The notes beneath the pieces were generated by a model. It was not told where the DNA came from. It saw only the letters and a list, made by a program, of their open reading frames with translations, and made no database searches. A DNA stretch of 64,000 nt from the NCBI RefSeq assembly GCF_030866805.1, contig NZ_CP133019.1, positions 992,001 through 1,056,000 of the forward strand. The letters are read 5' to 3'. The stretch comes from Microbacterium terrisoli (GTDB taxonomy: Bacteria; Actinomycetota; Actinomycetes; Actinomycetales; Microbacteriaceae). Of the stretch, positions 1-64,000 are shown one piece after another (position 1 is the stretch's first letter; each line of letters starts with the position of its first letter). The translations under genes were made by a program, and so were the position numbers.

Positions 1-1
1 C

Positions 2-679
2 ATGGTCCGTCGCCGTCCGTGGGCGGCGTGGGGCGGCATCGTTCTGCTCTCGGGTGCCTCGATGGGATGGCTGGGCGTGGCGCCGGCGCTGACCCTGGGG
101 CTGATCGGCTCGATCATGTGGGTGCTGGCGGCCCAGCTGCTGGCACTGTCGGTAGACCGCGCATCCCGCGACACGGCTCGGCTCGCGCAGCTGCAGCGTG
201 CGGCGTCGGCGTGGCGCGCGGCACAGCTCGGGCGTCAGCGCGAGCGGCGCATCCAGGTGCAGCGTGCGCTGGCGGTGGCCGGCCCTATTCTTTCGCGCAC
301 GATCGAGCGGTCCGGTGCGCTCGACGAGCGCGAGCGGGCCGAGGCGCGCATCGCGGAAGGTCAGCTGCGCGATGAGCTGCGCGGAGCGCGCCTGCTCGAT
401 GACGGCGTGCGCGCCGAGCTGGATGCGGCACGCCGCCGCGGTACAACGGTCTCAGTGCTCGACGAGGGCGGGCTGGACGGCCTGAGCGAGGAGGATCTGG
501 CCGTGATCCGCGCGGAGCTCACGGCAGCCGTGCACGACGCGAAATCGGACCGCCTGTTCATCCGCGCGTCGTCCGACCGGCGCATCGCGGTGACCATTGT
601 CGGCCGTTCGTCGGCCGGAGCGGGTTTGCCGGACGAGGACAGCGTCGACCTCTGGCGCGAGATCACCCGCCCCCGGTGA
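2..679 (+). CDS. Membrane-anchored protein of unknown function (possibly 5'-partial)
   Basis: The reading frame is open from the window edge, so the first Met may be internal and the gene may begin upstream. The visible 225 residues start with two hydrophobic segments (about 10-28 and 30-50) joined by a short turn. A long Arg/Glu/Ala-rich, probably helical or coiled-coil stretch follows (about 55-150), and then a compact hydrophilic C-terminus. This suggests a small inner-membrane protein with a cytoplasmic helical domain. I do not recognise the family. It converges on the acyl-CoA carboxylase genes, with the inverted repeat and terminator at 689-873 between them. Confidence 0.6.
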   Translation: MVRRRPWAAWGGIVLLSGASMGWLGVAPALTLGLIGSIMWVLAAQLLALSVDRASRDTARLAQLQRAASAWRAAQLGRQRERRIQVQRALAVAGPILSRTIERSGALDERERAEARIAEGQLRDELRGARLLDDGVRAELDAARRRGTTVSVLDEGGLDGLSEEDLAVIRAELTAAVHDAKSDRLFIRASSDRRIAVTIVGRSSAGAGLPDEDSVDLWREITRPR

Positions 680-688
680 CCCCCGCCC

Positions 689-774
689 GCGTCGAAATCA
701 TATGATCTCGGCGGGGGCACACGTGTTTGACGCGAAAGCCATGTGCTCTGGACGAGATCATATGATTTCGACGC
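689..774. repeat. Perfect 22-bp inverted repeat with 42-bp spacer
   Basis: Arms 689-710 and 753-774 are exact reverse complements. Each arm contains the self-complementary core ATCATATGAT, which is strikingly AT-rich for this DNA. It lies in the 372-base gap (680-1051) between two converging genes. The spacer 711-752 has no open frame of note. It could be a REP-like element, a protein-binding site pair or a large cruciform. No transposase is nearby. Confidence 0.8.
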
Positions 775-801
775 CAGGGCGCCGGGGGAGCGGCGCGCGG
801 G

Positions 802-845
802 CAAAAAGAAAGGGCGAGGGGCGGCGAAGCCGCCCGCCCCTCGCC
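802..845 (-). terminator. Rho-independent terminator for the acyl-CoA carboxylase genes
   Basis: A 12-bp perfect GC stem (813-824 with 834-845, loop 825-833) is followed on the minus strand by a U-rich run reading CTTTCTTTTTG (812-802). This is the classical intrinsic terminator layout, placed downstream of the minus-strand epsilon and beta carboxylase genes. A second hairpin at 847-873 lies just before it. Confidence 0.8.
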
Positions 846-846
846 T

Positions 847-873
847 GTGGACGGTTACCCGAAAACCGTCCAC
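847..873. other. Stem-loop next to terminator
   Basis: A perfect 10-bp stem (847-856 with 864-873) has a 7-base loop. It abuts the terminator hairpin at 813-845, so two consecutive hairpins precede the U-tract on the minus strand. The rest of the gap up to 1051 shows no gene or clear signal. Confidence 0.6.
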
Positions 874-1051
874 AATAGCCGAACCGTGGCTCATCTACCC
901 TGGACGAGACGGTCGGCCGAACGCGGAAGCGTTCCAGCAGATCCAGTATCCGACGCGGCAACCCCCGGCGTCTGTAGGTATTTCGGGGGACAAACCCCGC
1001 GCGGTGATGAATCAGCCGAGAATCGCGGCATCCCGCCCCGCGCCCGGCAGA

Positions 1052-1291
1052 TCAGCCGCCGTAGCGGCCCCACCCGAGATCGCGACGCAGCGGCACCCGC
1101 AGATTGCGCGCCGACAGGTGCCATGCGGACCGCGTCGGAAGATCGGATGCCGTCGCCGTCGCCTCTTGCGATGCGTACTCTTCTGAGACCACCGCGATGA
1201 GTGCGGCCAGTTCCTCGTCGGTCGGATCTCCGCGCACGACTTCGATGCGCAGCGGCTCGTCGTCCGCTGCGGCTGCATCCCCCCAGCTCAT
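1052..1291 (-). CDS. Acyl-CoA carboxylase epsilon subunit
   Basis: This 79-residue protein matches the short epsilon subunits that stabilise actinobacterial acyl-CoA carboxylase holoenzymes by bridging the biotinylated alpha and carboxyltransferase beta subunits. The family signature is visible: [19 protein letters not shown] near residues 16-34, then a Trp (SAWH, about 57) and the C-terminal LGWGRYGG. Its start overlaps the stop of the beta-subunit gene (1288-1291, ATGA), so the two are translationally coupled. The intrinsic terminator at 802-845 lies downstream. The biotinylated alpha subunit is not in this window. Confidence 0.85.
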
Positions 1292-2874
1292 AGCGGGATG
1301 TTACCGTGCTTCTTCGCGGGCAGGCTCGCACGCTTGCCCCGCAGTGCACGCAGCGACTTGGCGATGAACACCCGGGTCTGCGCCGGTTCGATGATGCTGT
1401 CCAGCTCACCGCGCTCGGCGGCCAGGAACGGCGAGGCCACGTTGTAGGTGTATTCGTTGGCCAGCCGCTGACGCACGGCCGCGACATCCTCACCCGCCGC
1501 CTCGGCGCGCTTGAGCTCGCCGCGGTACAGGATGTTCACCGCTCCCTGACCGCCCATGACGGCGATCTCGGCCGTCGGCCAGGCGACGTTCACGTCGGCG
1601 CCCAGCTGCTTGGAGCCCATGACGATGTATGCCCCGCCGTAGGCCTTGCGCAGGATGACGGTCACCAGCGGCACCGTCGCCTCGGCGTACGCATACAGCA
1701 GCTTCGCGCCGCGGCGGATGACGCCGGTCCACTCCTGGTCGGTGCCCGGCAGATACCCGGGCACGTCCACGAGGGTCACGATCGGCACGCTGAACGCGTC
1801 GCAGAACCGCACGAAGCGGCTGGCCTTCTCGCCCGCCTCGATATTCAAGGTGCCGGCCATCTGGTTCGGCTGGTTGGCGATGATGCCCACCGTGCGGCCT
1901 TCGATGCGCCCGAATCCGATGACGATGTTCGGGGCGAACAGTGGCTGGATCTCGATGAAGTCTCCGCCGTCGACGACGTGCCCGATGACCTGGTGGATGT
2001 CGTAGGGCTGGTTCGGCGAGTCGGGGATGATCGCGTTCAGCAGGCGGTCGGCGTCGGTGGTCTCCCACTCGAAGCCGCTCTCGTAGACCGGCAGTTCCGA
2101 CATGTTGTTGTCGGGCAGGAAGCTCAGCAGGGTGCGCACGTAGTCCAGCGCGTCGTCCTCGTCTTCGGCGAGGTAGTGGGCGACGCCCGAGCGGGTGTTG
2201 TGCGTGTAGGCGCCGCCGAGCTCTTCCATGCCGACGTCTTCGCCGGTGACCGTCTTGATGACGTCGGGGCCGGTGACGAACATCTGGCTGGTCTTGTCGA
2301 CCATGATGACGAAGTCGGTGAGGGCGGGGGAGTAGACGGCACCGCCGGCGGCCGGGCCCATGATGATGGAGATCTGCGGGATCACGCCCGAGGCGGCGGT
2401 GTTCAGGCGGAAGATCTCGCCGTACTTGCCGAGGGCCACGACGCCTTCCTGGATGCGGGCGCCGCCGGAATCCAGAATGCCGATGATCGGCATCCCTCCG
2501 CGCAGCGCGAGCTCCATCACCTTGATGATCTTCTCGCCGGCCACTTCGCCCAGCGAGCCGCCGAACGTGGAGAAGTCCTGTGCGTACACGGCGACGGTGC
2601 GTCCGTGGATCGTGCCGACCCCCGTGACCACCGAATCGCCGTATGGGCGGGACTTGTCCATGCCGAACGCGGTCGTGCGGTGGCGCACGTACTCGTCGAT
2701 CTCGCTGAACGAGCCCTGGTCGAGCAGCAGCTCGATGCGCTCGCGCGCCGTGAGCTTGTTCTTGGCGTGCTGCTTGGTCTGCGCGGCGGTCTCGGCGTCG
2801 ACAACCGCTTCTTGAAAGCGGGTGCGCAGGTCGGCGATCTTGCCGGCGGTCGTGGAAAGGTCCGGTTCCGTCAC
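1288..2874 (-). CDS. pccB: Acyl-CoA (propionyl-CoA) carboxylase beta subunit
   Basis: This is the carboxyltransferase component of a biotin-dependent acyl-CoA carboxylase. It moves CO2 from carboxybiotin to acetyl- or propionyl-CoA to feed fatty-acid and methyl-branched lipid synthesis. The 528-residue length fits the AccD5/PccB family. Crotonase-fold motifs are clear: [13 protein letters not shown] (about 103), [10 protein letters not shown] (about 136) and [13 protein letters not shown] (about 170) in the N-half, and the acyl-CoA half with [11 protein letters not shown] (about 380). A GTG at 2874 (V-TEPDLSTT) is preferred because the family usually starts about there; an in-frame extension to 2958 is possible. 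Substrate preference cannot be read from the sequence. birA at 4798 encodes the enzyme that would biotinylate the partner subunit. Confidence 0.93.
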
Positions 2875-2971
2875 GGATACAACCCTAACGACGTGCGCGG
2901 TCGATCCGTGAGAGGGACTGCACAACGGGTTGCGGCATCCCCTGTCGATGTGCGCCATCTCGGGTGGGTCG

Positions 2972-3060
2972 GGGCGAGGGCTGTGGGTCCAGGGCGACGG
3001 CTTTGGGCCGGGCGAGGGCCTTCAGCCGGGCGAGGGCTTTCAGCCGGGGCGAGGGCTGCG
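2972..3060. repeat. Minisatellite, 18-bp period
   Basis: Three consecutive 18-bp units start at 2992, 3010 and 3028, following GGGCGAGGGCYTTCAGCC with a few substitutions. A 20-bp variant precedes them (2972) and a partial copy follows (3046). The array lies between the carboxylase start and the stop of the DUF559-type gene, so it falls in the 5' flank of pccB. Confidence 0.75.
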
Positions 3061-3122
3061 CCGAGCCTGCCAGTCCTCCGCTCAGCGGACGGTCCTCTTC
3101 TCACCACGCCGGCCTGCCGTCG

Positions 3123-3980
3123 TCAGTGCGCAAGGTGCAGGCCCTGCGCGATCGCGGCGAGCACCTGCTGCTCGACCGCGTCCCAGTCGTACATGATCTG
3201 CTGATAGTCGAACCGGAGCACGGTGTATCCGAGCAGACGCAGAGTCCGATCGTGCGCAATGTCTTCGCGGCGCACCGCAGCGCTGCTGTGGAAGGCGTAT
3301 CCATCGATCTGGACGACCAGGCGGTCGCCGATGAGTCCGTCGACGCGGTGGCCATGGATCTTGGCTTGCTGCACGACGGCCACCCCGATCCGCCGCATCC
3401 GGACTGCGAATCTCGTCTCTATGCCGGAGTCTGACTTCGCTGACACCGTCGTGCACAGCCGTCGCGCCGACGGTCCCCATCCTGTGACCTTCACCAGGTG
3501 GTCCACCGTCACGAGCTTCTTGTTGACCGCCGATTCCCACACGGCGAGAGCATCTTCGAACGGCACGCAGGTCGCGGTGACGGCAAGGATGTTGTCGATC
3601 TGGTCGACGAGCTTGCGCGGCGGTGCCGGCACCGGCCCCACCGCCCGGTGCACGCGCACGTCGGGGTCACCGGTGAAGCAGCTGCTCGAGTGCGGCGCGA
3701 GGGCCACGTGCATGCCCTTCGCTTCGGGTGGCCTCCAGAGTTTCAGCGTCTCGGCCGCCGAAACGCAGGTGAGCCGTCCGCCGGCGGCAGCTGAACGGTG
3801 GATCTCCTTCTGGGCGTTCGGTCTGACGATCCACTGCCGTCGGTACACCGTCATCCCGAGTTCGCGGACACTGCGCCGGATCGCATCGGGAGTCCACCCC
3901 GCGTCGATCAAATCACTGCGATGTACATAGCCGAACGCGTCCAGCGACGCCAGCAGATCGGACGCGGTGTGTGCGCTCAT
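3123..3980 (-). CDS. DUF559-type endonuclease-fold protein with AbiEi-like N-terminus
   Basis: This 285-residue protein has an N-terminal winged-helix-like segment (about 1-60), as in AbiEi-type antitoxin/transcription-factor proteins. The C-terminal domain (about 195-280) resembles the Vsr/DUF559 restriction-endonuclease-like fold: SGIETRF, then HGHRVDGLIGDRLVVQIDG, a conserved HSS, and LLGYTVLRFDYQQIM. The pattern E..D..(Q)xD fits a PD-(D/E)xK core. Such genes are common single copies in Microbacteriaceae and their role is not settled. The ATG at 3980 is chosen because GGA lies a few bases upstream; longer in-frame starts to 4085 exist. No cognate toxin gene is adjacent. Confidence 0.75.
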   Translation of the reverse strand: MSAHTASDLLASLDAFGYVHRSDLIDAGWTPDAIRRSVRELGMTVYRRQWIVRPNAQKEIHRSAAAGGRLTCVSAAETLKLWRPPEAKGMHVALAPHSSSCFTGDPDVRVHRAVGPVPAPPRKLVDQIDNILAVTATCVPFEDALAVWESAVNKKLVTVDHLVKVTGWGPSARRLCTTVSAKSDSGIETRFAVRMRRIGVAVVQQAKIHGHRVDGLIGDRLVVQIDGYAFHSSAAVRREDIAHDRTLRLLGYTVLRFDYQQIMYDWDAVEQQVLAAIAQGLHLAH

Positions 3981-4142
3981 GGTTCCAGAGTGGATGCCGC
4001 GCCCCGGCCGCCGCGGTTCGCGTCGGCGATCTGTGGATGGTTCGTGCCTTTCGCTCGCCGGCTGCAGTTGGGGAGGAGGCGGCACGCACTGAGACTCGTG
4101 GGTGTTGGTGCACCGTGGCGCGCGACACGGGGAGGCTCAGGC

Positions 4143-4330
4143 CTGGGCGGCAGGGCTCTGGCCTGGGCGGCAGGGCCGCAGCTGGGCGGAATGGCCGCGC
4201 CTGGGCGGCAGGCCGCAGCTGGGCGGCAGGCCCGCGGCTGGGCGGAATGGCCGCGCCTGGGCGGCAGGAGGGCTTCGGGCTGGGGCGAGTACTCTCGCGG
4301 GGCGGATTGCCCGCGCCTGGGCGGAATGTC
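4143..4330. repeat. Degenerate minisatellite, about 19-bp period
   Basis: CTGGGCGG recurs at 4143, 4163, 4182, 4201, 4219, 4238 and 4257 with steps of 18-20 bases. The intervening bases alternate between CAGG and AATGG types. Two outlying copies are near 4280 and 4317. The array fills the middle of the 428-base gap 3981-4408; the flanks of that gap show no gene. Spacing is too short and too variable for a CRISPR array. Confidence 0.8.
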
Positions 4331-4395
4331 CTCACCCCGCAGCCGCTGCCGCGGGCATCGCGCCGGATGCCGCCGGATGCCGCCGCGGCAGGGCG

Positions 4396-4401
4396 TATCG
4401 T
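4396..4401 (+). promoter_or_regulatory. -10 box of a probable leaderless transcript (YjbR-like gene)
   Basis: TATCGT followed by 7 bases and then the ATG at 4409. Transcription would start at or next to the start codon. Confidence 0.45.
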
Positions 4402-4408
4402 GACCGGC

Positions 4409-4729
4409 ATGACCCCCGACGAGGTGGCCGAATACCTGACGGCGCTGCCCGGATGCAAGCGCAAGGGCACGCGCGATGTGCCCGCCTGGTACGTCGACGA
4501 CCGGATCGTCGCGCGGCTGGTCGCGGGCGACGAACTGATGATCCGCTGCGCGTGGGACGCACGCGATGAGCTCGCGCAGCGCCATCCCGACACGTTCGGG
4601 GTGCCGCCGCGATACGCGGGGCATCAGAAGGTGCAGGCGATGCTCACCGGCGACGACGACGCGATCCGGTCGGTGCTGAGGCAGGCGTGGGAGCTGCAGC
4701 GCGCCGGCGGGAGCGGCTGTCACACCTGA
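4409..4729 (+). CDS. MmcQ/YjbR family protein
   Basis: This 106-residue protein fits the single-domain MmcQ/YjbR family (CyaY-like fold, biochemical role unproven). It begins with TPDEVAEYLTALPG. The typical central strands are WYVDDRIVARLVAGDELMI, followed by ARDELAQRHPDTFGVPP, and the terminal helix DDAIRSVLRQAWELQ carries the family AW. The ATG at 4409 is supported by the -10 box 7 bases upstream; there is no Shine-Dalgarno sequence. The stop codon is followed immediately by three perfect 12-bp repeats. Confidence 0.75.
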   Translation: MTPDEVAEYLTALPGCKRKGTRDVPAWYVDDRIVARLVAGDELMIRCAWDARDELAQRHPDTFGVPPRYAGHQKVQAMLTGDDDAIRSVLRQAWELQRAGGSGCHT

Positions 4730-4730
4730 T

Positions 4731-4766
4731 CCGACAGACACCCCGACAGACACCCCGACAGACACC
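4731..4766. repeat. Perfect 3 x 12-bp tandem repeat
   Basis: CCGACAGACACC is repeated three times without error at 4731, 4743 and 4755, between the YjbR-like stop codon and birA. Confidence 0.9.
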
Positions 4767-4785
4767 CCGGCCGGCAGCGCGGCCA

Positions 4786-4791
4786 TAGGGT
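4786..4791 (+). promoter_or_regulatory. -10 box of a probable leaderless birA transcript
   Basis: TAGGGT followed by 6 bases and then the birA ATG at 4798. No ribosome-binding site is present. Confidence 0.5.
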
Positions 4792-4797
4792 GTTCGC

Positions 4798-5595
4798 ATG
4801 CACAGTGTCGCCTACCCGCGCGCGGCCGCGGTCAGTCCGCGGGTCGAGGTCGTGGCCAGCACCGGGTCGACGAACGAGGATGCCGCGGCTGCGGCATCCT
4901 CGGATCCGTCGGGCTGGCCGCACCTGAGCGTGCTGCTGACAACCGATCAGACCGCCGGGCGCGGGCGACTCGATCGCCACTGGACCGCTCCTGCCGGCTC
5001 GGCGCTGGCGGTGTCGGTCGTCGTGCGCATCCCCGGCATCCCGCTGGCCGACCGCGGATGGGTGCCGCTGATCGCCGGCGCGGCGATGACCCGTGCGATC
5101 GGAGCCCAGCTGCGCGACAGCGGCCACTCGGCGACGCTGAAGTGGCCCAACGACGTGCTCGTGGACGGGGGCAAGATCTGCGGCATCCTCGCCATGGCGG
5201 TGGCGCGAGAGGCCGACGCGGTCGTCATCGGCTCGGGGATCAACACGCGCATGACCCTCGCGGAACTGCCTGTTCCCACCGCGATCTCGTTCGCCGCGAT
5301 AGGTCGCACCGTGGATGAGGACCGATTGCTGGCCGACTATCTCGTGGCGCTGGATGAGCAGCTGACGGCGCTGGCCACCGCCCACGGCGACGCGGTCCAG
5401 GCGGGCGTGCACGCTGAGATCGAGGCGCTGTGCAGCACGCTGGGCGCGCAGGTGCGGGTCGCCCTGCCCGACGGTTCGATGCTCGAAGGGCGGGCGCAGC
5501 GGCTCGACCGCGACGGCCGCCTGGTGGTCGTGGCCGGCACGCGTGAGACGGCGGTCTCGGCAGGAGACGTCGTGCACGTGCGCCCCGCGCCCTGA
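4798..5595 (+). CDS. birA: Biotin-[acetyl-CoA-carboxylase] ligase
   Basis: This enzyme activates biotin with ATP and attaches it to the carrier lysine of biotin-dependent carboxylases. The 265-residue protein has the catalytic core only (group I, no N-terminal DNA-binding domain), so it is a ligase and not a biotin repressor. Motifs in order are STNEDA (about 22), TTDQTAGRGRLDRHW (about 43-57, the biotinyl-AMP loop), KWPNDVLVDGGKICGIL (about 118-134) and GSGINT (about 145). A small C-terminal beta domain follows. The pccB gene on the opposite strand upstream encodes part of the likely client complex. Confidence 0.92.
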   Translation: MHSVAYPRAAAVSPRVEVVASTGSTNEDAAAAASSDPSGWPHLSVLLTTDQTAGRGRLDRHWTAPAGSALAVSVVVRIPGIPLADRGWVPLIAGAAMTRAIGAQLRDSGHSATLKWPNDVLVDGGKICGILAMAVAREADAVVIGSGINTRMTLAELPVPTAISFAAIGRTVDEDRLLADYLVALDEQLTALATAHGDAVQAGVHAEIEALCSTLGAQVRVALPDGSMLEGRAQRLDRDGRLVVVAGTRETAVSAGDVVHVRPAP

Positions 5596-5723
5596 ACGCC
5601 CCAGGCCCTGAACGCCCGCACTGACCAGGCCCCGAACGCCCGCACTGACCCGGCCGTGAACGCCCGCCCTGAACGCCCCGCGCACTGAACGCCCCGGCAC
5701 TGCACGCCCCGGCACTGAACGCT
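5593..5723. repeat. Irregular minisatellite based on TGAACGCC
   Basis: TGAACGCC or a one-base variant occurs at 5593, 5609, 5633, 5657, 5670, 5686, 5701 and 5716, separated by 13-24 bases. The array covers most of the 195-base gap between birA and the PH-domain gene and begins in the last codon/stop region of birA. Confidence 0.75.
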
Positions 5724-5790
5724 CCGCCGCAGCCGCGGCATCCCGCCCGTCTTCCCGCCGAATGTCGTGGGCACCGGCCACAATGGAGAT

Positions 5791-6351
5791 ATGACCCAGC
5801 CCACCGGGATCGGCGGGCGGCCGCTGACCCCGGCCGTCGGCGTCGCGACGCCCGAACTGCGCATCGCGCGGCTGCGCGGCCACGCGCTCCGACTGGTGTG
5901 GTCTGCGCTGGTGCTGATCGGCGTGGCCGGGGTGGCAGGTTACTTCTTCGACAATCTGCCGGCCGGCATGGAGAACTGGATGCTGCTGGCGGCGGCCGCC
6001 GTCGTGGTGCTGCTGCTGGTCGTACTGCCGTACGCGGTGTGGTGGAGCCGTTCGTACACGCTCACCACGCAGCGCATCATCGAACGTCGGGGGCTGGTCA
6101 GGGTGCAGCGCCGCGAGCTGACGCACGTGCGCGGCTACGCCGTGCATCTGCGTCGCGGTCTGATCCAGCGCATCTGGGGCGCGGGCACGCTGACGCTGTC
6201 GGACGGCGTGGATGACCCGATGAAGCTCGTGAACATCCCGAACGTCGACCTGGTGCACGAGACCCTGGTCGACCAGGTCGAGGTGAACCAGATCCTCGCG
6301 CATCGCGATGCGGCCGCCTCGATGTCGAACCCGCCATCGCCGTCGCGGTGA
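5791..6351 (+). CDS. PH-domain (bPH2/DUF304) membrane protein
   Basis: This 186-residue membrane protein has two transmembrane helices (about 36-52 and 64-84). A bacterial PH-like domain follows, with the characteristic WWSRSYTLTTQRIIERRGLVRVQRRELTHVRG split across about 85-116, then the G.GTLTLSDG strand (about 130) and NIPNVDLVHE. Proteins of this type are widespread in actinobacteria and lack a defined reaction. The ATG at 5791 has both an overlapping GGAG and an upstream CACAAT at leaderless spacing. It is followed 48 bases later by purK. Confidence 0.8.
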   Translation: MTQPTGIGGRPLTPAVGVATPELRIARLRGHALRLVWSALVLIGVAGVAGYFFDNLPAGMENWMLLAAAAVVVLLLVVLPYAVWWSRSYTLTTQRIIERRGLVRVQRRELTHVRGYAVHLRRGLIQRIWGAGTLTLSDGVDDPMKLVNIPNVDLVHETLVDQVEVNQILAHRDAAASMSNPPSPSR

Positions 6352-6399
6352 CATCCGCCGCCTGCGGTACGCGAGAATGAGACGGGCGGAAGGAGCGGG

Positions 6400-7536
6400 A
6401 TGACCCTGCGAGTGGGAGTTGTGGGCGGTGGCCAGCTGGCGCGGATGATGATCGCTCCGGCAGTCGAGTTGGGCATCGAGTTGAGCGTGCTGGCCGAGCA
6501 GGAAGACATGTCGGCACGCCTGGCGACCGTCGCGGTCGGCGACTATCGCGATACCGAGACCGTGCTCGCCTTTGCCCGAGGGGTCGATGTGGTCACGTTC
6601 GACCACGAGCACGTGCCCCAGCCGGTGCTGCGCGCGCTGGTCGATGCGGGCATCGCCGTGCACCCCGGTCCCGACGCCCTGCAGTTCGCGCAGGACAAGC
6701 TGCGCATGCGCGCGCGCCTCGAAGAGCTCGGGATGCCGCAGCCGGACTGGGCGGCGGTCACCGGCGTCGACGACCTGCAGGCGTTCATCGACGATCACGG
6801 CGGCCGCGCCGTCGTGAAGACTCCCCGCGGCGGCTACGACGGCCACGGCGTGCGCGTGGTCGCCACTGCCACCGAGGCCGCGGACTGGTTCGCCGCGCTC
6901 GCCGAAGATGCACACGGCGGTGCGCTTCTCGTCGAAGAGCTGGTGGAGTTCCGTCGCGAGCTGTCGCAGCAGGTGGCCCGGCGTCCGTCGGGCGAGGTGC
7001 GCGCGTACCCCGTCGTGGAGACAGTGCAGCGTGACGGCGTGTGCGCCGAGGTGATCGCGCCGGCTCCGCACGTGAGCGACCGTCTGGCTGAGGCGGCCGC
7101 AGAAGTCGGTGTCGGCATCGCCACGGGTCTCGGGGTCACCGGCATGCTCGCGGTCGAGTTGTTCGAGACGACCGATGACCGGATCCTCGTCAATGAGTTG
7201 GCGATGCGCCCCCACAATTCCGGGCACTGGTCGCAGGACGGTGCGATCACGAGCCAGTTCGAGCAGCACCTGCGCGCGGTGCTCGACCTTCCGCTGGGGG
7301 ATGCGGCGGCCCGTCAGCGCTGGTCGGTGATGGTCAACATCCTGGGCGGGCCGGCCGACGGTTCCCTCGAAGACCGGTTCGCCGCCGTCTTGGCCGCGCA
7401 CCCCGACGCGAAGGTGCACACCTACGGCAAGACGCCGCGCCCGGGCCGCAAGGTCGGGCACGTCAATGTCACCGGCGACGATCTGGATGACGTCGCGTAC
7501 GACGCGCACGCCGCCGCGGCGTTCTTCGCAGGCTGA
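6400..7536 (+). CDS. purK: N5-carboxyaminoimidazole ribonucleotide synthase
   Basis: PurK uses ATP and bicarbonate to convert AIR to N5-CAIR in de novo purine synthesis. The 378-residue ATP-grasp protein starts with the dinucleotide-like VGGGQLARMM (about 7-16). It continues with DVVTFDHEHVP (about 63), the grasp lysine region AVVKTPRGGYDGHGV (about 137-151), EELVEFRRELSQ (about 180), the metal-binding stretch NELAMRPHNSGHWSQDG (about 265-281) and a C-terminal domain with NILGG. A strong GGAAGGAG precedes the ATG. purE follows 85 bases downstream behind a hairpin, so the pair is adjacent but may be transcribed separately. Confidence 0.95.
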   Translation: MTLRVGVVGGGQLARMMIAPAVELGIELSVLAEQEDMSARLATVAVGDYRDTETVLAFARGVDVVTFDHEHVPQPVLRALVDAGIAVHPGPDALQFAQDKLRMRARLEELGMPQPDWAAVTGVDDLQAFIDDHGGRAVVKTPRGGYDGHGVRVVATATEAADWFAALAEDAHGGALLVEELVEFRRELSQQVARRPSGEVRAYPVVETVQRDGVCAEVIAPAPHVSDRLAEAAAEVGVGIATGLGVTGMLAVELFETTDDRILVNELAMRPHNSGHWSQDGAITSQFEQHLRAVLDLPLGDAAARQRWSVMVNILGGPADGSLEDRFAAVLAAHPDAKVHTYGKTPRPGRKVGHVNVTGDDLDDVAYDAHAAAAFFAG

Positions 7537-7574
7537 TTCGGGCTTATGCGGCGGCTGTGCACCACAAGCCCGAA
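7537..7574 (+). terminator. Stem-loop after purK
   Basis: A 9-bp perfect stem, TTCGGGCTT (7537-7545) with AAGCCCGAA (7566-7574), encloses a 20-base loop and starts directly after the purK stop codon. There is no U-tract, so it may be a weak terminator or an mRNA 3'-end stabiliser. purE has its own -10 box downstream. Confidence 0.5.
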
Positions 7575-7609
7575 CCGCGCCGTTGCGGGGATCTTCCAGG
7601 ACTTCGGCC

Positions 7610-7615
7610 TAGCCT
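7610..7615 (+). promoter_or_regulatory. -10 box of a probable leaderless purE transcript
   Basis: TAGCCT followed by 6 bases and then the GTG start at 7622. There is no Shine-Dalgarno sequence. Confidence 0.5.
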
Positions 7616-7621
7616 TGACGG

Positions 7622-8137
7622 GTGACTGGACCGCTGCATTCCTCGCCCGCACCCCTGGTCGGCGTCGTCATGGGCTCGGACTCCGATTGGCGCGTGATGA
7701 GCGACGCCTCGCAGGCTCTCACCGACTTCGGTGTCGCCCACGAGGTCGAGGTGGTCTCCGCGCACCGCACGCCTGACAAACTCCTCACCTACGGGCGCTC
7801 CGCGCGCGAGCGGGGGCTGAAGGTCATCATCGCCGGCGCCGGCGGTGCGGCCCACCTGCCGGGCATGCTCGCGTCGGTCACGGCGCTGCCGGTGATCGGT
7901 GTGCCGGTGCCGCTGGCCACGCTCGACGGCCTGGACTCGCTGCTGAGCATCGTGCAGATGCCCGCGGGCATCCCGGTGGCCACGGTCTCGATCGGGGGAG
8001 CGAAGAACGCCGGAATCCTCGCCGCGCGCATGCTCGGGGTGGCAGACCCTGCCATCGCCGATCGCGTCGAGGCGTATGCGCGCGACCTCGAGGCCCAGGT
8101 CGAGCAGAAGAACCGGCGGTTGAAGGAATCGCTGTGA
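7622..8137 (+). CDS. purE: N5-CAIR mutase (5-(carboxyamino)imidazole ribonucleotide mutase)
   Basis: PurE rearranges N5-CAIR to CAIR, the step after PurK. This is a class I PurE of 171 residues. Conserved elements are [11 protein letters not shown] (about 16-26), SAHRTPDKL (about 46-54, active-site His), [13 protein letters not shown] (about 70-82), GVP (about 95) and a [14 protein letters not shown] stretch (about 116-129). The GTG at 7622 fits leaderless initiation. Its stop overlaps the GTG of the following LCP-family gene (8134-8137), a coupling of purine and cell-wall genes that recurs in related actinobacteria. Confidence 0.95.
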
Positions 8138-9546
8138 CCGCGTCTGCCGCGCTCGTCCAAGAGCGTCCGCTGCGCAACCCCGATTCCACCTCGTCGCAGA
8201 TGATGACCCGTCGCGGGTGGTGGCTGGTCATCGCGAACTTCCTCTTCCCCGGCTCGGCGCAGGTGCTCGCCGGCAATCGGCGGCTCGGGCGCATCGGGGT
8301 CGTCGCCACGCTCATCATGTGGCTGCTGGCCGTCGGGGCCGTGCTCACGCTGATGCTGTGGCGGGTGGTGTTCTTCACCATCGTCGCGAACCCGATCGCT
8401 CTGTTCGCGGTGGAGGTGCTGCTGGTCGCCTACGTTGTGCTGTGGGTGATCCTCACGATCGACACCCTGCGGCTCGTGCGGCTCGTGAACGTGCGCCCCG
8501 GCGCGCGGTTCGGCATCGCGCTGCTGTCGGTCGCGCTGCTCGTGGTCGCCGGCACCACTGCGGGGGCGGCAGTCAGCAAGACCGATGCAGCCCGCAGCGC
8601 GCTGGGCAGCATCTTCGGTGCGTCGGCGGCCTCTGTGCCGCCCTCCGACGGGTATTACAACATCCTGCTGCTGGGCGCCGACAGCGGTAAGGGCCGCGAT
8701 TCCATGCGGTTCGACTCCATCTCGGTCGTGTCGATCAACGCCGATACGGGGCGCGTGGTCATCACCGGCATCCCGCGTGATCTCGAGGGGTTCCCGTTCT
8801 CGAAGAACAGCCCGATGCGCAGGTTCTACCCGGACCTGCACGAAGGCCATGGCTCGCCGACGTGCGGCTGGACCAGTGCGATCAACCAGCTGAACACCGA
8901 ACTGGATGTCTGCCGCGATGGCGCGAAGATCTACCCGAAGGCGAAAGAGGAGGGTTCGACCCCGGGAGTCGAGGCGACCAAGGATGCCGCGGAAGGGCTG
9001 TTGGGCATCGACATCCCGTACTATGCCTTCATCGACATGGCCGGCTTCGCCTCGCTCGTGGATGCGCTCGGCGGCGTGGAGATCACCGTGACCGAGCGGC
9101 TGCCTGAGGGCGGCGGGCCGAAGTACGAGGGCGAGCCGGTCGAGAAATGGGCGACGGGCTGGATCGAGAAGGGCACGCAGCACATGGACGGCGAGACCGC
9201 CCAGTGGTACGCCCGCTCACGCAAGACGACCAGTGACTGGGACCGCATGAAGCGGCAGCGCCAGCTGCAGCAGGCGATACTCAAGCAGTTCACGCCGACG
9301 ACGGTGCTCAGCCGCTTCGAAGAGATCGCGAAGGCTGGCGAGCACCTCGTGCGAACCGACATCCCGCGTTCGATGCTCGGCTACTTCGCCGACCTCGGCA
9401 TCAAATCCAAGAGTGAGAAGGTCACGACGATCGAGTTGACGCCGGCCAACGACGTCGACCAGTTCACGCCCGACATCGCCTATGTGCACGGCCTCGTGCA
9501 CAAGGCGCTGCATCCGCCGTCGCCGTCACCGTCAGGAAAGGGATGA
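8134..9546 (+). CDS. LytR-CpsA-Psr (LCP) family glycopolymer ligase
   Basis: LCP proteins transfer lipid-linked glycopolymers such as wall teichoic acid or arabinogalactan onto peptidoglycan outside the membrane. The 470-residue protein has hydrophobic segments at about 27-50, 57-80, 85-108 and 124-145, then an extracellular LCP domain from about 168. Visible there are [28 protein letters not shown] (the conserved Arg-Asp pair), a DALGGVEI motif (about 310) and [20 protein letters not shown] (about 355), which holds the polyprenyl-phosphate-binding Arg residues. The three extra N-terminal helices are more than the usual single anchor. Given the surface-glycan loci in the window, it is a good candidate for the attachment enzyme. 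Confidence 0.92.
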
Positions 9547-9549
9547 GCC

Positions 9550-10671
9550 GTGACCGTTCTGCTGCGCGTGGTTCTCGACCAGGCGGTCAGCCCGACCGAT
9601 CGTGACCTCTCGATGGCCTCGCGCGAGCTGGCCGTCGCCCTCGCGCGCTCGGCGCCGGACGGCTGTGCGGTCGGGGCGATCGTGCCGTCGGGGCCCGGCG
9701 AGTTCGCCCTGCCCGGCATCGCCGATGTGCGCCGCATGGGCATGGCCCGCCGTGAGCTGGCCGCCGCCTGGCAGCTGGGGGTCACCGCCGGCACCGGCGG
9801 GGGGCTCATCCACTCGCCGACCCTGATGGCGCCTCTCGCGCGCCACGACCGGGTCAACGACCACGACCAGGTCGTGGTGACACTGTGGGATCTGCACCCG
9901 TGGCAGCATCCGGACGAGCTCACACGGCCTGCGTCTGCGTGGCACAAGGCGATGCTCAGGCGCGCGCGCAAGCATGCGGATGCGGTGGTCGTGCCCACGC
10001 ACGCGATGGCGGCGGCTCTGAGCGAGCTGGTCGACCTGGGCAGGCGCGTGCGGGTGATCGCCGGAGCCCCGCCGATGGGGTTCCGCGTGCCGACCGACGC
10101 GGTGGGCAGGCGACGTGCGCTGGCGGTGCCCGAGGCGTTCCTGTGCGTGGCCGGCGATGCCTCGCCCTCGTCGGCGCTGCCGATCGCCTTCGCCGCGATC
10201 GCCGCGTCGGGGGTGGACCTGCCGATCGTCGTCGTGGACGCGCACGACGGCGAGGAGCCGGCGATCGTCGAACTGGCCGAAGCCGCCGGGATCGCCGCAA
10301 ACAGTGTGCACGTGCGCTTCGACCTCGGAGCGGATGACCGTGCGGCGCTGCTGGACGCGTCGGTGCTCCTGCTCGCCCCCTCACGGCGCAGCGGCTTTCC
10401 GTGGCGCGTGGTCGAGGCGCTCGCGCTGAGCGTCCCGGTCGTGGCGGTCGCATCGCCCGACCATCGTGAGGTGATCGTCGATGGCGGACTGGTCGTGGGC
10501 GCGCCCGACGATGACGGGCAGGATGTCGAGGCCCTGGCCGATGCGATCACGCAGGCACTGGCGACCAACGCCGCGCTGGCGCGACTCGGAGTGCTGGCCG
10601 GAGACCGTGGCCGTGCCTTCTCATGGCGCGAATCGGCCGAGCGCGTCTGGCAGCTGCACGCCGATCTCTGA
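9550..10671 (+). CDS. GT4-like glycosyltransferase
   Basis: This 373-residue GT-B type glycosyltransferase lies 3 bases downstream of the LCP gene and is probably co-transcribed. The N-terminal Rossmann half contains the acceptor-side motif VVTLWDLHPWQHP (about 112) and ADAVVVPTHAMA (about 142). The C-terminal half has SRRSGFPWRVVEALALSVPVV (split at about 278 and 290), which is the nucleotide-sugar binding region of family 4, followed by EVIVDGGLVV. Donor and acceptor are unknown. Initiation is at GTG 9550. Confidence 0.8.
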   Translation: MTVLLRVVLDQAVSPTDRDLSMASRELAVALARSAPDGCAVGAIVPSGPGEFALPGIADVRRMGMARRELAAAWQLGVTAGTGGGLIHSPTLMAPLARHDRVNDHDQVVVTLWDLHPWQHPDELTRPASAWHKAMLRRARKHADAVVVPTHAMAAALSELVDLGRRVRVIAGAPPMGFRVPTDAVGRRRALAVPEAFLCVAGDASPSSALPIAFAAIAASGVDLPIVVVDAHDGEEPAIVELAEAAGIAANSVHVRFDLGADDRAALLDASVLLLAPSRRSGFPWRVVEALALSVPVVAVASPDHREVIVDGGLVVGAPDDDGQDVEALADAITQALATNAALARLGVLAGDRGRAFSWRESAERVWQLHADL

Positions 10672-10675
10672 GGCG

Positions 10676-10694
10676 AATGACAACCGTGTAATTA
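10676..10694 (+). promoter_or_regulatory. Promoter/operator motif shared with whiB
   Basis: AATGACAACCGTGTAATTA matches the sequence upstream of whiB (54789-54807) at 17 of 19 positions. TGTAAT (10687-10692) is the likely -10 element. The leader to the downstream ATG would be about 75 bases. No good -35 box is present here, which would suit activator dependence. Confidence 0.45.
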
Positions 10695-10773
10695 CTTTCG
10701 TGAAAGTGCGTGTCGCGCACGCGATTCTGAAAGTGGGGTGGTAGTCAGCCGCAACTTCAGTCACAATGTTCAC

Positions 10774-12747
10774 ATGTTTCCTGTGCGTAGTCTTCGAACC
10801 TCGGCCCGTCTGCGATGGTTCGCCGCTCTCCTGGCGGCGTGTCTGGCCGCTGCGGTGCTGGCCCTGGTCGCGCCCGCACAGAGAGCCGACGCCGCCGAGC
10901 TGCCGGCATCCATCATCGACGGGGGCTACATCATCTCCGACGCGGAGTTCTACAACTCCGGCTCGATGACCGAGGCGCAGATCCAGGCGTTCATCGAAGA
11001 CCACGCGCACTCGTGCGCGAGCGGCGCGACCTGCCTGAGCACCTACCGCGGCGACCTCACGTCCAAGGCCAAGGACTCGTACTGTGCGGGAGCGCCGGCG
11101 CAGAAGGGCGTCACGGCGGCACGCATGATCTACGTCGCGGCGAACTCCTGCAAGATCAACCCCAAGGTAATCCTGGTCATGCTGCAGAAGGAGCAGGGAC
11201 TGGTCACCTCGAGCAAACCCAGCGACTGGAACTTCGAGCACGCGATGGGGCAGGCCTGTCCCGACACGCCGGCAGGCTGCTCGGCGGCCTCGGCAGGATT
11301 CTGGAACCAGGTCTACCTCGGCGCGCGACAGATGCAGATCTACACGAAGTACCCCAGCTCGTTCGGGTACCGCGCCGGTCAGGTCAACACGATCAAGTGG
11401 GCGCCCTCGTCGTCGTGCGGCACATCGAAGGTGCTGATCAAGAACCAGGCGACTGCGAACCTCTACAACTACACGCCGTATCGCCCGAACATCGCCGCGC
11501 TGGCCGCCGGCTGGGGCACCGGCGACGCATGCTCGACGTACGGAAACCGCAACTTCTACAACTACTACGTGGCATGGTTCGGCGGCGGACTGCCCGCCTC
11601 GTCGGGTGCGCCCGCGCAGATCGCCGCGTGCACGGTGCCCGCATCGGGTGACATCTCGGCGCGCGATCAGGCCGCGACGGTCGCCGTGCAAGAGCTGAAC
11701 GCCCGCAAGGCGCCGACCACTCTGTGCGGCAGCGGCGTGTACACGCTGGCCAAGGGGGCGAAGGTCACGATCACGGGCGTGTACGGTGCGTGGTCGCGCG
11801 TGAAGACCAGCACCGCCACGTCGTGGGTGACCAGCAGCTATCTGGCGACGGATGCTGTGACCGCGCCGCCGTCGAGCACCACGCCGCCACCGACCTCGGT
11901 CTGCGCGCAGCCGAAGACGGTGACCGCGGCATCGGGCACTGTGGTGGTGACCGTTGCCAACCTCAACGCGCGCACGGCGCCGTCGACGTCGTGCTCGACG
12001 GGGGTCAAGACCATCACAAAGGGGCAGAAGTTCACCCGCACCGGTACGTCCGGCAACTGGTGGCGGCTGAACGTGGGTGGCGTGCAGAGGTGGGCCTCCA
12101 GCGACTATTTGAGCCTGCAGGCGGCGGCGCCTGCGCCGGCGCCGGCTCCGGTGGCGACCACCGCATGGGCGACCGTGGGACTGAACCTGCGCTCGAGCGC
12201 CAGCCTGTCGGCGAAGATCTTGACGGTCATCCCCCGTGGGGGCAAGGTCACGGTCGTGAAGAAGTCGGGCTCGTGGAGTGAAGTGAAGTACGGCACCCGC
12301 ACCGGGTGGGTCGCCAACGCATATCTCACGACGTCGGCACCGAAATCGACGACGACGACGACCACCACGCGCAAGACCACGGCGGCGCTGAACCTGCGCT
12401 CGAGCGCCAGCCTGTCGGCGAAGATCTTGACGGTGATTCCGCGCGGTGGCACGGTGACCGTGTTGAAGACGTCGGGGTCGTGGAGCCAGGTGAAGTACGG
12501 CACCCGCACCGGGTGGGTCGCCAACGCATATCTCACGACGTCGACGCGCACGTCGACATCGCCGACGACCACGACCCGCAAGGCAACGGCGGCGCTGAAC
12601 CTGCGCTCCAGCGCCAGCCTGTCGGCGAGGGTCCTGGCGGTGATCCCGCGTGGTGGCACGGTGACCGTGCTGAAGACGTCGGGGTCGTGGAGCCAGGTGA
12701 AGTACGGCACCCGCACCGGGTGGTCGGCGAACGCCTACCTGCGCTGA
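10774..12747 (+). CDS. Secreted protein with lysozyme-like N-terminal domain and five SH3b repeats
   Basis: This 657-residue exported protein begins with an Arg-rich n-region, a hydrophobic core and a probable cleavage after QRADA (about 42-43). Residues about 45-270 form a Cys-containing domain (DHAHSCASGATC, AANSCKINPKVILVMLQKEQG, GRNFYNYYVAWFG-like end). Its helix carrying KEQG recalls lysozyme-like muramidases; that enzymatic role is inferred. Five SH3b units follow (about 295-355, 395-450, then three near-identical 69-residue units), each with an LN(A/L)R core and a W.(A/S)..YL end, joined by Thr/Ser/Pro-rich linkers. SH3b domains bind peptidoglycan, so a cell-wall hydrolase or wall-bound protein is likely. 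The ATG at 10774 gives the best signal peptide; GTG 10738 is an alternative. The gene follows the motif shared with whiB. Confidence 0.8.
   Translation: MFPVRSLRTSARLRWFAALLAACLAAAVLALVAPAQRADAAELPASIIDGGYIISDAEFYNSGSMTEAQIQAFIEDHAHSCASGATCLSTYRGDLTSKAKDSYCAGAPAQKGVTAARMIYVAANSCKINPKVILVMLQKEQGLVTSSKPSDWNFEHAMGQACPDTPAGCSAASAGFWNQVYLGARQMQIYTKYPSSFGYRAGQVNTIKWAPSSSCGTSKVLIKNQATANLYNYTPYRPNIAALAAGWGTGDACSTYGNRNFYNYYVAWFGGGLPASSGAPAQIAACTVPASGDISARDQAATVAVQELNARKAPTTLCGSGVYTLAKGAKVTITGVYGAWSRVKTSTATSWVTSSYLATDAVTAPPSSTTPPPTSVCAQPKTVTAASGTVVVTVANLNARTAPSTSCSTGVKTITKGQKFTRTGTSGNWWRLNVGGVQRWASSDYLSLQAAAPAPAPAPVATTAWATVGLNLRSSASLSAKILTVIPRGGKVTVVKKSGSWSEVKYGTRTGWVANAYLTTSAPKSTTTTTTTRKTTAALNLRSSASLSAKILTVIPRGGTVTVLKTSGSWSQVKYGTRTGWVANAYLTTSTRTSTSPTTTTRKATAALNLRSSASLSARVLAVIPRGGTVTVLKTSGSWSQVKYGTRTGWSANAYLR
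12181..12744 (+). repeat. Three near-identical 207-bp SH3b-coding repeats
   Basis: Repeat units begin with CTGAACCTGCGCTC at 12181, 12388 and 12595, exactly 207 bp (69 codons) apart, and remain nearly identical at DNA level. The first two SH3b domains of the same protein are much more diverged, so the last three arose by recent duplication and could change in number by slippage or recombination. Confidence 0.9.
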
Positions 12748-12855
12748 ACACAGGTTGAGCGAGAGGGAGCCGTTGCAGGCGGTTCTCAGGCGTTGGTCTA
12801 CTAACATATTGGGTGGCTCGACAGCGGATGCATGCGGCCGCTAGGACACACACCC

Positions 12856-13776
12856 GTGACATCTACCCTCAACAAGAGCGCCTTGAACAAGAGCACTTCA
12901 CACAACCGCCCTTTGCGCAAGAGCGACTTCGACGTCCCCGGCACCGGCCGCGGACTGCTCGACGTGTTCAAATACCGATATCTGCTCCGACTGTTGATCG
13001 GCAAGGGCAGTTCGTTGCGCTATCGCAACTCGGTGCTGGGCTGGGTCTGGTCATACGTGCGGCCCACGGTGCAGTTCCTGGTGTATTTTCTCGTCGTCGG
13101 AACGATCATCGGCGTGAGCCGCAAGGTCGAACTGTTCCCGGTGTACATGTTCTCCGGCTTGGTCGTGGTGAACCTCTTCAACGAAGCGATGGGATCGACG
13201 ACCCGTTCGATCGTCGACAACAAGGCGCTGGTGCGCAAGATCTACCTGCCTCGTGAACTGTTCCCGATCGCTGCCGCGCTGGGATCGTTCATCCACTTCC
13301 TGCCGCAGCTTGCCGTGCTCATCCTGGTCTGTCTGCTGTTCGGCTGGCTGCCGACGTTCGCTTCGGTCGGCATGATGCTCGCGGGCTTGCTGCTGGTGAT
13401 CACATTCGTGCTCGGCGTGGGGTTGCTCTTCTCCGCGATCAATGTCAGGTTCCGCGACGCGCAGAACTTCATCGAGATCATCCGTACCATCGCGACATGG
13501 TCGTCACCGATCATGTACACGTGGGTCATGGTGCACGACAGGCTGCACAATTTTCCCGTGATCTTCAACATCTATATGAGCAACCCGATCACTGTCGCGG
13601 TGGAGTTGTTCCACCACGCGTTCTGGGCGCCGCTGGTCCCTGCCGACAAGCAGTTGGGTTGGCCGCCCGACTTCGGCTTGAACGTCGCGGTGGCCGTGGG
13701 GTTGATCATTCTGGTGACGGTGTTCGGCCAGTTCGTCTTCCGTCGTTTCGAGCGAACGTTTGCGCAGGATCTGTGA
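12856..13776 (+). CDS. ABC-2 type polysaccharide/teichoic-acid exporter, permease (TagG/Wzm-like)
   Basis: This permease forms the membrane channel of an ABC exporter for undecaprenyl-linked polysaccharide or teichoic acid. The 306-residue protein has a cytoplasmic N-terminus with the amphipathic RYRNSVLGWVWSYVRP region (about 55-70). Six membrane segments follow (about 71-93, 105-120, 145-170, 180-205, 215-235 and 275-297). The LGWVWSYVRP motif is typical of Wzm/TagG permeases. A GTG at 12856 with AGGA a few bases upstream is preferred over an in-frame ATG at 12832. The ATPase starts within its stop codon (TGATG), so the two are coupled. An AT-rich CTAACATATT at 12801-12810 is the probable promoter region. 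Confidence 0.9.
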   Translation: MTSTLNKSALNKSTSHNRPLRKSDFDVPGTGRGLLDVFKYRYLLRLLIGKGSSLRYRNSVLGWVWSYVRPTVQFLVYFLVVGTIIGVSRKVELFPVYMFSGLVVVNLFNEAMGSTTRSIVDNKALVRKIYLPRELFPIAAALGSFIHFLPQLAVLILVCLLFGWLPTFASVGMMLAGLLLVITFVLGVGLLFSAINVRFRDAQNFIEIIRTIATWSSPIMYTWVMVHDRLHNFPVIFNIYMSNPITVAVELFHHAFWAPLVPADKQLGWPPDFGLNVAVAVGLIILVTVFGQFVFRRFERTFAQDL

Positions 13777-14597
13777 TGACTTCTGAAACCGTCGGCCAGC
13801 CCAGCATCGTCCTCGATCACGTCTCGAAGTGGTTCAACAAGCGCTCGACACGATCATTCAAAGATGCGCTGATCAACTGGCTCACCCGCAAGCCCGTGCG
13901 CAGCCAGCAGTTCCAGGCGCTGAAAGACGTTTCATTCGTGATCAACGAGGGCGAGTCGGTCGCCGTCATGGGGCTGAACGGCTCGGGCAAGTCGACCACG
14001 CTCAAGCTCGTGTCGGGCGTGCTGCGGCCTGACGAGGGCGAGGTGCTCACCCGCGGCCGGATCGCGGGGCTGATCGAAGTCGGCGCGGGATTCCACCCCG
14101 ACCTCACCGGCCGAGAGAACGTCTTCTTGAACGCCGCGATTCTCGGCATGACCGAGAAGGAGACGAAAGAGCGCTTCGACGAGATCCTCGAGTTCAGCGG
14201 CATCGGCGACTTCATCGACCAAGAGGTCAAGCACTATTCGTCGGGCATGTTCATGCGACTGGCGTTTAGCGTCGCCATCCACGTCGCCCTGGATGTGCTG
14301 CTGGTGGATGAAGTGCTCTCGGTGGGTGACGCGCCGTTCCGTGAGAAGTGCAGTATCAAGCTCAAAGAGATGGCCGAAGCGGGCATCACTATGATGATCG
14401 TCAGCCACAGCGCGAGCCAGGTGCGAGAGCTGTGCCGTCGTGGGATCGTCATCCGCAAGGGCGAGGTCGTCTTCGATGGCGACATCGAAGATGCACTGGC
14501 TGTGCTCGAGGGCAAGGAACCGCAGAAGCAACGGCCGAGTCGCACGTGGCGCTCGTCGCTGCGCATCACGCGCAAGCCCGTGCGGCCCACGCGCTGA
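13776..14597 (+). CDS. ABC exporter ATP-binding subunit (TagH/Wzt-like)
   Basis: This is the ATPase partner of the preceding permease. The 273-residue protein shows Walker A GLNGSGKST (about 66-74), the polysaccharide-exporter variant GLIEVGAGFHPDLTGREN (about 95-112), signature YSSGM (about 152), Walker B VLLVDEVLSVGD (about 171-182) and the H-loop IVSHS (about 208). The wide gap before Walker A carries the inserted WLTRKPVRSQQF segment seen in TagH-type proteins. There is no large C-terminal carbohydrate-binding domain, so it is unlikely to select the polymer end as long-form Wzt does. It converges with the rml operon; the 76-base gap between them shows no clear terminator. Confidence 0.92.
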   Translation: MTSETVGQPSIVLDHVSKWFNKRSTRSFKDALINWLTRKPVRSQQFQALKDVSFVINEGESVAVMGLNGSGKSTTLKLVSGVLRPDEGEVLTRGRIAGLIEVGAGFHPDLTGRENVFLNAAILGMTEKETKERFDEILEFSGIGDFIDQEVKHYSSGMFMRLAFSVAIHVALDVLLVDEVLSVGDAPFREKCSIKLKEMAEAGITMMIVSHSASQVRELCRRGIVIRKGEVVFDGDIEDALAVLEGKEPQKQRPSRTWRSSLRITRKPVRPTR

Positions 14598-14673
14598 CGA
14601 CCCGACGGCGGCTGACGTCAGGCCCGTTGGTGTTCGATGTCGACGGCCACCGGCTGTATGCGACGCGCTGACC

Positions 14674-16094
14674 TCATTCGGCGGCGAGCGCGCGCGTGTA
14701 CGCGCTCAGAGCGTCGTCCTGGTCGGTCGCAGCGAATCCCGCACCGCCGATCTTCGCGAGATCCAGCACGCTGTTGCGGGGCCGAGGAGCGACCGCCGCT
14801 GTCGCCGAGGCGAAGTACTCGTCGGTGCTCACCCCTGTGACCCGCGACGGGTCGTGGCCCGTCAACTCGAAGACCCGCCGCGCGATGTCGGCCCAACTGG
14901 CGGCGGCCCCGCTGCCGGTCAGGTTGTATGTTCCGAAGGGCGCATCAGAGGTCAGCAGATGATGGATGCCGCGGGCCAGGTCGCTCGTGAAAGTGAGGCG
15001 TCCCGTCTGGTCGTCGACGACGCGAGGGTCGATGCCGCGCTCGGCGAGGTATGCCATCGTGCGCACGAAGTTCTTGCCGTCGCCGATCACCCACGACGTG
15101 CGGATGATGAAGTGGCGCGGCACGGCCGACACGAGCGCGTCGCCGGCCGCTTTCGTCTGCCCATAGACACCCACGGGACAGACCGCGTCGTCTTCCCGAT
15201 AGGGCCGATCGATCGTGCCGTCGAAGACGTAGTCACTCGAGACATGCACGAGCGTGATGGCGTTGGCCGCCGCGATCTGCGCGAGTACCCCGACGCCCGT
15301 GACGTTCGCCGCCCACGCCTCGCGACGCCCCTCGGGCGTCTCGGCGCCGTCGACGGCCGTGTGGGCTGCGGCGTTGATGATCGTGTCATAGTCGCGCCAG
15401 CGGCGCGCGCCCGCAAGTGCGGGGGAGGCGAGGTCGAGGTCGGCCCGTGTCGCGTACTCGAGGTGGGGCGCGTCGCCGAGTTCGGCGCGCAGGGCCCGGC
15501 CCAGCTGCCCGTTCGCACCCAGGACGAGTGTCTTGCGCGGGGGGACCGGAGTGACGTCTGCAAGGCGCGGGTGCGCGGCATCCTTCGCCGACAGCTCGGC
15601 CCGATCCAGCGGGATCGGCCACGCGATCGCAGCGGTCTCGTCGGCGAGGTTCAAGAAGGTGTACGACGCGTCGGGCGACCAGTGATCGTTGACGAGGTAG
15701 GCGTACGCGGTGTCGGGCTCGAGCGTCTGATAGGCGTTGCCAACACCGCGCGGCACGAAGATCGCCCGCGACGGATCGAGCTCGCACGTGAACACCGCGC
15801 CGAACGTCGGCCCCTCGCGCAGGTCGACCCAGGCGCCGAAGATGCGCCCTGCGGCGACCGAGACGAATTTGTCCCACGGCTCTGCATGGATGCCGCGGGT
15901 CGTGCCGACCGCGTCGTTGAACGAGATGTTGTTCTGCACGGGGCCGAAGTCGGGAAGGCCCGCCGCCGTCATCTTCTCGCGCTGCCAGTTCTCCTTGAAC
16001 CACCCGCGGCTGTCGCCGTGCACCGGCAACTCCCATACGACGAGGCCGGGGATCGGCGTGGATGCCGCAGCCAGCTGTTTGCCGTATTCGGTCA

Positions 16095-16095
<1 letters not shown>
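14674..16095 (-). CDS. rmlD: RmlC-RmlD fusion: dTDP-4-keto-6-deoxyglucose 3,5-epimerase / dTDP-4-keto-rhamnose reductase
   Basis: The last two steps of dTDP-L-rhamnose synthesis are joined in one 473-residue chain. The N-terminal cupin domain (about 1-190) carries SRGWFKENW, TRGIHAEPWDKFVSV with the catalytic His, and VPRGVGNAYQTLEP with the YAYLVNDHWSP strand typical of RmlC. The C-terminal SDR domain (about 195-473) has LGANGQLGRAL (NAD(P) binding), HVSSDYVFDG and YGQTKAAGD (Tyr-Lys pair), as in RmlD. Fusions of this kind are known in actinobacteria. The ATG at 16095 overlaps the rmlB stop by one base, making an rmlA-rmlB-rmlCD operon. Confidence 0.93.
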
Positions 16096-17962
<1,867 letters not shown>

Positions 17963-18015
17963 GTCCTCAATCCTCGCAGAGTCGAAGGACGACTGAGATC
18001 GGGTAAGGGCGCGGG

Positions 18016-18714
18016 TCAGGCGTCCTGATCGGCGCGCCCCTCTTCGATCAGGCGTGCCGTGCCCAGATCCTGCGGCGTCGTGATCTTGATGTTGTTCACG
18101 TGCCCGGGCAAGATGCGGGCGGGCAGCCCGCAATATTCGTGCACGAGGTCAGCGTCGTCGCTGATGCGGGCGTACCCGTCGCGCAGAGCGGCGTCATAGG
18201 CCTGCTCGAGGTATTCGCGGCGAAAGGCCTGCGGCGTCTGGCCGAGCCAAGAGTGCGCGCGGTCGAGTGAACCCTCGATGAACCCCTTGTCATTGACGAG
18301 CTTGACCTGCACAGTGCTGGGCGTGCCGAGCATCGCGGCGCCGTGCTCGATCGCGGCGTCGATCACCGCGTCGATCAGGTCGGGTGTGACGAAGGGGCGC
18401 ACACCATCATGTACGACGACGATGTCACCGGATGTGGCAGACAAGCCGCGGTGCGCCGAGATATGGCGCTCCTCGCCGCCGACGACCAATGTCACCGGCA
18501 GGTGCGCTCCATCGACGAGGATGCGGCGGTACTCGTCCTCGTGATCGGCGCTGACCGTGACGATCACCTCGTCGACATCGGGCGCGCACATGGCGCGGAC
18601 GGTCTTCTCCAGGACGGTGATGCCTCCCAGGGTCACCAAGAGCTTGTTCGAGCCGAATCGCGTGCCGCGGCCGGCGCAGGTGACGATCGCCGAGATCCGG
18701 TGTCCGTTGCGCAT
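18016..18714 (-). CDS. IspD/TarI-family cytidylyltransferase
   Basis: This 232-residue protein has the IspD fold: an N-terminal nucleotide loop ([15 protein letters not shown], about 12-26), [12 protein letters not shown] (about 98-109), [15 protein letters not shown] (about 160-174) and [11 protein letters not shown] (about 184). The usual PKQ of the CTP loop is replaced by SNKLL, so it diverges from housekeeping IspD (MEP pathway). It sits in an operon with an SDR epimerase and rmlABCD, and a second, fused TarI-type enzyme lies at 46026. A CDP-alditol or CDP-sugar role in surface-polymer synthesis is therefore at least as likely as MEP cytidylyltransferase. AAAGGAAC supports the ATG at 18714. 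Confidence 0.75.
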
Positions 18715-18737
18715 GCGTTCCTTTCGGAGTTGTCGGG

Positions 18738-19520
18738 TCAGTGATTGCCGGCCGAAGCCGCGAAGGCGCGAAGCCCCGCGAGTTCGTCCTCGAGCGAGGT
18801 CAGATACGATCCCTGCCCGCCGAACAGTGCGGCGTGCTTCGTGGTCATGTTGCGCGTGTACATCCGCGAGAACGGCGAGGCCGGCGGCGTCGCCTGGCCG
18901 GAGATGTCGCGGCCGAAGACATCCTGCGCCAGTCGTGCGTTGGTGATCGGCGGCGTGGCGACGTTCAATGCCGGGATGTCGGCATCCACCGCCTTCTGGA
19001 TGTCGGGCCACAGCTTTCGCACGTCATAGTGCTGGAACGGCATCTCGGGGTCGATGTACTCGACGCGGTAGTCGTTGGCGAGGTCGTAGACCACACCTTT
19101 GCGCAGCCGTGCTCCGTACAGCTGGGGAAGGCGCACCGGCAGGGTGTCGAGGCGTGCGCCCAGTCGCTGCTCCTGGTGCAGGCGGTTGGCTCCGTACGGC
19201 GTGAGGGACGCGGCATCCGGCACCGTGTCTTCGTCGGGCGCTCCGCCCCAGGGGTAGACGCAGACGGTAGAGATGAGCACGAGCTTGCCGATCTCGGCCT
19301 GCAAGATCGTGTCGATGAGCCCGTCGATCTCGGCGAGGTCCGCCGCACCGTCGTTGTTGATGCGATGCGAATCGGCACGGTTCGCGGCCGACACCACCAG
19401 GTCGTACCGCTTGCCGGCGAGATCGCCGATGTTCGAGGAGTTGTAGACGTCGTCGAAGGGATGCGAGTCGAGCAGATTCGAACCGACGAAGCCGGTGTAC
19501 CCGATCAATGCTGTGCGCAC
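18738..19520 (-). CDS. NAD(P)-dependent SDR epimerase/dehydratase
   Basis: This 260-residue atypical extended SDR has the Rossmann glycine motif IGYTGFVGSNLL (about 6-17). A shortened cofactor region follows, then LVLISTVCVYPWGG (about 79, catalytic Ser/Thr) and YGANRLHQE (Tyr; the usual Lys position is Arg or shifted). It lacks a clear YxxxK, so activity is uncertain. It is first in the minus-strand run toward the cytidylyltransferase and rmlA. It starts at GTG 19520, with TACACT as a plausible -10 about 30 bases upstream. The exact substrate cannot be deduced. Confidence 0.7.
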   Translation of the reverse strand: MRTALIGYTGFVGSNLLDSHPFDDVYNSSNIGDLAGKRYDLVVSAANRADSHRINNDGAADLAEIDGLIDTILQAEIGKLVLISTVCVYPWGGAPDEDTVPDAASLTPYGANRLHQEQRLGARLDTLPVRLPQLYGARLRKGVVYDLANDYRVEYIDPEMPFQHYDVRKLWPDIQKAVDADIPALNVATPPITNARLAQDVFGRDISGQATPPASPFSRMYTRNMTTKHAALFGGQGSYLTSLEDELAGLRAFAASAGNH

Positions 19521-19620
19521 TTCAGTCCGTTCTGTTCCGCCGGTTGCCGGTCCGAGTGTAGACGACGGGTATCTGCGTATGCTCAGGAACGGCCCGCTGA
19601 CCGTTGCCTAGAATCTCAGC
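19521..19620. promoter_or_regulatory. Divergent promoter region between rhamnose operon and glycan locus
   Basis: This 100-base divergent gap has a TACACT box for the minus strand (around 19557-19562). For the plus strand, TAGAAT at 19609-19614 is followed by 6 bases and the GTG start at 19621, so the plus transcript is probably leaderless. Confidence 0.5.
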
Positions 19621-21573
19621 GTGGAGTGGCTATCGCAGTGGTGGACGCTGCTGTGTGCGCTGCTCGTGCTGTTCGCCCCGGGCGCCGTCGCGTCGTGGGC
19701 GATCGGTCTGCGGCGGCTGGCGCTGTGGGCCTTCGCTCCGGTCGCCTCGATCGCAATGATCGTGCTCGTGTCGACGGCGTTCGGCTTCGCGCACATCCGG
19801 TGGACGCTGCTCTCGGCCCTCGCCGGGCTGCTTGTCGTCGCGGCGCTGCTGGTGGGGGCACGGTTCCTGCTGAGGATGCCGGGGGTGCGGCCAGCGGTGC
19901 GCGGCGCCCGCTGGCCCCTTGTGCTGGGGCTCGTCGCAGGAGCAGTGCTGACGGCGGCCCGCTTCGGCCTATACATCGTCTCGCCTGAGTACATCTCGCA
20001 ATCCAACGATGCGCCGTTCCATCTGGGGGCGATCCGGGCGATCATCGAGCACGGCACCGCTTCGAGCTTCGGGCTCGGCGGGCTGCTCGACCCCGAAGCG
20101 CCCGGCGCGTTCTACCCGGGCGCGTGGCACGCGACCGGATCTCTCATCGCGCTGATGTCCGGCGCTGGGATACCTGCGACCACCAACATCCTCACGATCG
20201 TCGTAGCGGCAGCCATCTGGCCACTAGGGGCCGCCTGGCTCGCACAGTCAGCCAGCGGTAGACGTGCGGTCGGGGCGGTCGCGGCCGCGATGAGCCCCGC
20301 GCTGCTGGCGTTCCCGCTGCTGATGATCCAGTACGGCATCCTGTACCCGTACATGCTGGCGGTCGCTTTGCTGCCGGCGGCGATCGCTGTCGTCGTCGAT
20401 CTGTCGGCGCGCATCGACGGGGCACCGCGGGTAGGGCGCGTGGTGCAGGTCATCCTCGCGGTTGGGACGACGGTGCTCGCACTCGCGATCGCACACCCTT
20501 CGAGCGTTCTGATGTGGGCTCTCGCCGTGTGGCTTCTCGCGGCGTCACGGGCCCTGGCGCTCGTCCGCCGCCCCGAGGTTCGCGTTGCACCGCGGGTGGC
20601 CGCACTGGCCATCGCCGTTGCCGGCTTGCTTGCGCTTGCGGCGCTGTGGTGGGCCACCTCGCACTTCCTCACGGCGGACTATTGGGGCCCGACTCGGTCG
20701 ACGCGCCGCGCGCTGATCGACATCGCATCGTCGGGCTATGCGGGTACGCAGTCGGCGTGGTGGATGTCGGCCTTCGGGCTGATCGGCGGGATCGTTGCAT
20801 TGCGGCGCCTGCGCACCGCATGGCTGAGCGTGGCATGGATCGGAGCGGCATTCCTCTACTTCGTGGCCGCGGCGGTGCACACGGTCGCGATCCGGACGCT
20901 GATCGTCGGCCCGTGGTACAGCGACACGTACCGGCTGGCGGCGATGATCCCGATGTTCACGATCGTGCTTGCGGCCTGGGGAGTGATCGCGATCACCGAT
21001 GCAGTGATGCGGTTCACGGGGCTTGCCGGGGCGGGCCGCATCGAGGCGGTGGGCACATGGATTGCAACAGTGGTGATCGTGGCCGTGGGCACGGCCGTCT
21101 TCGTCGCCACTCCGGTTGTGCAGCGTTACCATGTCGCGAACGGCAAGCAGGAGACGCGATCACCGTTCATTCCGGCAGCTGACAGCTGGCTGAGCCTCGA
21201 CGAGCGAGCGCTCATCGCACGCTTGCCCGAGACGGTGGTGCCCGGAGCTCGGGTCATCGGCAATCCTGGTACGGGGGCGTCGTTCGCCTACGCGCTGACC
21301 GGAGTGGACGTGTATCCGGCCAAATGGCAGGTCCCTCGTTCCCCTGATTACAACCTGCTCGCGCAGAACCTGCGGGATGCGGCATCTGATCCCGCCGTCT
21401 GCGACGCGGTCGATCGGCTCCATGTGCAGTACGTGCTCGACTTCGGCCCCGGTGACCCCGGCACCGGTCACGTCAAGATGCCGGGGATGACGCGCTTCAC
21501 GGGACAGCCCGGATTCGTGTCGGTCGACCGCGCCGGCGCGGCGTCGTTGTGGCGAATCACCGCCTGCGGATGA
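19621..21573 (+). CDS. DUF6541-type polytopic membrane protein, copy 1
   Basis: This 650-residue protein has about 11-13 transmembrane helices through residue 510 and then an extracytoplasmic C-terminal domain (PAKWQVPRSPDYN, YVLDFGPGDPG). After the third or fourth helix it carries QSNDAPFHLGAIRAI and FYPGAWHATGS, acidic/His motifs in the first large loop. Such placement recalls GT-C glycosyltransferases that use lipid-linked donors. The fold and reaction are inferences; DUF6541 has no defined function. The start GTG has no Shine-Dalgarno but a -10 box 6 bases away. A paralogue follows directly. Confidence 0.8.
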   Translation: MEWLSQWWTLLCALLVLFAPGAVASWAIGLRRLALWAFAPVASIAMIVLVSTAFGFAHIRWTLLSALAGLLVVAALLVGARFLLRMPGVRPAVRGARWPLVLGLVAGAVLTAARFGLYIVSPEYISQSNDAPFHLGAIRAIIEHGTASSFGLGGLLDPEAPGAFYPGAWHATGSLIALMSGAGIPATTNILTIVVAAAIWPLGAAWLAQSASGRRAVGAVAAAMSPALLAFPLLMIQYGILYPYMLAVALLPAAIAVVVDLSARIDGAPRVGRVVQVILAVGTTVLALAIAHPSSVLMWALAVWLLAASRALALVRRPEVRVAPRVAALAIAVAGLLALAALWWATSHFLTADYWGPTRSTRRALIDIASSGYAGTQSAWWMSAFGLIGGIVALRRLRTAWLSVAWIGAAFLYFVAAAVHTVAIRTLIVGPWYSDTYRLAAMIPMFTIVLAAWGVIAITDAVMRFTGLAGAGRIEAVGTWIATVVIVAVGTAVFVATPVVQRYHVANGKQETRSPFIPAADSWLSLDERALIARLPETVVPGARVIGNPGTGASFAYALTGVDVYPAKWQVPRSPDYNLLAQNLRDAASDPAVCDAVDRLHVQYVLDFGPGDPGTGHVKMPGMTRFTGQPGFVSVDRAGAASLWRITACG

Positions 21574-21669
21574 CAATCGTCGAGTTCTCAGCGAGACGGT
21601 AGGTGCGCCTAAGTATGCTGTCTCGGGGTTAGCGGTCGACTGGGCCGCCTCATCCGGAAAGGTGTCGCG

Positions 21670-23703
21670 GTGGCCTGGTTCGCGCAGTGGGGGACGTTCC
21701 TGGCGACCGGGCTCATCGTCTTCGGCCCTGGCCTCGTGGCCGCGTGGGCCGTTGGCCTTCGGCGCCTGGCCGCGTGGGCATTCGCCCCGGTCGGTTCGGT
21801 TGCGATGATCTCGGCGGTGGCCGTGATCTATGGCTTCGCCCGGATACCGTGGACGCTGATGACAGCGGCGGCAGGGCTCGCCGGCATCGCGCTCATCCTC
21901 GTTGTCTGCCGGCTTGCGCTGCGCGTGCGCCGTAACGACGTGACGCTCACCGACGTGCGCTGGCCTGTGGCAGTGGGCCTGCTCGTCGGCGCTGTGCTCA
22001 TCACGGTGCGCGTCACGATCTATGTCGGCGACCCCTCGAACATCTCGCAGACAAGCGACGCCGTGTTTCATCTGGGGGCAGTGCGGGCGATCATCGAGCA
22101 GCAGACAGCAACATCGTTCGGGCTTGGGGGGCTGATCGATCCGACGGCCATCGGCGCGTTCTACCCTGGGGCCTGGCATGAGGCCGACTCGCTCATCACG
22201 CTTCTCGTCGGACTGGTAGGCGGAACCGGGACGCTCGCGGGTGACATCGCGGTCGTCACCAACGTGCTGGCGCTGGTTGTGGCTGCGCTCGTGTGGCCAC
22301 TGGGGATCGTCTGGCTGACACAGGTTGCCACGGGCCGTCGTTGGGCGGCCGCTGCGGCCGGCGTGATGTCGGCGGGGTTCGTGATCTTTCCGCTGGAGTT
22401 GCTGCAGTACGGCGTTCTGTATCCGTACTTTCTCGCGGTGGCCCTGCTGCCCGCATCCATCGCTGCGGTCGTCGCCTTGTCACGGCACACCTGGTCGCGA
22501 CCCTCGGCGCTCGGCGACGGGGATCGATCCGTCTCTGGAAGGATCACAGCGGTGATTCTCGCGTTCGGCATGGGCACCGTCGCCGTGGGCAATGCGCAGC
22601 CATCGGGGCTGCTCGGGCTGTGGCTCGCCGTGTGGCTTTGTGGACTCGGGGGCACCGTCGTGCTGTGGCCGAAGGCACGCTCCGGCCGTTGGTGGGCGAC
22701 CGCAGGGTTGGTCGCTGCCGGCGTCGTCCTTGCCGCGGCGTGGGCGAGCATGGGTGGGCCGCGGGCGGGGGTGTGGGATCCGAGGGCCAGTGGTGCCCAC
22801 TCGGCGCTGACGATCTTGTCGGGCGGCTTCGTGGACTCGCCGCCCGCGTGGTGGATCAGCGTGCTACTTGCCGTCGGGCTTGTGGCCGTGCTGCGGCGGT
22901 CCGGGACGCGCTGGCTCGCGCTGGGATGGTTCGCATTGGCGTTCCTGGCGTTCGTGGCATACGCCGTGCACACCGAATGGGTGCGGGCGTTCTTGGTCGG
23001 GCCGTGGTACAGCGACCCCTACCGGCTCGCGGCGCTGGTGCCTCTCATGATGATTCCCGTCGCGGCCGCCGGCGTCGTCTGGATCGTCGATCTGTGCGCT
23101 GCGCTGGTCATACGGCGACGAGTTGGGCGAGCCGACGCAGCCCGCACGGGCATCGGTGCTGCCGCCCTGGCGGTCGTCGCTGTCATCGCGATCGGCGTCG
23201 TGATCGCCGAGCCGCTGGTGATGCGCTACGAGGTCAACTCGGGCATGTACCAGGACCAATCGACGTATGCGGTCGGTGAGGACTCGTGGCTGCACCCGGA
23301 CGAACGTGCGCTGCTCGGGCGCCTGTCGCACGACGTGCCGGCGGGTGCGACAGTGCTGGACAACCCGTCCACCGGAGGCGCATGGGGATACTTCTTCTCG
23401 GGAACAGACACCTATCCGGCCAAGTGGCAGGTGCCGACCACGCCCGCGTATGCGCTGCTCAAGATGCGATTGCACAGCGTTGCCACAGATCCGCAGGTGT
23501 GCAGCGCGCTGCGCACCCTCAAAGCCGACTACGTACTCGACTTCGGCCCTGGTGGCGCGGTGGAGCCGGGGTTGCCCGGACCCGCGAAGAGCATGCCTGG
23601 CTTCACGGACCTTGAGGGTGTGCCCGGATTCCAGCTGATCGACCACCAGGGCGACGCGAAGCTCTGGCGGATCACCGAATGTGCGGGGAACTCCGTCGGA
23701 TAG
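21670..23703 (+). CDS. DUF6541-type polytopic membrane protein, copy 2
   Basis: This 677-residue paralogue of the preceding gene shares the whole architecture and many local identities: WAVGLRRLAAWAFAPVGS near the start, QTSDAVFHLGAVRAI, TSFGLGGLIDP, FYPGAWHEADS, the VGPWYSDPYRLAAL segment, and the C-terminal PAKWQVPTTPAY and YVLDFGPGG. A tandem duplication with divergence is evident. The GTG at 21670 is preceded by GGAAAGG, so unlike copy 1 it has a leader and a ribosome-binding site. TATGCT at 21614-21619 is a plausible -10. Function is unknown, with a GT-C-like role possible. Confidence 0.8.
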   Translation: MAWFAQWGTFLATGLIVFGPGLVAAWAVGLRRLAAWAFAPVGSVAMISAVAVIYGFARIPWTLMTAAAGLAGIALILVVCRLALRVRRNDVTLTDVRWPVAVGLLVGAVLITVRVTIYVGDPSNISQTSDAVFHLGAVRAIIEQQTATSFGLGGLIDPTAIGAFYPGAWHEADSLITLLVGLVGGTGTLAGDIAVVTNVLALVVAALVWPLGIVWLTQVATGRRWAAAAAGVMSAGFVIFPLELLQYGVLYPYFLAVALLPASIAAVVALSRHTWSRPSALGDGDRSVSGRITAVILAFGMGTVAVGNAQPSGLLGLWLAVWLCGLGGTVVLWPKARSGRWWATAGLVAAGVVLAAAWASMGGPRAGVWDPRASGAHSALTILSGGFVDSPPAWWISVLLAVGLVAVLRRSGTRWLALGWFALAFLAFVAYAVHTEWVRAFLVGPWYSDPYRLAALVPLMMIPVAAAGVVWIVDLCAALVIRRRVGRADAARTGIGAAALAVVAVIAIGVVIAEPLVMRYEVNSGMYQDQSTYAVGEDSWLHPDERALLGRLSHDVPAGATVLDNPSTGGAWGYFFSGTDTYPAKWQVPTTPAYALLKMRLHSVATDPQVCSALRTLKADYVLDFGPGGAVEPGLPGPAKSMPGFTDLEGVPGFQLIDHQGDAKLWRITECAGNSVG

Positions 23704-23706
23704 GAT
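23701..23706 (+). promoter_or_regulatory. -10 box before the GT2/DUF2304/GT4 genes
   Basis: TAGGAT overlaps the stop codon of the preceding gene and is followed by 8 bases and the GTG at 23715, fitting a leaderless start. Confidence 0.4.
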
Positions 23707-23714
23707 CGTCAGAC

Positions 23715-24449
23715 GTGTCACCATCGCCTCGCCGACTGCTCATCGTCGTGCCGGCTCTGAATGAGCAGGAGTCGGTCGGCGACGTCGTGCGAGCCGTCGC
23801 AGAGACCGTTCCGGATGCGTCGTGCCTGGTCATCGACGATGGCTCGACCGACGCGACGGCCGCAGTGGCGCAGCAGGCAGGGGCGACGGTTCTGTCGCTG
23901 CCGTTCAATCTCGGCGTCGGCGGCGCGATGCGTGCCGGCTACCGATATGCACGTGACCACGGGTTCGACGGGGTCGTACAGGTCGATGCTGACGGTCAGC
24001 ATGACCCGGGCGACATCCCCGCACTTGTCGCCGCGCTCGGAGACGCCGACGTCGTGATCGGCGCTCGTTTCGCCGGCACCGGCGCATACATGGCGCGCGG
24101 CCCCCGGCTGTGGGCCATGCGTGTGCTCGCCGCCGCGGTCGGCAGGGTCGCACACCGCAAGCTCACCGACGTCACGAGCGGGTTCAAAGCCAGCGGCCCG
24201 CGGGCGATCGCACTGTTCTCACGCACTTACCCCGCCGAGTACCTCGGTGACACCGTCGAGGCGCTCGTCATCGCCGCACGCGTAGGTCTGGTCATCGATC
24301 AGGTGCCCGTCGAAATGCACGCACGTCAGGCGGGAACGCCGTCGCAGCGGCCCTTGCGCGCATCCGTGTATCTCGTGCGTGCCGGAGTGGCGTTCGTGCT
24401 GGCGATGCTGCGACCGCGCAAGCAGGGAGCAAGCGAGGTGAGCTCATGA
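23715..24449 (+). CDS. GT2 glycosyltransferase (polyprenyl-phosphate sugar synthase type)
   Basis: This 244-residue GT-A enzyme resembles dolichol-phosphate-mannose synthases. It has LLIVVPALNEQESVGDVV (about 8-25), VIDDGSTDAT (about 38), NLGVGGAMRAGYRYA (about 66) and VQVDADGQHDPGDI (about 88-101, metal-binding DxD). TDVTSGFKASGPRAI (about 152) closes the catalytic region. No membrane helices follow except a weak terminal one. It probably loads a sugar onto a polyprenyl phosphate, which would supply GT-C-like enzymes such as the preceding pair. It overlaps the DUF2304 gene by 4 bases. Confidence 0.85.
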   Translation: MSPSPRRLLIVVPALNEQESVGDVVRAVAETVPDASCLVIDDGSTDATAAVAQQAGATVLSLPFNLGVGGAMRAGYRYARDHGFDGVVQVDADGQHDPGDIPALVAALGDADVVIGARFAGTGAYMARGPRLWAMRVLAAAVGRVAHRKLTDVTSGFKASGPRAIALFSRTYPAEYLGDTVEALVIAARVGLVIDQVPVEMHARQAGTPSQRPLRASVYLVRAGVAFVLAMLRPRKQGASEVSS

Positions 24450-24910
24450 CCAGCACCGCAACCTATCTGTTCGGGATTCTCGCCGCCGTTCTCGTGCTGA
24501 TCGCGATCATCGAGTTGATGCGCCGCGGTACGCTGCGTGAGCGGCATGCCCTGTGGTGGATGGTCGGCGGCGTGCTGGCGCTGGTGGTCGCCGTCTTTCC
24601 GCAGGTGCTGCGGTGGGCGTCGCGCCTGCTCGGCATCGTCATCCCGATCAATCTCATCTTCTTCATCGCGATCGGACTGCTGTTCTTGGTGAGCCTGCAA
24701 TACGGTGCCGAACTGACCCGAGCCGAAGACAAGATGCGCACGCTCGCCGAACAGACGGCGTTCCTCGACCTGCGGCTACGGGCCCTTGAGGCAGAGCGGG
24801 CGCACCTCGCCGAAATCGCCGACGATGCCGATGGCCGCGCAGCTGCCGACGCCGAGACGGCCGGCGACCCACCTGCTGACGTGCCCGTCGACCCAGGCGT
24901 CGATCAGTGA
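24446..24910 (+). CDS. DUF2304 small membrane protein
   Basis: This 154-residue protein has three transmembrane helices (about 6-22, 37-53 and 68-85). The conserved LRERHALWWMVGG between helices 1 and 2 and the LFLVSLQYGAELTRAEDKMRTLAEQTAFLD coiled region after helix 3 (about 85-125) are DUF2304 features; an acidic tail follows. These proteins usually sit beside a GT2, as here, and may assist it at the membrane; that is inference from context. It overlaps both neighbours by 4 bases, so the three genes 23715-26082 are coupled. Confidence 0.85.
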   Translation: MTSTATYLFGILAAVLVLIAIIELMRRGTLRERHALWWMVGGVLALVVAVFPQVLRWASRLLGIVIPINLIFFIAIGLLFLVSLQYGAELTRAEDKMRTLAEQTAFLDLRLRALEAERAHLAEIADDADGRAAADAETAGDPPADVPVDPGVDQ

Positions 24911-26082
24911 GCGCCGCGCATCGCGTCGTCGTCGCATCGCGGCTGTTCGTCCCCGAAGTCAGTGCCGGTGCGTTCCGCCTGGGCGCTCTGTCGCGAGGAC
25001 TGGCCGCGCACGGTGCCGAGGTGACCGTGATCACGTCGACGCCGCCGTCACACGCACCGGCACTCGCCGACCCGCCCGGAGTGCGGGTGCGGCGCATGCC
25101 GGTTCTGCGTGACGGCGGCGGCAACGTGCGCGGCTATGTGCAGTACGCGAGCTTCGACGCGCCCTTGCTGTTCCGCGTGCTGTTCCGGGGGTGGGACCTC
25201 GCCGTCGCCGAGTCTCCACCGACCACGGCCCTGGTGGTCCGGTTCGCCGCGTGGCTGCGACGCCGGTCGTACGCGTACTACGCCGCCGACGTCTGGACCG
25301 ACGGCGTCGTCTCGATGGGTGCACCTCGACCGGTCATCGCGCTGATGCGCGCCATGGAACGCGCAGCGCTGCAACGCGCCCGCGTGATCCTCTCGGTCTC
25401 TGACGAGGTCACCGAGCGCCTCGTGGCTCTCGGCGCCGACCCCGCGCGCATCGCCACCGTGGGCAATGGCATCGACACCGACGTGTTCAACCCCGACGCC
25501 GGACCGGCAGCCCCCGGTGAGACGTATTTCGTGTACACCGGCACGATGTCGGAGTGGCAGCAGCCCGACGTATTCATCCGCGGATTCGCGCGGATCGCCG
25601 ACGAATTCCCCGACCTGCGGCTGCGCTTCTTCGGGCAGGGCTCGGTCGAGGCCGACCTGCGACTGCTGGCCGAGCAGCTCGTTCCCGGCCGGGTGGACTT
25701 CGGCGGCGTGGTCAGTCCGGCCGACTCGGCTCAGTGGATCCAGGGAGCCGCCGGCGCGCTCGTGTCGATCGTGCCCGGCATCGGCTACGACTTCGCGCGC
25801 CCGACCAAGACGTATGCGGCTGCCGCCTGCGGGACGCCCGTGCTATTCGCCGGTGCCGACGTGGGCGGCACGCTCGTGCGCGACAACGGTCTCGGCGAGG
25901 CGGTGGCGTTTGATCCGGATGCCGTGGCTGACGGCATGCGACGGCTGCTGGCCAAGCGCGCCTCCGGTGACAGCGACCGACGGCGATCGGCGCGCGCGGA
26001 CTGGGCGCGCCAGAACGTCTCGCTGCACGTGGTGGGGGAGCGTGCCGCCGCCGCGGTGCTCGGCGCGAGGCCGCGACCGTGA
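24907..26082 (+). CDS. GT4 glycosyltransferase
   Basis: This 391-residue GT-B family 4 enzyme has an N-terminal acceptor domain with SRLFVPEVSAGAFRLGALS (about 11-29) and VTVITSTPP. A linker region ARVILSVSDEVTERLVALG (about 158) precedes the donor half, which has TVGNGIDTDVFNP (about 184), YTGTMSEWQQPDVFIRGFA (about 205), LRFFGQGS and GIGYDFARPTKTYAAAACGTPVLFA. The usual ExxxxxxxE is modified to a DFARPTKTYAAAA arrangement. The donor is unknown. The GTG start overlaps the upstream stop (24907-24910). Confidence 0.85.
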   Translation: MSAAHRVVVASRLFVPEVSAGAFRLGALSRGLAAHGAEVTVITSTPPSHAPALADPPGVRVRRMPVLRDGGGNVRGYVQYASFDAPLLFRVLFRGWDLAVAESPPTTALVVRFAAWLRRRSYAYYAADVWTDGVVSMGAPRPVIALMRAMERAALQRARVILSVSDEVTERLVALGADPARIATVGNGIDTDVFNPDAGPAAPGETYFVYTGTMSEWQQPDVFIRGFARIADEFPDLRLRFFGQGSVEADLRLLAEQLVPGRVDFGGVVSPADSAQWIQGAAGALVSIVPGIGYDFARPTKTYAAAACGTPVLFAGADVGGTLVRDNGLGEAVAFDPDAVADGMRRLLAKRASGDSDRRRSARADWARQNVSLHVVGERAAAAVLGARPRP

Positions 26083-26131
26083 GGGCCGCGACGGTGAGCA
26101 GACACTCGAGAGGCGCTCAGGCCGCTCTCAT

Positions 26132-26137
26132 TAGAAT
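26132..26137 (+). promoter_or_regulatory. -10 box for the long 26.2-38.4 kb operon
   Basis: TAGAAT lies in the 100-base gap before the acetyltransferase gene. Transcription would start near 26144, leaving a leader of about 39 bases with GAGGAG (26172-26177) before the GTG at 26183. Confidence 0.45.
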
Positions 26138-26182
26138 GTCAAGCGCATGCGGGCTCACCTTCCCCCGATGCGAGGAGCAGCC

Positions 26183-26788
26183 GTGACCCATCCTGACGTG
26201 CGCATCGTTGATTCTGCAGATGTCGCAGAAGCGGCATCGATCGGCGCTGGAACCTCGATCTGGCACCTCGCCCAGGTGCGCGAAGGCGCCCGCATCGGCC
26301 GCGACTGCATCGTCGGCCGCGGCGCGTACATCGGCACCGGAGTCGTCATGGGTGACAACTGCAAGGTGCAGAACTATGCGTTGGTCTACGAGCCTGCGGT
26401 GCTGGGTGACGGCGTGTTCATCGGCCCCGCTGTCGTGCTGACCAACGACACGTATCCGCGTGCAGTGAATCCGGACGGGTCGCTGAAGAGCGCGCATGAC
26501 TGGCAGCCGGTCGGTGTCACGATCGAGCACGGCGCATCGATCGGTGCACGGGCGACCTGTGTCGCCCCCGTCACCATCGGCGCCTGGGCGACGGTGGCAG
26601 CCGGCGCGGTCGTGGTCAAGGACGTGCCCGCGTATGCGCTGGTCGCCGGCGTTCCTGCACGACGCATCGGGTGGGTCGGCGAGGCCGGGACCCCGCTGAA
26701 GGACGCAGGCGACGGCGCGTGGATCTGCCCGACCACGGGCACGCGCTATTGCGAAACAGATGGACTGTTGAAGAAGGAGAACGCGTGA
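26183..26788 (+). CDS. UDP-2-acetamido-3-amino-uronate N-acetyltransferase (WbpD/WlbB-like)
   Basis: This left-handed beta-helix acyltransferase of 201 residues has hexapeptide repeats from about 20 to 160 (IGAGTSIWHLAQVREGARIG, IVGRGAYIG, VMGDNCKVQ, IGPAVVLTND, IGARATC, IGAWATVAAGAVVVKDVP). The VFIGPAVVLTNDTYPRA stretch is characteristic of WbpD/WlbB proteins that acetylate the 3-amino group of UDP-GlcNAc3NA. The GTG at 26183 is favoured by GAGGAG 6 bases upstream; ATGs at 26147 and 26168 are less likely. It overlaps the aminotransferase gene, and with the next two genes forms a WbpD-WbpE-WbpB set. Confidence 0.85.
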   Translation: MTHPDVRIVDSADVAEAASIGAGTSIWHLAQVREGARIGRDCIVGRGAYIGTGVVMGDNCKVQNYALVYEPAVLGDGVFIGPAVVLTNDTYPRAVNPDGSLKSAHDWQPVGVTIEHGASIGARATCVAPVTIGAWATVAAGAVVVKDVPAYALVAGVPARRIGWVGEAGTPLKDAGDGAWICPTTGTRYCETDGLLKKENA

Positions 26789-27882
26789 GCGAGTTCATTC
26801 CGCCGGCCAAGCCGATCATCGGCGACGAGGAGCGGGCAGCGGTCGACCGCGTGCTGCGCAGCGGCATGGTGGCACAGGGGCCTGAGGTCGCTGCGTTCGA
26901 GAAGGAGTTCTCCGCCCACTTCGTGCAGGGTCGACCGACGGTGGCGGTCAACTCGGGTACGGCGGGGCTGCACTTGGGGCTGCTCGCAGCCGGCATCGGC
27001 GCGGGCGACGAGGTCATCGTCCCGTCGTTCACGTTCGCCGCGACCGGCAACTCGGTCGCGCTGACGGGGGCGACGCCGGTGTTCGTCGATATCGAGCCCG
27101 AGACGTTCACTCTCGATCCGGCCGCTGTCGAGGCATCCATCACCTCTCGCACCAAGGGCATCATGCCCGTGCATCTGTATGGCCACCCGGCCCGCATGCG
27201 CGAGCTGGAGCAGATCGCGACCGCGCACGGCATCGCGCTGTTCGAAGACGCCGCGCAGGCGCACGGCGCGTCGCTGGACGGGCGCCCCGTGGGCACGTTC
27301 GGCACGTTCGCGATGTTCTCGCTGTACCCGACGAAGAACATGACCAGCGGCGAGGGCGGCATGATCTCGGCCGCCGACGACACGATCGCGCGCAACGCAC
27401 GGCTGCTGCGCAACCAGGGCATGGAGCGCCAGTACGAGAACGAGGTGATCGGGTTCAACGCCCGCATGACCGACATCCACGCGGCGATCGGTCGCGTGCA
27501 GCTGACGAAGGTGGATGCCTGGACCGCGACGCGGCAGCAGAACGCGGCGTTCCTCGACCAGAACCTGTCGGGCGTCGTGGTGCCGCCCGTCGCCGACGGC
27601 GCCGTGCACGTGTACCACCAGTACACGATTCGTGTGGCCGAGGACCGCGACGGGTTCGTGAGGGCGCTGAAGGACGAGCACCAGGTCGGCTGCGGCGTGT
27701 ACTACCCGATCCCGAACCACCGGCTGCCATCGCTCGCGCCGTATGCGCCCGGGCTGGACCTGCCGGTCACCGAAGAAGCAGCGCGCCAGGTCGTCTCACT
27801 GCCCGTCCACCCCTCGCTCACCGAGGACGACCTGGAGCGGATCGTCGCCGCCGTCAACGCCGTCGCGAAGGCGGGCGCCTGA
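26785..27882 (+). CDS. DegT/DnrJ/EryC1 sugar aminotransferase (WbpE/WlbC-like)
   Basis: This PLP-dependent aminotransferase of 365 residues probably converts the 3-keto sugar made by the neighbouring oxidoreductase to the 3-amino form. Motifs are IPPAKPIIGDEE (about 4), SGTAGLHLGLLA (about 56), FEDAAQAHGASLDGRPVGTFG split over about 153-173, and SLYPTKNMTSGEGGMI, with K184 as the PLP-lysine. NARMTDIHAAIGRVQL and VYHQYTIR follow in normal order. AAGGAGA precedes the GTG start. It overlaps the acetyltransferase by 4 bases and the oxidoreductase by one. Confidence 0.9.
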   Translation: MSEFIPPAKPIIGDEERAAVDRVLRSGMVAQGPEVAAFEKEFSAHFVQGRPTVAVNSGTAGLHLGLLAAGIGAGDEVIVPSFTFAATGNSVALTGATPVFVDIEPETFTLDPAAVEASITSRTKGIMPVHLYGHPARMRELEQIATAHGIALFEDAAQAHGASLDGRPVGTFGTFAMFSLYPTKNMTSGEGGMISAADDTIARNARLLRNQGMERQYENEVIGFNARMTDIHAAIGRVQLTKVDAWTATRQQNAAFLDQNLSGVVVPPVADGAVHVYHQYTIRVAEDRDGFVRALKDEHQVGCGVYYPIPNHRLPSLAPYAPGLDLPVTEEAARQVVSLPVHPSLTEDDLERIVAAVNAVAKAGA

Positions 27883-28868
27883 TGGCCGCGCTGCGCGCAG
27901 GGCTGCTCGGCGTCGGCATGATGGGTCGCCATCATGCGCGCGTGCTGCGCGAATTGGATGACGTCGACCTGGTGGCGATCGCCGACCCGGCCGGCGACCC
28001 GCACGGCGTGTCGGGCGCGCTGGACGTGCTGCCAGACATCGACGCACTGATCGCGGCGGGCATCGACATGGCCGTGGTCGCCGTGCCCACCCGCTTTCAC
28101 GAGCAGGCGGCACTCAAGCTCGCAGCGGCCGGCGTGCACACGCTCGTCGAGAAGCCGATCGCCGACAGCGTCGAGGCCGGGCAGCGTATGGTCGACGCGT
28201 TCCGCGACGCGGGACTCGTGGGCGCCGTCGGACACATCGAGCGCTTCAACCCCGCGCTGCAGCAGCTGCGCCGGCGGCTGGAGGCGGGGGAGCTGGGCGC
28301 GGTCTATCAGATCCAGACGCGCCGGCAGGGCCCGTTCCCGTCGCGGATCGCCGATGTCGGGGTGGCGAAGGACCTCGCGTCGCACGACGTGGACCTGACG
28401 GCGTGGGTCGCGCAGAGCGACTACGCGCACGTGTTCGCGCAGACGACGTTCAAGAGCGGTCGCGAGTATGAAGACATGATCGCGATCACCGGGCGCCTGG
28501 AGTCGGGCGTGATCGTCAATCACCTCGTGAACTGGCTCAGCCCGATGAAGGAGCGCGTCACCGTCGTCACGGGTGAGAAGGGCGCGTTCGTGGCCGACAC
28601 GTCGACCGGTGACCTGACGTTCTTCGCGAACGGGACGATTCCGCTGGAGTGGGAGTCGATGGCGACATTCCGCGGTGTCTCTGAAGGAAACGTGACACGG
28701 TATGCGTTCGCCAAGCGCGAGCCGCTGCGGGTCGAGCACGAAGCCTTCCGCGATGCCGTGCTCGGCAAGCCCAGCGACGTCGTGACGATGGAGCAAGGCC
28801 AGCGCACGCTCGTCGTCGTCGAGGCCGCCCTCGAGTCGGCGCGCGAGGGCGAGACCCGCACGTTCTGA
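27882..28868 (+). CDS. Gfo/Idh/MocA oxidoreductase (WbpB/WlbA-like)
   Basis: This 328-residue NAD-dependent oxidoreductase has GLLGVGMMGRHHARVL (about 7-22), VVAVPTRFHEQAA (about 65-77) and HTLVEKPIAD with K91 in the conserved EKP. A C-terminal substrate domain has GHIERFNPA and DLASHDVDLTAW. In the Wbp pathway such an enzyme oxidises UDP-GlcNAcA at C3 before transamination. Assignment to that step rests on the adjacent aminotransferase and acetyltransferase and on the distant dehydrogenase and epimerase (39.7-42.1 kb). The ABC transporter gene starts 4 bases after its stop. Confidence 0.87.
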   Translation: MAALRAGLLGVGMMGRHHARVLRELDDVDLVAIADPAGDPHGVSGALDVLPDIDALIAAGIDMAVVAVPTRFHEQAALKLAAAGVHTLVEKPIADSVEAGQRMVDAFRDAGLVGAVGHIERFNPALQQLRRRLEAGELGAVYQIQTRRQGPFPSRIADVGVAKDLASHDVDLTAWVAQSDYAHVFAQTTFKSGREYEDMIAITGRLESGVIVNHLVNWLSPMKERVTVVTGEKGAFVADTSTGDLTFFANGTIPLEWESMATFRGVSEGNVTRYAFAKREPLRVEHEAFRDAVLGKPSDVVTMEQGQRTLVVVEAALESAREGETRTF

Positions 28869-28872
28869 CACT

Positions 28873-30651
28873 ATGAAGCAGATAGCTCATACCCTTCGCC
28901 ACGTCCTGCCGTTCCTGCCGTCGTCGGCTCGGCGGTTCCTGATCGTCTTCTCCGTCGTCTCGGGCCTCCTGGCCGTCGTGGACGTGCTCGCGCTCATGCT
29001 TCTCGCTCTCACCCTCGCGGCGCTGATTGCGGGTGGGCCGCTGAAGGTTCCGCTGCTCGGGGAGGTCTCGCAGGACCAAGTCCTGTGGATGGTGTTGCTG
29101 CTGGCTATCATCGTGATCGCCAAATCCGCAGCCAACGTGTGGATGCAGTGGATCGCCACCAGGCGCTTCGCGTCGTACGAACTCGAGGTCGGTCAGGCGC
29201 TGTTCGGCGCCTACATCCGTTCCTCGTGGACCGATCGGATCTCGCGGAACAGTGCGCAGATCGTGGCCATGTCCGACAGCGGTATCGCGAACGTCGTCGC
29301 GGGCTTTCTGCTGCCGTTGACCACGTTGTCGGGCTTGCTCGTCACCTCGGTCGGCGTGGTTGCCGTGATCGTGTTCGCTCAACCGGTGACGGCCCTGGTC
29401 ACCATCGTCTACCTCGGCGGCATTGCGATGCTGCAATACATGGTTCTCAGCGGCAAGACCCGGCAGGCCGGCCGGGTCGCGCGCGACTCGTCGCTGCGTG
29501 TCGCGATGCTCATCTCGGGGATGGTCGCGTCACTGAAGGAGATCACGTTGCGCGACAAGGCCGACGAGGTCAGCGCGGTCATCCGGCAGCAGCGGGCGCA
29601 CACGTCGCAGGCGCGCGCGAACGCGAGCTTCTTGGCCGCCGTTCCGCGGTTCATCTTCGACGCGGCGATCATCGGTGGATTCGTGGTTGTCGGTGGCTCG
29701 GCCTTCGTGTTCGGCGGCAAAGAAGCGGCGATCTCGGCCGTCGCGTTGTTCGGGATCGCCGGATTCCGACTCGTGCCGTCGCTCACGGGCTTTCAGTCCG
29801 TCATCACGCGGGCGATGACCTCAGTGCCGTACGTCGATGCCGTCATCGCCGACATCGAAGGGTCCCAGAAGCTGCTGGCCGACCGTGAGGTCTTGGGCAA
29901 GCGGCCGCTGCCCGGCGACCCGAAGCTTCTCGAGCTGGAGCATGTGTCGTTCACCTTTCCCGGCAGCGATGTGGCAGCCGTACGCGGGGTGGACCTTCGC
30001 GTTCCGATGGGCACGACCGTCGGCATCGCCGGTGCCTCGGGTGCGGGCAAATCCACGCTCATCGACCTGCTGCTGGGGCTGCTCACCCCCACGTCCGGCG
30101 ACATCCACATTGATGGACTTCCGCTCGAAGACGTCATGGCGGCGTGGAGATCGCACGTGGGATACGTGCCGCAGGAGGTCACTCTCTTCGACGGCACGAT
30201 CGCCCAGAACATCGCCCTCACGTGGGGTGACCAGATCGATCTGGACCGGGTCGAAGCGGCTGCGCGCCGCGCGCAGCTGTGGGGCGTCGTGGAGCAGCGG
30301 GCAGACGGCCTGAACACTCGTGTCGGTGAGCGCGGTCTCACCCTCTCGGGCGGGCAGCGGCAGCGCCTAGGCATCGCCCGCGCGCTGTACACGGATCCGC
30401 TGGTGCTCGTGCTGGATGAGGCGACCAGCGCGCTGGACACCAAGACCGAAGCAGACATCTCCGACGCGATCACCGAGCTGCGCGGTGACGTCACCGTCAT
30501 CGCGGTCGCCCACCGGCTGAGCACGATCCGCGAGTCCGACCTGATCGTGTTCATGAAGGACGGCACGGTGGCAGCACAGGGACTGTTCGACGACGTCGTG
30601 CGACTCAGCCCTGAGTTCGCCGCGCAGGCGCGACTGGCGGGACTGACGTGA
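28873..30651 (+). CDS. ABC transporter, fused permease/ATPase (PglK-type lipid-oligosaccharide flippase)
   Basis: This 592-residue half-transporter has six membrane helices (about 20-320) followed by an ATPase domain with Walker A GASGAGKST (about 384-392), Q-loop GYVPQEV, signature LSGGQRQRLG (about 491), Walker B LVLVLDEATS and H-loop AHRLS. The permease part, with its short first loop and RKDKADEV-like cytoplasmic coupling region, resembles PglK/WlaB lipid-linked oligosaccharide flippases more than MsbA. Encoded among glycosyltransferases, it is the likely route for moving an undecaprenyl-linked repeat unit across the membrane. Confidence 0.85.
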   Translation: MKQIAHTLRHVLPFLPSSARRFLIVFSVVSGLLAVVDVLALMLLALTLAALIAGGPLKVPLLGEVSQDQVLWMVLLLAIIVIAKSAANVWMQWIATRRFASYELEVGQALFGAYIRSSWTDRISRNSAQIVAMSDSGIANVVAGFLLPLTTLSGLLVTSVGVVAVIVFAQPVTALVTIVYLGGIAMLQYMVLSGKTRQAGRVARDSSLRVAMLISGMVASLKEITLRDKADEVSAVIRQQRAHTSQARANASFLAAVPRFIFDAAIIGGFVVVGGSAFVFGGKEAAISAVALFGIAGFRLVPSLTGFQSVITRAMTSVPYVDAVIADIEGSQKLLADREVLGKRPLPGDPKLLELEHVSFTFPGSDVAAVRGVDLRVPMGTTVGIAGASGAGKSTLIDLLLGLLTPTSGDIHIDGLPLEDVMAAWRSHVGYVPQEVTLFDGTIAQNIALTWGDQIDLDRVEAAARRAQLWGVVEQRADGLNTRVGERGLTLSGGQRQRLGIARALYTDPLVLVLDEATSALDTKTEADISDAITELRGDVTVIAVAHRLSTIRESDLIVFMKDGTVAAQGLFDDVVRLSPEFAAQARLAGLT

Positions 30652-31853
30652 GCGTCGTCGCAGACATCGTGCGCAAGGCGGGTATCGCGTTCCGGCTCGT
30701 GCTGGGCGCTCTGCCCGATGCGATCTCGGTTCGCTTCCGGCCCCGCGCGCACCGATTCTCGCCGGCCGATGTTCCACCGCCCGTTCAAGCGCCCAGGGGC
30801 GAGGTGCGGCTGTACTCGGCGCCGGCGAATTTCGCCGCTCAGGGGTACCAATGGGCACGGGCAGCCGAGCGACTTGCCGGCGTCGGAGCCGTCAACATGC
30901 AGTATCGCGCAAGCGGCGACTTCGGCTTTCCCGCAGACTATGCGGTCTCAGATGTCGTGTTCGCAAATTCCGGTGACTGGGCTCGGCGTCAACGGGATGC
31001 TGTCGCCAACGGATTCACGCACGTCATGTTCGAGGCGGAGCGATCGATCTTCGGACTCGCGTTCCAGGGATTCGCCGAGCGTGAGGCACGCTGGCTTCTG
31101 GATCGCGGACTGAAGGTCGGCCTCGCCAGCCTGGGTACCGATCTCAGATCGCCGGTGCGGCATGCGCAGGTTGACCGCTGGTCGCCGTTCCGCGACCGAC
31201 TGGATGACGATTGGGTACGGGCGCTTGAGGTGCGCGCGCAGCGGAATCGCAGGCTGTTCGAGCGACTGGGCGTGCCGTCGTTCGTGGCGACGCCGGAGCT
31301 GCTGCTGGACTGGCCCGCCGCGTCGTGGCTGCCCATCGTCGTTGATCCGACCGATTGGCGCTCGCCTCGCGAGGCGCTCACCGGTGAGCGTCCCATCGTG
31401 CTGCACGCTCCGACGAACCCCGCGGTGAAGGGCACGACACTGATCGAACCGACCGTCCAGCAGTTGAGCGATGAGAGGGTCATCGAATACCGGCGCATCA
31501 TCAAGGTCCCGGCCGCCGAAATGCCGGAGCGCTACGCCGAGGCGGACGTCATCCTCGACCAGTTCGCGCTCGGCATCTACGCGACCACCTCCATCGAGGC
31601 GATGGCAGCCGGCCGACTCGTCGTCGCGCACCTGCACGACCAGGTGCGCGCGCACATCCGCGAAGTGACGGGGTTGGACGCCCCGGTCGTGGAAGCGACA
31701 CCCGACACGATCGGTGACACACTGCGCGACATCGCCGAGCGCCCGGACCACTATCGGACGATCGCGAATGCCGGCCCGGGATATGTCGAGGCCGTCCACA
31801 ACGGTGAACTCTCGGCCCGCGTTCTCGCGCCGTTCCTGGGGAAGGCCTCGTGA
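30648..31853 (+). CDS. Glycosyltransferase-like protein (GT-B fold)
   Basis: This 401-residue protein overlaps both neighbours by 4 bases. The N-terminal half reads VRLYSAPANFAAQGYQWARAAERL (about 53-76) and DVVFANSGDWARRQRDAV, and the second half IVLHAPTNPAVKGTTLIEP (about 246), EYRRIIKVPAAEMPERYAEADVILDQFALGIYAT and TSIEAMAAGRLVVAH. The ILDQFALGIY.TTSIEAMA layout matches the donor-binding end of GT-B enzymes, while the N-terminus is less conserved. Donor and acceptor are unknown; it belongs to the repeat-unit assembly operon. Confidence 0.7.
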   Translation: MSVVADIVRKAGIAFRLVLGALPDAISVRFRPRAHRFSPADVPPPVQAPRGEVRLYSAPANFAAQGYQWARAAERLAGVGAVNMQYRASGDFGFPADYAVSDVVFANSGDWARRQRDAVANGFTHVMFEAERSIFGLAFQGFAEREARWLLDRGLKVGLASLGTDLRSPVRHAQVDRWSPFRDRLDDDWVRALEVRAQRNRRLFERLGVPSFVATPELLLDWPAASWLPIVVDPTDWRSPREALTGERPIVLHAPTNPAVKGTTLIEPTVQQLSDERVIEYRRIIKVPAAEMPERYAEADVILDQFALGIYATTSIEAMAAGRLVVAHLHDQVRAHIREVTGLDAPVVEATPDTIGDTLRDIAERPDHYRTIANAGPGYVEAVHNGELSARVLAPFLGKAS

Positions 31854-33193
31854 AGCGTCACCTGCTGCTGACGGCATGGGCGTTCGCACCTGCGCGGACC
31901 AGCGGGGTGTACCGCGCCATCGGCATGGCCAACGCGTTCGCCGGACAAGGATGGGATGTCACCGTGCTCGCCGCCGACGAGGCAGTGTTCAGCGTGGAGG
32001 GGACCGTCGACTCTTCGCTGTCAGGTCAGGTGGACAGCCACATCCGCGTCGTCCGCGTGCCCTTCACGTCCGGCGTGTATGCGCGCGATATCGGGCAGTG
32101 GAGCAGGGCGCAGGCCCGTCACCCCGAACTGTGGGGCATGGGCCACGGTCTGCCGTTCCCCGAGACCGGCTTCGGTGACTGGCGTCCGGCGCTGACGCGC
32201 GCGGCCGAAGACGTGTACCGCGGTACTCCTGTCGATCTCACGATCGGAACGGCCAGCCCGTCGGTGGACTTCATCCCCGGCTGGCATCTGAAGCGTCGGC
32301 ACGGCGTGCCGATGCTCATGGATTACCGCGACGCGTGGACCATCGACGTGTTCACCGGTGGGCGCAACCCACGCGCGACGGCGCGCGCAGAGCGTTGGGA
32401 ACGACGATTCCTGGCAGCTGCTGACCAGGTCTGGTTCGTCAACGAGCCGATCCGTTCCTGGCACGCCGCCAAGTACCCGACGGCGGCAGGGCGCATGCGC
32501 GTCGTGCCCAACGGCTTCGACCTCGTCGGCGGCGTTTCACCGGCGGTCCCGTTCGCACCGGTGCCGGACGAACGCCCGCTCGTGTTCGGCTATATCGGCA
32601 CGATCAATGTCGGCCAGTTCCCGGCCGAATCACTGCTCGAGGGCTGGCGCCGCGCCCGTACGCGGTCACCCGAGTTGGCACGTGCGCGGCTCGTGCTGCG
32701 CGGCCATCTGGGCCGTTCGGGCGTCGCCGGCGAGGCATTGGACGGCTACCTTCGTCGCGCTGAGCAGGACGGCATTGTTTACGCCGGCCCCGTCGCGAAG
32801 GCAGACGTGGCGGAGGCGTATGCGACGTTCGATGCGCTCGTGCTGGCTTTGGCCAGCGGCCCCGGCGTGACAAGCGGCAAGGTGTTCGAGTTCGCCGCGA
32901 CCGGCCTGCCGGTTGTCTCCGTGCACGAACCGGCCAGTGCGGCGACCACGATCATGCGGGAGTCACCGGTGTGGGTGCCTGCGGTGTCGATGTCGGCGGA
33001 CGACGTCGCCTCGGCGCTGATCGCAGGCGCCGCGCTGGTGCGAAGCCAGTCGGCGGCGACACGTGCGCAGGCGGTGGAGTGGGGTGCACAGTGGGAGCGT
33101 GCGCGTCAGCTTGACGCGGGTGTCGCAGGGGCCTCGGAACTGCTCGACGGGCAGCTCCAGATTGCAGGGAGCCAGAAGGAGCGAAAGCAGTGA
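31850..33193 (+). CDS. GT4-like glycosyltransferase, paralogue A
   Basis: This 447-residue GT-B enzyme has the N-terminal motif LLLTAWAFAPARTSGVYRAIGMANAFAGQGWDVTVL (split at about 6 and 24). It also has GTASPSVDFIPGWHL (about 138), MLMDYRDAWTIDVF (about 157), WFVNEPIRSWH (about 193) and VFGYIGTINVGQFP. The donor end has GPGVTSGKVFEFAATGLPVVSVHEP. It is clearly paralogous to the product of 35902-37224, with matching motifs along the whole length. The GTG start overlaps the upstream stop. The two paralogues probably add related sugars in the same repeat unit. Confidence 0.82.
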   Translation: MKRHLLLTAWAFAPARTSGVYRAIGMANAFAGQGWDVTVLAADEAVFSVEGTVDSSLSGQVDSHIRVVRVPFTSGVYARDIGQWSRAQARHPELWGMGHGLPFPETGFGDWRPALTRAAEDVYRGTPVDLTIGTASPSVDFIPGWHLKRRHGVPMLMDYRDAWTIDVFTGGRNPRATARAERWERRFLAAADQVWFVNEPIRSWHAAKYPTAAGRMRVVPNGFDLVGGVSPAVPFAPVPDERPLVFGYIGTINVGQFPAESLLEGWRRARTRSPELARARLVLRGHLGRSGVAGEALDGYLRRAEQDGIVYAGPVAKADVAEAYATFDALVLALASGPGVTSGKVFEFAATGLPVVSVHEPASAATTIMRESPVWVPAVSMSADDVASALIAGAALVRSQSAATRAQAVEWGAQWERARQLDAGVAGASELLDGQLQIAGSQKERKQ

Positions 33194-34575
33194 GTCGGCG
33201 GATATTGGTGGTCGGCTTCGGTGTCGCGGGCATCGGGATCGCAGAGGACGCCGCGGCGCACGGCGAGCAGGTCGTCGGCTTTCTGGATGATGTACGGCAG
33301 GATGCTCGCGTTCTCGGCACACTCGCCGATGTCAACCGCGTGGCTCGCGAGAACGACGTCGACACCGTCTATTTCGCGATTCCGACGATCGAGTCCGCGC
33401 GACTGCGGGAATTCCTCTCGAATCTCGAGCAGACGGGGATCCGCCTGTGGATCCTGCCGCGCACGTATGACACGATCAGCCGCGAGACGGTCAAAGTCAG
33501 CGATCTGACCGACGTCGACATCTTGCAGCTCGTGGGCAGGCAGCCCGTCAAGCACGATCTGCTTGACGCGCGGCGGCTGGTCGAGGGGCGCCGAGTGCTC
33601 GTCACCGGCGCCGCGGGCTCGATCGGGTCCCGCTTGGTGGAGCACCTGCTGAACCTCGGCGTTGCACGGGTCGTTGCCTTCGATTGGTGGGAGACCGGGC
33701 TCTTCCACCTCATCAACCGCCTCGATGACGAACGACTCGCACCCGTCGTTGGCGACGTCAAGAACGTGCACCGCTTGGAGCGGGTCTTCGAGGCGGAGCG
33801 CCCAGAGCTCGTCTTCCACGCCGCGGCGTACAAGCACGTCCCGCTGATGGAGGACAATCCGTCCGAAGCGTTGGCCAACAACGTCCTCGGTGCCGAGAAC
33901 GTCCTGAAGCAGGCGATTGCGTCGGGAGCGAGCCATGCCGTCTATGTGTCGACCGACAAAGCGGTGCGCCCGGCCAACATCATGGGTGCCACGAAGAGGC
34001 TCGGCGAGCTGCTGCTCGGCGATCTGGCGCGCGAGTCCGGTGCGACGAAGTTGACCGCTGTGCGCTTCGGCAACGTCCTGCAGAGCAACGGCAGCGTCAT
34101 GGAGACGTTCCGTCGACAGATCGAACAGGGCGGTCCGCTGACGGTCACCCACGAGGATGTCACGCGCTTCTTCATGACGATCGACGAGGCTGCGAACCTC
34201 ATCGTCCAATCCGCCATACTGGGGGCCAACGGCGACATCTGCGTCCTCGACATGGGAGAGCCGGTGCGCATCATGGACCTCGCGCGCAGCCTCGTCCGGG
34301 TGACCGCCCCGGAGGTGCGCATCGAGGTGACGCACCTGCGGCCCGGGGAGAAGCTCTACGAAGAGCTCACCTACAACCCGGAGCTGGCCACGAGCACCCG
34401 CAACAGCAAAGTGTTCATCCTGCAGGTAGAGGATGAGATGGACGTTCCCGCCGATGTGATCCGTCGAACTCTCGAGCCGTCGCGCACGGGCGAGCTCTCT
34501 GACGCCGAGGCCGAGCGCGCCCTGATCGACATGGGATTCAACATCCAGCCTCGACGTCGGCGGACTGCGCAATGA
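33190..34575 (+). CDS. Soluble CapD/WbpM-type NDP-sugar 4,6-dehydratase
   Basis: This 461-residue protein has an N-terminal Rossmann-like domain (VVGFGVAGIGIAED at about 7) and the polysaccharide-biosynthesis SDR domain (VLVTGAAGSIGSRLVE, about 138; HAAAYKHVPLMEDNPSEA, about 216; VYVSTDKAVRPANIMGATKR, about 254). These fit UDP-GlcNAc 4,6-dehydratases. Unlike most WbpM/CapD proteins it lacks the four N-terminal transmembrane helices, so it appears soluble. GAAGGAG precedes the GTG start. A 6-deoxy amino sugar such as FucNAc or QuiNAc, or a bacillosamine-type precursor, is the probable product. Confidence 0.88.
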   Translation: MSRRILVVGFGVAGIGIAEDAAAHGEQVVGFLDDVRQDARVLGTLADVNRVARENDVDTVYFAIPTIESARLREFLSNLEQTGIRLWILPRTYDTISRETVKVSDLTDVDILQLVGRQPVKHDLLDARRLVEGRRVLVTGAAGSIGSRLVEHLLNLGVARVVAFDWWETGLFHLINRLDDERLAPVVGDVKNVHRLERVFEAERPELVFHAAAYKHVPLMEDNPSEALANNVLGAENVLKQAIASGASHAVYVSTDKAVRPANIMGATKRLGELLLGDLARESGATKLTAVRFGNVLQSNGSVMETFRRQIEQGGPLTVTHEDVTRFFMTIDEAANLIVQSAILGANGDICVLDMGEPVRIMDLARSLVRVTAPEVRIEVTHLRPGEKLYEELTYNPELATSTRNSKVFILQVEDEMDVPADVIRRTLEPSRTGELSDAEAERALIDMGFNIQPRRRRTAQ

Positions 34576-35483
34576 CGGCATCGGCTGGGTCCTTGCCCCG
34601 CACAGTCCTGGTGACTGGCGGTCGCGGTCACATCGGGCGCCTTCTCGTGGACAGATTGCGTGCTGCGGGCGTGCGCGCGATCTCGCTCGGTCGCTCGCCG
34701 GCGGTACATTTCGACGACGTCGTGGTCGATCTCAGTGAGGCGACGGCGGTGGCCGGCGTCATCGCCGATGCTCGGCCGGATGTCGTGGTCCACTTGGCCG
34801 CGATGCTGCGCGGTGAGGATCTCATTGATCGGAATGCACTGATGGATCGAGCTGTCGCGCAGGCTGTTCGTGCGGCGAACGTGCCGCACAGCGTGTTCGT
34901 CTCGTCTGCAGCCGTCTACGGCACTGCGCACGCCACGGCGTGTCGTGAGGATTCTGTCGCAGCGCCCGAGAACCCGTACGGTGTCTCCAAGCTGCGGGGC
35001 GAGGCGATCTTCCAGCAGATGTCCGCCGATCGCGCCGAGGCATCTGTTCTGACGCTGCGGATCTTCAACGTCGTCGGGCCGGACTTTCCCGGTTCGCTCG
35101 TCAGCCGACTGATCGGAGCCTCTGAGGCCGAACCGGTGACCCTCGTCGGCCCCGATGCGTTCGTTCGGGATTACGTGCATCAGAGTGATGTCGTCGCTCT
35201 CCTGGTGGCATCCCTCACCGCGAGCCACGCAGGATATCGTGTGCTGAATGCCGGTGCGGGTGTCGCCGTCTCCACCCGGGACTTGATCCAGCGGCTTGCC
35301 GTGCCATCGTCGTCGTATGTGGAGCGCAGCGGCGGACCCAGTGTCTGCTGGGCCGATATGACCCGTGCCGACCAAGTGCTCGGGGTGACTGTGCAGCGCT
35401 TTCCGACGCGCGGGTGGGCCGCTCCGATACTCGCCTCGCCGGGGTCTCGGTCGGTGGCACCCTCAGATGAGAGAATCGGCTGA
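34572..35483 (+). CDS. NAD-dependent epimerase/reductase (extended SDR)
   Basis: This 303-residue SDR has VLVTGGRGHIGRLLVDRL (about 12-29), DVVVHLAAMLRGEDL (about 70), FVSSAAVYGTAH (about 109) and YGVSKLRGEA (about 137; Tyr and Lys in place). RIFNVVGPDFPGS and FVRDYVHQSDVV follow the usual order of sugar epimerases and reductases. It overlaps the dehydratase gene upstream by 4 bases, so a likely role is reducing or epimerising the 4-keto product of that enzyme. The exact sugar cannot be named. Confidence 0.82.
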   Translation: MTASAGSLPRTVLVTGGRGHIGRLLVDRLRAAGVRAISLGRSPAVHFDDVVVDLSEATAVAGVIADARPDVVVHLAAMLRGEDLIDRNALMDRAVAQAVRAANVPHSVFVSSAAVYGTAHATACREDSVAAPENPYGVSKLRGEAIFQQMSADRAEASVLTLRIFNVVGPDFPGSLVSRLIGASEAEPVTLVGPDAFVRDYVHQSDVVALLVASLTASHAGYRVLNAGAGVAVSTRDLIQRLAVPSSSYVERSGGPSVCWADMTRADQVLGVTVQRFPTRGWAAPILASPGSRSVAPSDERIG

Positions 35484-35905
35484 TGCGCGTCGTCGTCTTC
35501 TCTCCCGCGGACTCCTTCACGGAGAACTCGCTTCCCGAACTGACTTCAGACGACGACATCGTCGTCGTGTGCTGGAGAGCCGGTTCACACGAAGGTTCGC
35601 GGCGCATCGGGCTGCCGCCGCACCGGTTCGCGGACCGGGTGGCTCGCGCTGCGGACGTGCATGTGACACTGCGCACGCTGGTCCGTGTCAGCCCGTTCGA
35701 CCGGGGCGCCGTCTTCTGGCGCGCCGCGCGGCGCTCCGCCGACGTCGCGAAGGCAGCGATGGCGGCGGACCTGCTCGTGGCGCCCGAACGTGACGGGGCG
35801 TTCGCCGCTTGGAACGCGCTGGCACGTGCGCGGCGGCACGGTCGCCGCCCACTCGCGGTGTCGGGCTACCCGGCTGCGCGTGCCGCGATCGAGCGGCTGC
35901 GATGA
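35483..35905 (+). CDS. Small protein of unknown function
   Basis: This 140-residue protein begins VVVFSPADSFTEN and contains DIVVVCWRAGSHEGSRRIGLPP, ADVHVTLRTLVRVSPFDRGAVFWRAAR and ADLLVAPERDGAFAAWNAL. I do not recognise it. The pattern of short beta-strands ending in VVVC, HVTLR and LLVAPE resembles the N-terminal Rossmann half of a GT-B glycosyltransferase, without the donor-binding half. It may be a degenerate or stand-alone partner. It overlaps the genes on both sides (TGATG and ATGA), so it is translated within the operon. Confidence 0.65.
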   Translation: MRVVVFSPADSFTENSLPELTSDDDIVVVCWRAGSHEGSRRIGLPPHRFADRVARAADVHVTLRTLVRVSPFDRGAVFWRAARRSADVAKAAMAADLLVAPERDGAFAAWNALARARRHGRRPLAVSGYPAARAAIERLR

Positions 35906-37224
35906 CATCCCGTCGGCCGCACCTGCTGTACACGGCGTGGGGGTTCCCGCCCAGCAGGGCGGGGGGCGTGTACCGAGCCCTGGCCACGGTGAACGCGTTC
36001 GCGCGCAAGGGATGGGATGTCACCGTCCTCACCGTGCCGCGCAGCCTCTTCGTCGATTCGACCGGAGGCGATCTCGAGCTCGAGAAGCGCGTGCATCCGG
36101 GTGTCGTCGTCGAGCGGGTTCCCGTCGCGACGCCGGCGTTCGAGTCCGGCATCGACACCTGGCCCCGCATGCGGGCACGCGTCCCCGAGGTGTGGGCGGC
36201 GCTGGACTGGCGACACGATCTGGTGCGCTTTCCGGAGCGCGCGTACGGGAGGTGGCGGCTGGCGCTGGAACGAGCAGCGCGAGACGTGCACGCTCGACAC
36301 CGCGTCGATCTCGCGATCGGCACCGCGAACCCGAACGTGGATTTCATCCCGGGCGCGTTCCTGCACCGGCACGCCGGTGTTCCGTACATCATGGACTACC
36401 GCGACGCGTGGCGCCTCGACGTGTTCTCGGGCCGTACGCTGCACCGCCCTGCGTCTCGGGCGGGCCGTTGGGAGCGTCGGCTGCAGCGAGACGCGTCCGA
36501 GGTGTGGTTCGTCAACGAAGCGATCCGCCAGTGGCACGATGCCGCGGCTCCGTCGATCGCCGCGAAGACCCGTGTCGTGGCCAACGGCTACGAGGAGTAC
36601 GACGCGCAGCTGGCCGTTCCGGTACGCGCCGATCGTGAGCGTCAGCTGGTCTTCGGGTACATCGGGACGGTGTCCACTCAGGTGCCGATCGACGCTCTCA
36701 TCGCTGGGTGGCGCCTCGCTCGCAGCCGGGACGAACGCATCGCGACCGCCCGCCTGGTCATCCATGGGTACTCGGGACATTTCGGCGCGAATGGAGGCTC
36801 GTTTGGCGCGCTGGGTGACGGCGGGGACGGGATCGAATTCGCCGGCCCGGTCAGTAAAGCCACGATCGGGCAGGTCTACGCCGGCTTCGATGCGCTGATC
36901 CTCGCACTGGGGTCCGGACGGTATGTCACCAGCGGCAAGGTCTATGAGTACGCCGCCACCGGAGTCCCGGTGATATCGGTGCACGACCCGGGCAATGCCG
37001 CCACCGAGGTCTTGGCAGACTCGCCTGCCTGGGTCGGCGCTCGGTCGCTCGCGGCGGTGGATGTCGCGGATGCGATCATCGCGGGTGCCGCGCTCGCTCT
37101 GCGGCAGACCGGCGCACAGCGCGCAGAGGCGCAGAAATGGGCTAGCCGTTACGCGCGTTCGCGTCAGCTGGATCCCCGCATCGATCAGCTGCGCGAGATC
37201 GTGGATGGGAGGGAGGCCGGATGA
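35902..37224 (+). CDS. GT4-like glycosyltransferase, paralogue B
   Basis: This 440-residue paralogue of the product of 31850-33193 has LLYTAWGFPPSRAGGVYRALATVNAFARKGWDVTVL (split at about 8 and 28), GTANPNVDFIPGAFL (about 139), IMDYRDAWRLDVFSG (about 160), WFVNEAIRQWHD, VFGYIGTVSTQVP and VTSGKVYEYAATGVPVISVHDP. The Gly-rich insert around SGHFGANGGSFGALGDGGDG (about 293) is specific to this copy. It overlaps the 140-residue gene by 4 bases (35902-35905) and the next glycosyltransferase by 4 bases. Donor unknown. Confidence 0.82.
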   Translation: MTSRRPHLLYTAWGFPPSRAGGVYRALATVNAFARKGWDVTVLTVPRSLFVDSTGGDLELEKRVHPGVVVERVPVATPAFESGIDTWPRMRARVPEVWAALDWRHDLVRFPERAYGRWRLALERAARDVHARHRVDLAIGTANPNVDFIPGAFLHRHAGVPYIMDYRDAWRLDVFSGRTLHRPASRAGRWERRLQRDASEVWFVNEAIRQWHDAAAPSIAAKTRVVANGYEEYDAQLAVPVRADRERQLVFGYIGTVSTQVPIDALIAGWRLARSRDERIATARLVIHGYSGHFGANGGSFGALGDGGDGIEFAGPVSKATIGQVYAGFDALILALGSGRYVTSGKVYEYAATGVPVISVHDPGNAATEVLADSPAWVGARSLAAVDVADAIIAGAALALRQTGAQRAEAQKWASRYARSRQLDPRIDQLREIVDGREAG

Positions 37225-38372
37225 GGGTTGCGTTGGCCAAGAACACGCTCGCCGTGCCGCCGACCTATTTCGCTGTGCAGCATGCGCTCGCGTTGCAAGG
37301 CGTGCACGACTTCCGCTTCTTCGCCGCTGCGGCCGAGATCACCGATGCGGCCATCACTTCGCAGCTGGACGTCTTCGACGCGAGCCGCTTCTTCGGTCTG
37401 ACGGCCGGCCTGGGCTGGGCCAGGCGCGAACGGATCGCGCCGCTGTTGGGCGGTCGGGTCGCGTCGGCCATCCGCCGGTGGCGACCCGATGTCGTCCATC
37501 AGCATTTCGCGAACCTGTCCGGCGCGGCGGTGGCTGCCGCGGAGCGCCTCGCTGTCCCGCTGATCCTGACCGTGCACGGCGCTGACGTCTACCTGCCGCT
37601 GACCGACGCGCACGGACGCCCGGGTGTGGCAGGAACCATTTTGCGCAGGCATCAGCGGATCGTCGCCCGCGCGTTCGATCACGCCGATCGAATACTCGCC
37701 GTCAGCCGCTACCTCGCGGGCAAGGCCATGGAAGCCGGAGCTGACGCGTCCAAGGTCGCGGTGCACTACCAGGGGGTCGATACAGAGATCTATCGGCCCG
37801 AGGCACAGGCAAGGTCTGACCGGGTGCCGCGCATCGTCGCGGTATCCGCGCTGAAAGAAGCGAAGGGCACGCGCGACCTCATCGAAGCCTCCATCGCTCT
37901 TTCCGCCCTCCGACCGCACGAACTCGTCCTCGTCGGTGACGGGCCGCTGCGGGCTGTGGCCGAGGCTGCCGCCGATGAACACCCGCACATCCGCGTGCGT
38001 GGGGGGCTCGACCGCGAGGGCGTTCGCCGCGAACTCGCCGCAGCCACGGTCTTCGCACTGCCCACGAAGAAGGACGGCGCATGGCGCGAGGCCGCGGGGC
38101 TGGTCACGCTCGAGGCCCAGGCGTGCGGCGTGCCCGTCGTCGTGTACGACTCGGGCGGTGCCGGAGAGATGCTCGACGATGGCACCACGGGCGTGCTCGT
38201 GCCGGAGGGCGACATCGGCGCTCTGTCGGACGTATTGGGGCAGTTCCTCGCGCTTGCACCCGCCGAGCGGGCAGCTGTGGGCGCGCGCGCGAGAGACTGG
38301 GTCGTCGCGAACCGCAGCCTCGCAGGCAGTGCCCACGAGCTGGATGCCCACTACCAGGAAGTGATTGGATGA
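37221..38372 (+). CDS. GT4 glycosyltransferase
   Basis: This 383-residue typical family 4 GT-B enzyme has VVHQHFANLSGAAVAAAERL (about 93), LTVHGADVYLP (about 114), ADRILAVSRYLAGKAMEAG (about 155), VHYQGVDTEIY (about 179), IVAVSALKEAKGTRDLIEA (about 198), LVLVGDGPLR and the E-x7-E region AAGLVTLEAQACGVPVVVYDSGG. All catalytic landmarks look intact. It is the last gene of the coupled chain that starts at 26183; the next gene lies 85 bases away. Donor unknown. Confidence 0.9.
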   Translation: MRVALAKNTLAVPPTYFAVQHALALQGVHDFRFFAAAAEITDAAITSQLDVFDASRFFGLTAGLGWARRERIAPLLGGRVASAIRRWRPDVVHQHFANLSGAAVAAAERLAVPLILTVHGADVYLPLTDAHGRPGVAGTILRRHQRIVARAFDHADRILAVSRYLAGKAMEAGADASKVAVHYQGVDTEIYRPEAQARSDRVPRIVAVSALKEAKGTRDLIEASIALSALRPHELVLVGDGPLRAVAEAAADEHPHIRVRGGLDREGVRRELAAATVFALPTKKDGAWREAAGLVTLEAQACGVPVVVYDSGGAGEMLDDGTTGVLVPEGDIGALSDVLGQFLALAPAERAAVGARARDWVVANRSLAGSAHELDAHYQEVIG

Positions 38373-38457
38373 CTCGTTCACGGATTCTTTGCGCACGGGA
38401 CAGTGCACAGTTCGCAGACTTCCTCATAATGGAGCTTCGATCAGGGAGGGCTGTCGG

Positions 38458-39606
38458 ATGAGCAGCGGACCGAGAATCCTTTGCGTTTCGTTCTCTGACA
38501 TTTCGTCGGACGCGCGAGTGCTACGCCAGCTCGAGGTCCTCGCCGAGTATGGCGCCGTGACGACTCTTTCGTACGGCCCACGTCCTGAGCGTGCAAGTGA
38601 ACACATCGAGATCGACCAGTCGCTCCCGTCGTTGCCGCAAACGTGGGCAGGCGTCGCGAAACTGATCCTGCATCGTTTCGCGTCTGTTGAGCTACAGGCT
38701 CCAGCCACTGTCGCGGCATTGCAATCGTTGGCCGGGCGGGAGTTCGATATCGTCGTCGCGAACGAGGCAAGATCGCTCCCGCTCGCCTTTCGTGTTGGCG
38801 GCTCGCCCAAGATCTGGTGTGATCTGCATGAGTGGGCGCCGGCCGAGCGCACGCACGTGCTGTCTTGGAGGCTGCTGGTCGCACCGTTCATGGACTGGGT
38901 CTGTCGCACGTATCTGCCACGGGTCGACGCCGCATCGACCGTGAACGAATCCATCGCGAAGCTGTATCTCACTGACTACGGCGTCACCGCATCCGTCGTG
39001 CGCAACGCCATCGCGTACCGGTCGGATCTGTCGCCGTCGCCGATGCGCGACGGTGTGATCCGGCTCGTGCACAGTGGCGGCGCGGTCCCTGGGCGGAACA
39101 TCGAGGCCATCGTCGACGCCGTCGAGGAACTCGGTGAGGGATACACGCTGGACCTGTTTCTCGTGCCGTCGCGTCAGGCGGAGCACTACTGGCGCCGGCT
39201 CGTCGAGAGGATCGACGCCAGCACGCGGTCGACTTTGCACCCGGCCGTCGCACCAGCGGAACTACCGGCGGCGCTGAATGCGTTCGATCTGGGCGTATAC
39301 CTCTTGCCGCCGCAGACGCCGAACCACCGCCTCATGCTGCCGAACAAGTTCTTCGACTTCGTGCAGGCGAGGCTCGGCATCGTCTTCGGGCCGGCGGTCG
39401 AAACTGATCGGCTGATTCACGAGCACGGCCTCGGCATTGTCGCCTCGGGTTTTGAGCCGGCAGACCTTGCGGAGGCGATTCGCGGGCTGTCCCCGGATCG
39501 GGTCGCCGGCTTCAAGCAGGCGACTGACCGTGCGGCCGCGGCCCTTTCGTCCGCCGCTGATGTCGAGGCCGAGCGAGACATTCTCAGGGCGCTGTCGGCG
39601 ACCTGA
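38458..39606 (+). CDS. Glycosyltransferase (GT-B)
   Basis: This 382-residue protein begins ILCVSFSDISSDARVLRQLEVLAEYG (split at about 6 and 17), a GT4-like N-terminus with the conserved SDARVLRQ. It continues with WCDLHEWAPAE (about 121), AASTVNESIAKLYLTDYGV (about 158), VVRNAIAYRSDLSP (about 178), LVHSGGAVPGRNIEAIVDAV (about 202) and NHRLMLPNKFFDFVQARLGIVFGP (split). The NKFFDFVQA motif replaces the usual E-x7-E, as in some capsule and rhamnan transferases. AGGGAGG gives a strong ribosome-binding site for the ATG at 38458. The preceding gap 38373-38457 contains CATAAT (38424-38429), so a separate promoter is likely. Confidence 0.8.
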   Translation: MSSGPRILCVSFSDISSDARVLRQLEVLAEYGAVTTLSYGPRPERASEHIEIDQSLPSLPQTWAGVAKLILHRFASVELQAPATVAALQSLAGREFDIVVANEARSLPLAFRVGGSPKIWCDLHEWAPAERTHVLSWRLLVAPFMDWVCRTYLPRVDAASTVNESIAKLYLTDYGVTASVVRNAIAYRSDLSPSPMRDGVIRLVHSGGAVPGRNIEAIVDAVEELGEGYTLDLFLVPSRQAEHYWRRLVERIDASTRSTLHPAVAPAELPAALNAFDLGVYLLPPQTPNHRLMLPNKFFDFVQARLGIVFGPAVETDRLIHEHGLGIVASGFEPADLAEAIRGLSPDRVAGFKQATDRAAAALSSAADVEAERDILRALSAT

Positions 39607-39687
39607 CTCCGGGGGTCGTTCAGTGCACTGTCTGTGGCGCCCTTGCCGTCGCATGGGCATGGTGCTACTGCTCCGGTCGCAGTTCCG

Positions 39688-39693
39688 TAAGCT
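39688..39693 (+). promoter_or_regulatory. -10 box before the UDP-sugar 2-epimerase gene
   Basis: TAAGCT followed by 8 bases and then the GTG at 39702; no Shine-Dalgarno sequence. Confidence 0.4.
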
Positions 39694-39701
39694 TGATGAT
39701 C

Positions 39702-40763
39702 GTGAAGATCGTCAGTGTCGTGGGCGCGCGCCCGCAGTTCGTCAAGCTCGCCCCGATCGACCAGGCCATGCGGGCCGCCGGGGTCGATCACGTCATCGTC
39801 CACACCGGGCAGCACTACGATCCGATGCTCTCGGACGTGTTCTTCGAGGATCTCGGCATCTCTGCCCCAGACGTGCACCTGGGCGTGGGCAGCGGAACGC
39901 ACGGGGTGCAGACAGGGGCCATGCTCGGTGCCCTTGACGGCGTGTTCGACGAGCATCGGCCGGACTGGGTGCTCGTCTACGGTGACACGAACTCGACGAT
40001 CGCCGCAGCGCTGAGCGCCGTGAAGATGCACTTGCGGGTCGCGCACCTCGAGGCCGGGCTGCGCAGCTTCAACCGCCGCATGCCCGAAGAGCACAACCGC
40101 GTGCTCACCGACCACGCGGCCGACCTTCTGCTGGCGCCCACGCAGGTCGCCGTCGACCACCTCATCGATGAGGGTCTCGCCGAACGCACGGTGCTCGTGG
40201 GGGATGTGATGACCGACGTGCTCTACACGGTGCGCGACGAGGTGGCAGGGCGTCCGTCGCCCCTGGTGGCCGAACTCGGCCTCACTCCGGGCGAGCATTA
40301 CGTGGCCACCATCCACCGCGCCGAGAACACGGATGAGCCGGACCGACTCGCAGAGGTGGCCGCGGGGTTGGGCGGGCTCGATCGTCCTGTCGTCCTTCTC
40401 GCGCACCCGCGTGTGGTCGCGCGCGCCGCGGCCCACGGCATCCCCCTCACCCAAGGTTCACTGATCGCGCATGCGCCGCTGGCCTACCCTGAGCTGATCG
40501 CCTCGGCACTGCACAGCGCCGGTGTGGTCACCGACTCGGGCGGCCTGCAGAAGGAGGCGTTCCTGCTGCGCGTTCCCTGCACGACCGTGCGCACTGAGAC
40601 CGAGTGGGTTGAGACCGTCGATCTCGGGTGGAACGTGTTGGCCGGCACCGCTGCCGAGATCGCCGCCGGTGTCACCCGCCCGCAGCCGTCGCCGACGGAT
40701 GCCGCGCCCTATGGCGACGGCCACGCCGCCGAGCGTGTGGTCGAGGTGCTCACGGCGAGCTGA
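39702..40763 (+). CDS. wecB: UDP-N-acetyl-hexosamine(uronate) 2-epimerase, non-hydrolysing (WecB/WbpI family)
   Basis: This 353-residue enzyme interconverts C2 epimers of UDP-HexNAc sugars. Family landmarks are VVGARPQFVKLAPI (about 4-17), HTGQHYDPML (about 35), VYGDTNST (about 90), HLEAGLRSFNRRMPEEHNR (about 112-130, catalytic acids), TIHRAENTD (H205) and TDSGGLQKEAFLL (about 277). The region TVRTETEWVET replaces the TTERPE-type end of classical WecB/MnaA; I recall TEW in WbpI-type enzymes acting on UDP-GlcNAc3NAcA, which fits the nearby WbpB/D/E-like genes. The start at GTG 39702 agrees with the -10 box; ATG 39696 is an alternative. Confidence 0.9.
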   Translation: MKIVSVVGARPQFVKLAPIDQAMRAAGVDHVIVHTGQHYDPMLSDVFFEDLGISAPDVHLGVGSGTHGVQTGAMLGALDGVFDEHRPDWVLVYGDTNSTIAAALSAVKMHLRVAHLEAGLRSFNRRMPEEHNRVLTDHAADLLLAPTQVAVDHLIDEGLAERTVLVGDVMTDVLYTVRDEVAGRPSPLVAELGLTPGEHYVATIHRAENTDEPDRLAEVAAGLGGLDRPVVLLAHPRVVARAAAHGIPLTQGSLIAHAPLAYPELIASALHSAGVVTDSGGLQKEAFLLRVPCTTVRTETEWVETVDLGWNVLAGTAAEIAAGVTRPQPSPTDAAPYGDGHAAERVVEVLTAS

Positions 40764-40814
40764 CCGCTCTGGCCGGTGCGACCGTCAGCGGCCAGTGACT
40801 GCTTTGCGCGCCCG

Positions 40815-40820
40815 TAGAAT
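40815..40820 (+). promoter_or_regulatory. -10 box of a probable leaderless dehydrogenase transcript
   Basis: TAGAAT followed by 7 bases and the ATG at 40828; no ribosome-binding site. Confidence 0.5.
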
Positions 40821-40827
40821 TGAATTC

Positions 40828-42120
40828 ATGCGTATCGCCGTCGTCGCCCTCGGAAAGATCGGGCTTCCCATCGCCGTCCAGTTCGCCGATTCCGGGCATG
40901 AGGTGATCGGGGTCGACGTCAATCCACGCACCGTCGAGGCGGTGAATGCGGCGCGCGAGCCGTTCCCCGGTGAGGCGCAGCTGCAGGAGAAGCTCACCGA
41001 GCTCGTGCCGGCCGGACGTCTGCGTGCCACCACCGATTACGCAGAGGCGATCCCCGGGGCCGACGCCGTGGTGCTGGTCGTGCCGCTGTTCGTCAACGAC
41101 GAGACGTGGGAGCCCGACTTCGGGTGGATGGATGCCGCGACCACGTCGCTGTCCCAGCATCTGACCGCCGGCACCCTGGTCTCGTATGAGACGACGCTGC
41201 CGGTGGGCACGACCCGAGGCCGCTGGAAGCCGATGCTCGAGCAGGGTTCGGGTCTGGTGGAAGGCACCGATTTCCACGTGGTGTTCTCGCCCGAGCGGGT
41301 GCTGACCGGCCGTGTGTTCGCCGACCTGCGCAAGTACCCGAAGCTTATCGGCGGTCTGTCAGACGAGGGCGCCCAGCGCGCCCGCGAGTTCTACGAGGCG
41401 GTGCTGCAGTTCGACGAGCGCCCCGATCTGCCGCGCGCCAACGGCGTGTGGGACCTGGGCACCGCCGAGGCGGCCGAGATGGCCAAGCTGGCAGAGACCA
41501 CGTACCGCGACGTCAACATCGGCCTGGCAAACCAGTTCGCACTGTTCGCCGCCGACAACGGCATCGACGTCTACCAGGTGATCGAAGCCTGCAACTCCCA
41601 GCCCTACAGCCACATTCATCGGCCGGGCATCGCCGTCGGCGGCCACTGCATCCCGGTCTACCCGCGCCTGTACCTGTCGACCGACCATGACGCCGAGATC
41701 GTGCGCACCGCACGCCAACTGAACGCCTCGATGCCCGAGCGGCTCATCGCGCGTGCCGCCGATCTGCTCGGCGACCTGTCGGGCATGACGGCCGTGGTGC
41801 TGGGCGCCGCGTACCGCGGCGGCGTGAAAGAGACCGCGTTCTCGGGCGTGTTCCCGACTGTCGACGCACTGAAGGCACGCGGCGCGAACGTCGTCGTGCA
41901 CGACCCGCTGTACGACGACGACGAGCTGCGGGCGCTCGGCTTCGAGCCGTACGCGCTGGGCGGCCCGGTCGATCTCGCCGTGCTGCAGACCGATCATGCC
42001 GACTACCGCACCTTGGCGCCGGCGGACCTGCCGGGGATCAAGCTGCTGGTCGACGGGCGCAACGCGACGGATGCCGCGACCTGGGCCGGTACCCCGCGGA
42101 TCGTCGTCGGCCGCGCCTGA
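40828..42120 (+). CDS. wecC: Nucleotide-sugar 6-dehydrogenase (WecC/WbpA family)
   Basis: This 430-residue UDP-sugar dehydrogenase oxidises the C6 hydroxyl to a carboxylate in two NAD-dependent steps. VVALGKIGLPIAVQFA (about 5-20) is the NAD fold, with LGKIG in place of the common LGYVG. PVGTTRGRW (about 127), SPERVLTGRVF (about 154), LAETTYRDVNIGLANQFA (about 220) and PGIAVGGHCIPVYP (C274 nucleophile) follow. The closing domain has GAAYRGGVKETAFS. It is probably UDP-GlcNAc 6-dehydrogenase (first step of the WbpA-B-E-D-I route) or UDP-ManNAc dehydrogenase if the epimerase acts first. It lies 64 bases after the epimerase gene. Confidence 0.92.
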   Translation: MRIAVVALGKIGLPIAVQFADSGHEVIGVDVNPRTVEAVNAAREPFPGEAQLQEKLTELVPAGRLRATTDYAEAIPGADAVVLVVPLFVNDETWEPDFGWMDAATTSLSQHLTAGTLVSYETTLPVGTTRGRWKPMLEQGSGLVEGTDFHVVFSPERVLTGRVFADLRKYPKLIGGLSDEGAQRAREFYEAVLQFDERPDLPRANGVWDLGTAEAAEMAKLAETTYRDVNIGLANQFALFAADNGIDVYQVIEACNSQPYSHIHRPGIAVGGHCIPVYPRLYLSTDHDAEIVRTARQLNASMPERLIARAADLLGDLSGMTAVVLGAAYRGGVKETAFSGVFPTVDALKARGANVVVHDPLYDDDELRALGFEPYALGGPVDLAVLQTDHADYRTLAPADLPGIKLLVDGRNATDAATWAGTPRIVVGRA

Positions 42121-42158
42121 CCGGATCGGAGTCGACCGAGCCGGACACCCTGTCAGGA

Positions 42159-42164
42159 TATAGT
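42159..42164 (+). promoter_or_regulatory. -10 box of a probable leaderless GT2 transcript
   Basis: TATAGT followed by 6 bases and the GTG at 42171, with GTCGACC further upstream as a weak -35 candidate. Confidence 0.5.
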
Positions 42165-42170
42165 CACACC

Positions 42171-44081
42171 GTGCTGAAGGTCTCCGTCGTCATTCCGACG
42201 TATCGGCCCAAAGAAGGGCTCGATCGGCTCGTCGCCTCGATCGACGCGCAGACGCTTTCGACCGACGAGTTCGAGGTGATCTTCGTCGACGACGGATCGC
42301 CCGACAACACGTACGCACGTCTGCAGGAGGTCGCACGCACGCGGCCGCACGTGCGTGTCGAACGCATCGAGAACTCCGGCTGGCCGTCGCGGCCGCGCAA
42401 CATCGGCACCGACCTCGCGCGAGGCGAGTACGTCGCATTCATGGACCATGACGACGAGCTGTACCCTGATGCGCTGCGACGGGGCTATGAGTTCGCCGCA
42501 GCAAACTCGGCAGACGTGCTCTCGGGCAAAGAGGCGCGCACGCATGACGCGGCATGGGCCATCGATCTCTACCGCGAAGACCTCGGACAGGCGTTGGGGC
42601 TGACGCGCCAACATCCCATGATTCCGATGAACCCGCACAAGCTCTACAGACGCGCGTTCCTGATCGAGCACGACATCCGCTTTCCCGAAGGCGGGCGAGT
42701 CATGTGGGAAGACATCTTCTTCAACGTGAAGGTGATGCGTCACGCGCGGGTCATGTCGGTGCTGGCCTCGGTTCCCTATTACCACTGGTTCACGACGCGC
42801 GGCAGCGGCTCGACCGGCTTCCAGCGCTCGAACCCCGAGTTCTGGCAGTGGCTGCGGCGTGTGCTCGAGACGACGGAGACAGATCTCGCCGGTCCCGCGC
42901 TCGCGCAGCAGCACCGGCAGCTGATGGGACACCAGTACCGGTCGCGGATCATCGCCTCGTTCGATACGCGTTTCTCCGGCCGCGGCCAGGCTGAGCGCGA
43001 CCTGATCTATGACAGCTGCCGCCGACTGCAGCAGGATTTCGACCTGCGCCGCTTCGACGACGCGCTGAACGCCTCGGGGCGCATGCGCGCGCATCTGCTG
43101 GCGGGAGATCGTCGCGTGCTGCTCGAGCAATTGCCGCAGGCCGATCCGACCATCCCCGGTTGGGGCACCACGACGTCGCTGCGCTGGGACGGAGATACGC
43201 TTCGCGTCGAAGCCGACGTCGAGTGGTCCAGCCCGCATGGGCGCCGCCACGACTTCGAACACAGCCCCGCGGGGCGCGTCCTCAAGCGCCTGCCTGAGGT
43301 GCTGGCCGAGGCGATCCCGGCAGACCTGCGTGACGTGACCGAGGAGATCGCGTCGGCGACCGTGGAATTGGGGATGCGCTCGCGCGAGTCGCGTGTGGTG
43401 TGGATGCTGTCGTCGCGGGCACATGTGCAGGCGCCGGATGCTGATTCCGGGCGCGTCGGGCTGACAGCGACACTCTCGGGCGAATTGGATGTCACGTCCG
43501 CGATCTTCGGCTCTGCTGTGGGAGCAGATACCTGGGATCTGAACGTGCGCACGAACCTTGGCGGCACGATCACTCAGACACAGCTGCGCGCCCCGCACAC
43601 CGCAACCGTCTCGCTGCATGACGGACACGTGCGGCTCGCCTATGTGAACAAGGATGGATTCGTCACAGCCCACGCCGACGACAGCGCCGAAGCGGTGCGA
43701 CGCCTGAGGCCGCAGACCGCACGGGTCGAGGGCGGCGCTCTCATCGTGACTCTGGAGGGCGTCCATACCGGCTCCGGCGAAATCCCGGTCTCTGTGGCGA
43801 CGGTGGGCGGCGACGGCAAGCCGAAGGGGGCGCTGCCGGGCGTGCTCGCGATGGAGGGACAGTCGGTCGTGCTGCGGTTCGCGGCGGCGCCGGCCCAGGT
43901 GCGCCTGCGCATCGGCGACCGAACGCCCGACGGTGCGGCATGGTGGGACGTGCGCACAGGTTCGGACGGCGCGTCGTTGCAGCGGGGCCGCCCGGTCTCA
44001 CAGAAGCCGGCGACATCGACCGTGCAGCGCGTGCGCAGGGCGGGCGGACGAGTGCTGCGCCGCCTCGGCCTGCGCAGATGA
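42171..44081 (+). CDS. GT2 glycosyltransferase with C-terminal beta domains (TarP/TarS-like)
   Basis: This 636-residue protein has an N-terminal GT-A domain with VSVVIPTYRPKEGLDRLV (about 4-21), VIFVDDGSPDNTYARL (about 37-52), ENSGWPSRPRNIGTDLARGEYVAFMDHDDELYPDAL (split; metal-binding MDHDDE at about 93) and VMWEDIFF (about 181). Residues about 330-600 form beta-rich modules. The arrangement and the SGWPSRPRN and WED motifs recall TarP/TarS-type wall teichoic acid glycosyltransferases. It may decorate the polyol-phosphate chain made by the downstream genes. A Lys/Arg-rich tail ends the protein. Confidence 0.85.
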   Translation: MLKVSVVIPTYRPKEGLDRLVASIDAQTLSTDEFEVIFVDDGSPDNTYARLQEVARTRPHVRVERIENSGWPSRPRNIGTDLARGEYVAFMDHDDELYPDALRRGYEFAAANSADVLSGKEARTHDAAWAIDLYREDLGQALGLTRQHPMIPMNPHKLYRRAFLIEHDIRFPEGGRVMWEDIFFNVKVMRHARVMSVLASVPYYHWFTTRGSGSTGFQRSNPEFWQWLRRVLETTETDLAGPALAQQHRQLMGHQYRSRIIASFDTRFSGRGQAERDLIYDSCRRLQQDFDLRRFDDALNASGRMRAHLLAGDRRVLLEQLPQADPTIPGWGTTTSLRWDGDTLRVEADVEWSSPHGRRHDFEHSPAGRVLKRLPEVLAEAIPADLRDVTEEIASATVELGMRSRESRVVWMLSSRAHVQAPDADSGRVGLTATLSGELDVTSAIFGSAVGADTWDLNVRTNLGGTITQTQLRAPHTATVSLHDGHVRLAYVNKDGFVTAHADDSAEAVRRLRPQTARVEGGALIVTLEGVHTGSGEIPVSVATVGGDGKPKGALPGVLAMEGQSVVLRFAAAPAQVRLRIGDRTPDGAAWWDVRTGSDGASLQRGRPVSQKPATSTVQRVRRAGGRVLRRLGLRR

Positions 44082-44183
44082 CCTCGGTATGACCTCGGTG
44101 CGGTGCGGTGCCATGAGAGCAGTCTCATGGCGGTGGGAACCCGACGCTGTGCGTGGGCTGAGGGGCTGCTGAAACCGACGCCG

Positions 44184-44189
44184 TAGGAT
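44184..44189 (+). promoter_or_regulatory. -10 box of a probable leaderless licD-methyltransferase transcript
   Basis: TAGGAT followed by 7 bases and the GTG at 44197. It overlaps an in-frame ATG at 44188, arguing that the GTG is the real start. Confidence 0.45.
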
Positions 44190-44196
44190 GGGGCGA

Positions 44197-45768
44197 GTGA
44201 AAACCGGTCGCCGAGTTCTGCAACTCACGGAGTCGGAGTTGCAGGGAGCGACTGCCGTCGACGTCCGATTCGATGGTCATCGGGTGTGGTCGACGGCGAT
44301 CCCCGACGCCAAGAACGGCGTTATCACCCTCGCGTGGCCAGAACCGGTTCGCAGGCGCTTGACCGGTCGGTCTGAGGTGTCCGTGGTCGAAACCGCGACC
44401 GGGCGTGCGCTCGCCTCGAAGAGCGCTCAATTCGACCTCTCGCGCAGGCGGCTGCAGATCACCGACAAGCGCGGGCAGTGGCTCGCGATGACCAAGTGGG
44501 ACCGTCTGGGCCCCGTGCTCGGCGGCAGCAGCGACGACGTCGCCTCACGGCTCGTCGCCTCCGGCGCCCGGCTGGCCGACGACATGAAGGCGTGGGGCTA
44601 CCCGCTGTACCTCGTCGGCGGCATGCTGCTGGGCATGGTCCGCGGCGGCAAGCTGCTGCCGCACGATGACGACATCGACTTCGCATTCCTTTCCGATGCG
44701 ACCGACCCGGCAGAGCTCGGGCGGATCAGCTACGAGATGGAGCGGCGCCTGAGCGCAGCGGGCTACACGGTGGTCCGCCACAGCCTCGCCCACCTCGAGC
44801 TCGTGTTCTTCGACGCGCAGGGTCAGGTCGACCACTACATCGACATCTTCACGGGTTTCTTCCACAAAGGCCTCTACTGTCAGCCGTTCGCTCTGCGCGG
44901 ATCCGAGGTCACGCGCGAAGACCTGGTGCCCACCAAAGACATCGTCATCGGCGGTGTGCCGCTGCCCGCTCCCGCCAACCCCGAGGCATGGCTGGCCTAC
45001 GCGTACGGCGAGAGCTGGCGCATCCCCGACCCGACGTTCAAGTTCGTCGTCGATCCCGGCACCAAGCATCGTTTCGACAGCTGGTTCGGCGTGTTCAACC
45101 GTGGCCGGTTCTTCTGGGAGAAGCACTGGCAGGGCGAAGAGCGTTCACTGGGATCGACTGCCGGAGCCCGTGCTGTCGCGCGGATGAAGAAGAAGCTCCC
45201 CGCAGGCAGCCACGTGCTCGATCTCGGCTGCGGGGACGGCCGATGGGGCCAAGAGCTTGCCGCCGCCGGACACACGGTGGTCGGTGTCGATTTCAGCTTC
45301 GAAGCGCTGCGGGTCGCGACATCCAATGACGAGCACGGAGTGCGCTACGAGCGGGTCAACGCGAACGACCGGGCCGCACTGCTCGCGCTCGGCACGGATC
45401 TGCTGGCAAGCGGCGCGCGCTGGCACGTGTTGATCAGCGACGTGCTGCACGGCCTCACGTTCGCCAACCGCATGAATGTCTACCTGCTGCTCAAACTTCT
45501 GCTCACCCCCGGTATGCGCGCGGTGGTCAGCTTCGACTCGCACCGCAGCAGCCGATACGAGCGCGCCGACCCGCGGACGTGGGACTACGGGCTGGACAAG
45601 TTCGACGAAGAGCTCGCCGAGAGCGGCCTGGCCGCCCAACGCGTTCGCACACGCCTGCGCAAGTCCGAAGTCGGCTGGCGCCGATATGTGACGGCGGAGA
45701 TCGTCGCCGTGCCCTCGCGAAGCATCGGACAAGCGTGGACGACCGAGAGACCGGAGAATGTGTCATGA
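44197..45768 (+). CDS. LicD phosphotransferase - SAM methyltransferase fusion
   Basis: Three parts are visible in 523 residues. Residues about 1-85 are a beta-rich N-terminal module. About 120-300 is a LicD/fukutin-type nucleotidyltransferase-fold domain: LYLVGGMLLGMVRGGKLLPHDDDIDFA split at 138-150 and 151-163, with Asp157-159 and Asp161 as metal ligands, then HLELVFFDA and DHYIDIFTGFF. About 325-510 is a class I methyltransferase with VLDLGCGDGRW (about 340-350), VVGVDFS (D365) and HVLISDVLHGL. LicD-family enzymes transfer phosphocholine or polyol phosphates from CDP donors; the methyltransferase may cap or modify the same polymer. The small coiled-coil gene overlaps its stop. Confidence 0.85.
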   Translation: MKTGRRVLQLTESELQGATAVDVRFDGHRVWSTAIPDAKNGVITLAWPEPVRRRLTGRSEVSVVETATGRALASKSAQFDLSRRRLQITDKRGQWLAMTKWDRLGPVLGGSSDDVASRLVASGARLADDMKAWGYPLYLVGGMLLGMVRGGKLLPHDDDIDFAFLSDATDPAELGRISYEMERRLSAAGYTVVRHSLAHLELVFFDAQGQVDHYIDIFTGFFHKGLYCQPFALRGSEVTREDLVPTKDIVIGGVPLPAPANPEAWLAYAYGESWRIPDPTFKFVVDPGTKHRFDSWFGVFNRGRFFWEKHWQGEERSLGSTAGARAVARMKKKLPAGSHVLDLGCGDGRWGQELAAAGHTVVGVDFSFEALRVATSNDEHGVRYERVNANDRAALLALGTDLLASGARWHVLISDVLHGLTFANRMNVYLLLKLLLTPGMRAVVSFDSHRSSRYERADPRTWDYGLDKFDEELAESGLAAQRVRTRLRKSEVGWRRYVTAEIVAVPSRSIGQAWTTERPENVS

Positions 45769-46010
45769 GAAAACTTCTGCGCTCGCTTGCCGAGAAGATC
45801 GCTCCCACCGCGTACGGGCGGCTCAAGCAGCTCTCGGTGCTCGACGACGATGCCACGACGAGTGAGATCCTGCTCGGCTATCAGGAGCAGGTCAAAGATC
45901 TGCAGGCGCAGCTGGATGAGGTGCGCCGTGAGCACCGCCATGTCGTCGAACTGTACGACCTCATGTTCGAGCGGCTGCAGAACGAGGCACCTTTGCGCGA
46001 GCGCGTCTGA
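45765..46010 (+). CDS. Small coiled-coil protein coupled to LicD-methyltransferase
   Basis: This 81-residue protein has a basic start (MRKLLRSLAEKIAPTAYGRLKQL), an acidic middle (SVLDDDATTSE) and a heptad-like helix from about 38 to 78 (YQEQVKDLQAQLDEVRREH, VVELYDLMFERLQNE). No enzyme motif is visible. It overlaps the upstream gene by 4 bases (ATGA) and has GGAG upstream, so it is genuinely translated. It resembles, from memory only, small coiled-coil proteins that recur in actinobacterial surface-glycan clusters (DUF6752-like). A scaffold or regulator of the glycan enzymes is a reasonable guess and no more. Confidence 0.7.
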   Translation: MRKLLRSLAEKIAPTAYGRLKQLSVLDDDATTSEILLGYQEQVKDLQAQLDEVRREHRHVVELYDLMFERLQNEAPLRERV

Positions 46011-46025
46011 CGCGCCCCGATCGCA

Positions 46026-47432
46026 CTAAGCGGTGACGCCGCCGCGACGCATGGCGGCGACTTTGACCGTCACTACCTGACCGGTCAGCTCGGACGCGGC
46101 GACATTCAGGGTGACCCGAGCGACGTCGTCCGCGGCAAGCAGGCTGCCCGCGGGCTCATCGCCGAACGCGCTCGTGCGCATCGGGGTGTGCGTGCGCTGC
46201 GGATTGATGCAATTGATGCGCACGCCCGATCCTGCCCACTCCTCTGACAGCGCTTGGGTGAGGTTCACGACCCCGGCCTTGGTTGCAGAATAGACGCCGT
46301 AGCCGGCGCGCCCGCGTGTGTACGAACTCGAGGTGAAAAGCAGCATCTGCCCACGGCTGCGTTCGAGGTGTCTGAAGGCCGCGCGGGCGATCACGACCGG
46401 TGCGATGAGGTTCGTATCGATGGTCTCCAGCAGGCTGTCCAAGGGCGCCTCGGCGAGCCTCTGCACGCGCAGCAGGCCGGCCGTGACCACAACGATGTCG
46501 ATGCGGCCGTCGGCGGCGGCGACGGCGTCGAGTGCCGCGGTGATCTGGTCGGTGCTGCGCACATCGGTGCCGGTCGTGGATCGGCTGAATTCATGCACCC
46601 GCGCCCCGGCACCCTCGGCGAGGTTCACCACGCTCTGGCCGATTCCGTAGCTGCCGCCGAAGACGACGACAGTCTTGTCCCGTAGGTCGGGCAGTGTCTC
46701 AGGCCGGGTGTCGAGCGCGAGCGAGGCCGACTGCAGCTGGAAGATCTTGTCGGCGATGTCGATGTCGATCGGCTCGGTGACCTTCATGTTCTCGGCCGTG
46801 CCTTCGACCACGAAGATCGGCACCTCGGGAAGGTAGTGGAACACGACACCGCAGTCGTCGGTCGCGCGGAACTGCGGGTCCTGGCGGGCGAGCTCGTAGG
46901 CGCGGCGGATCGTGCCCAGGCGGAAGGCTTGCGGTGTCTGCCCGCGGCGCAGCCGGGCACGGTCGGGGATGTCGTCGATGTGCCCGGTCTCGCCGAGCCT
47001 GATGATGGTGTCGGCGGAGGGGATCGCCGTGTCCACCGCGTCGTACCTCTCCAGCGCGTCCACGCAGTCGCGGATGATGCGGTCGTCGATGAACGGACGT
47101 ACAGCGTCGTGCAGCAGGACCTTCGTGTCATCGCCGTCCAGTGCCGCCAGCGCCAGCTGCGTCGTGTCGCTGCGCGTCTCGCCGCCGGGCAGGATGCGAC
47201 TCAGCTTCGAGAAGCGGTCCCCCGCGAGCAGGTGATCGAGTTCGCTGATCGAGGCGGCGTTCATCATCACGACGATCTCGTCGATGAGGTCGCTCGCCTG
47301 CAGGGATTCCAGCGTGTGCTCGACGATGGCTTTTCCCGCGATCTTGATGAGCTGTTTCGGGATGCCGAGTCCGACACGCACCCCGATTCCACCAGCGAGG
47401 ACAACGGCAACCGTGCGGGTCGGTGCAGACAT
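46026..47432 (-). CDS. TarI-type cytidylyltransferase - SDR fusion (Bcs1-like CDP-ribitol synthase candidate)
   Basis: This 468-residue bifunctional protein has an N-terminal cytidylyltransferase (about 1-235) with VVLAGGIGVRVGLGIPKQLIKI split at 10-22 and 23-31, VLLHDAVRPFIDD (about 98) and [10 protein letters not shown] with TDDCGVV (about 160-190). The C-terminal short SDR (about 245-468) has VVVFGGSYGIGQS and LLFTSSSYTRG, then YGVYSATKAG with the Tyr-Lys pair. Haemophilus Bcs1 and related fusions reduce ribulose-5-phosphate and form CDP-ribitol; this layout matches. The product would feed the TagF/TarL-type and LicD-type neighbours. It follows the transferase gene through a strong hairpin at 47445-47475, with GAAGGAA next to the ATG. 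Confidence 0.88.
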   Translation of the reverse strand: MSAPTRTVAVVLAGGIGVRVGLGIPKQLIKIAGKAIVEHTLESLQASDLIDEIVVMMNAASISELDHLLAGDRFSKLSRILPGGETRSDTTQLALAALDGDDTKVLLHDAVRPFIDDRIIRDCVDALERYDAVDTAIPSADTIIRLGETGHIDDIPDRARLRRGQTPQAFRLGTIRRAYELARQDPQFRATDDCGVVFHYLPEVPIFVVEGTAENMKVTEPIDIDIADKIFQLQSASLALDTRPETLPDLRDKTVVVFGGSYGIGQSVVNLAEGAGARVHEFSRSTTGTDVRSTDQITAALDAVAAADGRIDIVVVTAGLLRVQRLAEAPLDSLLETIDTNLIAPVVIARAAFRHLERSRGQMLLFTSSSYTRGRAGYGVYSATKAGVVNLTQALSEEWAGSGVRINCINPQRTHTPMRTSAFGDEPAGSLLAADDVARVTLNVAASELTGQVVTVKVAAMRRGGVTA

Positions 47433-47444
47433 CGGGATTCCTTC

Positions 47445-47475
47445 AGGATGGTGGAGCGGGGCGCTCCACCATCCT
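47445..47475 (-). other. Strong intercistronic hairpin before the CDP-ribitol synthase gene
   Basis: A perfect 14-bp stem (47445-47458 with 47462-47475) has a 3-base loop between the minus-strand transferase (stop 47487) and the TarI-SDR gene (start 47432). The TarI-SDR ribosome-binding site GAAGGAA lies immediately 3' of the stem. There is no U-tract, so it may attenuate, block processing or set unequal expression of the two genes. Confidence 0.7.
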
Positions 47476-47486
47476 ACGGGGGCGGC

Positions 47487-49883
47487 TCAGTCGCGCCCGG
47501 TGCCGGACCGGGGGCGAGGGCGGACCGCGGCGACCGCAAGCTGCGCGATCGCATCGGCGCACGGCGTCGTCGACCCGTCCATCGGAGGGGTGCCGACCCA
47601 GTGCTGGGCGAACGCCACGGACCGCTCATGGGTGCCCTCGCCGGCTTCGATCGCGGCGATCAGCGCGTCGAGGTCACGGAGGATCGGCCCTGGCAGATCC
47701 CGGCGGTAGTCGAGGTAGAAGTCGCGTGATGCGATGTACGCATCGAGATCCGGTGCGAGGAAATAGCAGGGGATGCTGAGCACGGCCGCTTCGTACAGCG
47801 CCGACGAATAGTCGGTGATGAACAGGTCCGCGACCTGCAGCAGTTCCTGTGTGGTGAATCCCGGTGCGGTGTCGACCTCCGGCCCGAAGTCGATGGGCAT
47901 CAGCGGATGCACCTTCACGACCAGATGAATGTCCGCCTGATCCAGCGCGCGCGCCAGAGCCGTGGCATCCACCGTCACCGTGCCGTCGAGCCGGAACGTC
48001 GGAGCGAACACTGCCACGCGCGCGCCGCGCAGGTGTGGGTGTATGTCGAAGATGCGCTCACGGGTCTGCTCGCGCCGCTGAGGGTCCAGCAGTCTGTCCA
48101 CCCGGGGGAGGGGAGCGGCGATGACGTTGTCGATCGGGGTGCCCAGCGCTTCGGCGAACGGTGCGCGGGCGCTCTCACCGCTGGCGAGGACGAGGTCATA
48201 GCCCTGGTGCATGCGCATCGCCTTCGCCAGACGCCTATCGCGTCCCTCATCGTGGTCGAGGATGCTGAGTCCGAATTTCTTGAACGCGCCCAGAGCATGC
48301 CAGATCTGGATGACCGTCAGTTCTGGGCCGTGTCGCAGCAGGCTGGCCACCATCGCATAGGTGTCGATGACGAGAACGCGGGACGTCGCGACGTGGTAGA
48401 GCTGCGTGAGCATGTGGAACGCGTAGCCGACCTTCGCAAGTGCCCCGGGAGGGACCATCCTGACCAGCGTGACGACCTCCACCGACGGGTCCGCGCGCGT
48501 GATGGCGGCTTTCAGATCGACGAAGTCGTCCGGCACGGACTCGTGCTCGCGGCTGATCATGACCACCTTGCGTCGGCGCGGCAGCAGGCGCAGCGGAGCG
48601 TACGCGACGTTCAGACCGATGCGGGCGGCGTGGGCCACGATCAGGCGCAGCCCCATGGCATTCTCGACACGCGTCGGGGCCGGCGCGCTGCCACCCGGAG
48701 CCGCCGCTTCGGGGCGACCGGTCGAGCGCGGGTTGAGGATCAGCTCGCGCGTGATCCGCTCGGTCGAGTGGCCGTCGCACGCACCCATGAAACGCTGCAG
48801 GAACGCTTCTTGGTCGGCTCCATGGTGTGCATGTCGGATCGCGTCGGCAAGATCGGCGCCGTCGGTGACCAGGGGACCGGTGACGTAGTCGGCGAACGGG
48901 TAGTAGAAGTCGCGGTCTGCCGTGTACTGCTCGAGGTCGGGGCAGAAGAACACGATGGGGCGGCGCAGCAGCGCGTACTCGAAGATCGTCGAGGAGTAGT
49001 CGGTGATCAGCACGTCGGCGGCCATCAGCAGACGCGTGATCTCGCGATCGGCGGTGACGTCGATGACGCCCTCGGTTCCGGGACGGGCCACAGCCAGCGG
49101 CGAGACGAACGGATGCATCTTCACCATCACGGCCCAGCCATCGCCGAGTTCGCCCGCGAGTGCCTTCCAATCGATCGCGTCATAGTCGAACGTCGCGGTC
49201 AACTGGCCGTTGCCGCGGAAGGTCGGCGCATACAGCGCGATCCGAGTGTCGTCGCCGATGCCGTAGCGTGCGCGCACCTCGCGATTGGCCTGGGCGACGG
49301 CCTGTTCGTCGAAGAAGATGTCGGTGCGCGGCACGCCGAGCGCCTTCACACGTGATTCGGGGATGCCGAACGCTTCGGCGTAGTTGGGACGGATGGCCTC
49401 GCTGCTGACGGTCGCGTCGGTGTAGTTGCGATGGATGATCGAGCCGGGGGTCGGGCCGCCCGGCAGGCCTTCGCGGCTGTACCCGACGCGCTTGAAGGCT
49501 CCGGCCGCGTGCCACACCTGCAGCAGCCGGGTCTCGGGGCGGATGCGGAACGGGTAGATCAGGGGGTAGAAGTCGTCGAGCACGATGGTCTGTGCTGTGG
49601 CGGTGTACCAGGGCAGGCGCAGGATGTCGCGGATTGGCCTCCGCGCCCGCATGCTGCGCTTGAACAGGCCGATGATCTCGGCATCCGGGCTCTGCCGCGC
49701 GATCTCTTCGCGAAGGAACCGGAAGTTCCCGGTGTAGTCGGCGCGGGAATCCGAGAGGAAGACGACGCGGTCGGGCCGCACGCGCGTGAGCTTGGACACG
49801 ACCTGGTAGGCGATCGAATACGGGCCGAAACGCCATCTCTGAAGGATTCGGCTGCGGCGCAGCACACTTCGGAGGAAGCTCAT
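47487..49883 (-). CDS. Double-domain CDP-glycerol/ribitol phosphotransferase (TagF/TarL-type)
   Basis: This 798-residue protein carries two complete copies of the teichoic-acid polymerase catalytic domain (PF04464-type). Copy 1 has WHAAGAFKR (H125), YAPTFR (218-223), KMHP (255-258) and TDYSS (294-298). Copy 2 has WHALGAFKK (H529), FAPTFR (626-631), KVHP (657-660) and TDYSS (690-694). A Pro/Ala linker at about 385-405 joins them. All family landmarks are intact in both, suggesting two active sites, perhaps a primase plus polymerase or two acceptor specificities. The CDP donor is probably supplied by the TarI-SDR protein encoded next. TAGGAT about 55 bases upstream is a plausible -10. Confidence 0.9.
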   Translation of the reverse strand: MSFLRSVLRRSRILQRWRFGPYSIAYQVVSKLTRVRPDRVVFLSDSRADYTGNFRFLREEIARQSPDAEIIGLFKRSMRARRPIRDILRLPWYTATAQTIVLDDFYPLIYPFRIRPETRLLQVWHAAGAFKRVGYSREGLPGGPTPGSIIHRNYTDATVSSEAIRPNYAEAFGIPESRVKALGVPRTDIFFDEQAVAQANREVRARYGIGDDTRIALYAPTFRGNGQLTATFDYDAIDWKALAGELGDGWAVMVKMHPFVSPLAVARPGTEGVIDVTADREITRLLMAADVLITDYSSTIFEYALLRRPIVFFCPDLEQYTADRDFYYPFADYVTGPLVTDGADLADAIRHAHHGADQEAFLQRFMGACDGHSTERITRELILNPRSTGRPEAAAPGGSAPAPTRVENAMGLRLIVAHAARIGLNVAYAPLRLLPRRRKVVMISREHESVPDDFVDLKAAITRADPSVEVVTLVRMVPPGALAKVGYAFHMLTQLYHVATSRVLVIDTYAMVASLLRHGPELTVIQIWHALGAFKKFGLSILDHDEGRDRRLAKAMRMHQGYDLVLASGESARAPFAEALGTPIDNVIAAPLPRVDRLLDPQRREQTRERIFDIHPHLRGARVAVFAPTFRLDGTVTVDATALARALDQADIHLVVKVHPLMPIDFGPEVDTAPGFTTQELLQVADLFITDYSSALYEAAVLSIPCYFLAPDLDAYIASRDFYLDYRRDLPGPILRDLDALIAAIEAGEGTHERSVAFAQHWVGTPPMDGSTTPCADAIAQLAVAAVRPRPRSGTGRD

Positions 49884-49996
49884 CTCGGTTGTCGCTCCTG
49901 TCTCGTCGTGGCACGTGGGTCGCCCTCCGTGATCCTAACGGTGGCGCTGATGGCGCCCTCCCGGCGCGCTCACGGACGAGGCACAGCCGCTCCCGG

Positions 49997-50002
49997 TATC
50001 CT
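49997..50002 (+). promoter_or_regulatory. -10 box of a probable leaderless DUF4012 transcript
   Basis: TATCCT followed by 6 bases and the GTG at 50009; no Shine-Dalgarno sequence. Confidence 0.5.
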
Positions 50003-50008
50003 CTTCTG

Positions 50009-51832
50009 GTGCCCAGACCCGCCACCTCCGGACGCTACCGCGTGGACCGCATCGGTTCACACGAGGCGCGCGTTCGGCGACGGCGCTGGCCGTGGATCAC
50101 ACCTCTGGTGATCGTCGGCGGCATCGGCATCATCGCTGGTGTGTTCGGGGTCCAGGCGATCACGGTGCAGCATGATCTGCTCACAGCCAAGTCCGAGCTG
50201 TCATCGCTGGGTCATTACGTCAAGAGCGGTGACTCCGCAAAGATCGACGCCGTCGGAGACAACGTCCTCAAGCTGACGCGTGACGCGAACTCGACCGTTC
50301 GCGGCCCGCTCTGGCAGATGGCCTCGGGCATCCCTCTCGTCGGTCAGAACGTCGATGCCGTGCGTCGGGCAACCGAGGCCACCAGCATCCTCGCGGAAGG
50401 CGCGCTGCCTGCCGGGGTGAAGCTGCTCAGCTCGCTGCGCATCGACAAGATGTCGGTCAGCGGCGGTGGCGTCGACCTGGAACCGATCGAGAAGGCCGCC
50501 ACGTCGCTGCCCGAGATCAACGCGGCATTCGCGAGCGCGAAGACGAAGCTCGACGGGGTGGACCGCGCCTCGCTGCTGCCGTTCGTCGACAGTGCGATCG
50601 GCTCACTGTTCGATGTCATGGATCAGGCCGGGCCGGTCTTGAAAGACGTGCAGCACTACCTGCCCACGCTGCTGAAGGTCGCCGGCGCCGATGGCCCTCG
50701 CACCTACATGCTGATCTTCCAGAACAATGCGGAATCCCGCGCCACCGGGGGCCTGCCTGCGGCGACAGCGATCGTGAACGTCGACAACGGCCACCTCAAG
50801 CTGCAGGAGCAGACCTCGACGTTCACGTTCCCACGCGACCGCCAGGTGATCTTCCCGCCGGAGCAGACCCAGTCGATCTACGAAGCCGACACGTTCAAAG
50901 GGTTCGGCAACTTCAGCCGCACCCCGAACTTCCCGACCACCGGTGAGGCGTTCGCGGCGCTGTGGCACAACACGACCGGCGGCGAGCTCGACGGCGTGAT
51001 CTCGCTGGATCCGGTCGTGCTCTCGCACATGCTCGAAGTCACCGGCCCGATCAAGACCGCCGACGGGCGCAAACTGACCAGCGACAATGTGGTCGAAGCG
51101 CTGCTGTATGACGCGTACATCCGCTACAAGGGCAATACGAACCAGGACGCCTTCTTCAGCGACGTCGCCGCCCGGGTGTTCCTCAAGCTGTCGTCGGGTG
51201 ACTGGGACATCACGAAGATGCTCGACCAGCTGGGCGCCTCGGTCAGTGAGCATCGGCTGTACGCGTGGTTCCCACGCGAAGCGGAGCAGAACATGGCCGT
51301 CGAGATGAAGATGGACGGCACCATGACCGTCGACAACAAGAAGGCCACAGAGGTCGGCATCTACATCAACGACGCGGCCTACAGCAAGCTCGAGTTCTTC
51401 ATGAAGACGTCGATGAACGTCACGTGCGACGTCGCGAAGCGCACCGTGACCACGTCGCTGACGATCGCCAACAGCGTGCCGATGACCGGCTTGACCAGTT
51501 ATCAGCTGGGCATCCGCAACAAGCGCTACCAGATTCCGCGCGAGGACTTCGTCCAGGACATCATGTTCTCCGCCCCGCCGGGAGCCGAGATCACCAAGAT
51601 GGACCCCGAACAGGGCGACGCGTGGGACGGGCGGCGCAGCGGTGTCGAGAACGGACACGAGGCGCAGGTCGTGCGCATCTTCGTGCCGCACGAGCAGACC
51701 CGCACGGTGTCGTTCACGGTGAAGCTGCCCAAGGGCCAGCTCGGCCCGCTGCTGGCGCGCACGACGCCGACGGTGACCACCACGCCGGTCTCGATCGCGC
51801 CGACGTGCGCCCCGCTGTTCACCGCACCCTGA
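50009..51832 (+). CDS. DUF4012 membrane-anchored protein
   Basis: This 607-residue protein has one transmembrane helix (about 28-50) after a basic N-terminus and a large extracytoplasmic part. DUF4012 features include MLIFQNNAESRATGGLPAATAIV (split; about 232-254), FSRTPNFPTTGEAFAALWH (about 304) and DGVISLDPVVLSHMLEVTGPI (about 328). A beta-rich C-terminal domain with PRED, GAEI and FTVKLP strands follows. The family occurs in exopolysaccharide loci of Gram-positive bacteria and has no known reaction. The start at GTG 50009 matches the -10 box exactly. The gene diverges from the teichoic-acid genes and converges on the polymerase-like genes. Confidence 0.85.
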   Translation: MPRPATSGRYRVDRIGSHEARVRRRRWPWITPLVIVGGIGIIAGVFGVQAITVQHDLLTAKSELSSLGHYVKSGDSAKIDAVGDNVLKLTRDANSTVRGPLWQMASGIPLVGQNVDAVRRATEATSILAEGALPAGVKLLSSLRIDKMSVSGGGVDLEPIEKAATSLPEINAAFASAKTKLDGVDRASLLPFVDSAIGSLFDVMDQAGPVLKDVQHYLPTLLKVAGADGPRTYMLIFQNNAESRATGGLPAATAIVNVDNGHLKLQEQTSTFTFPRDRQVIFPPEQTQSIYEADTFKGFGNFSRTPNFPTTGEAFAALWHNTTGGELDGVISLDPVVLSHMLEVTGPIKTADGRKLTSDNVVEALLYDAYIRYKGNTNQDAFFSDVAARVFLKLSSGDWDITKMLDQLGASVSEHRLYAWFPREAEQNMAVEMKMDGTMTVDNKKATEVGIYINDAAYSKLEFFMKTSMNVTCDVAKRTVTTSLTIANSVPMTGLTSYQLGIRNKRYQIPREDFVQDIMFSAPPGAEITKMDPEQGDAWDGRRSGVENGHEAQVVRIFVPHEQTRTVSFTVKLPKGQLGPLLARTTPTVTTTPVSIAPTCAPLFTAP

Positions 51833-51857
51833 CCTCACCCTGACCGCACCCTGACCA
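51825..51857. repeat. 3 x 11-bp tandem repeat at the DUF4012 stop codon
   Basis: CACCCTGACC recurs at 51825, 51836 and 51847, period 11. The DUF4012 stop codon (51830-51832) is inside the first unit. Confidence 0.75.
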
Positions 51858-51873
51858 CCGCCCGAGACCGCCG

Positions 51874-53193
51874 TCACTCGTCGTCGGCGTTGCCCTCGGC
51901 GATGTCGGGCAGCTGCGCATCGTCGGCGGCCACGGCATCCATCCGCTCCCGCCACGATCGCGACTGACCGGCGCGCACGACGCACACCACCAGCACGAGC
52001 CAGCCTGCGCCCGAGAGGGTGAAGCTCTCGAACAGCGAGTTCGACAGCAGCGCCACCAGCACCAGCGGCGTCCAGGCGTAGACCGTGGCGCGGCGCTCGC
52101 CGGCGACCAGCCAGGAGCGGATCAGCGCGATGCCGGCCATCCCGACGAACAGGAACAGCCCGAGCCAGCCGACCTGCAGCACGAGGTCGGCATAGGCGTT
52201 CAGCGCCGTGGTGTAGTGCTTGCCCAGCGTGAAGTTGATCGAGACGAACGGGTACTGCTCCACCGGCCACGTGCCGAACCAGCCGAAACCCTCGACCGGG
52301 TGGTAGCGCACATAGACCGAGAGCACGCGCCACAGGTTCGCGCGGATCGAGAAGTCCGACCCGGCCGCGGCGATGATCTGGTGGCGCAGGATGTAGGCGG
52401 TGCCCAGCCCCACCGCCACGATGCCACCGAGCACCCACTGCACCGCGACACGGTCGTGCGCGTGCACGCGGCGCACGAGCGCGAGGGCGGCGGTGGCGAT
52501 GCCGACGGCGGCGGCGACCACCAGGACCGTGGGCGAACCGCTCAGGAACGCGAGCACTCCGCCCACGGCGACCGAGAACACGGCAAGGCCCGGTCGAATG
52601 GATGCCGTGCGCCACTCGACGACGAAGGTCACCAGAGCGATCACCGCGACGAATCCCAGCATGTTGCGGCTGCTGAACAGACCCTGGACGGGTCCCAGCT
52701 GCGCGATGTTGCCGGCGATGCCGAACCAATGCACGGGGGTGCGCATCAGGATGCCGATCACGATCTCGAGGGCCAGCGAGATCGACAGCAGCCAGCGCAT
52801 GACGTCGCCGAGCGCTCGCACCGTCTGCAGGGTGTCGCGCACATGGCCGATGACGATGGCGATCACCGCCACCCCGAGCAGGGCCACGCAGCCGGTGAGG
52901 GTGTCGGCGGGGGAGGTGCTCCAGATGAGGCTCAGCAGCAGCCAGCTCACGAAGACCAGCAGCGAGATGGGCACGAGCCGCAGGAACGAGAGCTCACGGC
53001 GTCGGGCCACCAGCATCCCGACCCCTACGACGCACAGCCCGCTGACGATCGTGATGAACGTCACGACTCCGGCGATCCACTGGATCGCGTACGAGGCGAA
53101 CACCGTCGCGAACGTGGCCAGCGTGAAGGCGCGCGCCATGCCTGCCGACCGCAGCAGCTCGGGCAGCCAGCGGGGCGGGTGGGGAGTGGTCAC
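51874..53193 (-). CDS. O-antigen ligase/polymerase-like membrane protein, copy 1
   Basis: This 439-residue polytopic protein has about 11 transmembrane helices. The large periplasmic loop contains LWRVLSVYVRYHPVEGFGWFG and HYTTALNAYADLVLQVGWLG, the (R)..P..G.G(W/F)G and H(N).YL/A signature of WaaL/Wzy-type enzymes that polymerise or transfer lipid-linked glycans. It starts at a GTG 5 bases after the stop of the preceding gene; an earlier in-frame GTG at 53235 would overlap it. It is co-transcribed with the second copy and may be the polymerase paired with the PglK-like flippase. Confidence 0.82.
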   Translation of the reverse strand: MTTPHPPRWLPELLRSAGMARAFTLATFATVFASYAIQWIAGVVTFITIVSGLCVVGVGMLVARRRELSFLRLVPISLLVFVSWLLLSLIWSTSPADTLTGCVALLGVAVIAIVIGHVRDTLQTVRALGDVMRWLLSISLALEIVIGILMRTPVHWFGIAGNIAQLGPVQGLFSSRNMLGFVAVIALVTFVVEWRTASIRPGLAVFSVAVGGVLAFLSGSPTVLVVAAAVGIATAALALVRRVHAHDRVAVQWVLGGIVAVGLGTAYILRHQIIAAAGSDFSIRANLWRVLSVYVRYHPVEGFGWFGTWPVEQYPFVSINFTLGKHYTTALNAYADLVLQVGWLGLFLFVGMAGIALIRSWLVAGERRATVYAWTPLVLVALLSNSLFESFTLSGAGWLVLVVCVVRAGQSRSWRERMDAVAADDAQLPDIAEGNADDE

Positions 53194-53197
53194 CGGC

Positions 53198-54613
53198 TCA
53201 GCGCCCTCTGCCTGCGGACTCGGCGATCGGCTCACCGCGCTCGATCGCCATCCGCTGCTCGATGGGACCGACCCCCACGTGAGGGGACTGCTTGATCTTG
53301 AAGGCGAGCATGGCCACGAACATCCAGCCCCACAGCAGCAGCGGTTCGGACTCGGCGAGGCCCTGCACGAGCAGCAGCGTGCCCACCAGGGTCGGCAGCA
53401 GCGTCAGCGGCGAGTAGGGGCGGTCGGCGCGCAGATCCCAGCGGGGGCGGTCGACGGCGAAGAACCACGCGCGCCACAGGAACGCCAGGTACAGCAGCGC
53501 CAGCAGCACGATGCCGACGATGCCCAGCTGCAGCCAGACGTCGAGCCACACGTTGTGTGCCTGCAGGACCGACTGGCCGTGGTCGATGATCCAGCCGTCG
53601 AAGTGCGGGTCGGCCTGGATCCACGGCGTCGCGAAGCCCCAGCCCACCACCGGGCGCTGGCTTGCGCGGTCGATCACGTCTTGCCAGATGCCTCCGCGAC
53701 CGGTGAGGGTCGATGAGCGGCCGAGCAGCGAGAAGATCGTGTCGCGCGCGAACCAGGCCGCGGCAAGGCCTGCCACCCCGATGACGGCGAACGCGATGTA
53801 GCGGGGGGTGCGCGCCCCGGGCGTGTCGGCGCGGCGCATGACCAGTGCCGCGATCAGGACGGCCGCAACGCCCACCGCGGCGAGGTAGATCGTGGCCGAG
53901 GAGGCGCGGTACATGAGATAGGCGGCCACGACGATCCACACGCCGAACATGATGCGCCGTGGGGCGCGGTCGGCGATGCGGATCGCGAAGACGATGATGG
54001 CCAGCAGACACACGGCCGCCAGCGGGTTGGCGCTGCCGAAGATGCCCTGGATGCGGCCGCCGTCGAACAGGTTGCCGCGGCACCAGAACACGATGGGGTC
54101 AAGACCGTGCTCGTCGGGGATTATGAAGCCCGGCAGCACCGGGCCGCGCACGAAGACGGCGACCACCAGTTCGAACAGGAGCGACAGGCCCAAGCACCAT
54201 TTCAGGGCCGACCCGATGGCGCGCACCACCTCACGCCACGTGAGGATGGCCGCCACGAACAGCCCCTGCAGCGTCGTGATGACCAGCAGCGCCCACGTCA
54301 GCGCCGACACGCCCAGCCATGCGGACCAGAACATCGACAGTCCCGCCCAAGCGAGGTAGGCCGCCACGTGCCACGGCAGGCGGCGCCAGTTCACCGGCGG
54401 GCGCACCAGGAACCAGAGGACGGCCGAGACCACCGCCGACAGCGCGGTGATGGCGACCGCGACATCATTGCCGAACGCGTTGACCCATGACACGCCCGAC
54501 AGGGCCAGGAACAGCACGAGGATGCACCAGCCGCGCAGCATGATGTGCCGCGTCTTCTCACGCACGGGCGCCGACGGCGCGGGCGCGGAAGGGTGCTTCG
54601 AGTTCACGGCCAT
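53198..54613 (-). CDS. O-antigen ligase/polymerase-like membrane protein, copy 2
   Basis: This 471-residue protein has about 11 transmembrane helices and the same family signature: the loop has IWQDVIDRASQRPVVGWGFATPW and VLQAHNVWLDVWLQLGIVG, with GRSSTLTGRGG before them (the substrate-binding Arg region). It lies directly upstream of the related copy, and the two are only moderately alike, so they may handle different glycans (polymerase and ligase, or two polymers). The ATG at 54613 is preferred; the longer frame upstream is low-complexity. TACCCT about 10 bases upstream of the ATG is a possible -10. Confidence 0.83.
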   Translation of the reverse strand: MAVNSKHPSAPAPSAPVREKTRHIMLRGWCILVLFLALSGVSWVNAFGNDVAVAITALSAVVSAVLWFLVRPPVNWRRLPWHVAAYLAWAGLSMFWSAWLGVSALTWALLVITTLQGLFVAAILTWREVVRAIGSALKWCLGLSLLFELVVAVFVRGPVLPGFIIPDEHGLDPIVFWCRGNLFDGGRIQGIFGSANPLAAVCLLAIIVFAIRIADRAPRRIMFGVWIVVAAYLMYRASSATIYLAAVGVAAVLIAALVMRRADTPGARTPRYIAFAVIGVAGLAAAWFARDTIFSLLGRSSTLTGRGGIWQDVIDRASQRPVVGWGFATPWIQADPHFDGWIIDHGQSVLQAHNVWLDVWLQLGIVGIVLLALLYLAFLWRAWFFAVDRPRWDLRADRPYSPLTLLPTLVGTLLLVQGLAESEPLLLWGWMFVAMLAFKIKQSPHVGVGPIEQRMAIERGEPIAESAGRGR

Positions 54614-54776
54614 GGTGGAATTCAGGGTATCGTGCCAGCCCTGTGAAATCGGGAGCCGGCCGGCCTGCCGAACGCAGGTGCATCTGCGGGGTCGTGACCA
54701 GTTCGTTATGGATCGCGACACACCCTCGGCGCGTCGCGAAGGTTCAACTGCGAGATGAGGCTTTAGTATCTGCGAC

Positions 54777-54807
54777 TTGACCATCTCGAATGACACCTGT
54801 GTAATTA
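54777..54807 (+). promoter_or_regulatory. whiB promoter with motif shared by the SH3b-protein gene
   Basis: TTGACC (54777-54782), a 17-base spacer and TGTAAT (54800-54805) make a near-consensus vegetative promoter. AATGACACCTGTGTAATTA (54789-54807) overlaps the -10 and matches 10676-10694 at 17 of 19 bases. The leader to whiB is about 40 bases and ends in TAGGAGAACGAG. Confidence 0.7.
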
Positions 54808-54853
54808 TCTGCAAGCACGCATCGCGTGGGGGGATAGCAGGTAGGAGAACGAG

Positions 54854-55174
54854 ATGACGGGCGCACAGTACCGCTCAGGCGTTCCCGCAGATTGGTATGT
54901 CGATCCGATCGAGCTGGGAGTGCCGGGCATTCGGCCACCGGTAGAAGAAGACAATCCGCTCGCATGGCAGGCTGACGCCCTGTGTGCGCAGACGGACCCA
55001 GAGGCGTTCTTCCCTGAGAAGGGGGGATCGACACGCGACGCCAAACGTGTCTGCGCATCATGCCCGGTGCGTGATCAGTGCCTCGAGTACGCGCTGCACA
55101 ACGACGAGCGTTTCGGGATCTGGGGGGGTCTCAGCGAACGCGAGCGCCGCAAGCTCAAGCGTCGCGCCAGCTGA
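54854..55174 (+). CDS. whiB2: WhiB-family iron-sulfur transcriptional regulator
   Basis: This 106-residue protein binds a [4Fe-4S] cluster through C44, C67, C70 and C76 (C-x22-C-x2-C-x5-C). The cluster pattern is ALCAQTDPEAFF..RVCASCPVRDQCLEYAL, followed by the turn GIWGG (88-92) and a basic tail ERERRKLKRRAS that contacts DNA or sigma factor. The location next to a GT2 membrane gene and DUF5719 corresponds to the WhiB2/WhmD locus, which controls septation-related functions in other actinobacteria. AGGAG precedes the ATG. Autoregulation through the promoter motif is possible but unproven. Confidence 0.9.
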   Translation: MTGAQYRSGVPADWYVDPIELGVPGIRPPVEEDNPLAWQADALCAQTDPEAFFPEKGGSTRDAKRVCASCPVRDQCLEYALHNDERFGIWGGLSERERRKLKRRAS

Positions 55175-55286
55175 GGCCGAGCGTCGGCCGGCTCCGACCC
55201 GCCGCGGTCGCTGCACTGATGCAACGGCCGCGGGGTCGGCGCGTCGAGCGCTGCACGGCGGGGGCGGCGCTTAGGCTGACCGGGTC

Positions 55287-58178
55287 ATGCCCGCTCGAGT
55301 ACACGCCATCATCGTGGTGCGCCCCGATGCACGCATTCCCGCGGCGCACCGTCTGGAACGGGCGCTGGCCGCGATGAAAGACCAGACCGCGCCGCTTGCG
55401 GCGCTGACGGTCGTACTGTGCGGTGACGACGCCGACGTCGTCGCCGCGGCCGCGGCATCCGGCGCCACCGACGTGGTGACCCTGCCTGCCTCGACGAGCT
55501 TCGCCGCCGCGGCGAACCGCGGCGCACGGGACGTCACCGCCGAGGCTCTCTGGCTGCTCGCGCAGGACACCGTCCCCGAACCCGACGCCCTCGCGCATCT
55601 GTCGGACGCGCTCGAGGTCGCACCGTCCGTCGGGGTCGCCGCACCCAAGCTCGTACGGTGGAACGAACGCGACCGGATCGTGTCGCTCGGCGTGACGATG
55701 ACCCGCTTCGGGCGCAGCGTCGGACTGGCCGACGACGAGTTCGATCAGGGCCAGCACGACGCGACCGAAGACGTGCTGGGCGTCGACATTCGGGGCGTGC
55801 TGGTGCGCACCGATGCCTGGCGGCGCGTGGGGGGAATCGACCCCGCGTTGGCCGGTGCCGATGAAGGCCTTGACCTCGGCGTGCGCACCCGGCTCGCAGG
55901 CGGGCGCGTGGATGTCGTGCCCGCTGCGCGGGTCGCCGTGCGCGGCGACGGCGTGGCAGGGCCCGCCGGAGTGCCGCCCGTGCACACCATGGGCATGCGG
56001 TACGCCGTCAGCCGGGCGCAGCTGCACCGCCGACTCGCCTACGCGCCCGCGGTCGCAGTGCCGTTCCTGTGGCTGGCGCTGCTGCCGGTCGCGCTGTGGC
56101 GCACGGTCGTGCGGCTGGTGGCGAAGACCCCCGCGGGGATTCTGCCCGAATGGGCCGCAGCGGCCGTCAGCGTCATCGCGCTGCCATCCCTGTGGCGGGC
56201 ACGGGCCCGCATCCGCCGCGCCCAGGACGTGCCGTGGAGCCAGCTGGCGGCGCTGAGGATCACACGCGAACAGCTGCGCACAGGGCTTCGGCCCGACCTC
56301 GACGTGCGTGACGAGCTCGTGCGCCGCGAGGAGCTGCGCTTCTTCACCGGTGGGGGAGCATGGGCGGTGCTGGGAGCACTGATCGCCTCAGCGGTCGTGT
56401 TCCCGTCGCTTCTGGTATGGCCCGCCCTCGGCGGCGGTGCACTCGCGCCACTGCGTTCGACGGTGGCGCGTCTGTGGGCCGACGCGGCGTACGGACTGCG
56501 CCCGCTGGGACTGGGCGAGGTCGCTCCGGCCGATCCGTTCTCGAGTGTGATCGCCCTGCTCGGTTCGCTGTGGCCGGGTTCCCCGTCGAAGGCGATCGTG
56601 CTGCTGTGGCTGCTGGCGCTGCCGCTGGCCGTGCTCGGGGCATGGTTCGCCGCCACGCGGCTGACCGACCGGTCGGTGCTGCGCATCACCGGTGCGGTGG
56701 TATGGGCGCTCGCCCCGACGTTCCTCGCGGCGCTCATGCAGGGCCGCCCGGCCGCCGTGCTGGTTCATCTTCTGCTGCCGTGGCTGCTCTACGCCGGCTC
56801 GGTCGCACACCGATCGTGGGGGGCCGCAGGGGCTGCATCCCTGCTCTTGGCCGCAGTGGCGGCGTGCGCACCCTCCCTCGGCCCCGCGATGGTCGTGGTG
56901 TGGACGGTGTGGTTGGTCGTGCTGTTCGCCGTTCGGCGCGGGCGCGGCACCGCACGCGTGGGATGGATGGTGGTCCCGTCGATCGTGCTGTTCGCCCCGG
57001 TCGTGCTGCGGCAGCTGCGCAACGGCGACGCGTGGGGGCTGCTGGCCGACCCGGGCATGGTGTGGGCGGGGCCGCAGGCGCACGCCGACGCGGCCGGGCG
57101 CGCGCTGCTGGCGGCGGGATCGCCCACCATGGACCCCGGCGGGTGGGGCGCGATGCTGCGCGGCGGTGCGTTCGGCGATGCGCTGGTGGCACTCGCACCG
57201 GCCTGGCTGCTGGTGCTGATCGCCCCCATCGCCGTGTTGGCGCTGATGGGGCTGTTCACGCGGCGGTGGCTGGCGGCGACCGCCATGCTCGCGATGGCGG
57301 CCACCGGCACTGCGACGGCGTTCGTGGTGGTGGGCATCGCCGTGGCCGCGCGCACCGACACCGCCGTCGCGATCTGGCCGGGAGCGGGGCTGAGCCTCGC
57401 CTGGGCGGGGACGGCGGCTGCGGCCCTGATCGCCCTCGACACCGGGTTCGCGCTGCATCGTTCGCCCGACGCTGACCGCGCGCTGACGGCGGGGCGCTCC
57501 CGTGCGCTCGGCGCCTGTGCGGTGATGCTCGCGCTGATCGTCTTCTCGCTGCCGGTGCTGACCGCGCACCTGCGCGGCGCCTCGGCTCTGACCGACGGCC
57601 CCTCCTCGACGCTCCCGGCCTTCGTGACCGCAGAAGGGCGCAGCAATGCGAACACCGGCACCATCGTGCTGCAGCCCCTGACCTCGGGTGCCGTCGGTGC
57701 GCGCGTGGTGTGGGGCGAGAGCGAGACGCTCGGTGGGCAGAGCACCGTGCTCGAGACCCGCACTGCGCTGTCTTCGGGTGACGACGCCGTCGCCGAGCTC
57801 GCGGTGGACCTGGTGACCCCGACCTCGTCCGACGTGGTCGCGCGTCTGCGCGGCGACGGCGTCGCCTTCGTGCTGCTGGCCCCGGCAGATGCCGCCGCCG
57901 ACGCGTCGCGTGCGCGGTGGCTGACGGCGTCGACCGCTCTGGACCAGCGGTCGGGGCTGGATGCCGTCGGCAGCACCGCGAAGGGCACTCTGTGGCGGGT
58001 GACGGATGCCGTGACCCCGCGTGCCGGTGCCTCTGAGGCGACCGATGGGCTCGCGCGGCTGATCGCGATCGTGCAGCTGATCGCGGTGGGTGCGGCGCTG
58101 CTGCTGGCTGTGCCGACGGGCGCCTCGCGCCGACGCGCGCGGCACCAGTCGCGCGTGGTGGGACGGGAGGGACGATGA
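55287..58178 (+). CDS. Large GT2-domain polytopic membrane protein
   Basis: This 963-residue protein has an N-terminal GT-A-like domain (about 1-245) with VLCGDDADVV (about 43), SFAAAANRGARDVTAEALWLLAQDTVPEPDALAHL (split; about 71-105) and DIRGVLVRTDAWRRVGGIDPA. About 12-14 membrane helices (245-760) follow, and then an extracytoplasmic C-terminal domain. The classical DxD is replaced by AQDTV, so the domain may be divergent. This gene typically sits between whiB and DUF5719 in Microbacteriaceae, and the three appear conserved together, implying a surface-glycan function. TAGGCT at 55272-55277 is a candidate -10. It overlaps the DUF5719 gene by 4 bases. Confidence 0.83.
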   Translation: MPARVHAIIVVRPDARIPAAHRLERALAAMKDQTAPLAALTVVLCGDDADVVAAAAASGATDVVTLPASTSFAAAANRGARDVTAEALWLLAQDTVPEPDALAHLSDALEVAPSVGVAAPKLVRWNERDRIVSLGVTMTRFGRSVGLADDEFDQGQHDATEDVLGVDIRGVLVRTDAWRRVGGIDPALAGADEGLDLGVRTRLAGGRVDVVPAARVAVRGDGVAGPAGVPPVHTMGMRYAVSRAQLHRRLAYAPAVAVPFLWLALLPVALWRTVVRLVAKTPAGILPEWAAAAVSVIALPSLWRARARIRRAQDVPWSQLAALRITREQLRTGLRPDLDVRDELVRREELRFFTGGGAWAVLGALIASAVVFPSLLVWPALGGGALAPLRSTVARLWADAAYGLRPLGLGEVAPADPFSSVIALLGSLWPGSPSKAIVLLWLLALPLAVLGAWFAATRLTDRSVLRITGAVVWALAPTFLAALMQGRPAAVLVHLLLPWLLYAGSVAHRSWGAAGAASLLLAAVAACAPSLGPAMVVVWTVWLVVLFAVRRGRGTARVGWMVVPSIVLFAPVVLRQLRNGDAWGLLADPGMVWAGPQAHADAAGRALLAAGSPTMDPGGWGAMLRGGAFGDALVALAPAWLLVLIAPIAVLALMGLFTRRWLAATAMLAMAATGTATAFVVVGIAVAARTDTAVAIWPGAGLSLAWAGTAAAALIALDTGFALHRSPDADRALTAGRSRALGACAVMLALIVFSLPVLTAHLRGASALTDGPSSTLPAFVTAEGRSNANTGTIVLQPLTSGAVGARVVWGESETLGGQSTVLETRTALSSGDDAVAELAVDLVTPTSSDVVARLRGDGVAFVLLAPADAAADASRARWLTASTALDQRSGLDAVGSTAKGTLWRVTDAVTPRAGASEATDGLARLIAIVQLIAVGAALLLAVPTGASRRRARHQSRVVGREGR

Positions 58179-59593
58179 CGACACCGCAGCAGGCCGCCGG
58201 CGACCCCCGTTCCGGCGCGGCGACACGCCTCAGCGCGGCAGTCCGGCTCACAGCCGGGGCGATCATCGCGGGCGTGCTCGTGCTGGGCACGGCGGGCGGC
58301 GTCGCGTTCGGCTGGGTGTCTCACACATCGCCGCCCTCGGCGAAGGTCGTCGCTCCCAATTCCGCCGACTCGATGCTCACCTGCTCCGGTCCGCTGCTGG
58401 CGATCGGACGTGACGCGAACGCGCCCGCGAAGATCACGGAGGTCGCGCGCGACCGCGTGACCTCGACGGGTGAGGACCAGAAGAGAAGCTCGCTGAAGAC
58501 GCCGGGCGTGTCCGGCGACTCCGGGCCCGTGCGTCTGCTGACGCCCGCGCAGGGCCGCACCGCTCCGGGCGCGGCGGGCGCGTCGTCGGCCTCGGCCGCC
58601 GATGAGGATCTCGCCGGCTTCGCCGCCTCGGCCTGTGCGCCCGCTCGGATGGAGTCGTGGCTGATCGCCGGCTCGACCATGCCCGGCTCCGCCGATCTGA
58701 TCCTGCTGGCCAATCCCGGAGCAGTGCCGGCGACAGTCGATCTCACTCTGTTCGGCGAGGGCGGCGCGCACCAGTCCGGCGGCGGCAACGATGTGGTCGT
58801 CGCTCCCGGCACACAGCGGGTGGTGCCGCTGGCGGGCCTCGGCTTGCAGCAGGCGGCGCCGATCGTGCGGGTGACGGCGACGGGCGCACCGGTGCGTGCC
58901 GTGCTGCAGTCCAGCATCGTGCGCGGACTCGAGCCCGGCGGCCTCGACCAGAGCGGGGTTGCGGCCGCGGCTGCCCAGAGGCAGGTGATCACCGGCGTGC
59001 GGGTCGCCCGACAGGCGCAGGGCGATGCCACCAGCATCGTTCGACTGCTGTCGCCGGCGAAGGATGCCACAGCCTCGGTGTCGGTCATCGGCGAGCACGG
59101 CACCACCGGACCCGCGCTGCAGGTGCCGTTGGAGGCCGGATCTCCCGTCGATGCGGAGCTGGGGAGCCTGGCGCCCGGGGACTATTCGGTGATCGTCACC
59201 GCCGACCAGCCGGTGGTCGGTGCGGTCTGGCAGGCCACCGGCACCGGCAAGGGCGACGATTTCTCGTGGGTGGCCGCGGGCCCGGCACTGCCGCCCGTCA
59301 AGGACGGCACGGTGTTCTCGGTGCCCGGTGGTCCGAGCCCCGTGCTCATGCTCGTCGGTGCCGGCGACGCGACGTCTGTGACGGTCACGCCGGTCGCCGG
59401 CGGCATGGCGCAGAAGATCGCCGTCGGGCCCGGTCAGACGGCATCGGCGCAGCTGGCCGCCGGCCGCTCGTACCGTCTGCTCTCCGACCATGCGGTGCAC
59501 GCATCCGTCGCCTTCGCCGGCCCCGACGCACTCGCGTCGTTCCCCGTGTGGCCGCAGGATGCGGCATCCGCCCCTGTCCGCATCTACCCGTGA
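58175..59593 (+). CDS. DUF5719 secreted/membrane-anchored protein
   Basis: This 472-residue protein has an uncleaved or late signal anchor (about 29-52). An Ala/Ser-rich linker and a beta-rich extracellular domain follow: ADLILLANPGAVPATVDLTLFGEGG (about 168-192), GTQRVVPLAGLG, SPVDAELGSLAPGDYSVIVTADQPVVGAVWQATG (split) and further immunoglobulin-like strands. This matches the DUF5719 family of unknown role. The start overlaps the large GT2 gene (ATGA), so they are translationally coupled and probably act in the same surface process. A 142-base gap separates it from the PucR-type gene. Confidence 0.85.
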   Translation: MTTPQQAAGDPRSGAATRLSAAVRLTAGAIIAGVLVLGTAGGVAFGWVSHTSPPSAKVVAPNSADSMLTCSGPLLAIGRDANAPAKITEVARDRVTSTGEDQKRSSLKTPGVSGDSGPVRLLTPAQGRTAPGAAGASSASAADEDLAGFAASACAPARMESWLIAGSTMPGSADLILLANPGAVPATVDLTLFGEGGAHQSGGGNDVVVAPGTQRVVPLAGLGLQQAAPIVRVTATGAPVRAVLQSSIVRGLEPGGLDQSGVAAAAAQRQVITGVRVARQAQGDATSIVRLLSPAKDATASVSVIGEHGTTGPALQVPLEAGSPVDAELGSLAPGDYSVIVTADQPVVGAVWQATGTGKGDDFSWVAAGPALPPVKDGTVFSVPGGPSPVLMLVGAGDATSVTVTPVAGGMAQKIAVGPGQTASAQLAAGRSYRLLSDHAVHASVAFAGPDALASFPVWPQDAASAPVRIYP

Positions 59594-59735
59594 GTCTCTG
59601 AGAGCGCAGGACCGTGCGGTCGGACGGACCGTGGGCGCTGAGGCACGTCGGTGAGTTTCCCTCGAGGACCGACTCGGATACACTCCTGTTCACAGCGGTT
59701 GGTCAGGATGACGACCCGACACCGGGGGTGAACGC

Positions 59736-60929
59736 GTGTCGCTCACACAGCTCGTGAATCATGTCGCGACGGAGGTAGGTCGTCCGGCGCTGCTCGAAGA
59801 CCGTCGTCAGCGTGTGGTCGCCTACAGTCCGCAATCAGACGTGATCGATCCGGTGCGTGAGGCGTCGATCCTGCGCCACCGGGCGGCCCCTGCAGTCAGT
59901 GACTGGTTGCGCGGACTGGGCGTCTACCGCTCACGCGAGGTCGTGCACGTTCCTGCGAACTCTGCGCTCGGGATGCTGCCCCGGTTGTGCATCCCGGTCT
60001 CCACGGGATCGTTCTCGTTCGGCCATCTCTGGTTCATCGACGCGCCCGAGGCGATGAGCGCCTCGGAGGTGACGCGCGCCACGCGCTACGCGGACGCCAT
60101 CGGTGACGAGTGGCGCCGGCAGGACGACGATGAGGTCGGGTCCCGCTCCGTGGAGCGGGAGTACCTGCGTGTGCTGCTGACGGAATCGGGCAGCCGCGCC
60201 ATCGAAGCCGCCGAGTGGGCGGCGGATCGGCTCGGAGTGGCGGGGCGGGCAGCTGCGCGTGCTTACGTGATCGGCTGCGACGTGGATGCGGCCGCCGAAG
60301 CCGCCGAAGCCGCCGAGGTGCGCGCCGCACTCGCGATGGCTTCACGACGGTCGGCAGGGGTCGTCGGCAGTGCTCTGTGGCTGGTGCGTCACGACCACGC
60401 TGTCGTGGTCGAAGCGGCGTATGCCGCCGACGACATCGAGGCGGCAGCGCAGCGGGTCCTCTCCATCGGCGAGGAGGTGCTCGGTCGATTCGGCGACGTC
60501 ACCGTGGGCGTCGGGCCGCTCGCGCCGACGCTGGCCGAGGTGCGCACCAGCTACGAGCGTGCCCGGGAAGCCATCCGGATCGCCCACGTCTTCCAGCTGC
60601 CGGATCCCGTCACGCACTGGGAACGACTGGGCGCCTATCGTGGCTTGCACGCAGCGGCCGAGCGAGGCATGCGCGCCGACGACTTCCACGATGTCCAGCG
60701 GCTGCGCGCAGAGCGAGACGGTGACATGCTGCTGGCGACGCTCGCCGAGTTCCTTCGTCGGGGTGGAAGCATGCAGAGCACCGCGAACCGTCTCCGGGTG
60801 CACCGCAGCTCGCTCTATCACCGTCTGTCACGCATCGAGACCGTGCTCGGGGTGGACCTGCGCGACGGTGTGCAGCGTCTTGGCCTGCACATGGCGATCA
60901 TGCTCGCCGAGGCCGAGAAGTCGGGCTGA
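59736..60929 (+). CDS. PucR-type transcriptional regulator
   Basis: This 397-residue regulator begins SLTQLVNHVATEVGRPALLEDRRQRVVAYSPQ, a sensory N-terminal domain. A GGDEF-like region follows (about 130-285, SVEREYLRVLLTESG and VGVGPLAPTLAEVRTSYERAREA). The C-terminal HTH_30 domain has LLATLAEFLRRGGSMQSTANRLRVHRSSLYHRLSRIE (about 335-370). PucR/CdaR proteins usually control catabolic or transport genes; the neighbouring secreted peptidase 154 bases downstream is a candidate target. A GTG at 59736 with GGGGGTG upstream is the chosen start. GATACACT near 59677 is a candidate -10. Confidence 0.85.
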   Translation: MSLTQLVNHVATEVGRPALLEDRRQRVVAYSPQSDVIDPVREASILRHRAAPAVSDWLRGLGVYRSREVVHVPANSALGMLPRLCIPVSTGSFSFGHLWFIDAPEAMSASEVTRATRYADAIGDEWRRQDDDEVGSRSVEREYLRVLLTESGSRAIEAAEWAADRLGVAGRAAARAYVIGCDVDAAAEAAEAAEVRAALAMASRRSAGVVGSALWLVRHDHAVVVEAAYAADDIEAAAQRVLSIGEEVLGRFGDVTVGVGPLAPTLAEVRTSYERAREAIRIAHVFQLPDPVTHWERLGAYRGLHAAAERGMRADDFHDVQRLRAERDGDMLLATLAEFLRRGGSMQSTANRLRVHRSSLYHRLSRIETVLGVDLRDGVQRLGLHMAIMLAEAEKSG

Positions 60930-61083
60930 TCTGCGACAAGCGACATCCGTCGCATCTGCCGCATCCGAGCCGCGGCATTTCGCGGATGACCGGCCGCATC
61001 CCCGCCTCTAGGCTCGACGAAACGTCGGCCGCCGAGGGCAGGCGTTCTCGCGAACCCCACACACCGAAAGGAGAGGTCCCGGC

Positions 61084-62964
61084 ATGACGGATCTCGAAAA
61101 GCAGAGGGCGCTGCGGCGTCGGCGCGGCCTCACAGCCGTACTGACATCGTCGGTGGTCGTCTGCGGAATGCTGGTGACGACGCCGGCGATGGCTTCACCG
61201 GCACCGGCGCCGACCGAACCGACCTTCCAAGACGGGCTGTCACAAGCCGTGTTCACGACCGACAGGGCGCAGTGGGTCCGCCAGGAGGCATGGGTCGAAA
61301 GCGACGTCGACTCGGACCGTGACGGCAAGAACGACCTTGTGCACGTCGATGTCACTCGCGTCCCCGAGACGGATGCCGGGCTGAAGGTCCCGGTGATCAT
61401 GGAGATGAGCCCGTACTACGCGGGCGGCAGCAGTGTCGGCAACTGGAGCGTCGATCACGAGATCGGCGAACCGCCGACCACGAAGCCCGGGTTCCCCGCG
61501 CCCAGGCCTCCGGCCACGAGCCCCAAGATCTCCTCTTCGTGGGAGAGCGCCTGGGTGCCCCGCGGCTACGCCGTCGTGCACGCGGAGTCGCTCGGCAGCG
61601 GCTTCTCCGAGGGGTGCCCGACCTCGGGCGGGCCCAACGAGTCGGCGGGCGGGCGGGCCGTGGTCGATTGGCTGAACGGGCGCGTGAAGGCGTACGCGAG
61701 TCCCGACCGCACCACCGAGGTCTCGGCGAGCAGCTGGGCCACCGGCAGCGTCGGCATGATCGGCACGTCCTACAACGGCACGCTGCCGATCGGTGTCGCA
61801 AGCACCGGTGTGAAGGGCCTGGATGCCATCGTCCCGGTCTCGGCGATCTCGGACTGGTACAACTACTACCGCGCGAACGGCGCCGTCCGTGCGCCCGGCG
61901 GCTACCAGGGCGAGGACCTCGATGTTCTGGCCGACTACGTGCACACGCGTCTTCCGCAGTCGCAGTGCCAGCCGGTCATCGACGAGCTCCGGGCAAAGCA
62001 GGATCGTGCGACCGGTGATCGCACCGCGTTCTGGGCGGAGCGGGACTACCTCGCGCACCCCGAGAACATCACGGCGGCCACGCTCGTGGCCCACGGTCTG
62101 AACGACTGGAACGTGATGACCAAGAACGCCTCCGACCTCTACGAGGCACTGAAGAAGACCGGCACCCCGCATCAGATCTACCTGCACCAGGGCGGCCACG
62201 GCGGCAACCCGTCGGACACGATGCTGAACCGGTGGTTCACCCGCTATCTGTACAAGCAGCACAACGGCGTCGAGAACCTTCCGAAGGCCTATGTGGTGCG
62301 CGAGGACAGGGTGCTCACCGAGTACCCGGACTGGCCGGACACCGACGCACGCCCCGCCACGGTGTGGCTCGGCGCCGCATCCGAGGCGAACACGGTCGGT
62401 GCGCTGAGGTTCACGAAGCAGGCACAGGCGCCGAAGGAGACGATCGTCGACGACGCGTCGAAGAGGGTGTCCACGCTTGCAGCCGCATCGCAGTCGTCGA
62501 ACCGCCTGGTGTACCGCACGCCCGTGCTCAACGACGACATCCGTCTGTCGGGCACGCCGACGGTGTCGGTGAACCTCTCGGTCGATCGCCCCAAGGCCAA
62601 TCTCTCGGCGGTCCTGCTGCAGTATTCGGACACGGGTGCGGCGAAGGTGATCTCGCGCGGCTGGATGGATGTCGAGAACCGCAACAGTGATGCGGTCACC
62701 GACACGATCACGCCGGGCCGGTTCTATCAGTTCTCGTTCGCGTTCGAGCCGAAGGACTACGTTTTCGCCGAGGGCACCAGCATCGGCGTGATGGTGATCA
62801 GCTCCGACAACGAGTACACGGTCCGTCCGGCCGCCGGAACGACGCTGACCGTCGACCCGTCCAAGTCGAAGGTGAGCCTGCCGATCGTCGGCGGTGTGGC
62901 CAAGCTGGTCCAGAGCATCGACTTCCACGGTGCCGGGCTCGGGGTGCCGGGTCCTCGCGACTGA
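61084..62964 (+). CDS. Secreted Xaa-Pro dipeptidyl-peptidase-like S15 hydrolase
   Basis: This 626-residue exported serine hydrolase has an Arg-rich n-region, a hydrophobic core and a cleavage site near AMASPAP (about 36-42). The alpha/beta-hydrolase domain (about 60-380) has MEMSPYY, PRGYAVVHAESLGSGFSEG (about 159-177, oxyanion Tyr/Glu region) and the nucleophile S229 in GTSYNG. D341 in HGLNDWNV and H372 in QGGHGG complete the triad. A jelly-roll C-terminal domain (PepX_C-like, about 400-600) follows. It probably releases dipeptides or hydrolyses esters outside the cell; S15 proteins include cocaine-esterase-like enzymes. GAAAGGAGAG precedes the ATG. The 154-base gap upstream has TAGGCT near 61011. 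Confidence 0.88.
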   Translation: MTDLEKQRALRRRRGLTAVLTSSVVVCGMLVTTPAMASPAPAPTEPTFQDGLSQAVFTTDRAQWVRQEAWVESDVDSDRDGKNDLVHVDVTRVPETDAGLKVPVIMEMSPYYAGGSSVGNWSVDHEIGEPPTTKPGFPAPRPPATSPKISSSWESAWVPRGYAVVHAESLGSGFSEGCPTSGGPNESAGGRAVVDWLNGRVKAYASPDRTTEVSASSWATGSVGMIGTSYNGTLPIGVASTGVKGLDAIVPVSAISDWYNYYRANGAVRAPGGYQGEDLDVLADYVHTRLPQSQCQPVIDELRAKQDRATGDRTAFWAERDYLAHPENITAATLVAHGLNDWNVMTKNASDLYEALKKTGTPHQIYLHQGGHGGNPSDTMLNRWFTRYLYKQHNGVENLPKAYVVREDRVLTEYPDWPDTDARPATVWLGAASEANTVGALRFTKQAQAPKETIVDDASKRVSTLAAASQSSNRLVYRTPVLNDDIRLSGTPTVSVNLSVDRPKANLSAVLLQYSDTGAAKVISRGWMDVENRNSDAVTDTITPGRFYQFSFAFEPKDYVFAEGTSIGVMVISSDNEYTVRPAAGTTLTVDPSKSKVSLPIVGGVAKLVQSIDFHGAGLGVPGPRD

Positions 62965-62981
62965 CGCGCTGATCTGAGCAC

Positions 62982-63019
62982 GATGCGGGGCCCGGGCCGA
63001 ACGACCCAGGCCCCGCATC
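62982..63019. terminator. Bidirectional terminator hairpin
   Basis: An 11-bp perfect GC stem (62982-62992 with 63009-63019) with a 16-base loop lies between the converging S15 gene and the zincin-like gene. No strong U-tract follows on either strand. Confidence 0.6.
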
Positions 63020-63024
63020 CGAGC

Positions 63025-63459
63025 TCAGAAGAAGCGGAAGCGCTCAGGCCCCAGGTCCCACGGGTCGCGATCGAGGTACTCGGCGGCGGCGCGGAACATC
63101 GACCCTTCGATCACGATGCGCTCGCGCAGGTCGTCGCCCGGATGCACGCGACTCAGACGCTCGATCGGGATGCGGTACAGCACGATGCGCTTGGCGGCCT
63201 TGTCGACGAGCCAGCGCGGGATGCCTTCGGCGTCGGCTTCCACCGGCAGGTCGGCGATCTCGATCTTGACCTCGCGCAGCTCTTCCCAGGCCGATCGCAG
63301 GAATTCCGCAGCGGTGCCGACGATCAGATCGAACCGTTCGTAGCGGGTCTGCAGCGGCGGCAGCGGCGGCCGCACGACCGGGCTGCGCCCTTCACGGCCA
63401 TGTCGACCGTGGCGCGAGGGACGTGGCCGCACGGGTGCGGCTGACCGGCGGCGCATCAT
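63025..63459 (-). CDS. Zincin-like metallopeptidase-family protein lacking HExxH
   Basis: This 144-residue protein belongs to the metallopeptidase family (PF06262-like) that sits beside DUF3499 in actinobacteria. Arg-rich N-terminus; then ERFDLIVGTAAEFLRSAWEEL (split; about 42-62), IEIADLPVEAD (about 66), RIVLYRIPIERLSRVHPGDDLRERI and IEGSMFRAAAEYLDRDPWDLGP. The position where family members have HExxH reads IEGSMFRAAAEYL, so zinc-protease activity is unlikely. The start at 63459 is supported by a -10 box TAGGAT (63467-63472, minus strand) 7 bases away, a leaderless arrangement. Longer in-frame starts exist. Confidence 0.8.
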   Translation of the reverse strand: MMRRRSAAPVRPRPSRHGRHGREGRSPVVRPPLPPLQTRYERFDLIVGTAAEFLRSAWEELREVKIEIADLPVEADAEGIPRWLVDKAAKRIVLYRIPIERLSRVHPGDDLRERIVIEGSMFRAAAEYLDRDPWDLGPERFRFF

Positions 63460-63466
63460 GCTGTCC

Positions 63467-63472
63467 ATCCTA
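63467..63472 (-). promoter_or_regulatory. -10 box of a probable leaderless zincin-like transcript
   Basis: On the minus strand TAGGAT is followed by 7 bases and the ATG at 63459. Confidence 0.45.
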
Positions 63473-63540
63473 GGTCGGGCGGGTGCGGCCGCGCGCCGAT
63501 GCGGGGGCCGCGGCATCCGGAGCGATAGCGTGAGGAGCAA

Positions 63541-63747
63541 ATGCGCCAGAGACTGTGTTCCAAGGTGGGGTGCTCCCGCGAAGCGGTGTCGACCCTGACA
63601 TACGACTACACCGACCAGATGGCCGCGATCGGCCCGCTCGGGCGTGAGGGCGACCCGCACGCACACGATCTGTGTGCGATCCACACCGAACGGCTGTCGG
63701 TGCCGCGAGGCTGGGTCGTCGTACGGCACGAGACGCTCCAGGCGTAA
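63541..63747 (+). CDS. DUF3499 zinc-ribbon-like protein
   Basis: This 68-residue protein matches DUF3499. It has CSKVGCSREAVSTLTYDY (C6, C11), then DLCAIHTERLSVPRGW (C45, H48), a likely Cys2-Cys-His metal site. The family is almost confined to actinobacteria and lies next to the zincin-like gene, as here (divergent). Function is unknown. GAGGAG lies before the ATG, and TAGCGT (63526-63531) is a candidate -10. The gene before ahcY in many relatives is a phosphomannomutase; here ahcY follows directly. Confidence 0.88.
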   Translation: MRQRLCSKVGCSREAVSTLTYDYTDQMAAIGPLGREGDPHAHDLCAIHTERLSVPRGWVVVRHETLQA

Positions 63748-63825
63748 GGCGGGTCGTCCCTCGGGGGCGTTTCGACTCAGTGCGCTCGCTCAACGACCTG
63801 CGGGGCGGCATGGGAGAATGGCGGG

Positions 63826-64000
63826 ATGCCGGCATCCACTTCTCAGGCTCCTGCCCGTCCGATCGACTATCGCGTCGCCGACCTGTCGCTCGCCGAGGCC
63901 GGACGCCACCAGCTGCGCCTCGCCGAGAACGAGATGCCGGGCCTGATGGCGCTGCGGGCGGAGTTCGCCGCATCGCAGCCGCTGGCCGGGGCGCGCATCG
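63826..64000 (+). CDS. ahcY: S-adenosylhomocysteine hydrolase (3'-partial)
   Basis: The first 58 residues are visible before the window ends. [33 protein letters not shown] (split at about 12 and 28), followed by [11 protein letters not shown], is the highly conserved N-terminus of AhcY, which cleaves S-adenosylhomocysteine to adenosine and homocysteine in the methyl cycle. The ATG at 63826 is preceded by GGGAGAAT. The catalytic and NAD-binding parts lie outside the window. Confidence 0.9.

Follow-up and report, generated by a model that had tools for sequence, protein, structure and literature searches.

A candidate ribitol-phosphate wall-teichoic-acid locus with a LicD-methyltransferase fusion and a putative second source of CDP-polyol

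In Listeria, rmlT is reported to be required for rhamnose on the ribitol-phosphate wall teichoic acids, and the motif of RmlT is given as DHD (PMC4441387). The pyrophosphorylase and the ribulose 5-phosphate reductase are described as one polypeptide in many species (PMC4873967), and the reference list of that paper names Acs1 of H. influenzae as such a bifunctional enzyme; its text also treats the use of CDP-ribitol by FKTN and FKRP as established. WbdD of E. coli O9a, as described in PMC3482155, comprises a methyltransferase, a kinase and a coiled coil, halts O-antigen growth and couples this termination to ABC export. The product of the pneumococcal gene abpA (formerly abp1) is reported to be a transferase of 240 residues that acts in the synthesis of CDP-arabinitol (PMC10118250). 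Here we compare these systems with a stretch of 64,000 nucleotides (the window, G000:C1:992001-1056000) from the single-contig genome (3.63 Mb, G000) of a bacterium that the names among its protein homologues place in or near Microbacterium. Most of this locus appears to belong to known kinds, and its novelty would lie in a LicD-methyltransferase fusion (LicD-MT) with changing donor enzymes.

The five genes that an earlier sequence-only reading had listed side by side, in the order GT2, LicD-MT, small protein, TarI-SDR and TagF, are all present according to their frames and Pfam matches, and the same order recurs in the same-genus genome G012. As for the interpretation, a ribitol-phosphate polymer of the wall fits by homology, the TarP/TarS-type assignment of GT2 was not supported, and TarI-SDR as the donor enzyme of LicD-MT has become doubtful.

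GT2 (42171-44081, + strand, 636 aa) matched Glycos_transf_2 (PF00535) with 92.8 bits. Its best PDB match was 8bz4 (phmmer, E 5.5e-85, residues 2-508), and a Foldseek search with a structural model of mean pLDDT 75.2 named 8bz4 as RmlT of L. monocytogenes, with TM 0.80/0.84 over 607 columns and about 27% identity in the best row. TarS and TarP ranked behind RmlT in the same search (TM by query 0.40-0.44), and the TarP/TarS label was dropped because the PDB sequence and fold searches both favoured Listeria RmlT as the nearest full-length relative. The layout consists of a GT-A domain, a helical linker and C-terminal beta domains; D92/D94 of the DHD motif and D181 of the WED motif were each kept in 10/10 aligned rows, and D181, we infer, would correspond to RmlT D198, an Asp with chain index 199. 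The TarS linker domain PF22181 was unlisted for the window GT2 at E<=0.001 and above cut-off in all three scanned homologues. GT2 shares full-length fold, sequence and DHD with RmlT (PDB 8bz4-8bz8, 9gzj, 9gzk) and has rml genes in its locus, but it is only about 27% identical and from another phylum; it is a candidate WTA rhamnosyltransferase with a putative activity and donor. The dTDP-rhamnose genes occupy 14.7-18.1 kb of the window on the - strand and comprise candidates for RmlA (glucose-1-phosphate thymidylyltransferase, 17090-18133, PF00483 242.4 bits), RmlB (dTDP-glucose dehydratase, 16095-17093, PF16363 242.5 bits) and an RmlC-RmlD fusion (14674-16149, PF00908 135.2 and PF04321 228.5 bits), the last of which scored under the NCBIfam cut-offs for rmlD (211.8 vs 224) and rmlC (82.8 vs 155.75). 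From this gene content, the ribitol-phosphate polymer is probably decorated with rhamnose by the RmlT-like GT2.

TarI-SDR (46026-47432, - strand, 468 aa) joins an IspD match of 161.3 bits to a reductase domain (adh_short, 104.2 bits, residues 288-423). The best PDB match was the ribitol-5-phosphate cytidylyltransferase 6xhp (E 9.9e-31), and in a 45-row tree the protein clustered with two TarI references with support of 99/98, in a topology to be read with a long-branch warning, as the TarI stem, the stem of a second family (IspDx, see below) and some distant TarI-like rows meet there. It scored below both NCBIfam cut-offs, with 155.2 of 166 for the ribitol-5-phosphate model and a higher 171.5 of 181.3 for the ispD model. 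Its proposed role as a CDP-ribitol synthase candidate is supported by the homology of the TarI-type domain and fused reductase, an architecture known from Acs1 of Haemophilus influenzae type a, in which an IspD-like cytidylyltransferase and a reductase also share one chain; this likeness is one of architecture as described. The neighbouring TagF/TarL-type phosphotransferase (47487-49883, - strand, 798 aa) has two domains, as had been proposed, with two Glyphos_transf stretches (394.9 bits in total) and with PF04464 and the motifs WHA, K[VM]HP and TDYSS in both halves. Residues 36-384, the first half, matched TarL 8va1 (E 6.4e-80), and the protein reached 422.5 of the 1000 bits of the TarL equivalog NF041713, so that it is TarL-like but not filed as TarL. 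It shares the His motifs of TarL/TagF in each half and stands nearest to TarL in the first, and it differs in having two halves in one chain and WHA in place of the WHG given for TagF in PMC11666461. Together, TarI-SDR, which groups with TarI, and this two-domain protein fit poly(ribitol phosphate).

A TagGH-like exporter and an LCP protein had also been claimed for other parts of the window, and Pfam and NCBIfam located both at 8-15 kb on the + strand. They are a TagG-like ABC-2 permease (12832-13776, PF01061, ABC2_membrane, 49.7 bits), a TagH-like ABC ATPase (open frame 13497-14597, PF00005 73.9 bits, true start probably later) and an LCP-family glycopolymer transferase (8134-9546, PF03816 85.8 bits, TIGR00350 76.1 vs cut-off 62.3). 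TagH models were the top NCBIfam matches of the ATPase, with scores under their cut-offs, and its Pfam matches were ATPase families only, with no carbohydrate-binding module among them. The Acs1-kind synthase and the TarL-like phosphotransferase, combined with GT2 as a teichoic-acid glycosyltransferase, the exporter and the LCP protein, are together consistent with the ribitol-phosphate wall polymer first suggested for this locus. WecB, the UDP-GlcNAc 2-epimerase, is present (39693-40763, + strand, TIGR00236 255.5 vs cut-off 210.15 bits), and TagA (PF03808) was not found in the genome, which leaves the usual linkage unit unexplained.

The fusion of LicD and a methyltransferase was recognized correctly, as LicD-MT (44188-45768, + strand) carries LicD and Methyltransf_25 (37.3 bits) in one chain of 526 aa. 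An N-terminal beta-rich part (residues ~1-110) is followed by LicD (~115-300) and a class I methyltransferase (~305-510). In Pfam, the whole protein gave a LicD score of 26.7 bits (cut-off 22.6), with a best stretch of only 28 residues, and 30.8 bits for the domain cut out; a LicD match at E<=0.01 was obtained in 16/16 rows of alignment A3. The motif HDDD.D was invariant in the 24-row alignment A1, and in A3 one of the 16 rows (L018) has HDGD in place of HDDD. Among 8000 candidates scored, 160 homologues reached E<=0.001. FKRP was the sole PDB sequence found by the LicD profile up to E 10, with its Asp residues aligned, and the fold-search matches of LicD-MT were methyltransferases throughout and bear on that domain of the chain. 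LicD-MT thus has in common with FKRP/fukutin and the LicD family a LicD domain with aligned Asp residues, but it carries in addition the beta-rich part and the methyltransferase, and its donor is presumed. In the open-licence literature we found no description of a LicD-MT fusion with teichoic acid in Actinobacteria, and an earlier description is possible. A methylated cap made by LicD-MT is possible, and so is a branch.

Coupled to LicD-MT is a small protein (45765-46010, + strand, 81 aa), whose ATG and the stop codon of LicD-MT overlap in the sequence ATGA, in line with the coupling noted before. The 4-base overlap recurs in four loci (L013, L014, L016 and L022), with other offsets in the remaining 6/10 relatives examined, and a homologue lies near LicD-MT in 11/20 loci. 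The 143-aa open frame that contains the protein gave no Pfam match. An ELYD motif is conserved, and the protein is amphipathic with a heptad-like pattern, as judged by hydrophobic moment only.

A second IspD-family cytidylyltransferase, IspDx (18016-18714, - strand), gave 166.5 bits for PF01128 within a longer open frame (18016-19011). Next to it lies RedX (18738-19520, - strand), a short NAD-dependent epimerase-family protein and reductase candidate (PF01370, 34.2 bits vs cut-off 20.9, residues 26-138), which had no PDB match at E<=0.1 and whose matches on plasmids carried either no name or a generic oxidoreductase label. In the tree described above, with the same warning on long branches, the IspDx rows formed a separate clade (100/99). 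The AbpA/AbpB pair of pneumococcus, which belongs to CDP-arabinitol, consists of an IspD-family and an epimerase-family protein. IspDx/RedX is alike by description only, and its product is putative; as a concrete gene pair it is a possible source of a new CDP-polyol.

A single set of 79 genomes from the genus was searched for LicD-MT, IspDx and TarI-SDR. LicD-MT was found in four (G000, G012, G044 and G068), and IspDx in the identical set at 67-100% identity and in 0/75 others, a count that leaves out one row, the G000 TarI-SDR paralogue at 33%. TarI-SDR was found at >=70% in eight genomes (G000, G007, G012, G044, G060, G063, G078 and G089; three rows at 33-39% are left out), that is, in 3/4 of the LicD-MT genomes and 5/75 of the others. 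With relatedness ignored, the Fisher value of LicD-MT over all 79 genomes was 6.7e-7 with IspDx and 0.0027 with TarI-SDR; without G000, which had been chosen for its LicD-MT, and again ignoring relatedness, the values were 1.3e-5 and 0.02. G068 has LicD-MT and IspDx without TarI-SDR at the cut-off, and G044 has the first two on one contig and TarI-SDR on another. LicD-MT and IspDx are separated by about 0.35 kb in G068, 2.2 kb in G044, 25 kb in G000 and 27 kb in G012. Because LicD-MT tracks IspDx better than TarI-SDR across the 79 genomes, it is probably independent of TarI-SDR and, on this distribution, probably depends on a different activating enzyme. The supposition that TarI-SDR feeds LicD-MT is thus doubtful: the two genes adjoin here and lie near each other in 3/20 loci elsewhere, but the genome distribution of LicD-MT follows IspDx.

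A genome scan gave 78 loci, of which 20 contain LicD-MT (L013-L032) and 58 were treated as LicD-only (L033-L090), including L057, whose match extends to residue 446. In 16/20 LicD-MT loci, at least one of four kinds of nucleotidyltransferase is close by. IspDx with adjoining RedX was found in eight (L013, L014, L015, L016, L019, L020, L022 and L027), and TarI-SDR in three (L016, L018 and L024). L025, L026 and L028 combine a nucleotidyltransferase with a gene resembling glycerol-1-phosphate dehydrogenase, and L030, L031 and L032 have a TagD-like enzyme. In L017, L021 and L023 none of the four kinds was found near LicD-MT; the scanned neighbours there were of galactofuranosyltransferase, pyruvyltransferase, mutase or TarS-linker type or had no match, with no nucleotidyltransferase among them. 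L029 is cut off, its sequence ending 457 bases past its open frame. L016 holds two pairs of LicD-MT and small protein that enclose TarI-SDR; IspDx lies farther along. The LicD-only loci are themselves linked to a TagD-like cytidylyltransferase (38/58, at <=500 bases in 26), and the count of 16/20 therefore lacks a clean negative control. Of four TagD-like proteins scanned against TIGR01518, that from L043 passed (169.6 vs 165.4) and those from L030, L031 and L065 did not. The nucleotidyltransferases around the LicD loci suggest that this LicD group uses CDP-polyols, with a donor enzyme that changes between lineages. LicD-MT is accordingly best read as a putative CDP-polyol phosphotransferase with a lineage-variable donor enzyme, which also carries a methyltransferase domain and is accompanied by a small conserved protein. 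Such a fusion, with its changing likely CDP-donor enzyme, offers a handle for finding methylated polyol-phosphate modifications of wall polymers.

Considering these results, we lean, with somewhat more confidence than doubt, towards a wall-teichoic-acid pathway built of two sub-modules that are linked but can be separated, a ribitol-phosphate main chain and a LicD-MT add-on. We infer the reactions, donor, acceptor and order of steps from gene content, homology, motifs, predicted folds and co-occurrence. For the main chain, TarI-SDR would convert ribulose 5-phosphate and CTP to CDP-ribitol, the two-domain TagF/TarL protein would prime and polymerise ribitol phosphate, and the RmlT-like GT2 would add rhamnose from dTDP-rhamnose supplied by the rml genes of the window, before export via the TagGH-like ABC transporter and attachment via the LCP protein. 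For the add-on, IspDx and RedX would produce a second CDP-polyol, the LicD domain would move this second polyol phosphate onto the polymer, and the methyltransferase domain would methylate the product, while the small protein coupled to it might act as a scaffold or membrane tether. Counting against this explanation, LicD-MT lies beside TarI-SDR in the window and about 25 kb from IspDx, and the association of LicD-MT with TarI-SDR given above is not nil (Fisher 0.0027). IspDx may, moreover, fill a housekeeping role, as no other MEP IspD was found in the genome.

In the single pathway of the sequence-only reading, LicD-MT would use the CDP-ribitol of TarI-SDR for a methylated ribitol-phosphate cap, and IspDx would be the MEP IspD of the organism; we regard this as unlikely, although several observations agree with it. 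LicD-MT and TarI-SDR lie close together in the window, in G012 and in L016, L018 and L024, and in the PDB IspDx comes closest to MEP IspDs. G000 contains IspF and GcpE, with a stand-alone ispF (PF02542) 26 bases after carD (named by eye), yet no other IspD. In each of 22 other same-genus genomes the top IspD match lies in an open frame of at least 394 residues, which we read as a candidate fused IspDF, whereas a query with the IspD of G012 found no MEP IspD of this type in G000, returning only TarI-SDR and IspDx. With no other MEP IspD present in G000, either TarI-SDR or IspDx may work in the MEP pathway; IspDx may double in this housekeeping job, and it is mainly for this reason that IspDx is doubtful as a pure wall enzyme. 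Given the absence of an MEP IspD, it can be tested whether a wall enzyme is also used in making isoprenoids. Against the single pathway, G012 holds a candidate fused IspDF, IspDx and TarI-SDR at once, G068 has LicD-MT and IspDx with TarI-SDR missing at the cut-off, and five genomes have TarI-SDR without LicD-MT. The D-T pair of IspD, which we take from IspD structures to touch the substrate, is present in 16/16 MEP rows and 11/11 TarI-SDR rows, whereas 10/10 IspDx rows lack it and have PSTVQ(V/I)K at that position; the pair is likewise missing from four more remotely related TarI-like rows (two of L125, one each of L127 and L141). IspDx reached 169.7 bits against the 181.3 of the NCBIfam ispD equivalog and missed the cut-off, in a scan that had no MEP row of the genus alongside. 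In favour of CDP-ribitol as donor, the LicD domain resembles FKRP, a CDP-ribitol user according to PMC4873967. A third IspD match in G000, at G000:C1:1314338, looks like GlmU from its frame, read by eye, and was set aside.

A special case of the two-module explanation, and one that we consider rather improbable, is that LicD-MT and its small partner act like WbdD and add and methylate an end polyol phosphate, which would stop growth and set chain length before ABC export. One chain joins a phospho-transferase and a methyltransferase, the coupled small protein has a heptad-like pattern, and LicD-MT immediately follows the TagGH-like ABC genes in L013, L014, L015, L020 and L022. LicD-MT resembles WbdD, as described in PMC3482155, in bringing phospho-modifying and methyltransferase activities together with a coiled-coil-like partner and an ABC-exported polymer. 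LicD-MT has LicD in place of the kinase, however, and no kinase family among its Pfam matches; it would transfer polyol phosphate and not bare phosphate, and the fusion of a kinase to a methyltransferase and coiled coil that defines WbdD was not found in it. The partner is a separate gene of 81 aa, far shorter than the C-terminal region 460-708 given for WbdD (PMC3482155), and the Pfam matches of the exporter ATPase include no carbohydrate-binding module. Termination would thus be an analogy, and decoration along the chain is an equally good fit.

Also encoded in the window are an MsbA-like transporter, a pair of proteins resembling O-antigen ligases, members of the DegT and GFO families and a number of further glycosyltransferases. 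These genes, and TagA not being found in the genome, would agree with a capsule or other exported phosphopolymer, the window being a mixed polysaccharide island whose neighbours serve different polymers; against the wall-teichoic-acid set formed by the RmlT, TarI and TarL homologues, the TagGH-like exporter and the LCP protein, and against the five-gene block maintained in G012, this reading is quite improbable. That LicD-MT and the small protein are a Gram-positive counterpart of WbdD, a terminator and length gauge capping WTA with a methylated second polyol phosphate from a new CDP-polyol pathway (IspDx/RedX), and that IspDx in this genome also replaces a lost MEP IspD, we hold to be very improbable. 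Two further open frames, 18741-19988 (+) and 14440-16116 (+), were discarded as neighbourhood genes because each is an antisense shadow, the first of RedX and the second of the RmlC-RmlD candidate.

A search of the source genome (G000) for IspD returned no dedicated MEP-pathway enzyme, the sole remaining IspD-type enzymes being IspDx (window 18016-18714) and the CDP-ribitol synthase candidate TarI-SDR (window 46026-47432). A stand-alone ispF lies directly after carD (G000:C1:2556000-2570000; L128:6564-7564) and IspD and IspF appear to be fused in the 22 same-genus genomes compared, unlike in G000. In L016:6464-14414, the pair of LicD-methyltransferase fusion (LicD-MT) and small protein occurs twice, with TarI-SDR in between and IspDx beyond the second pair, a layout that looks as if each pair would have a separate donor enzyme.

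Two extra TarI-like proteins (28-31% identity) are located near TagGH in G007, another genome of the genus (L125:11608-16975), one of them adjoining a TagF-like match; LicD-MT was not found in G007 in the search over same-genus genomes. In the LicD-only loci (L033-L090), most of which have proteobacterial record titles, a TagD-like cytidylyltransferase is close to the LicD-only gene in 38 of 58.

The linkage unit is without explanation in G000 because TagA/WecG (PF03808) had no match across the whole genome, although WecB was found. Outside the window, G000 has three more PF04464 matches carrying WHG motifs (G000:C1:1498605-1501198 and 134683-135807).

Within the window, two adjoining DUF6541 proteins (499 and 469 bits) are encoded at 19621-23703. 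A DUF4012 protein and two O-antigen-ligase-like proteins (49889-54814) adjoin the TagF-like gene, and both ligase-like proteins are matched in the same-genus genome G012, close to the same block there.
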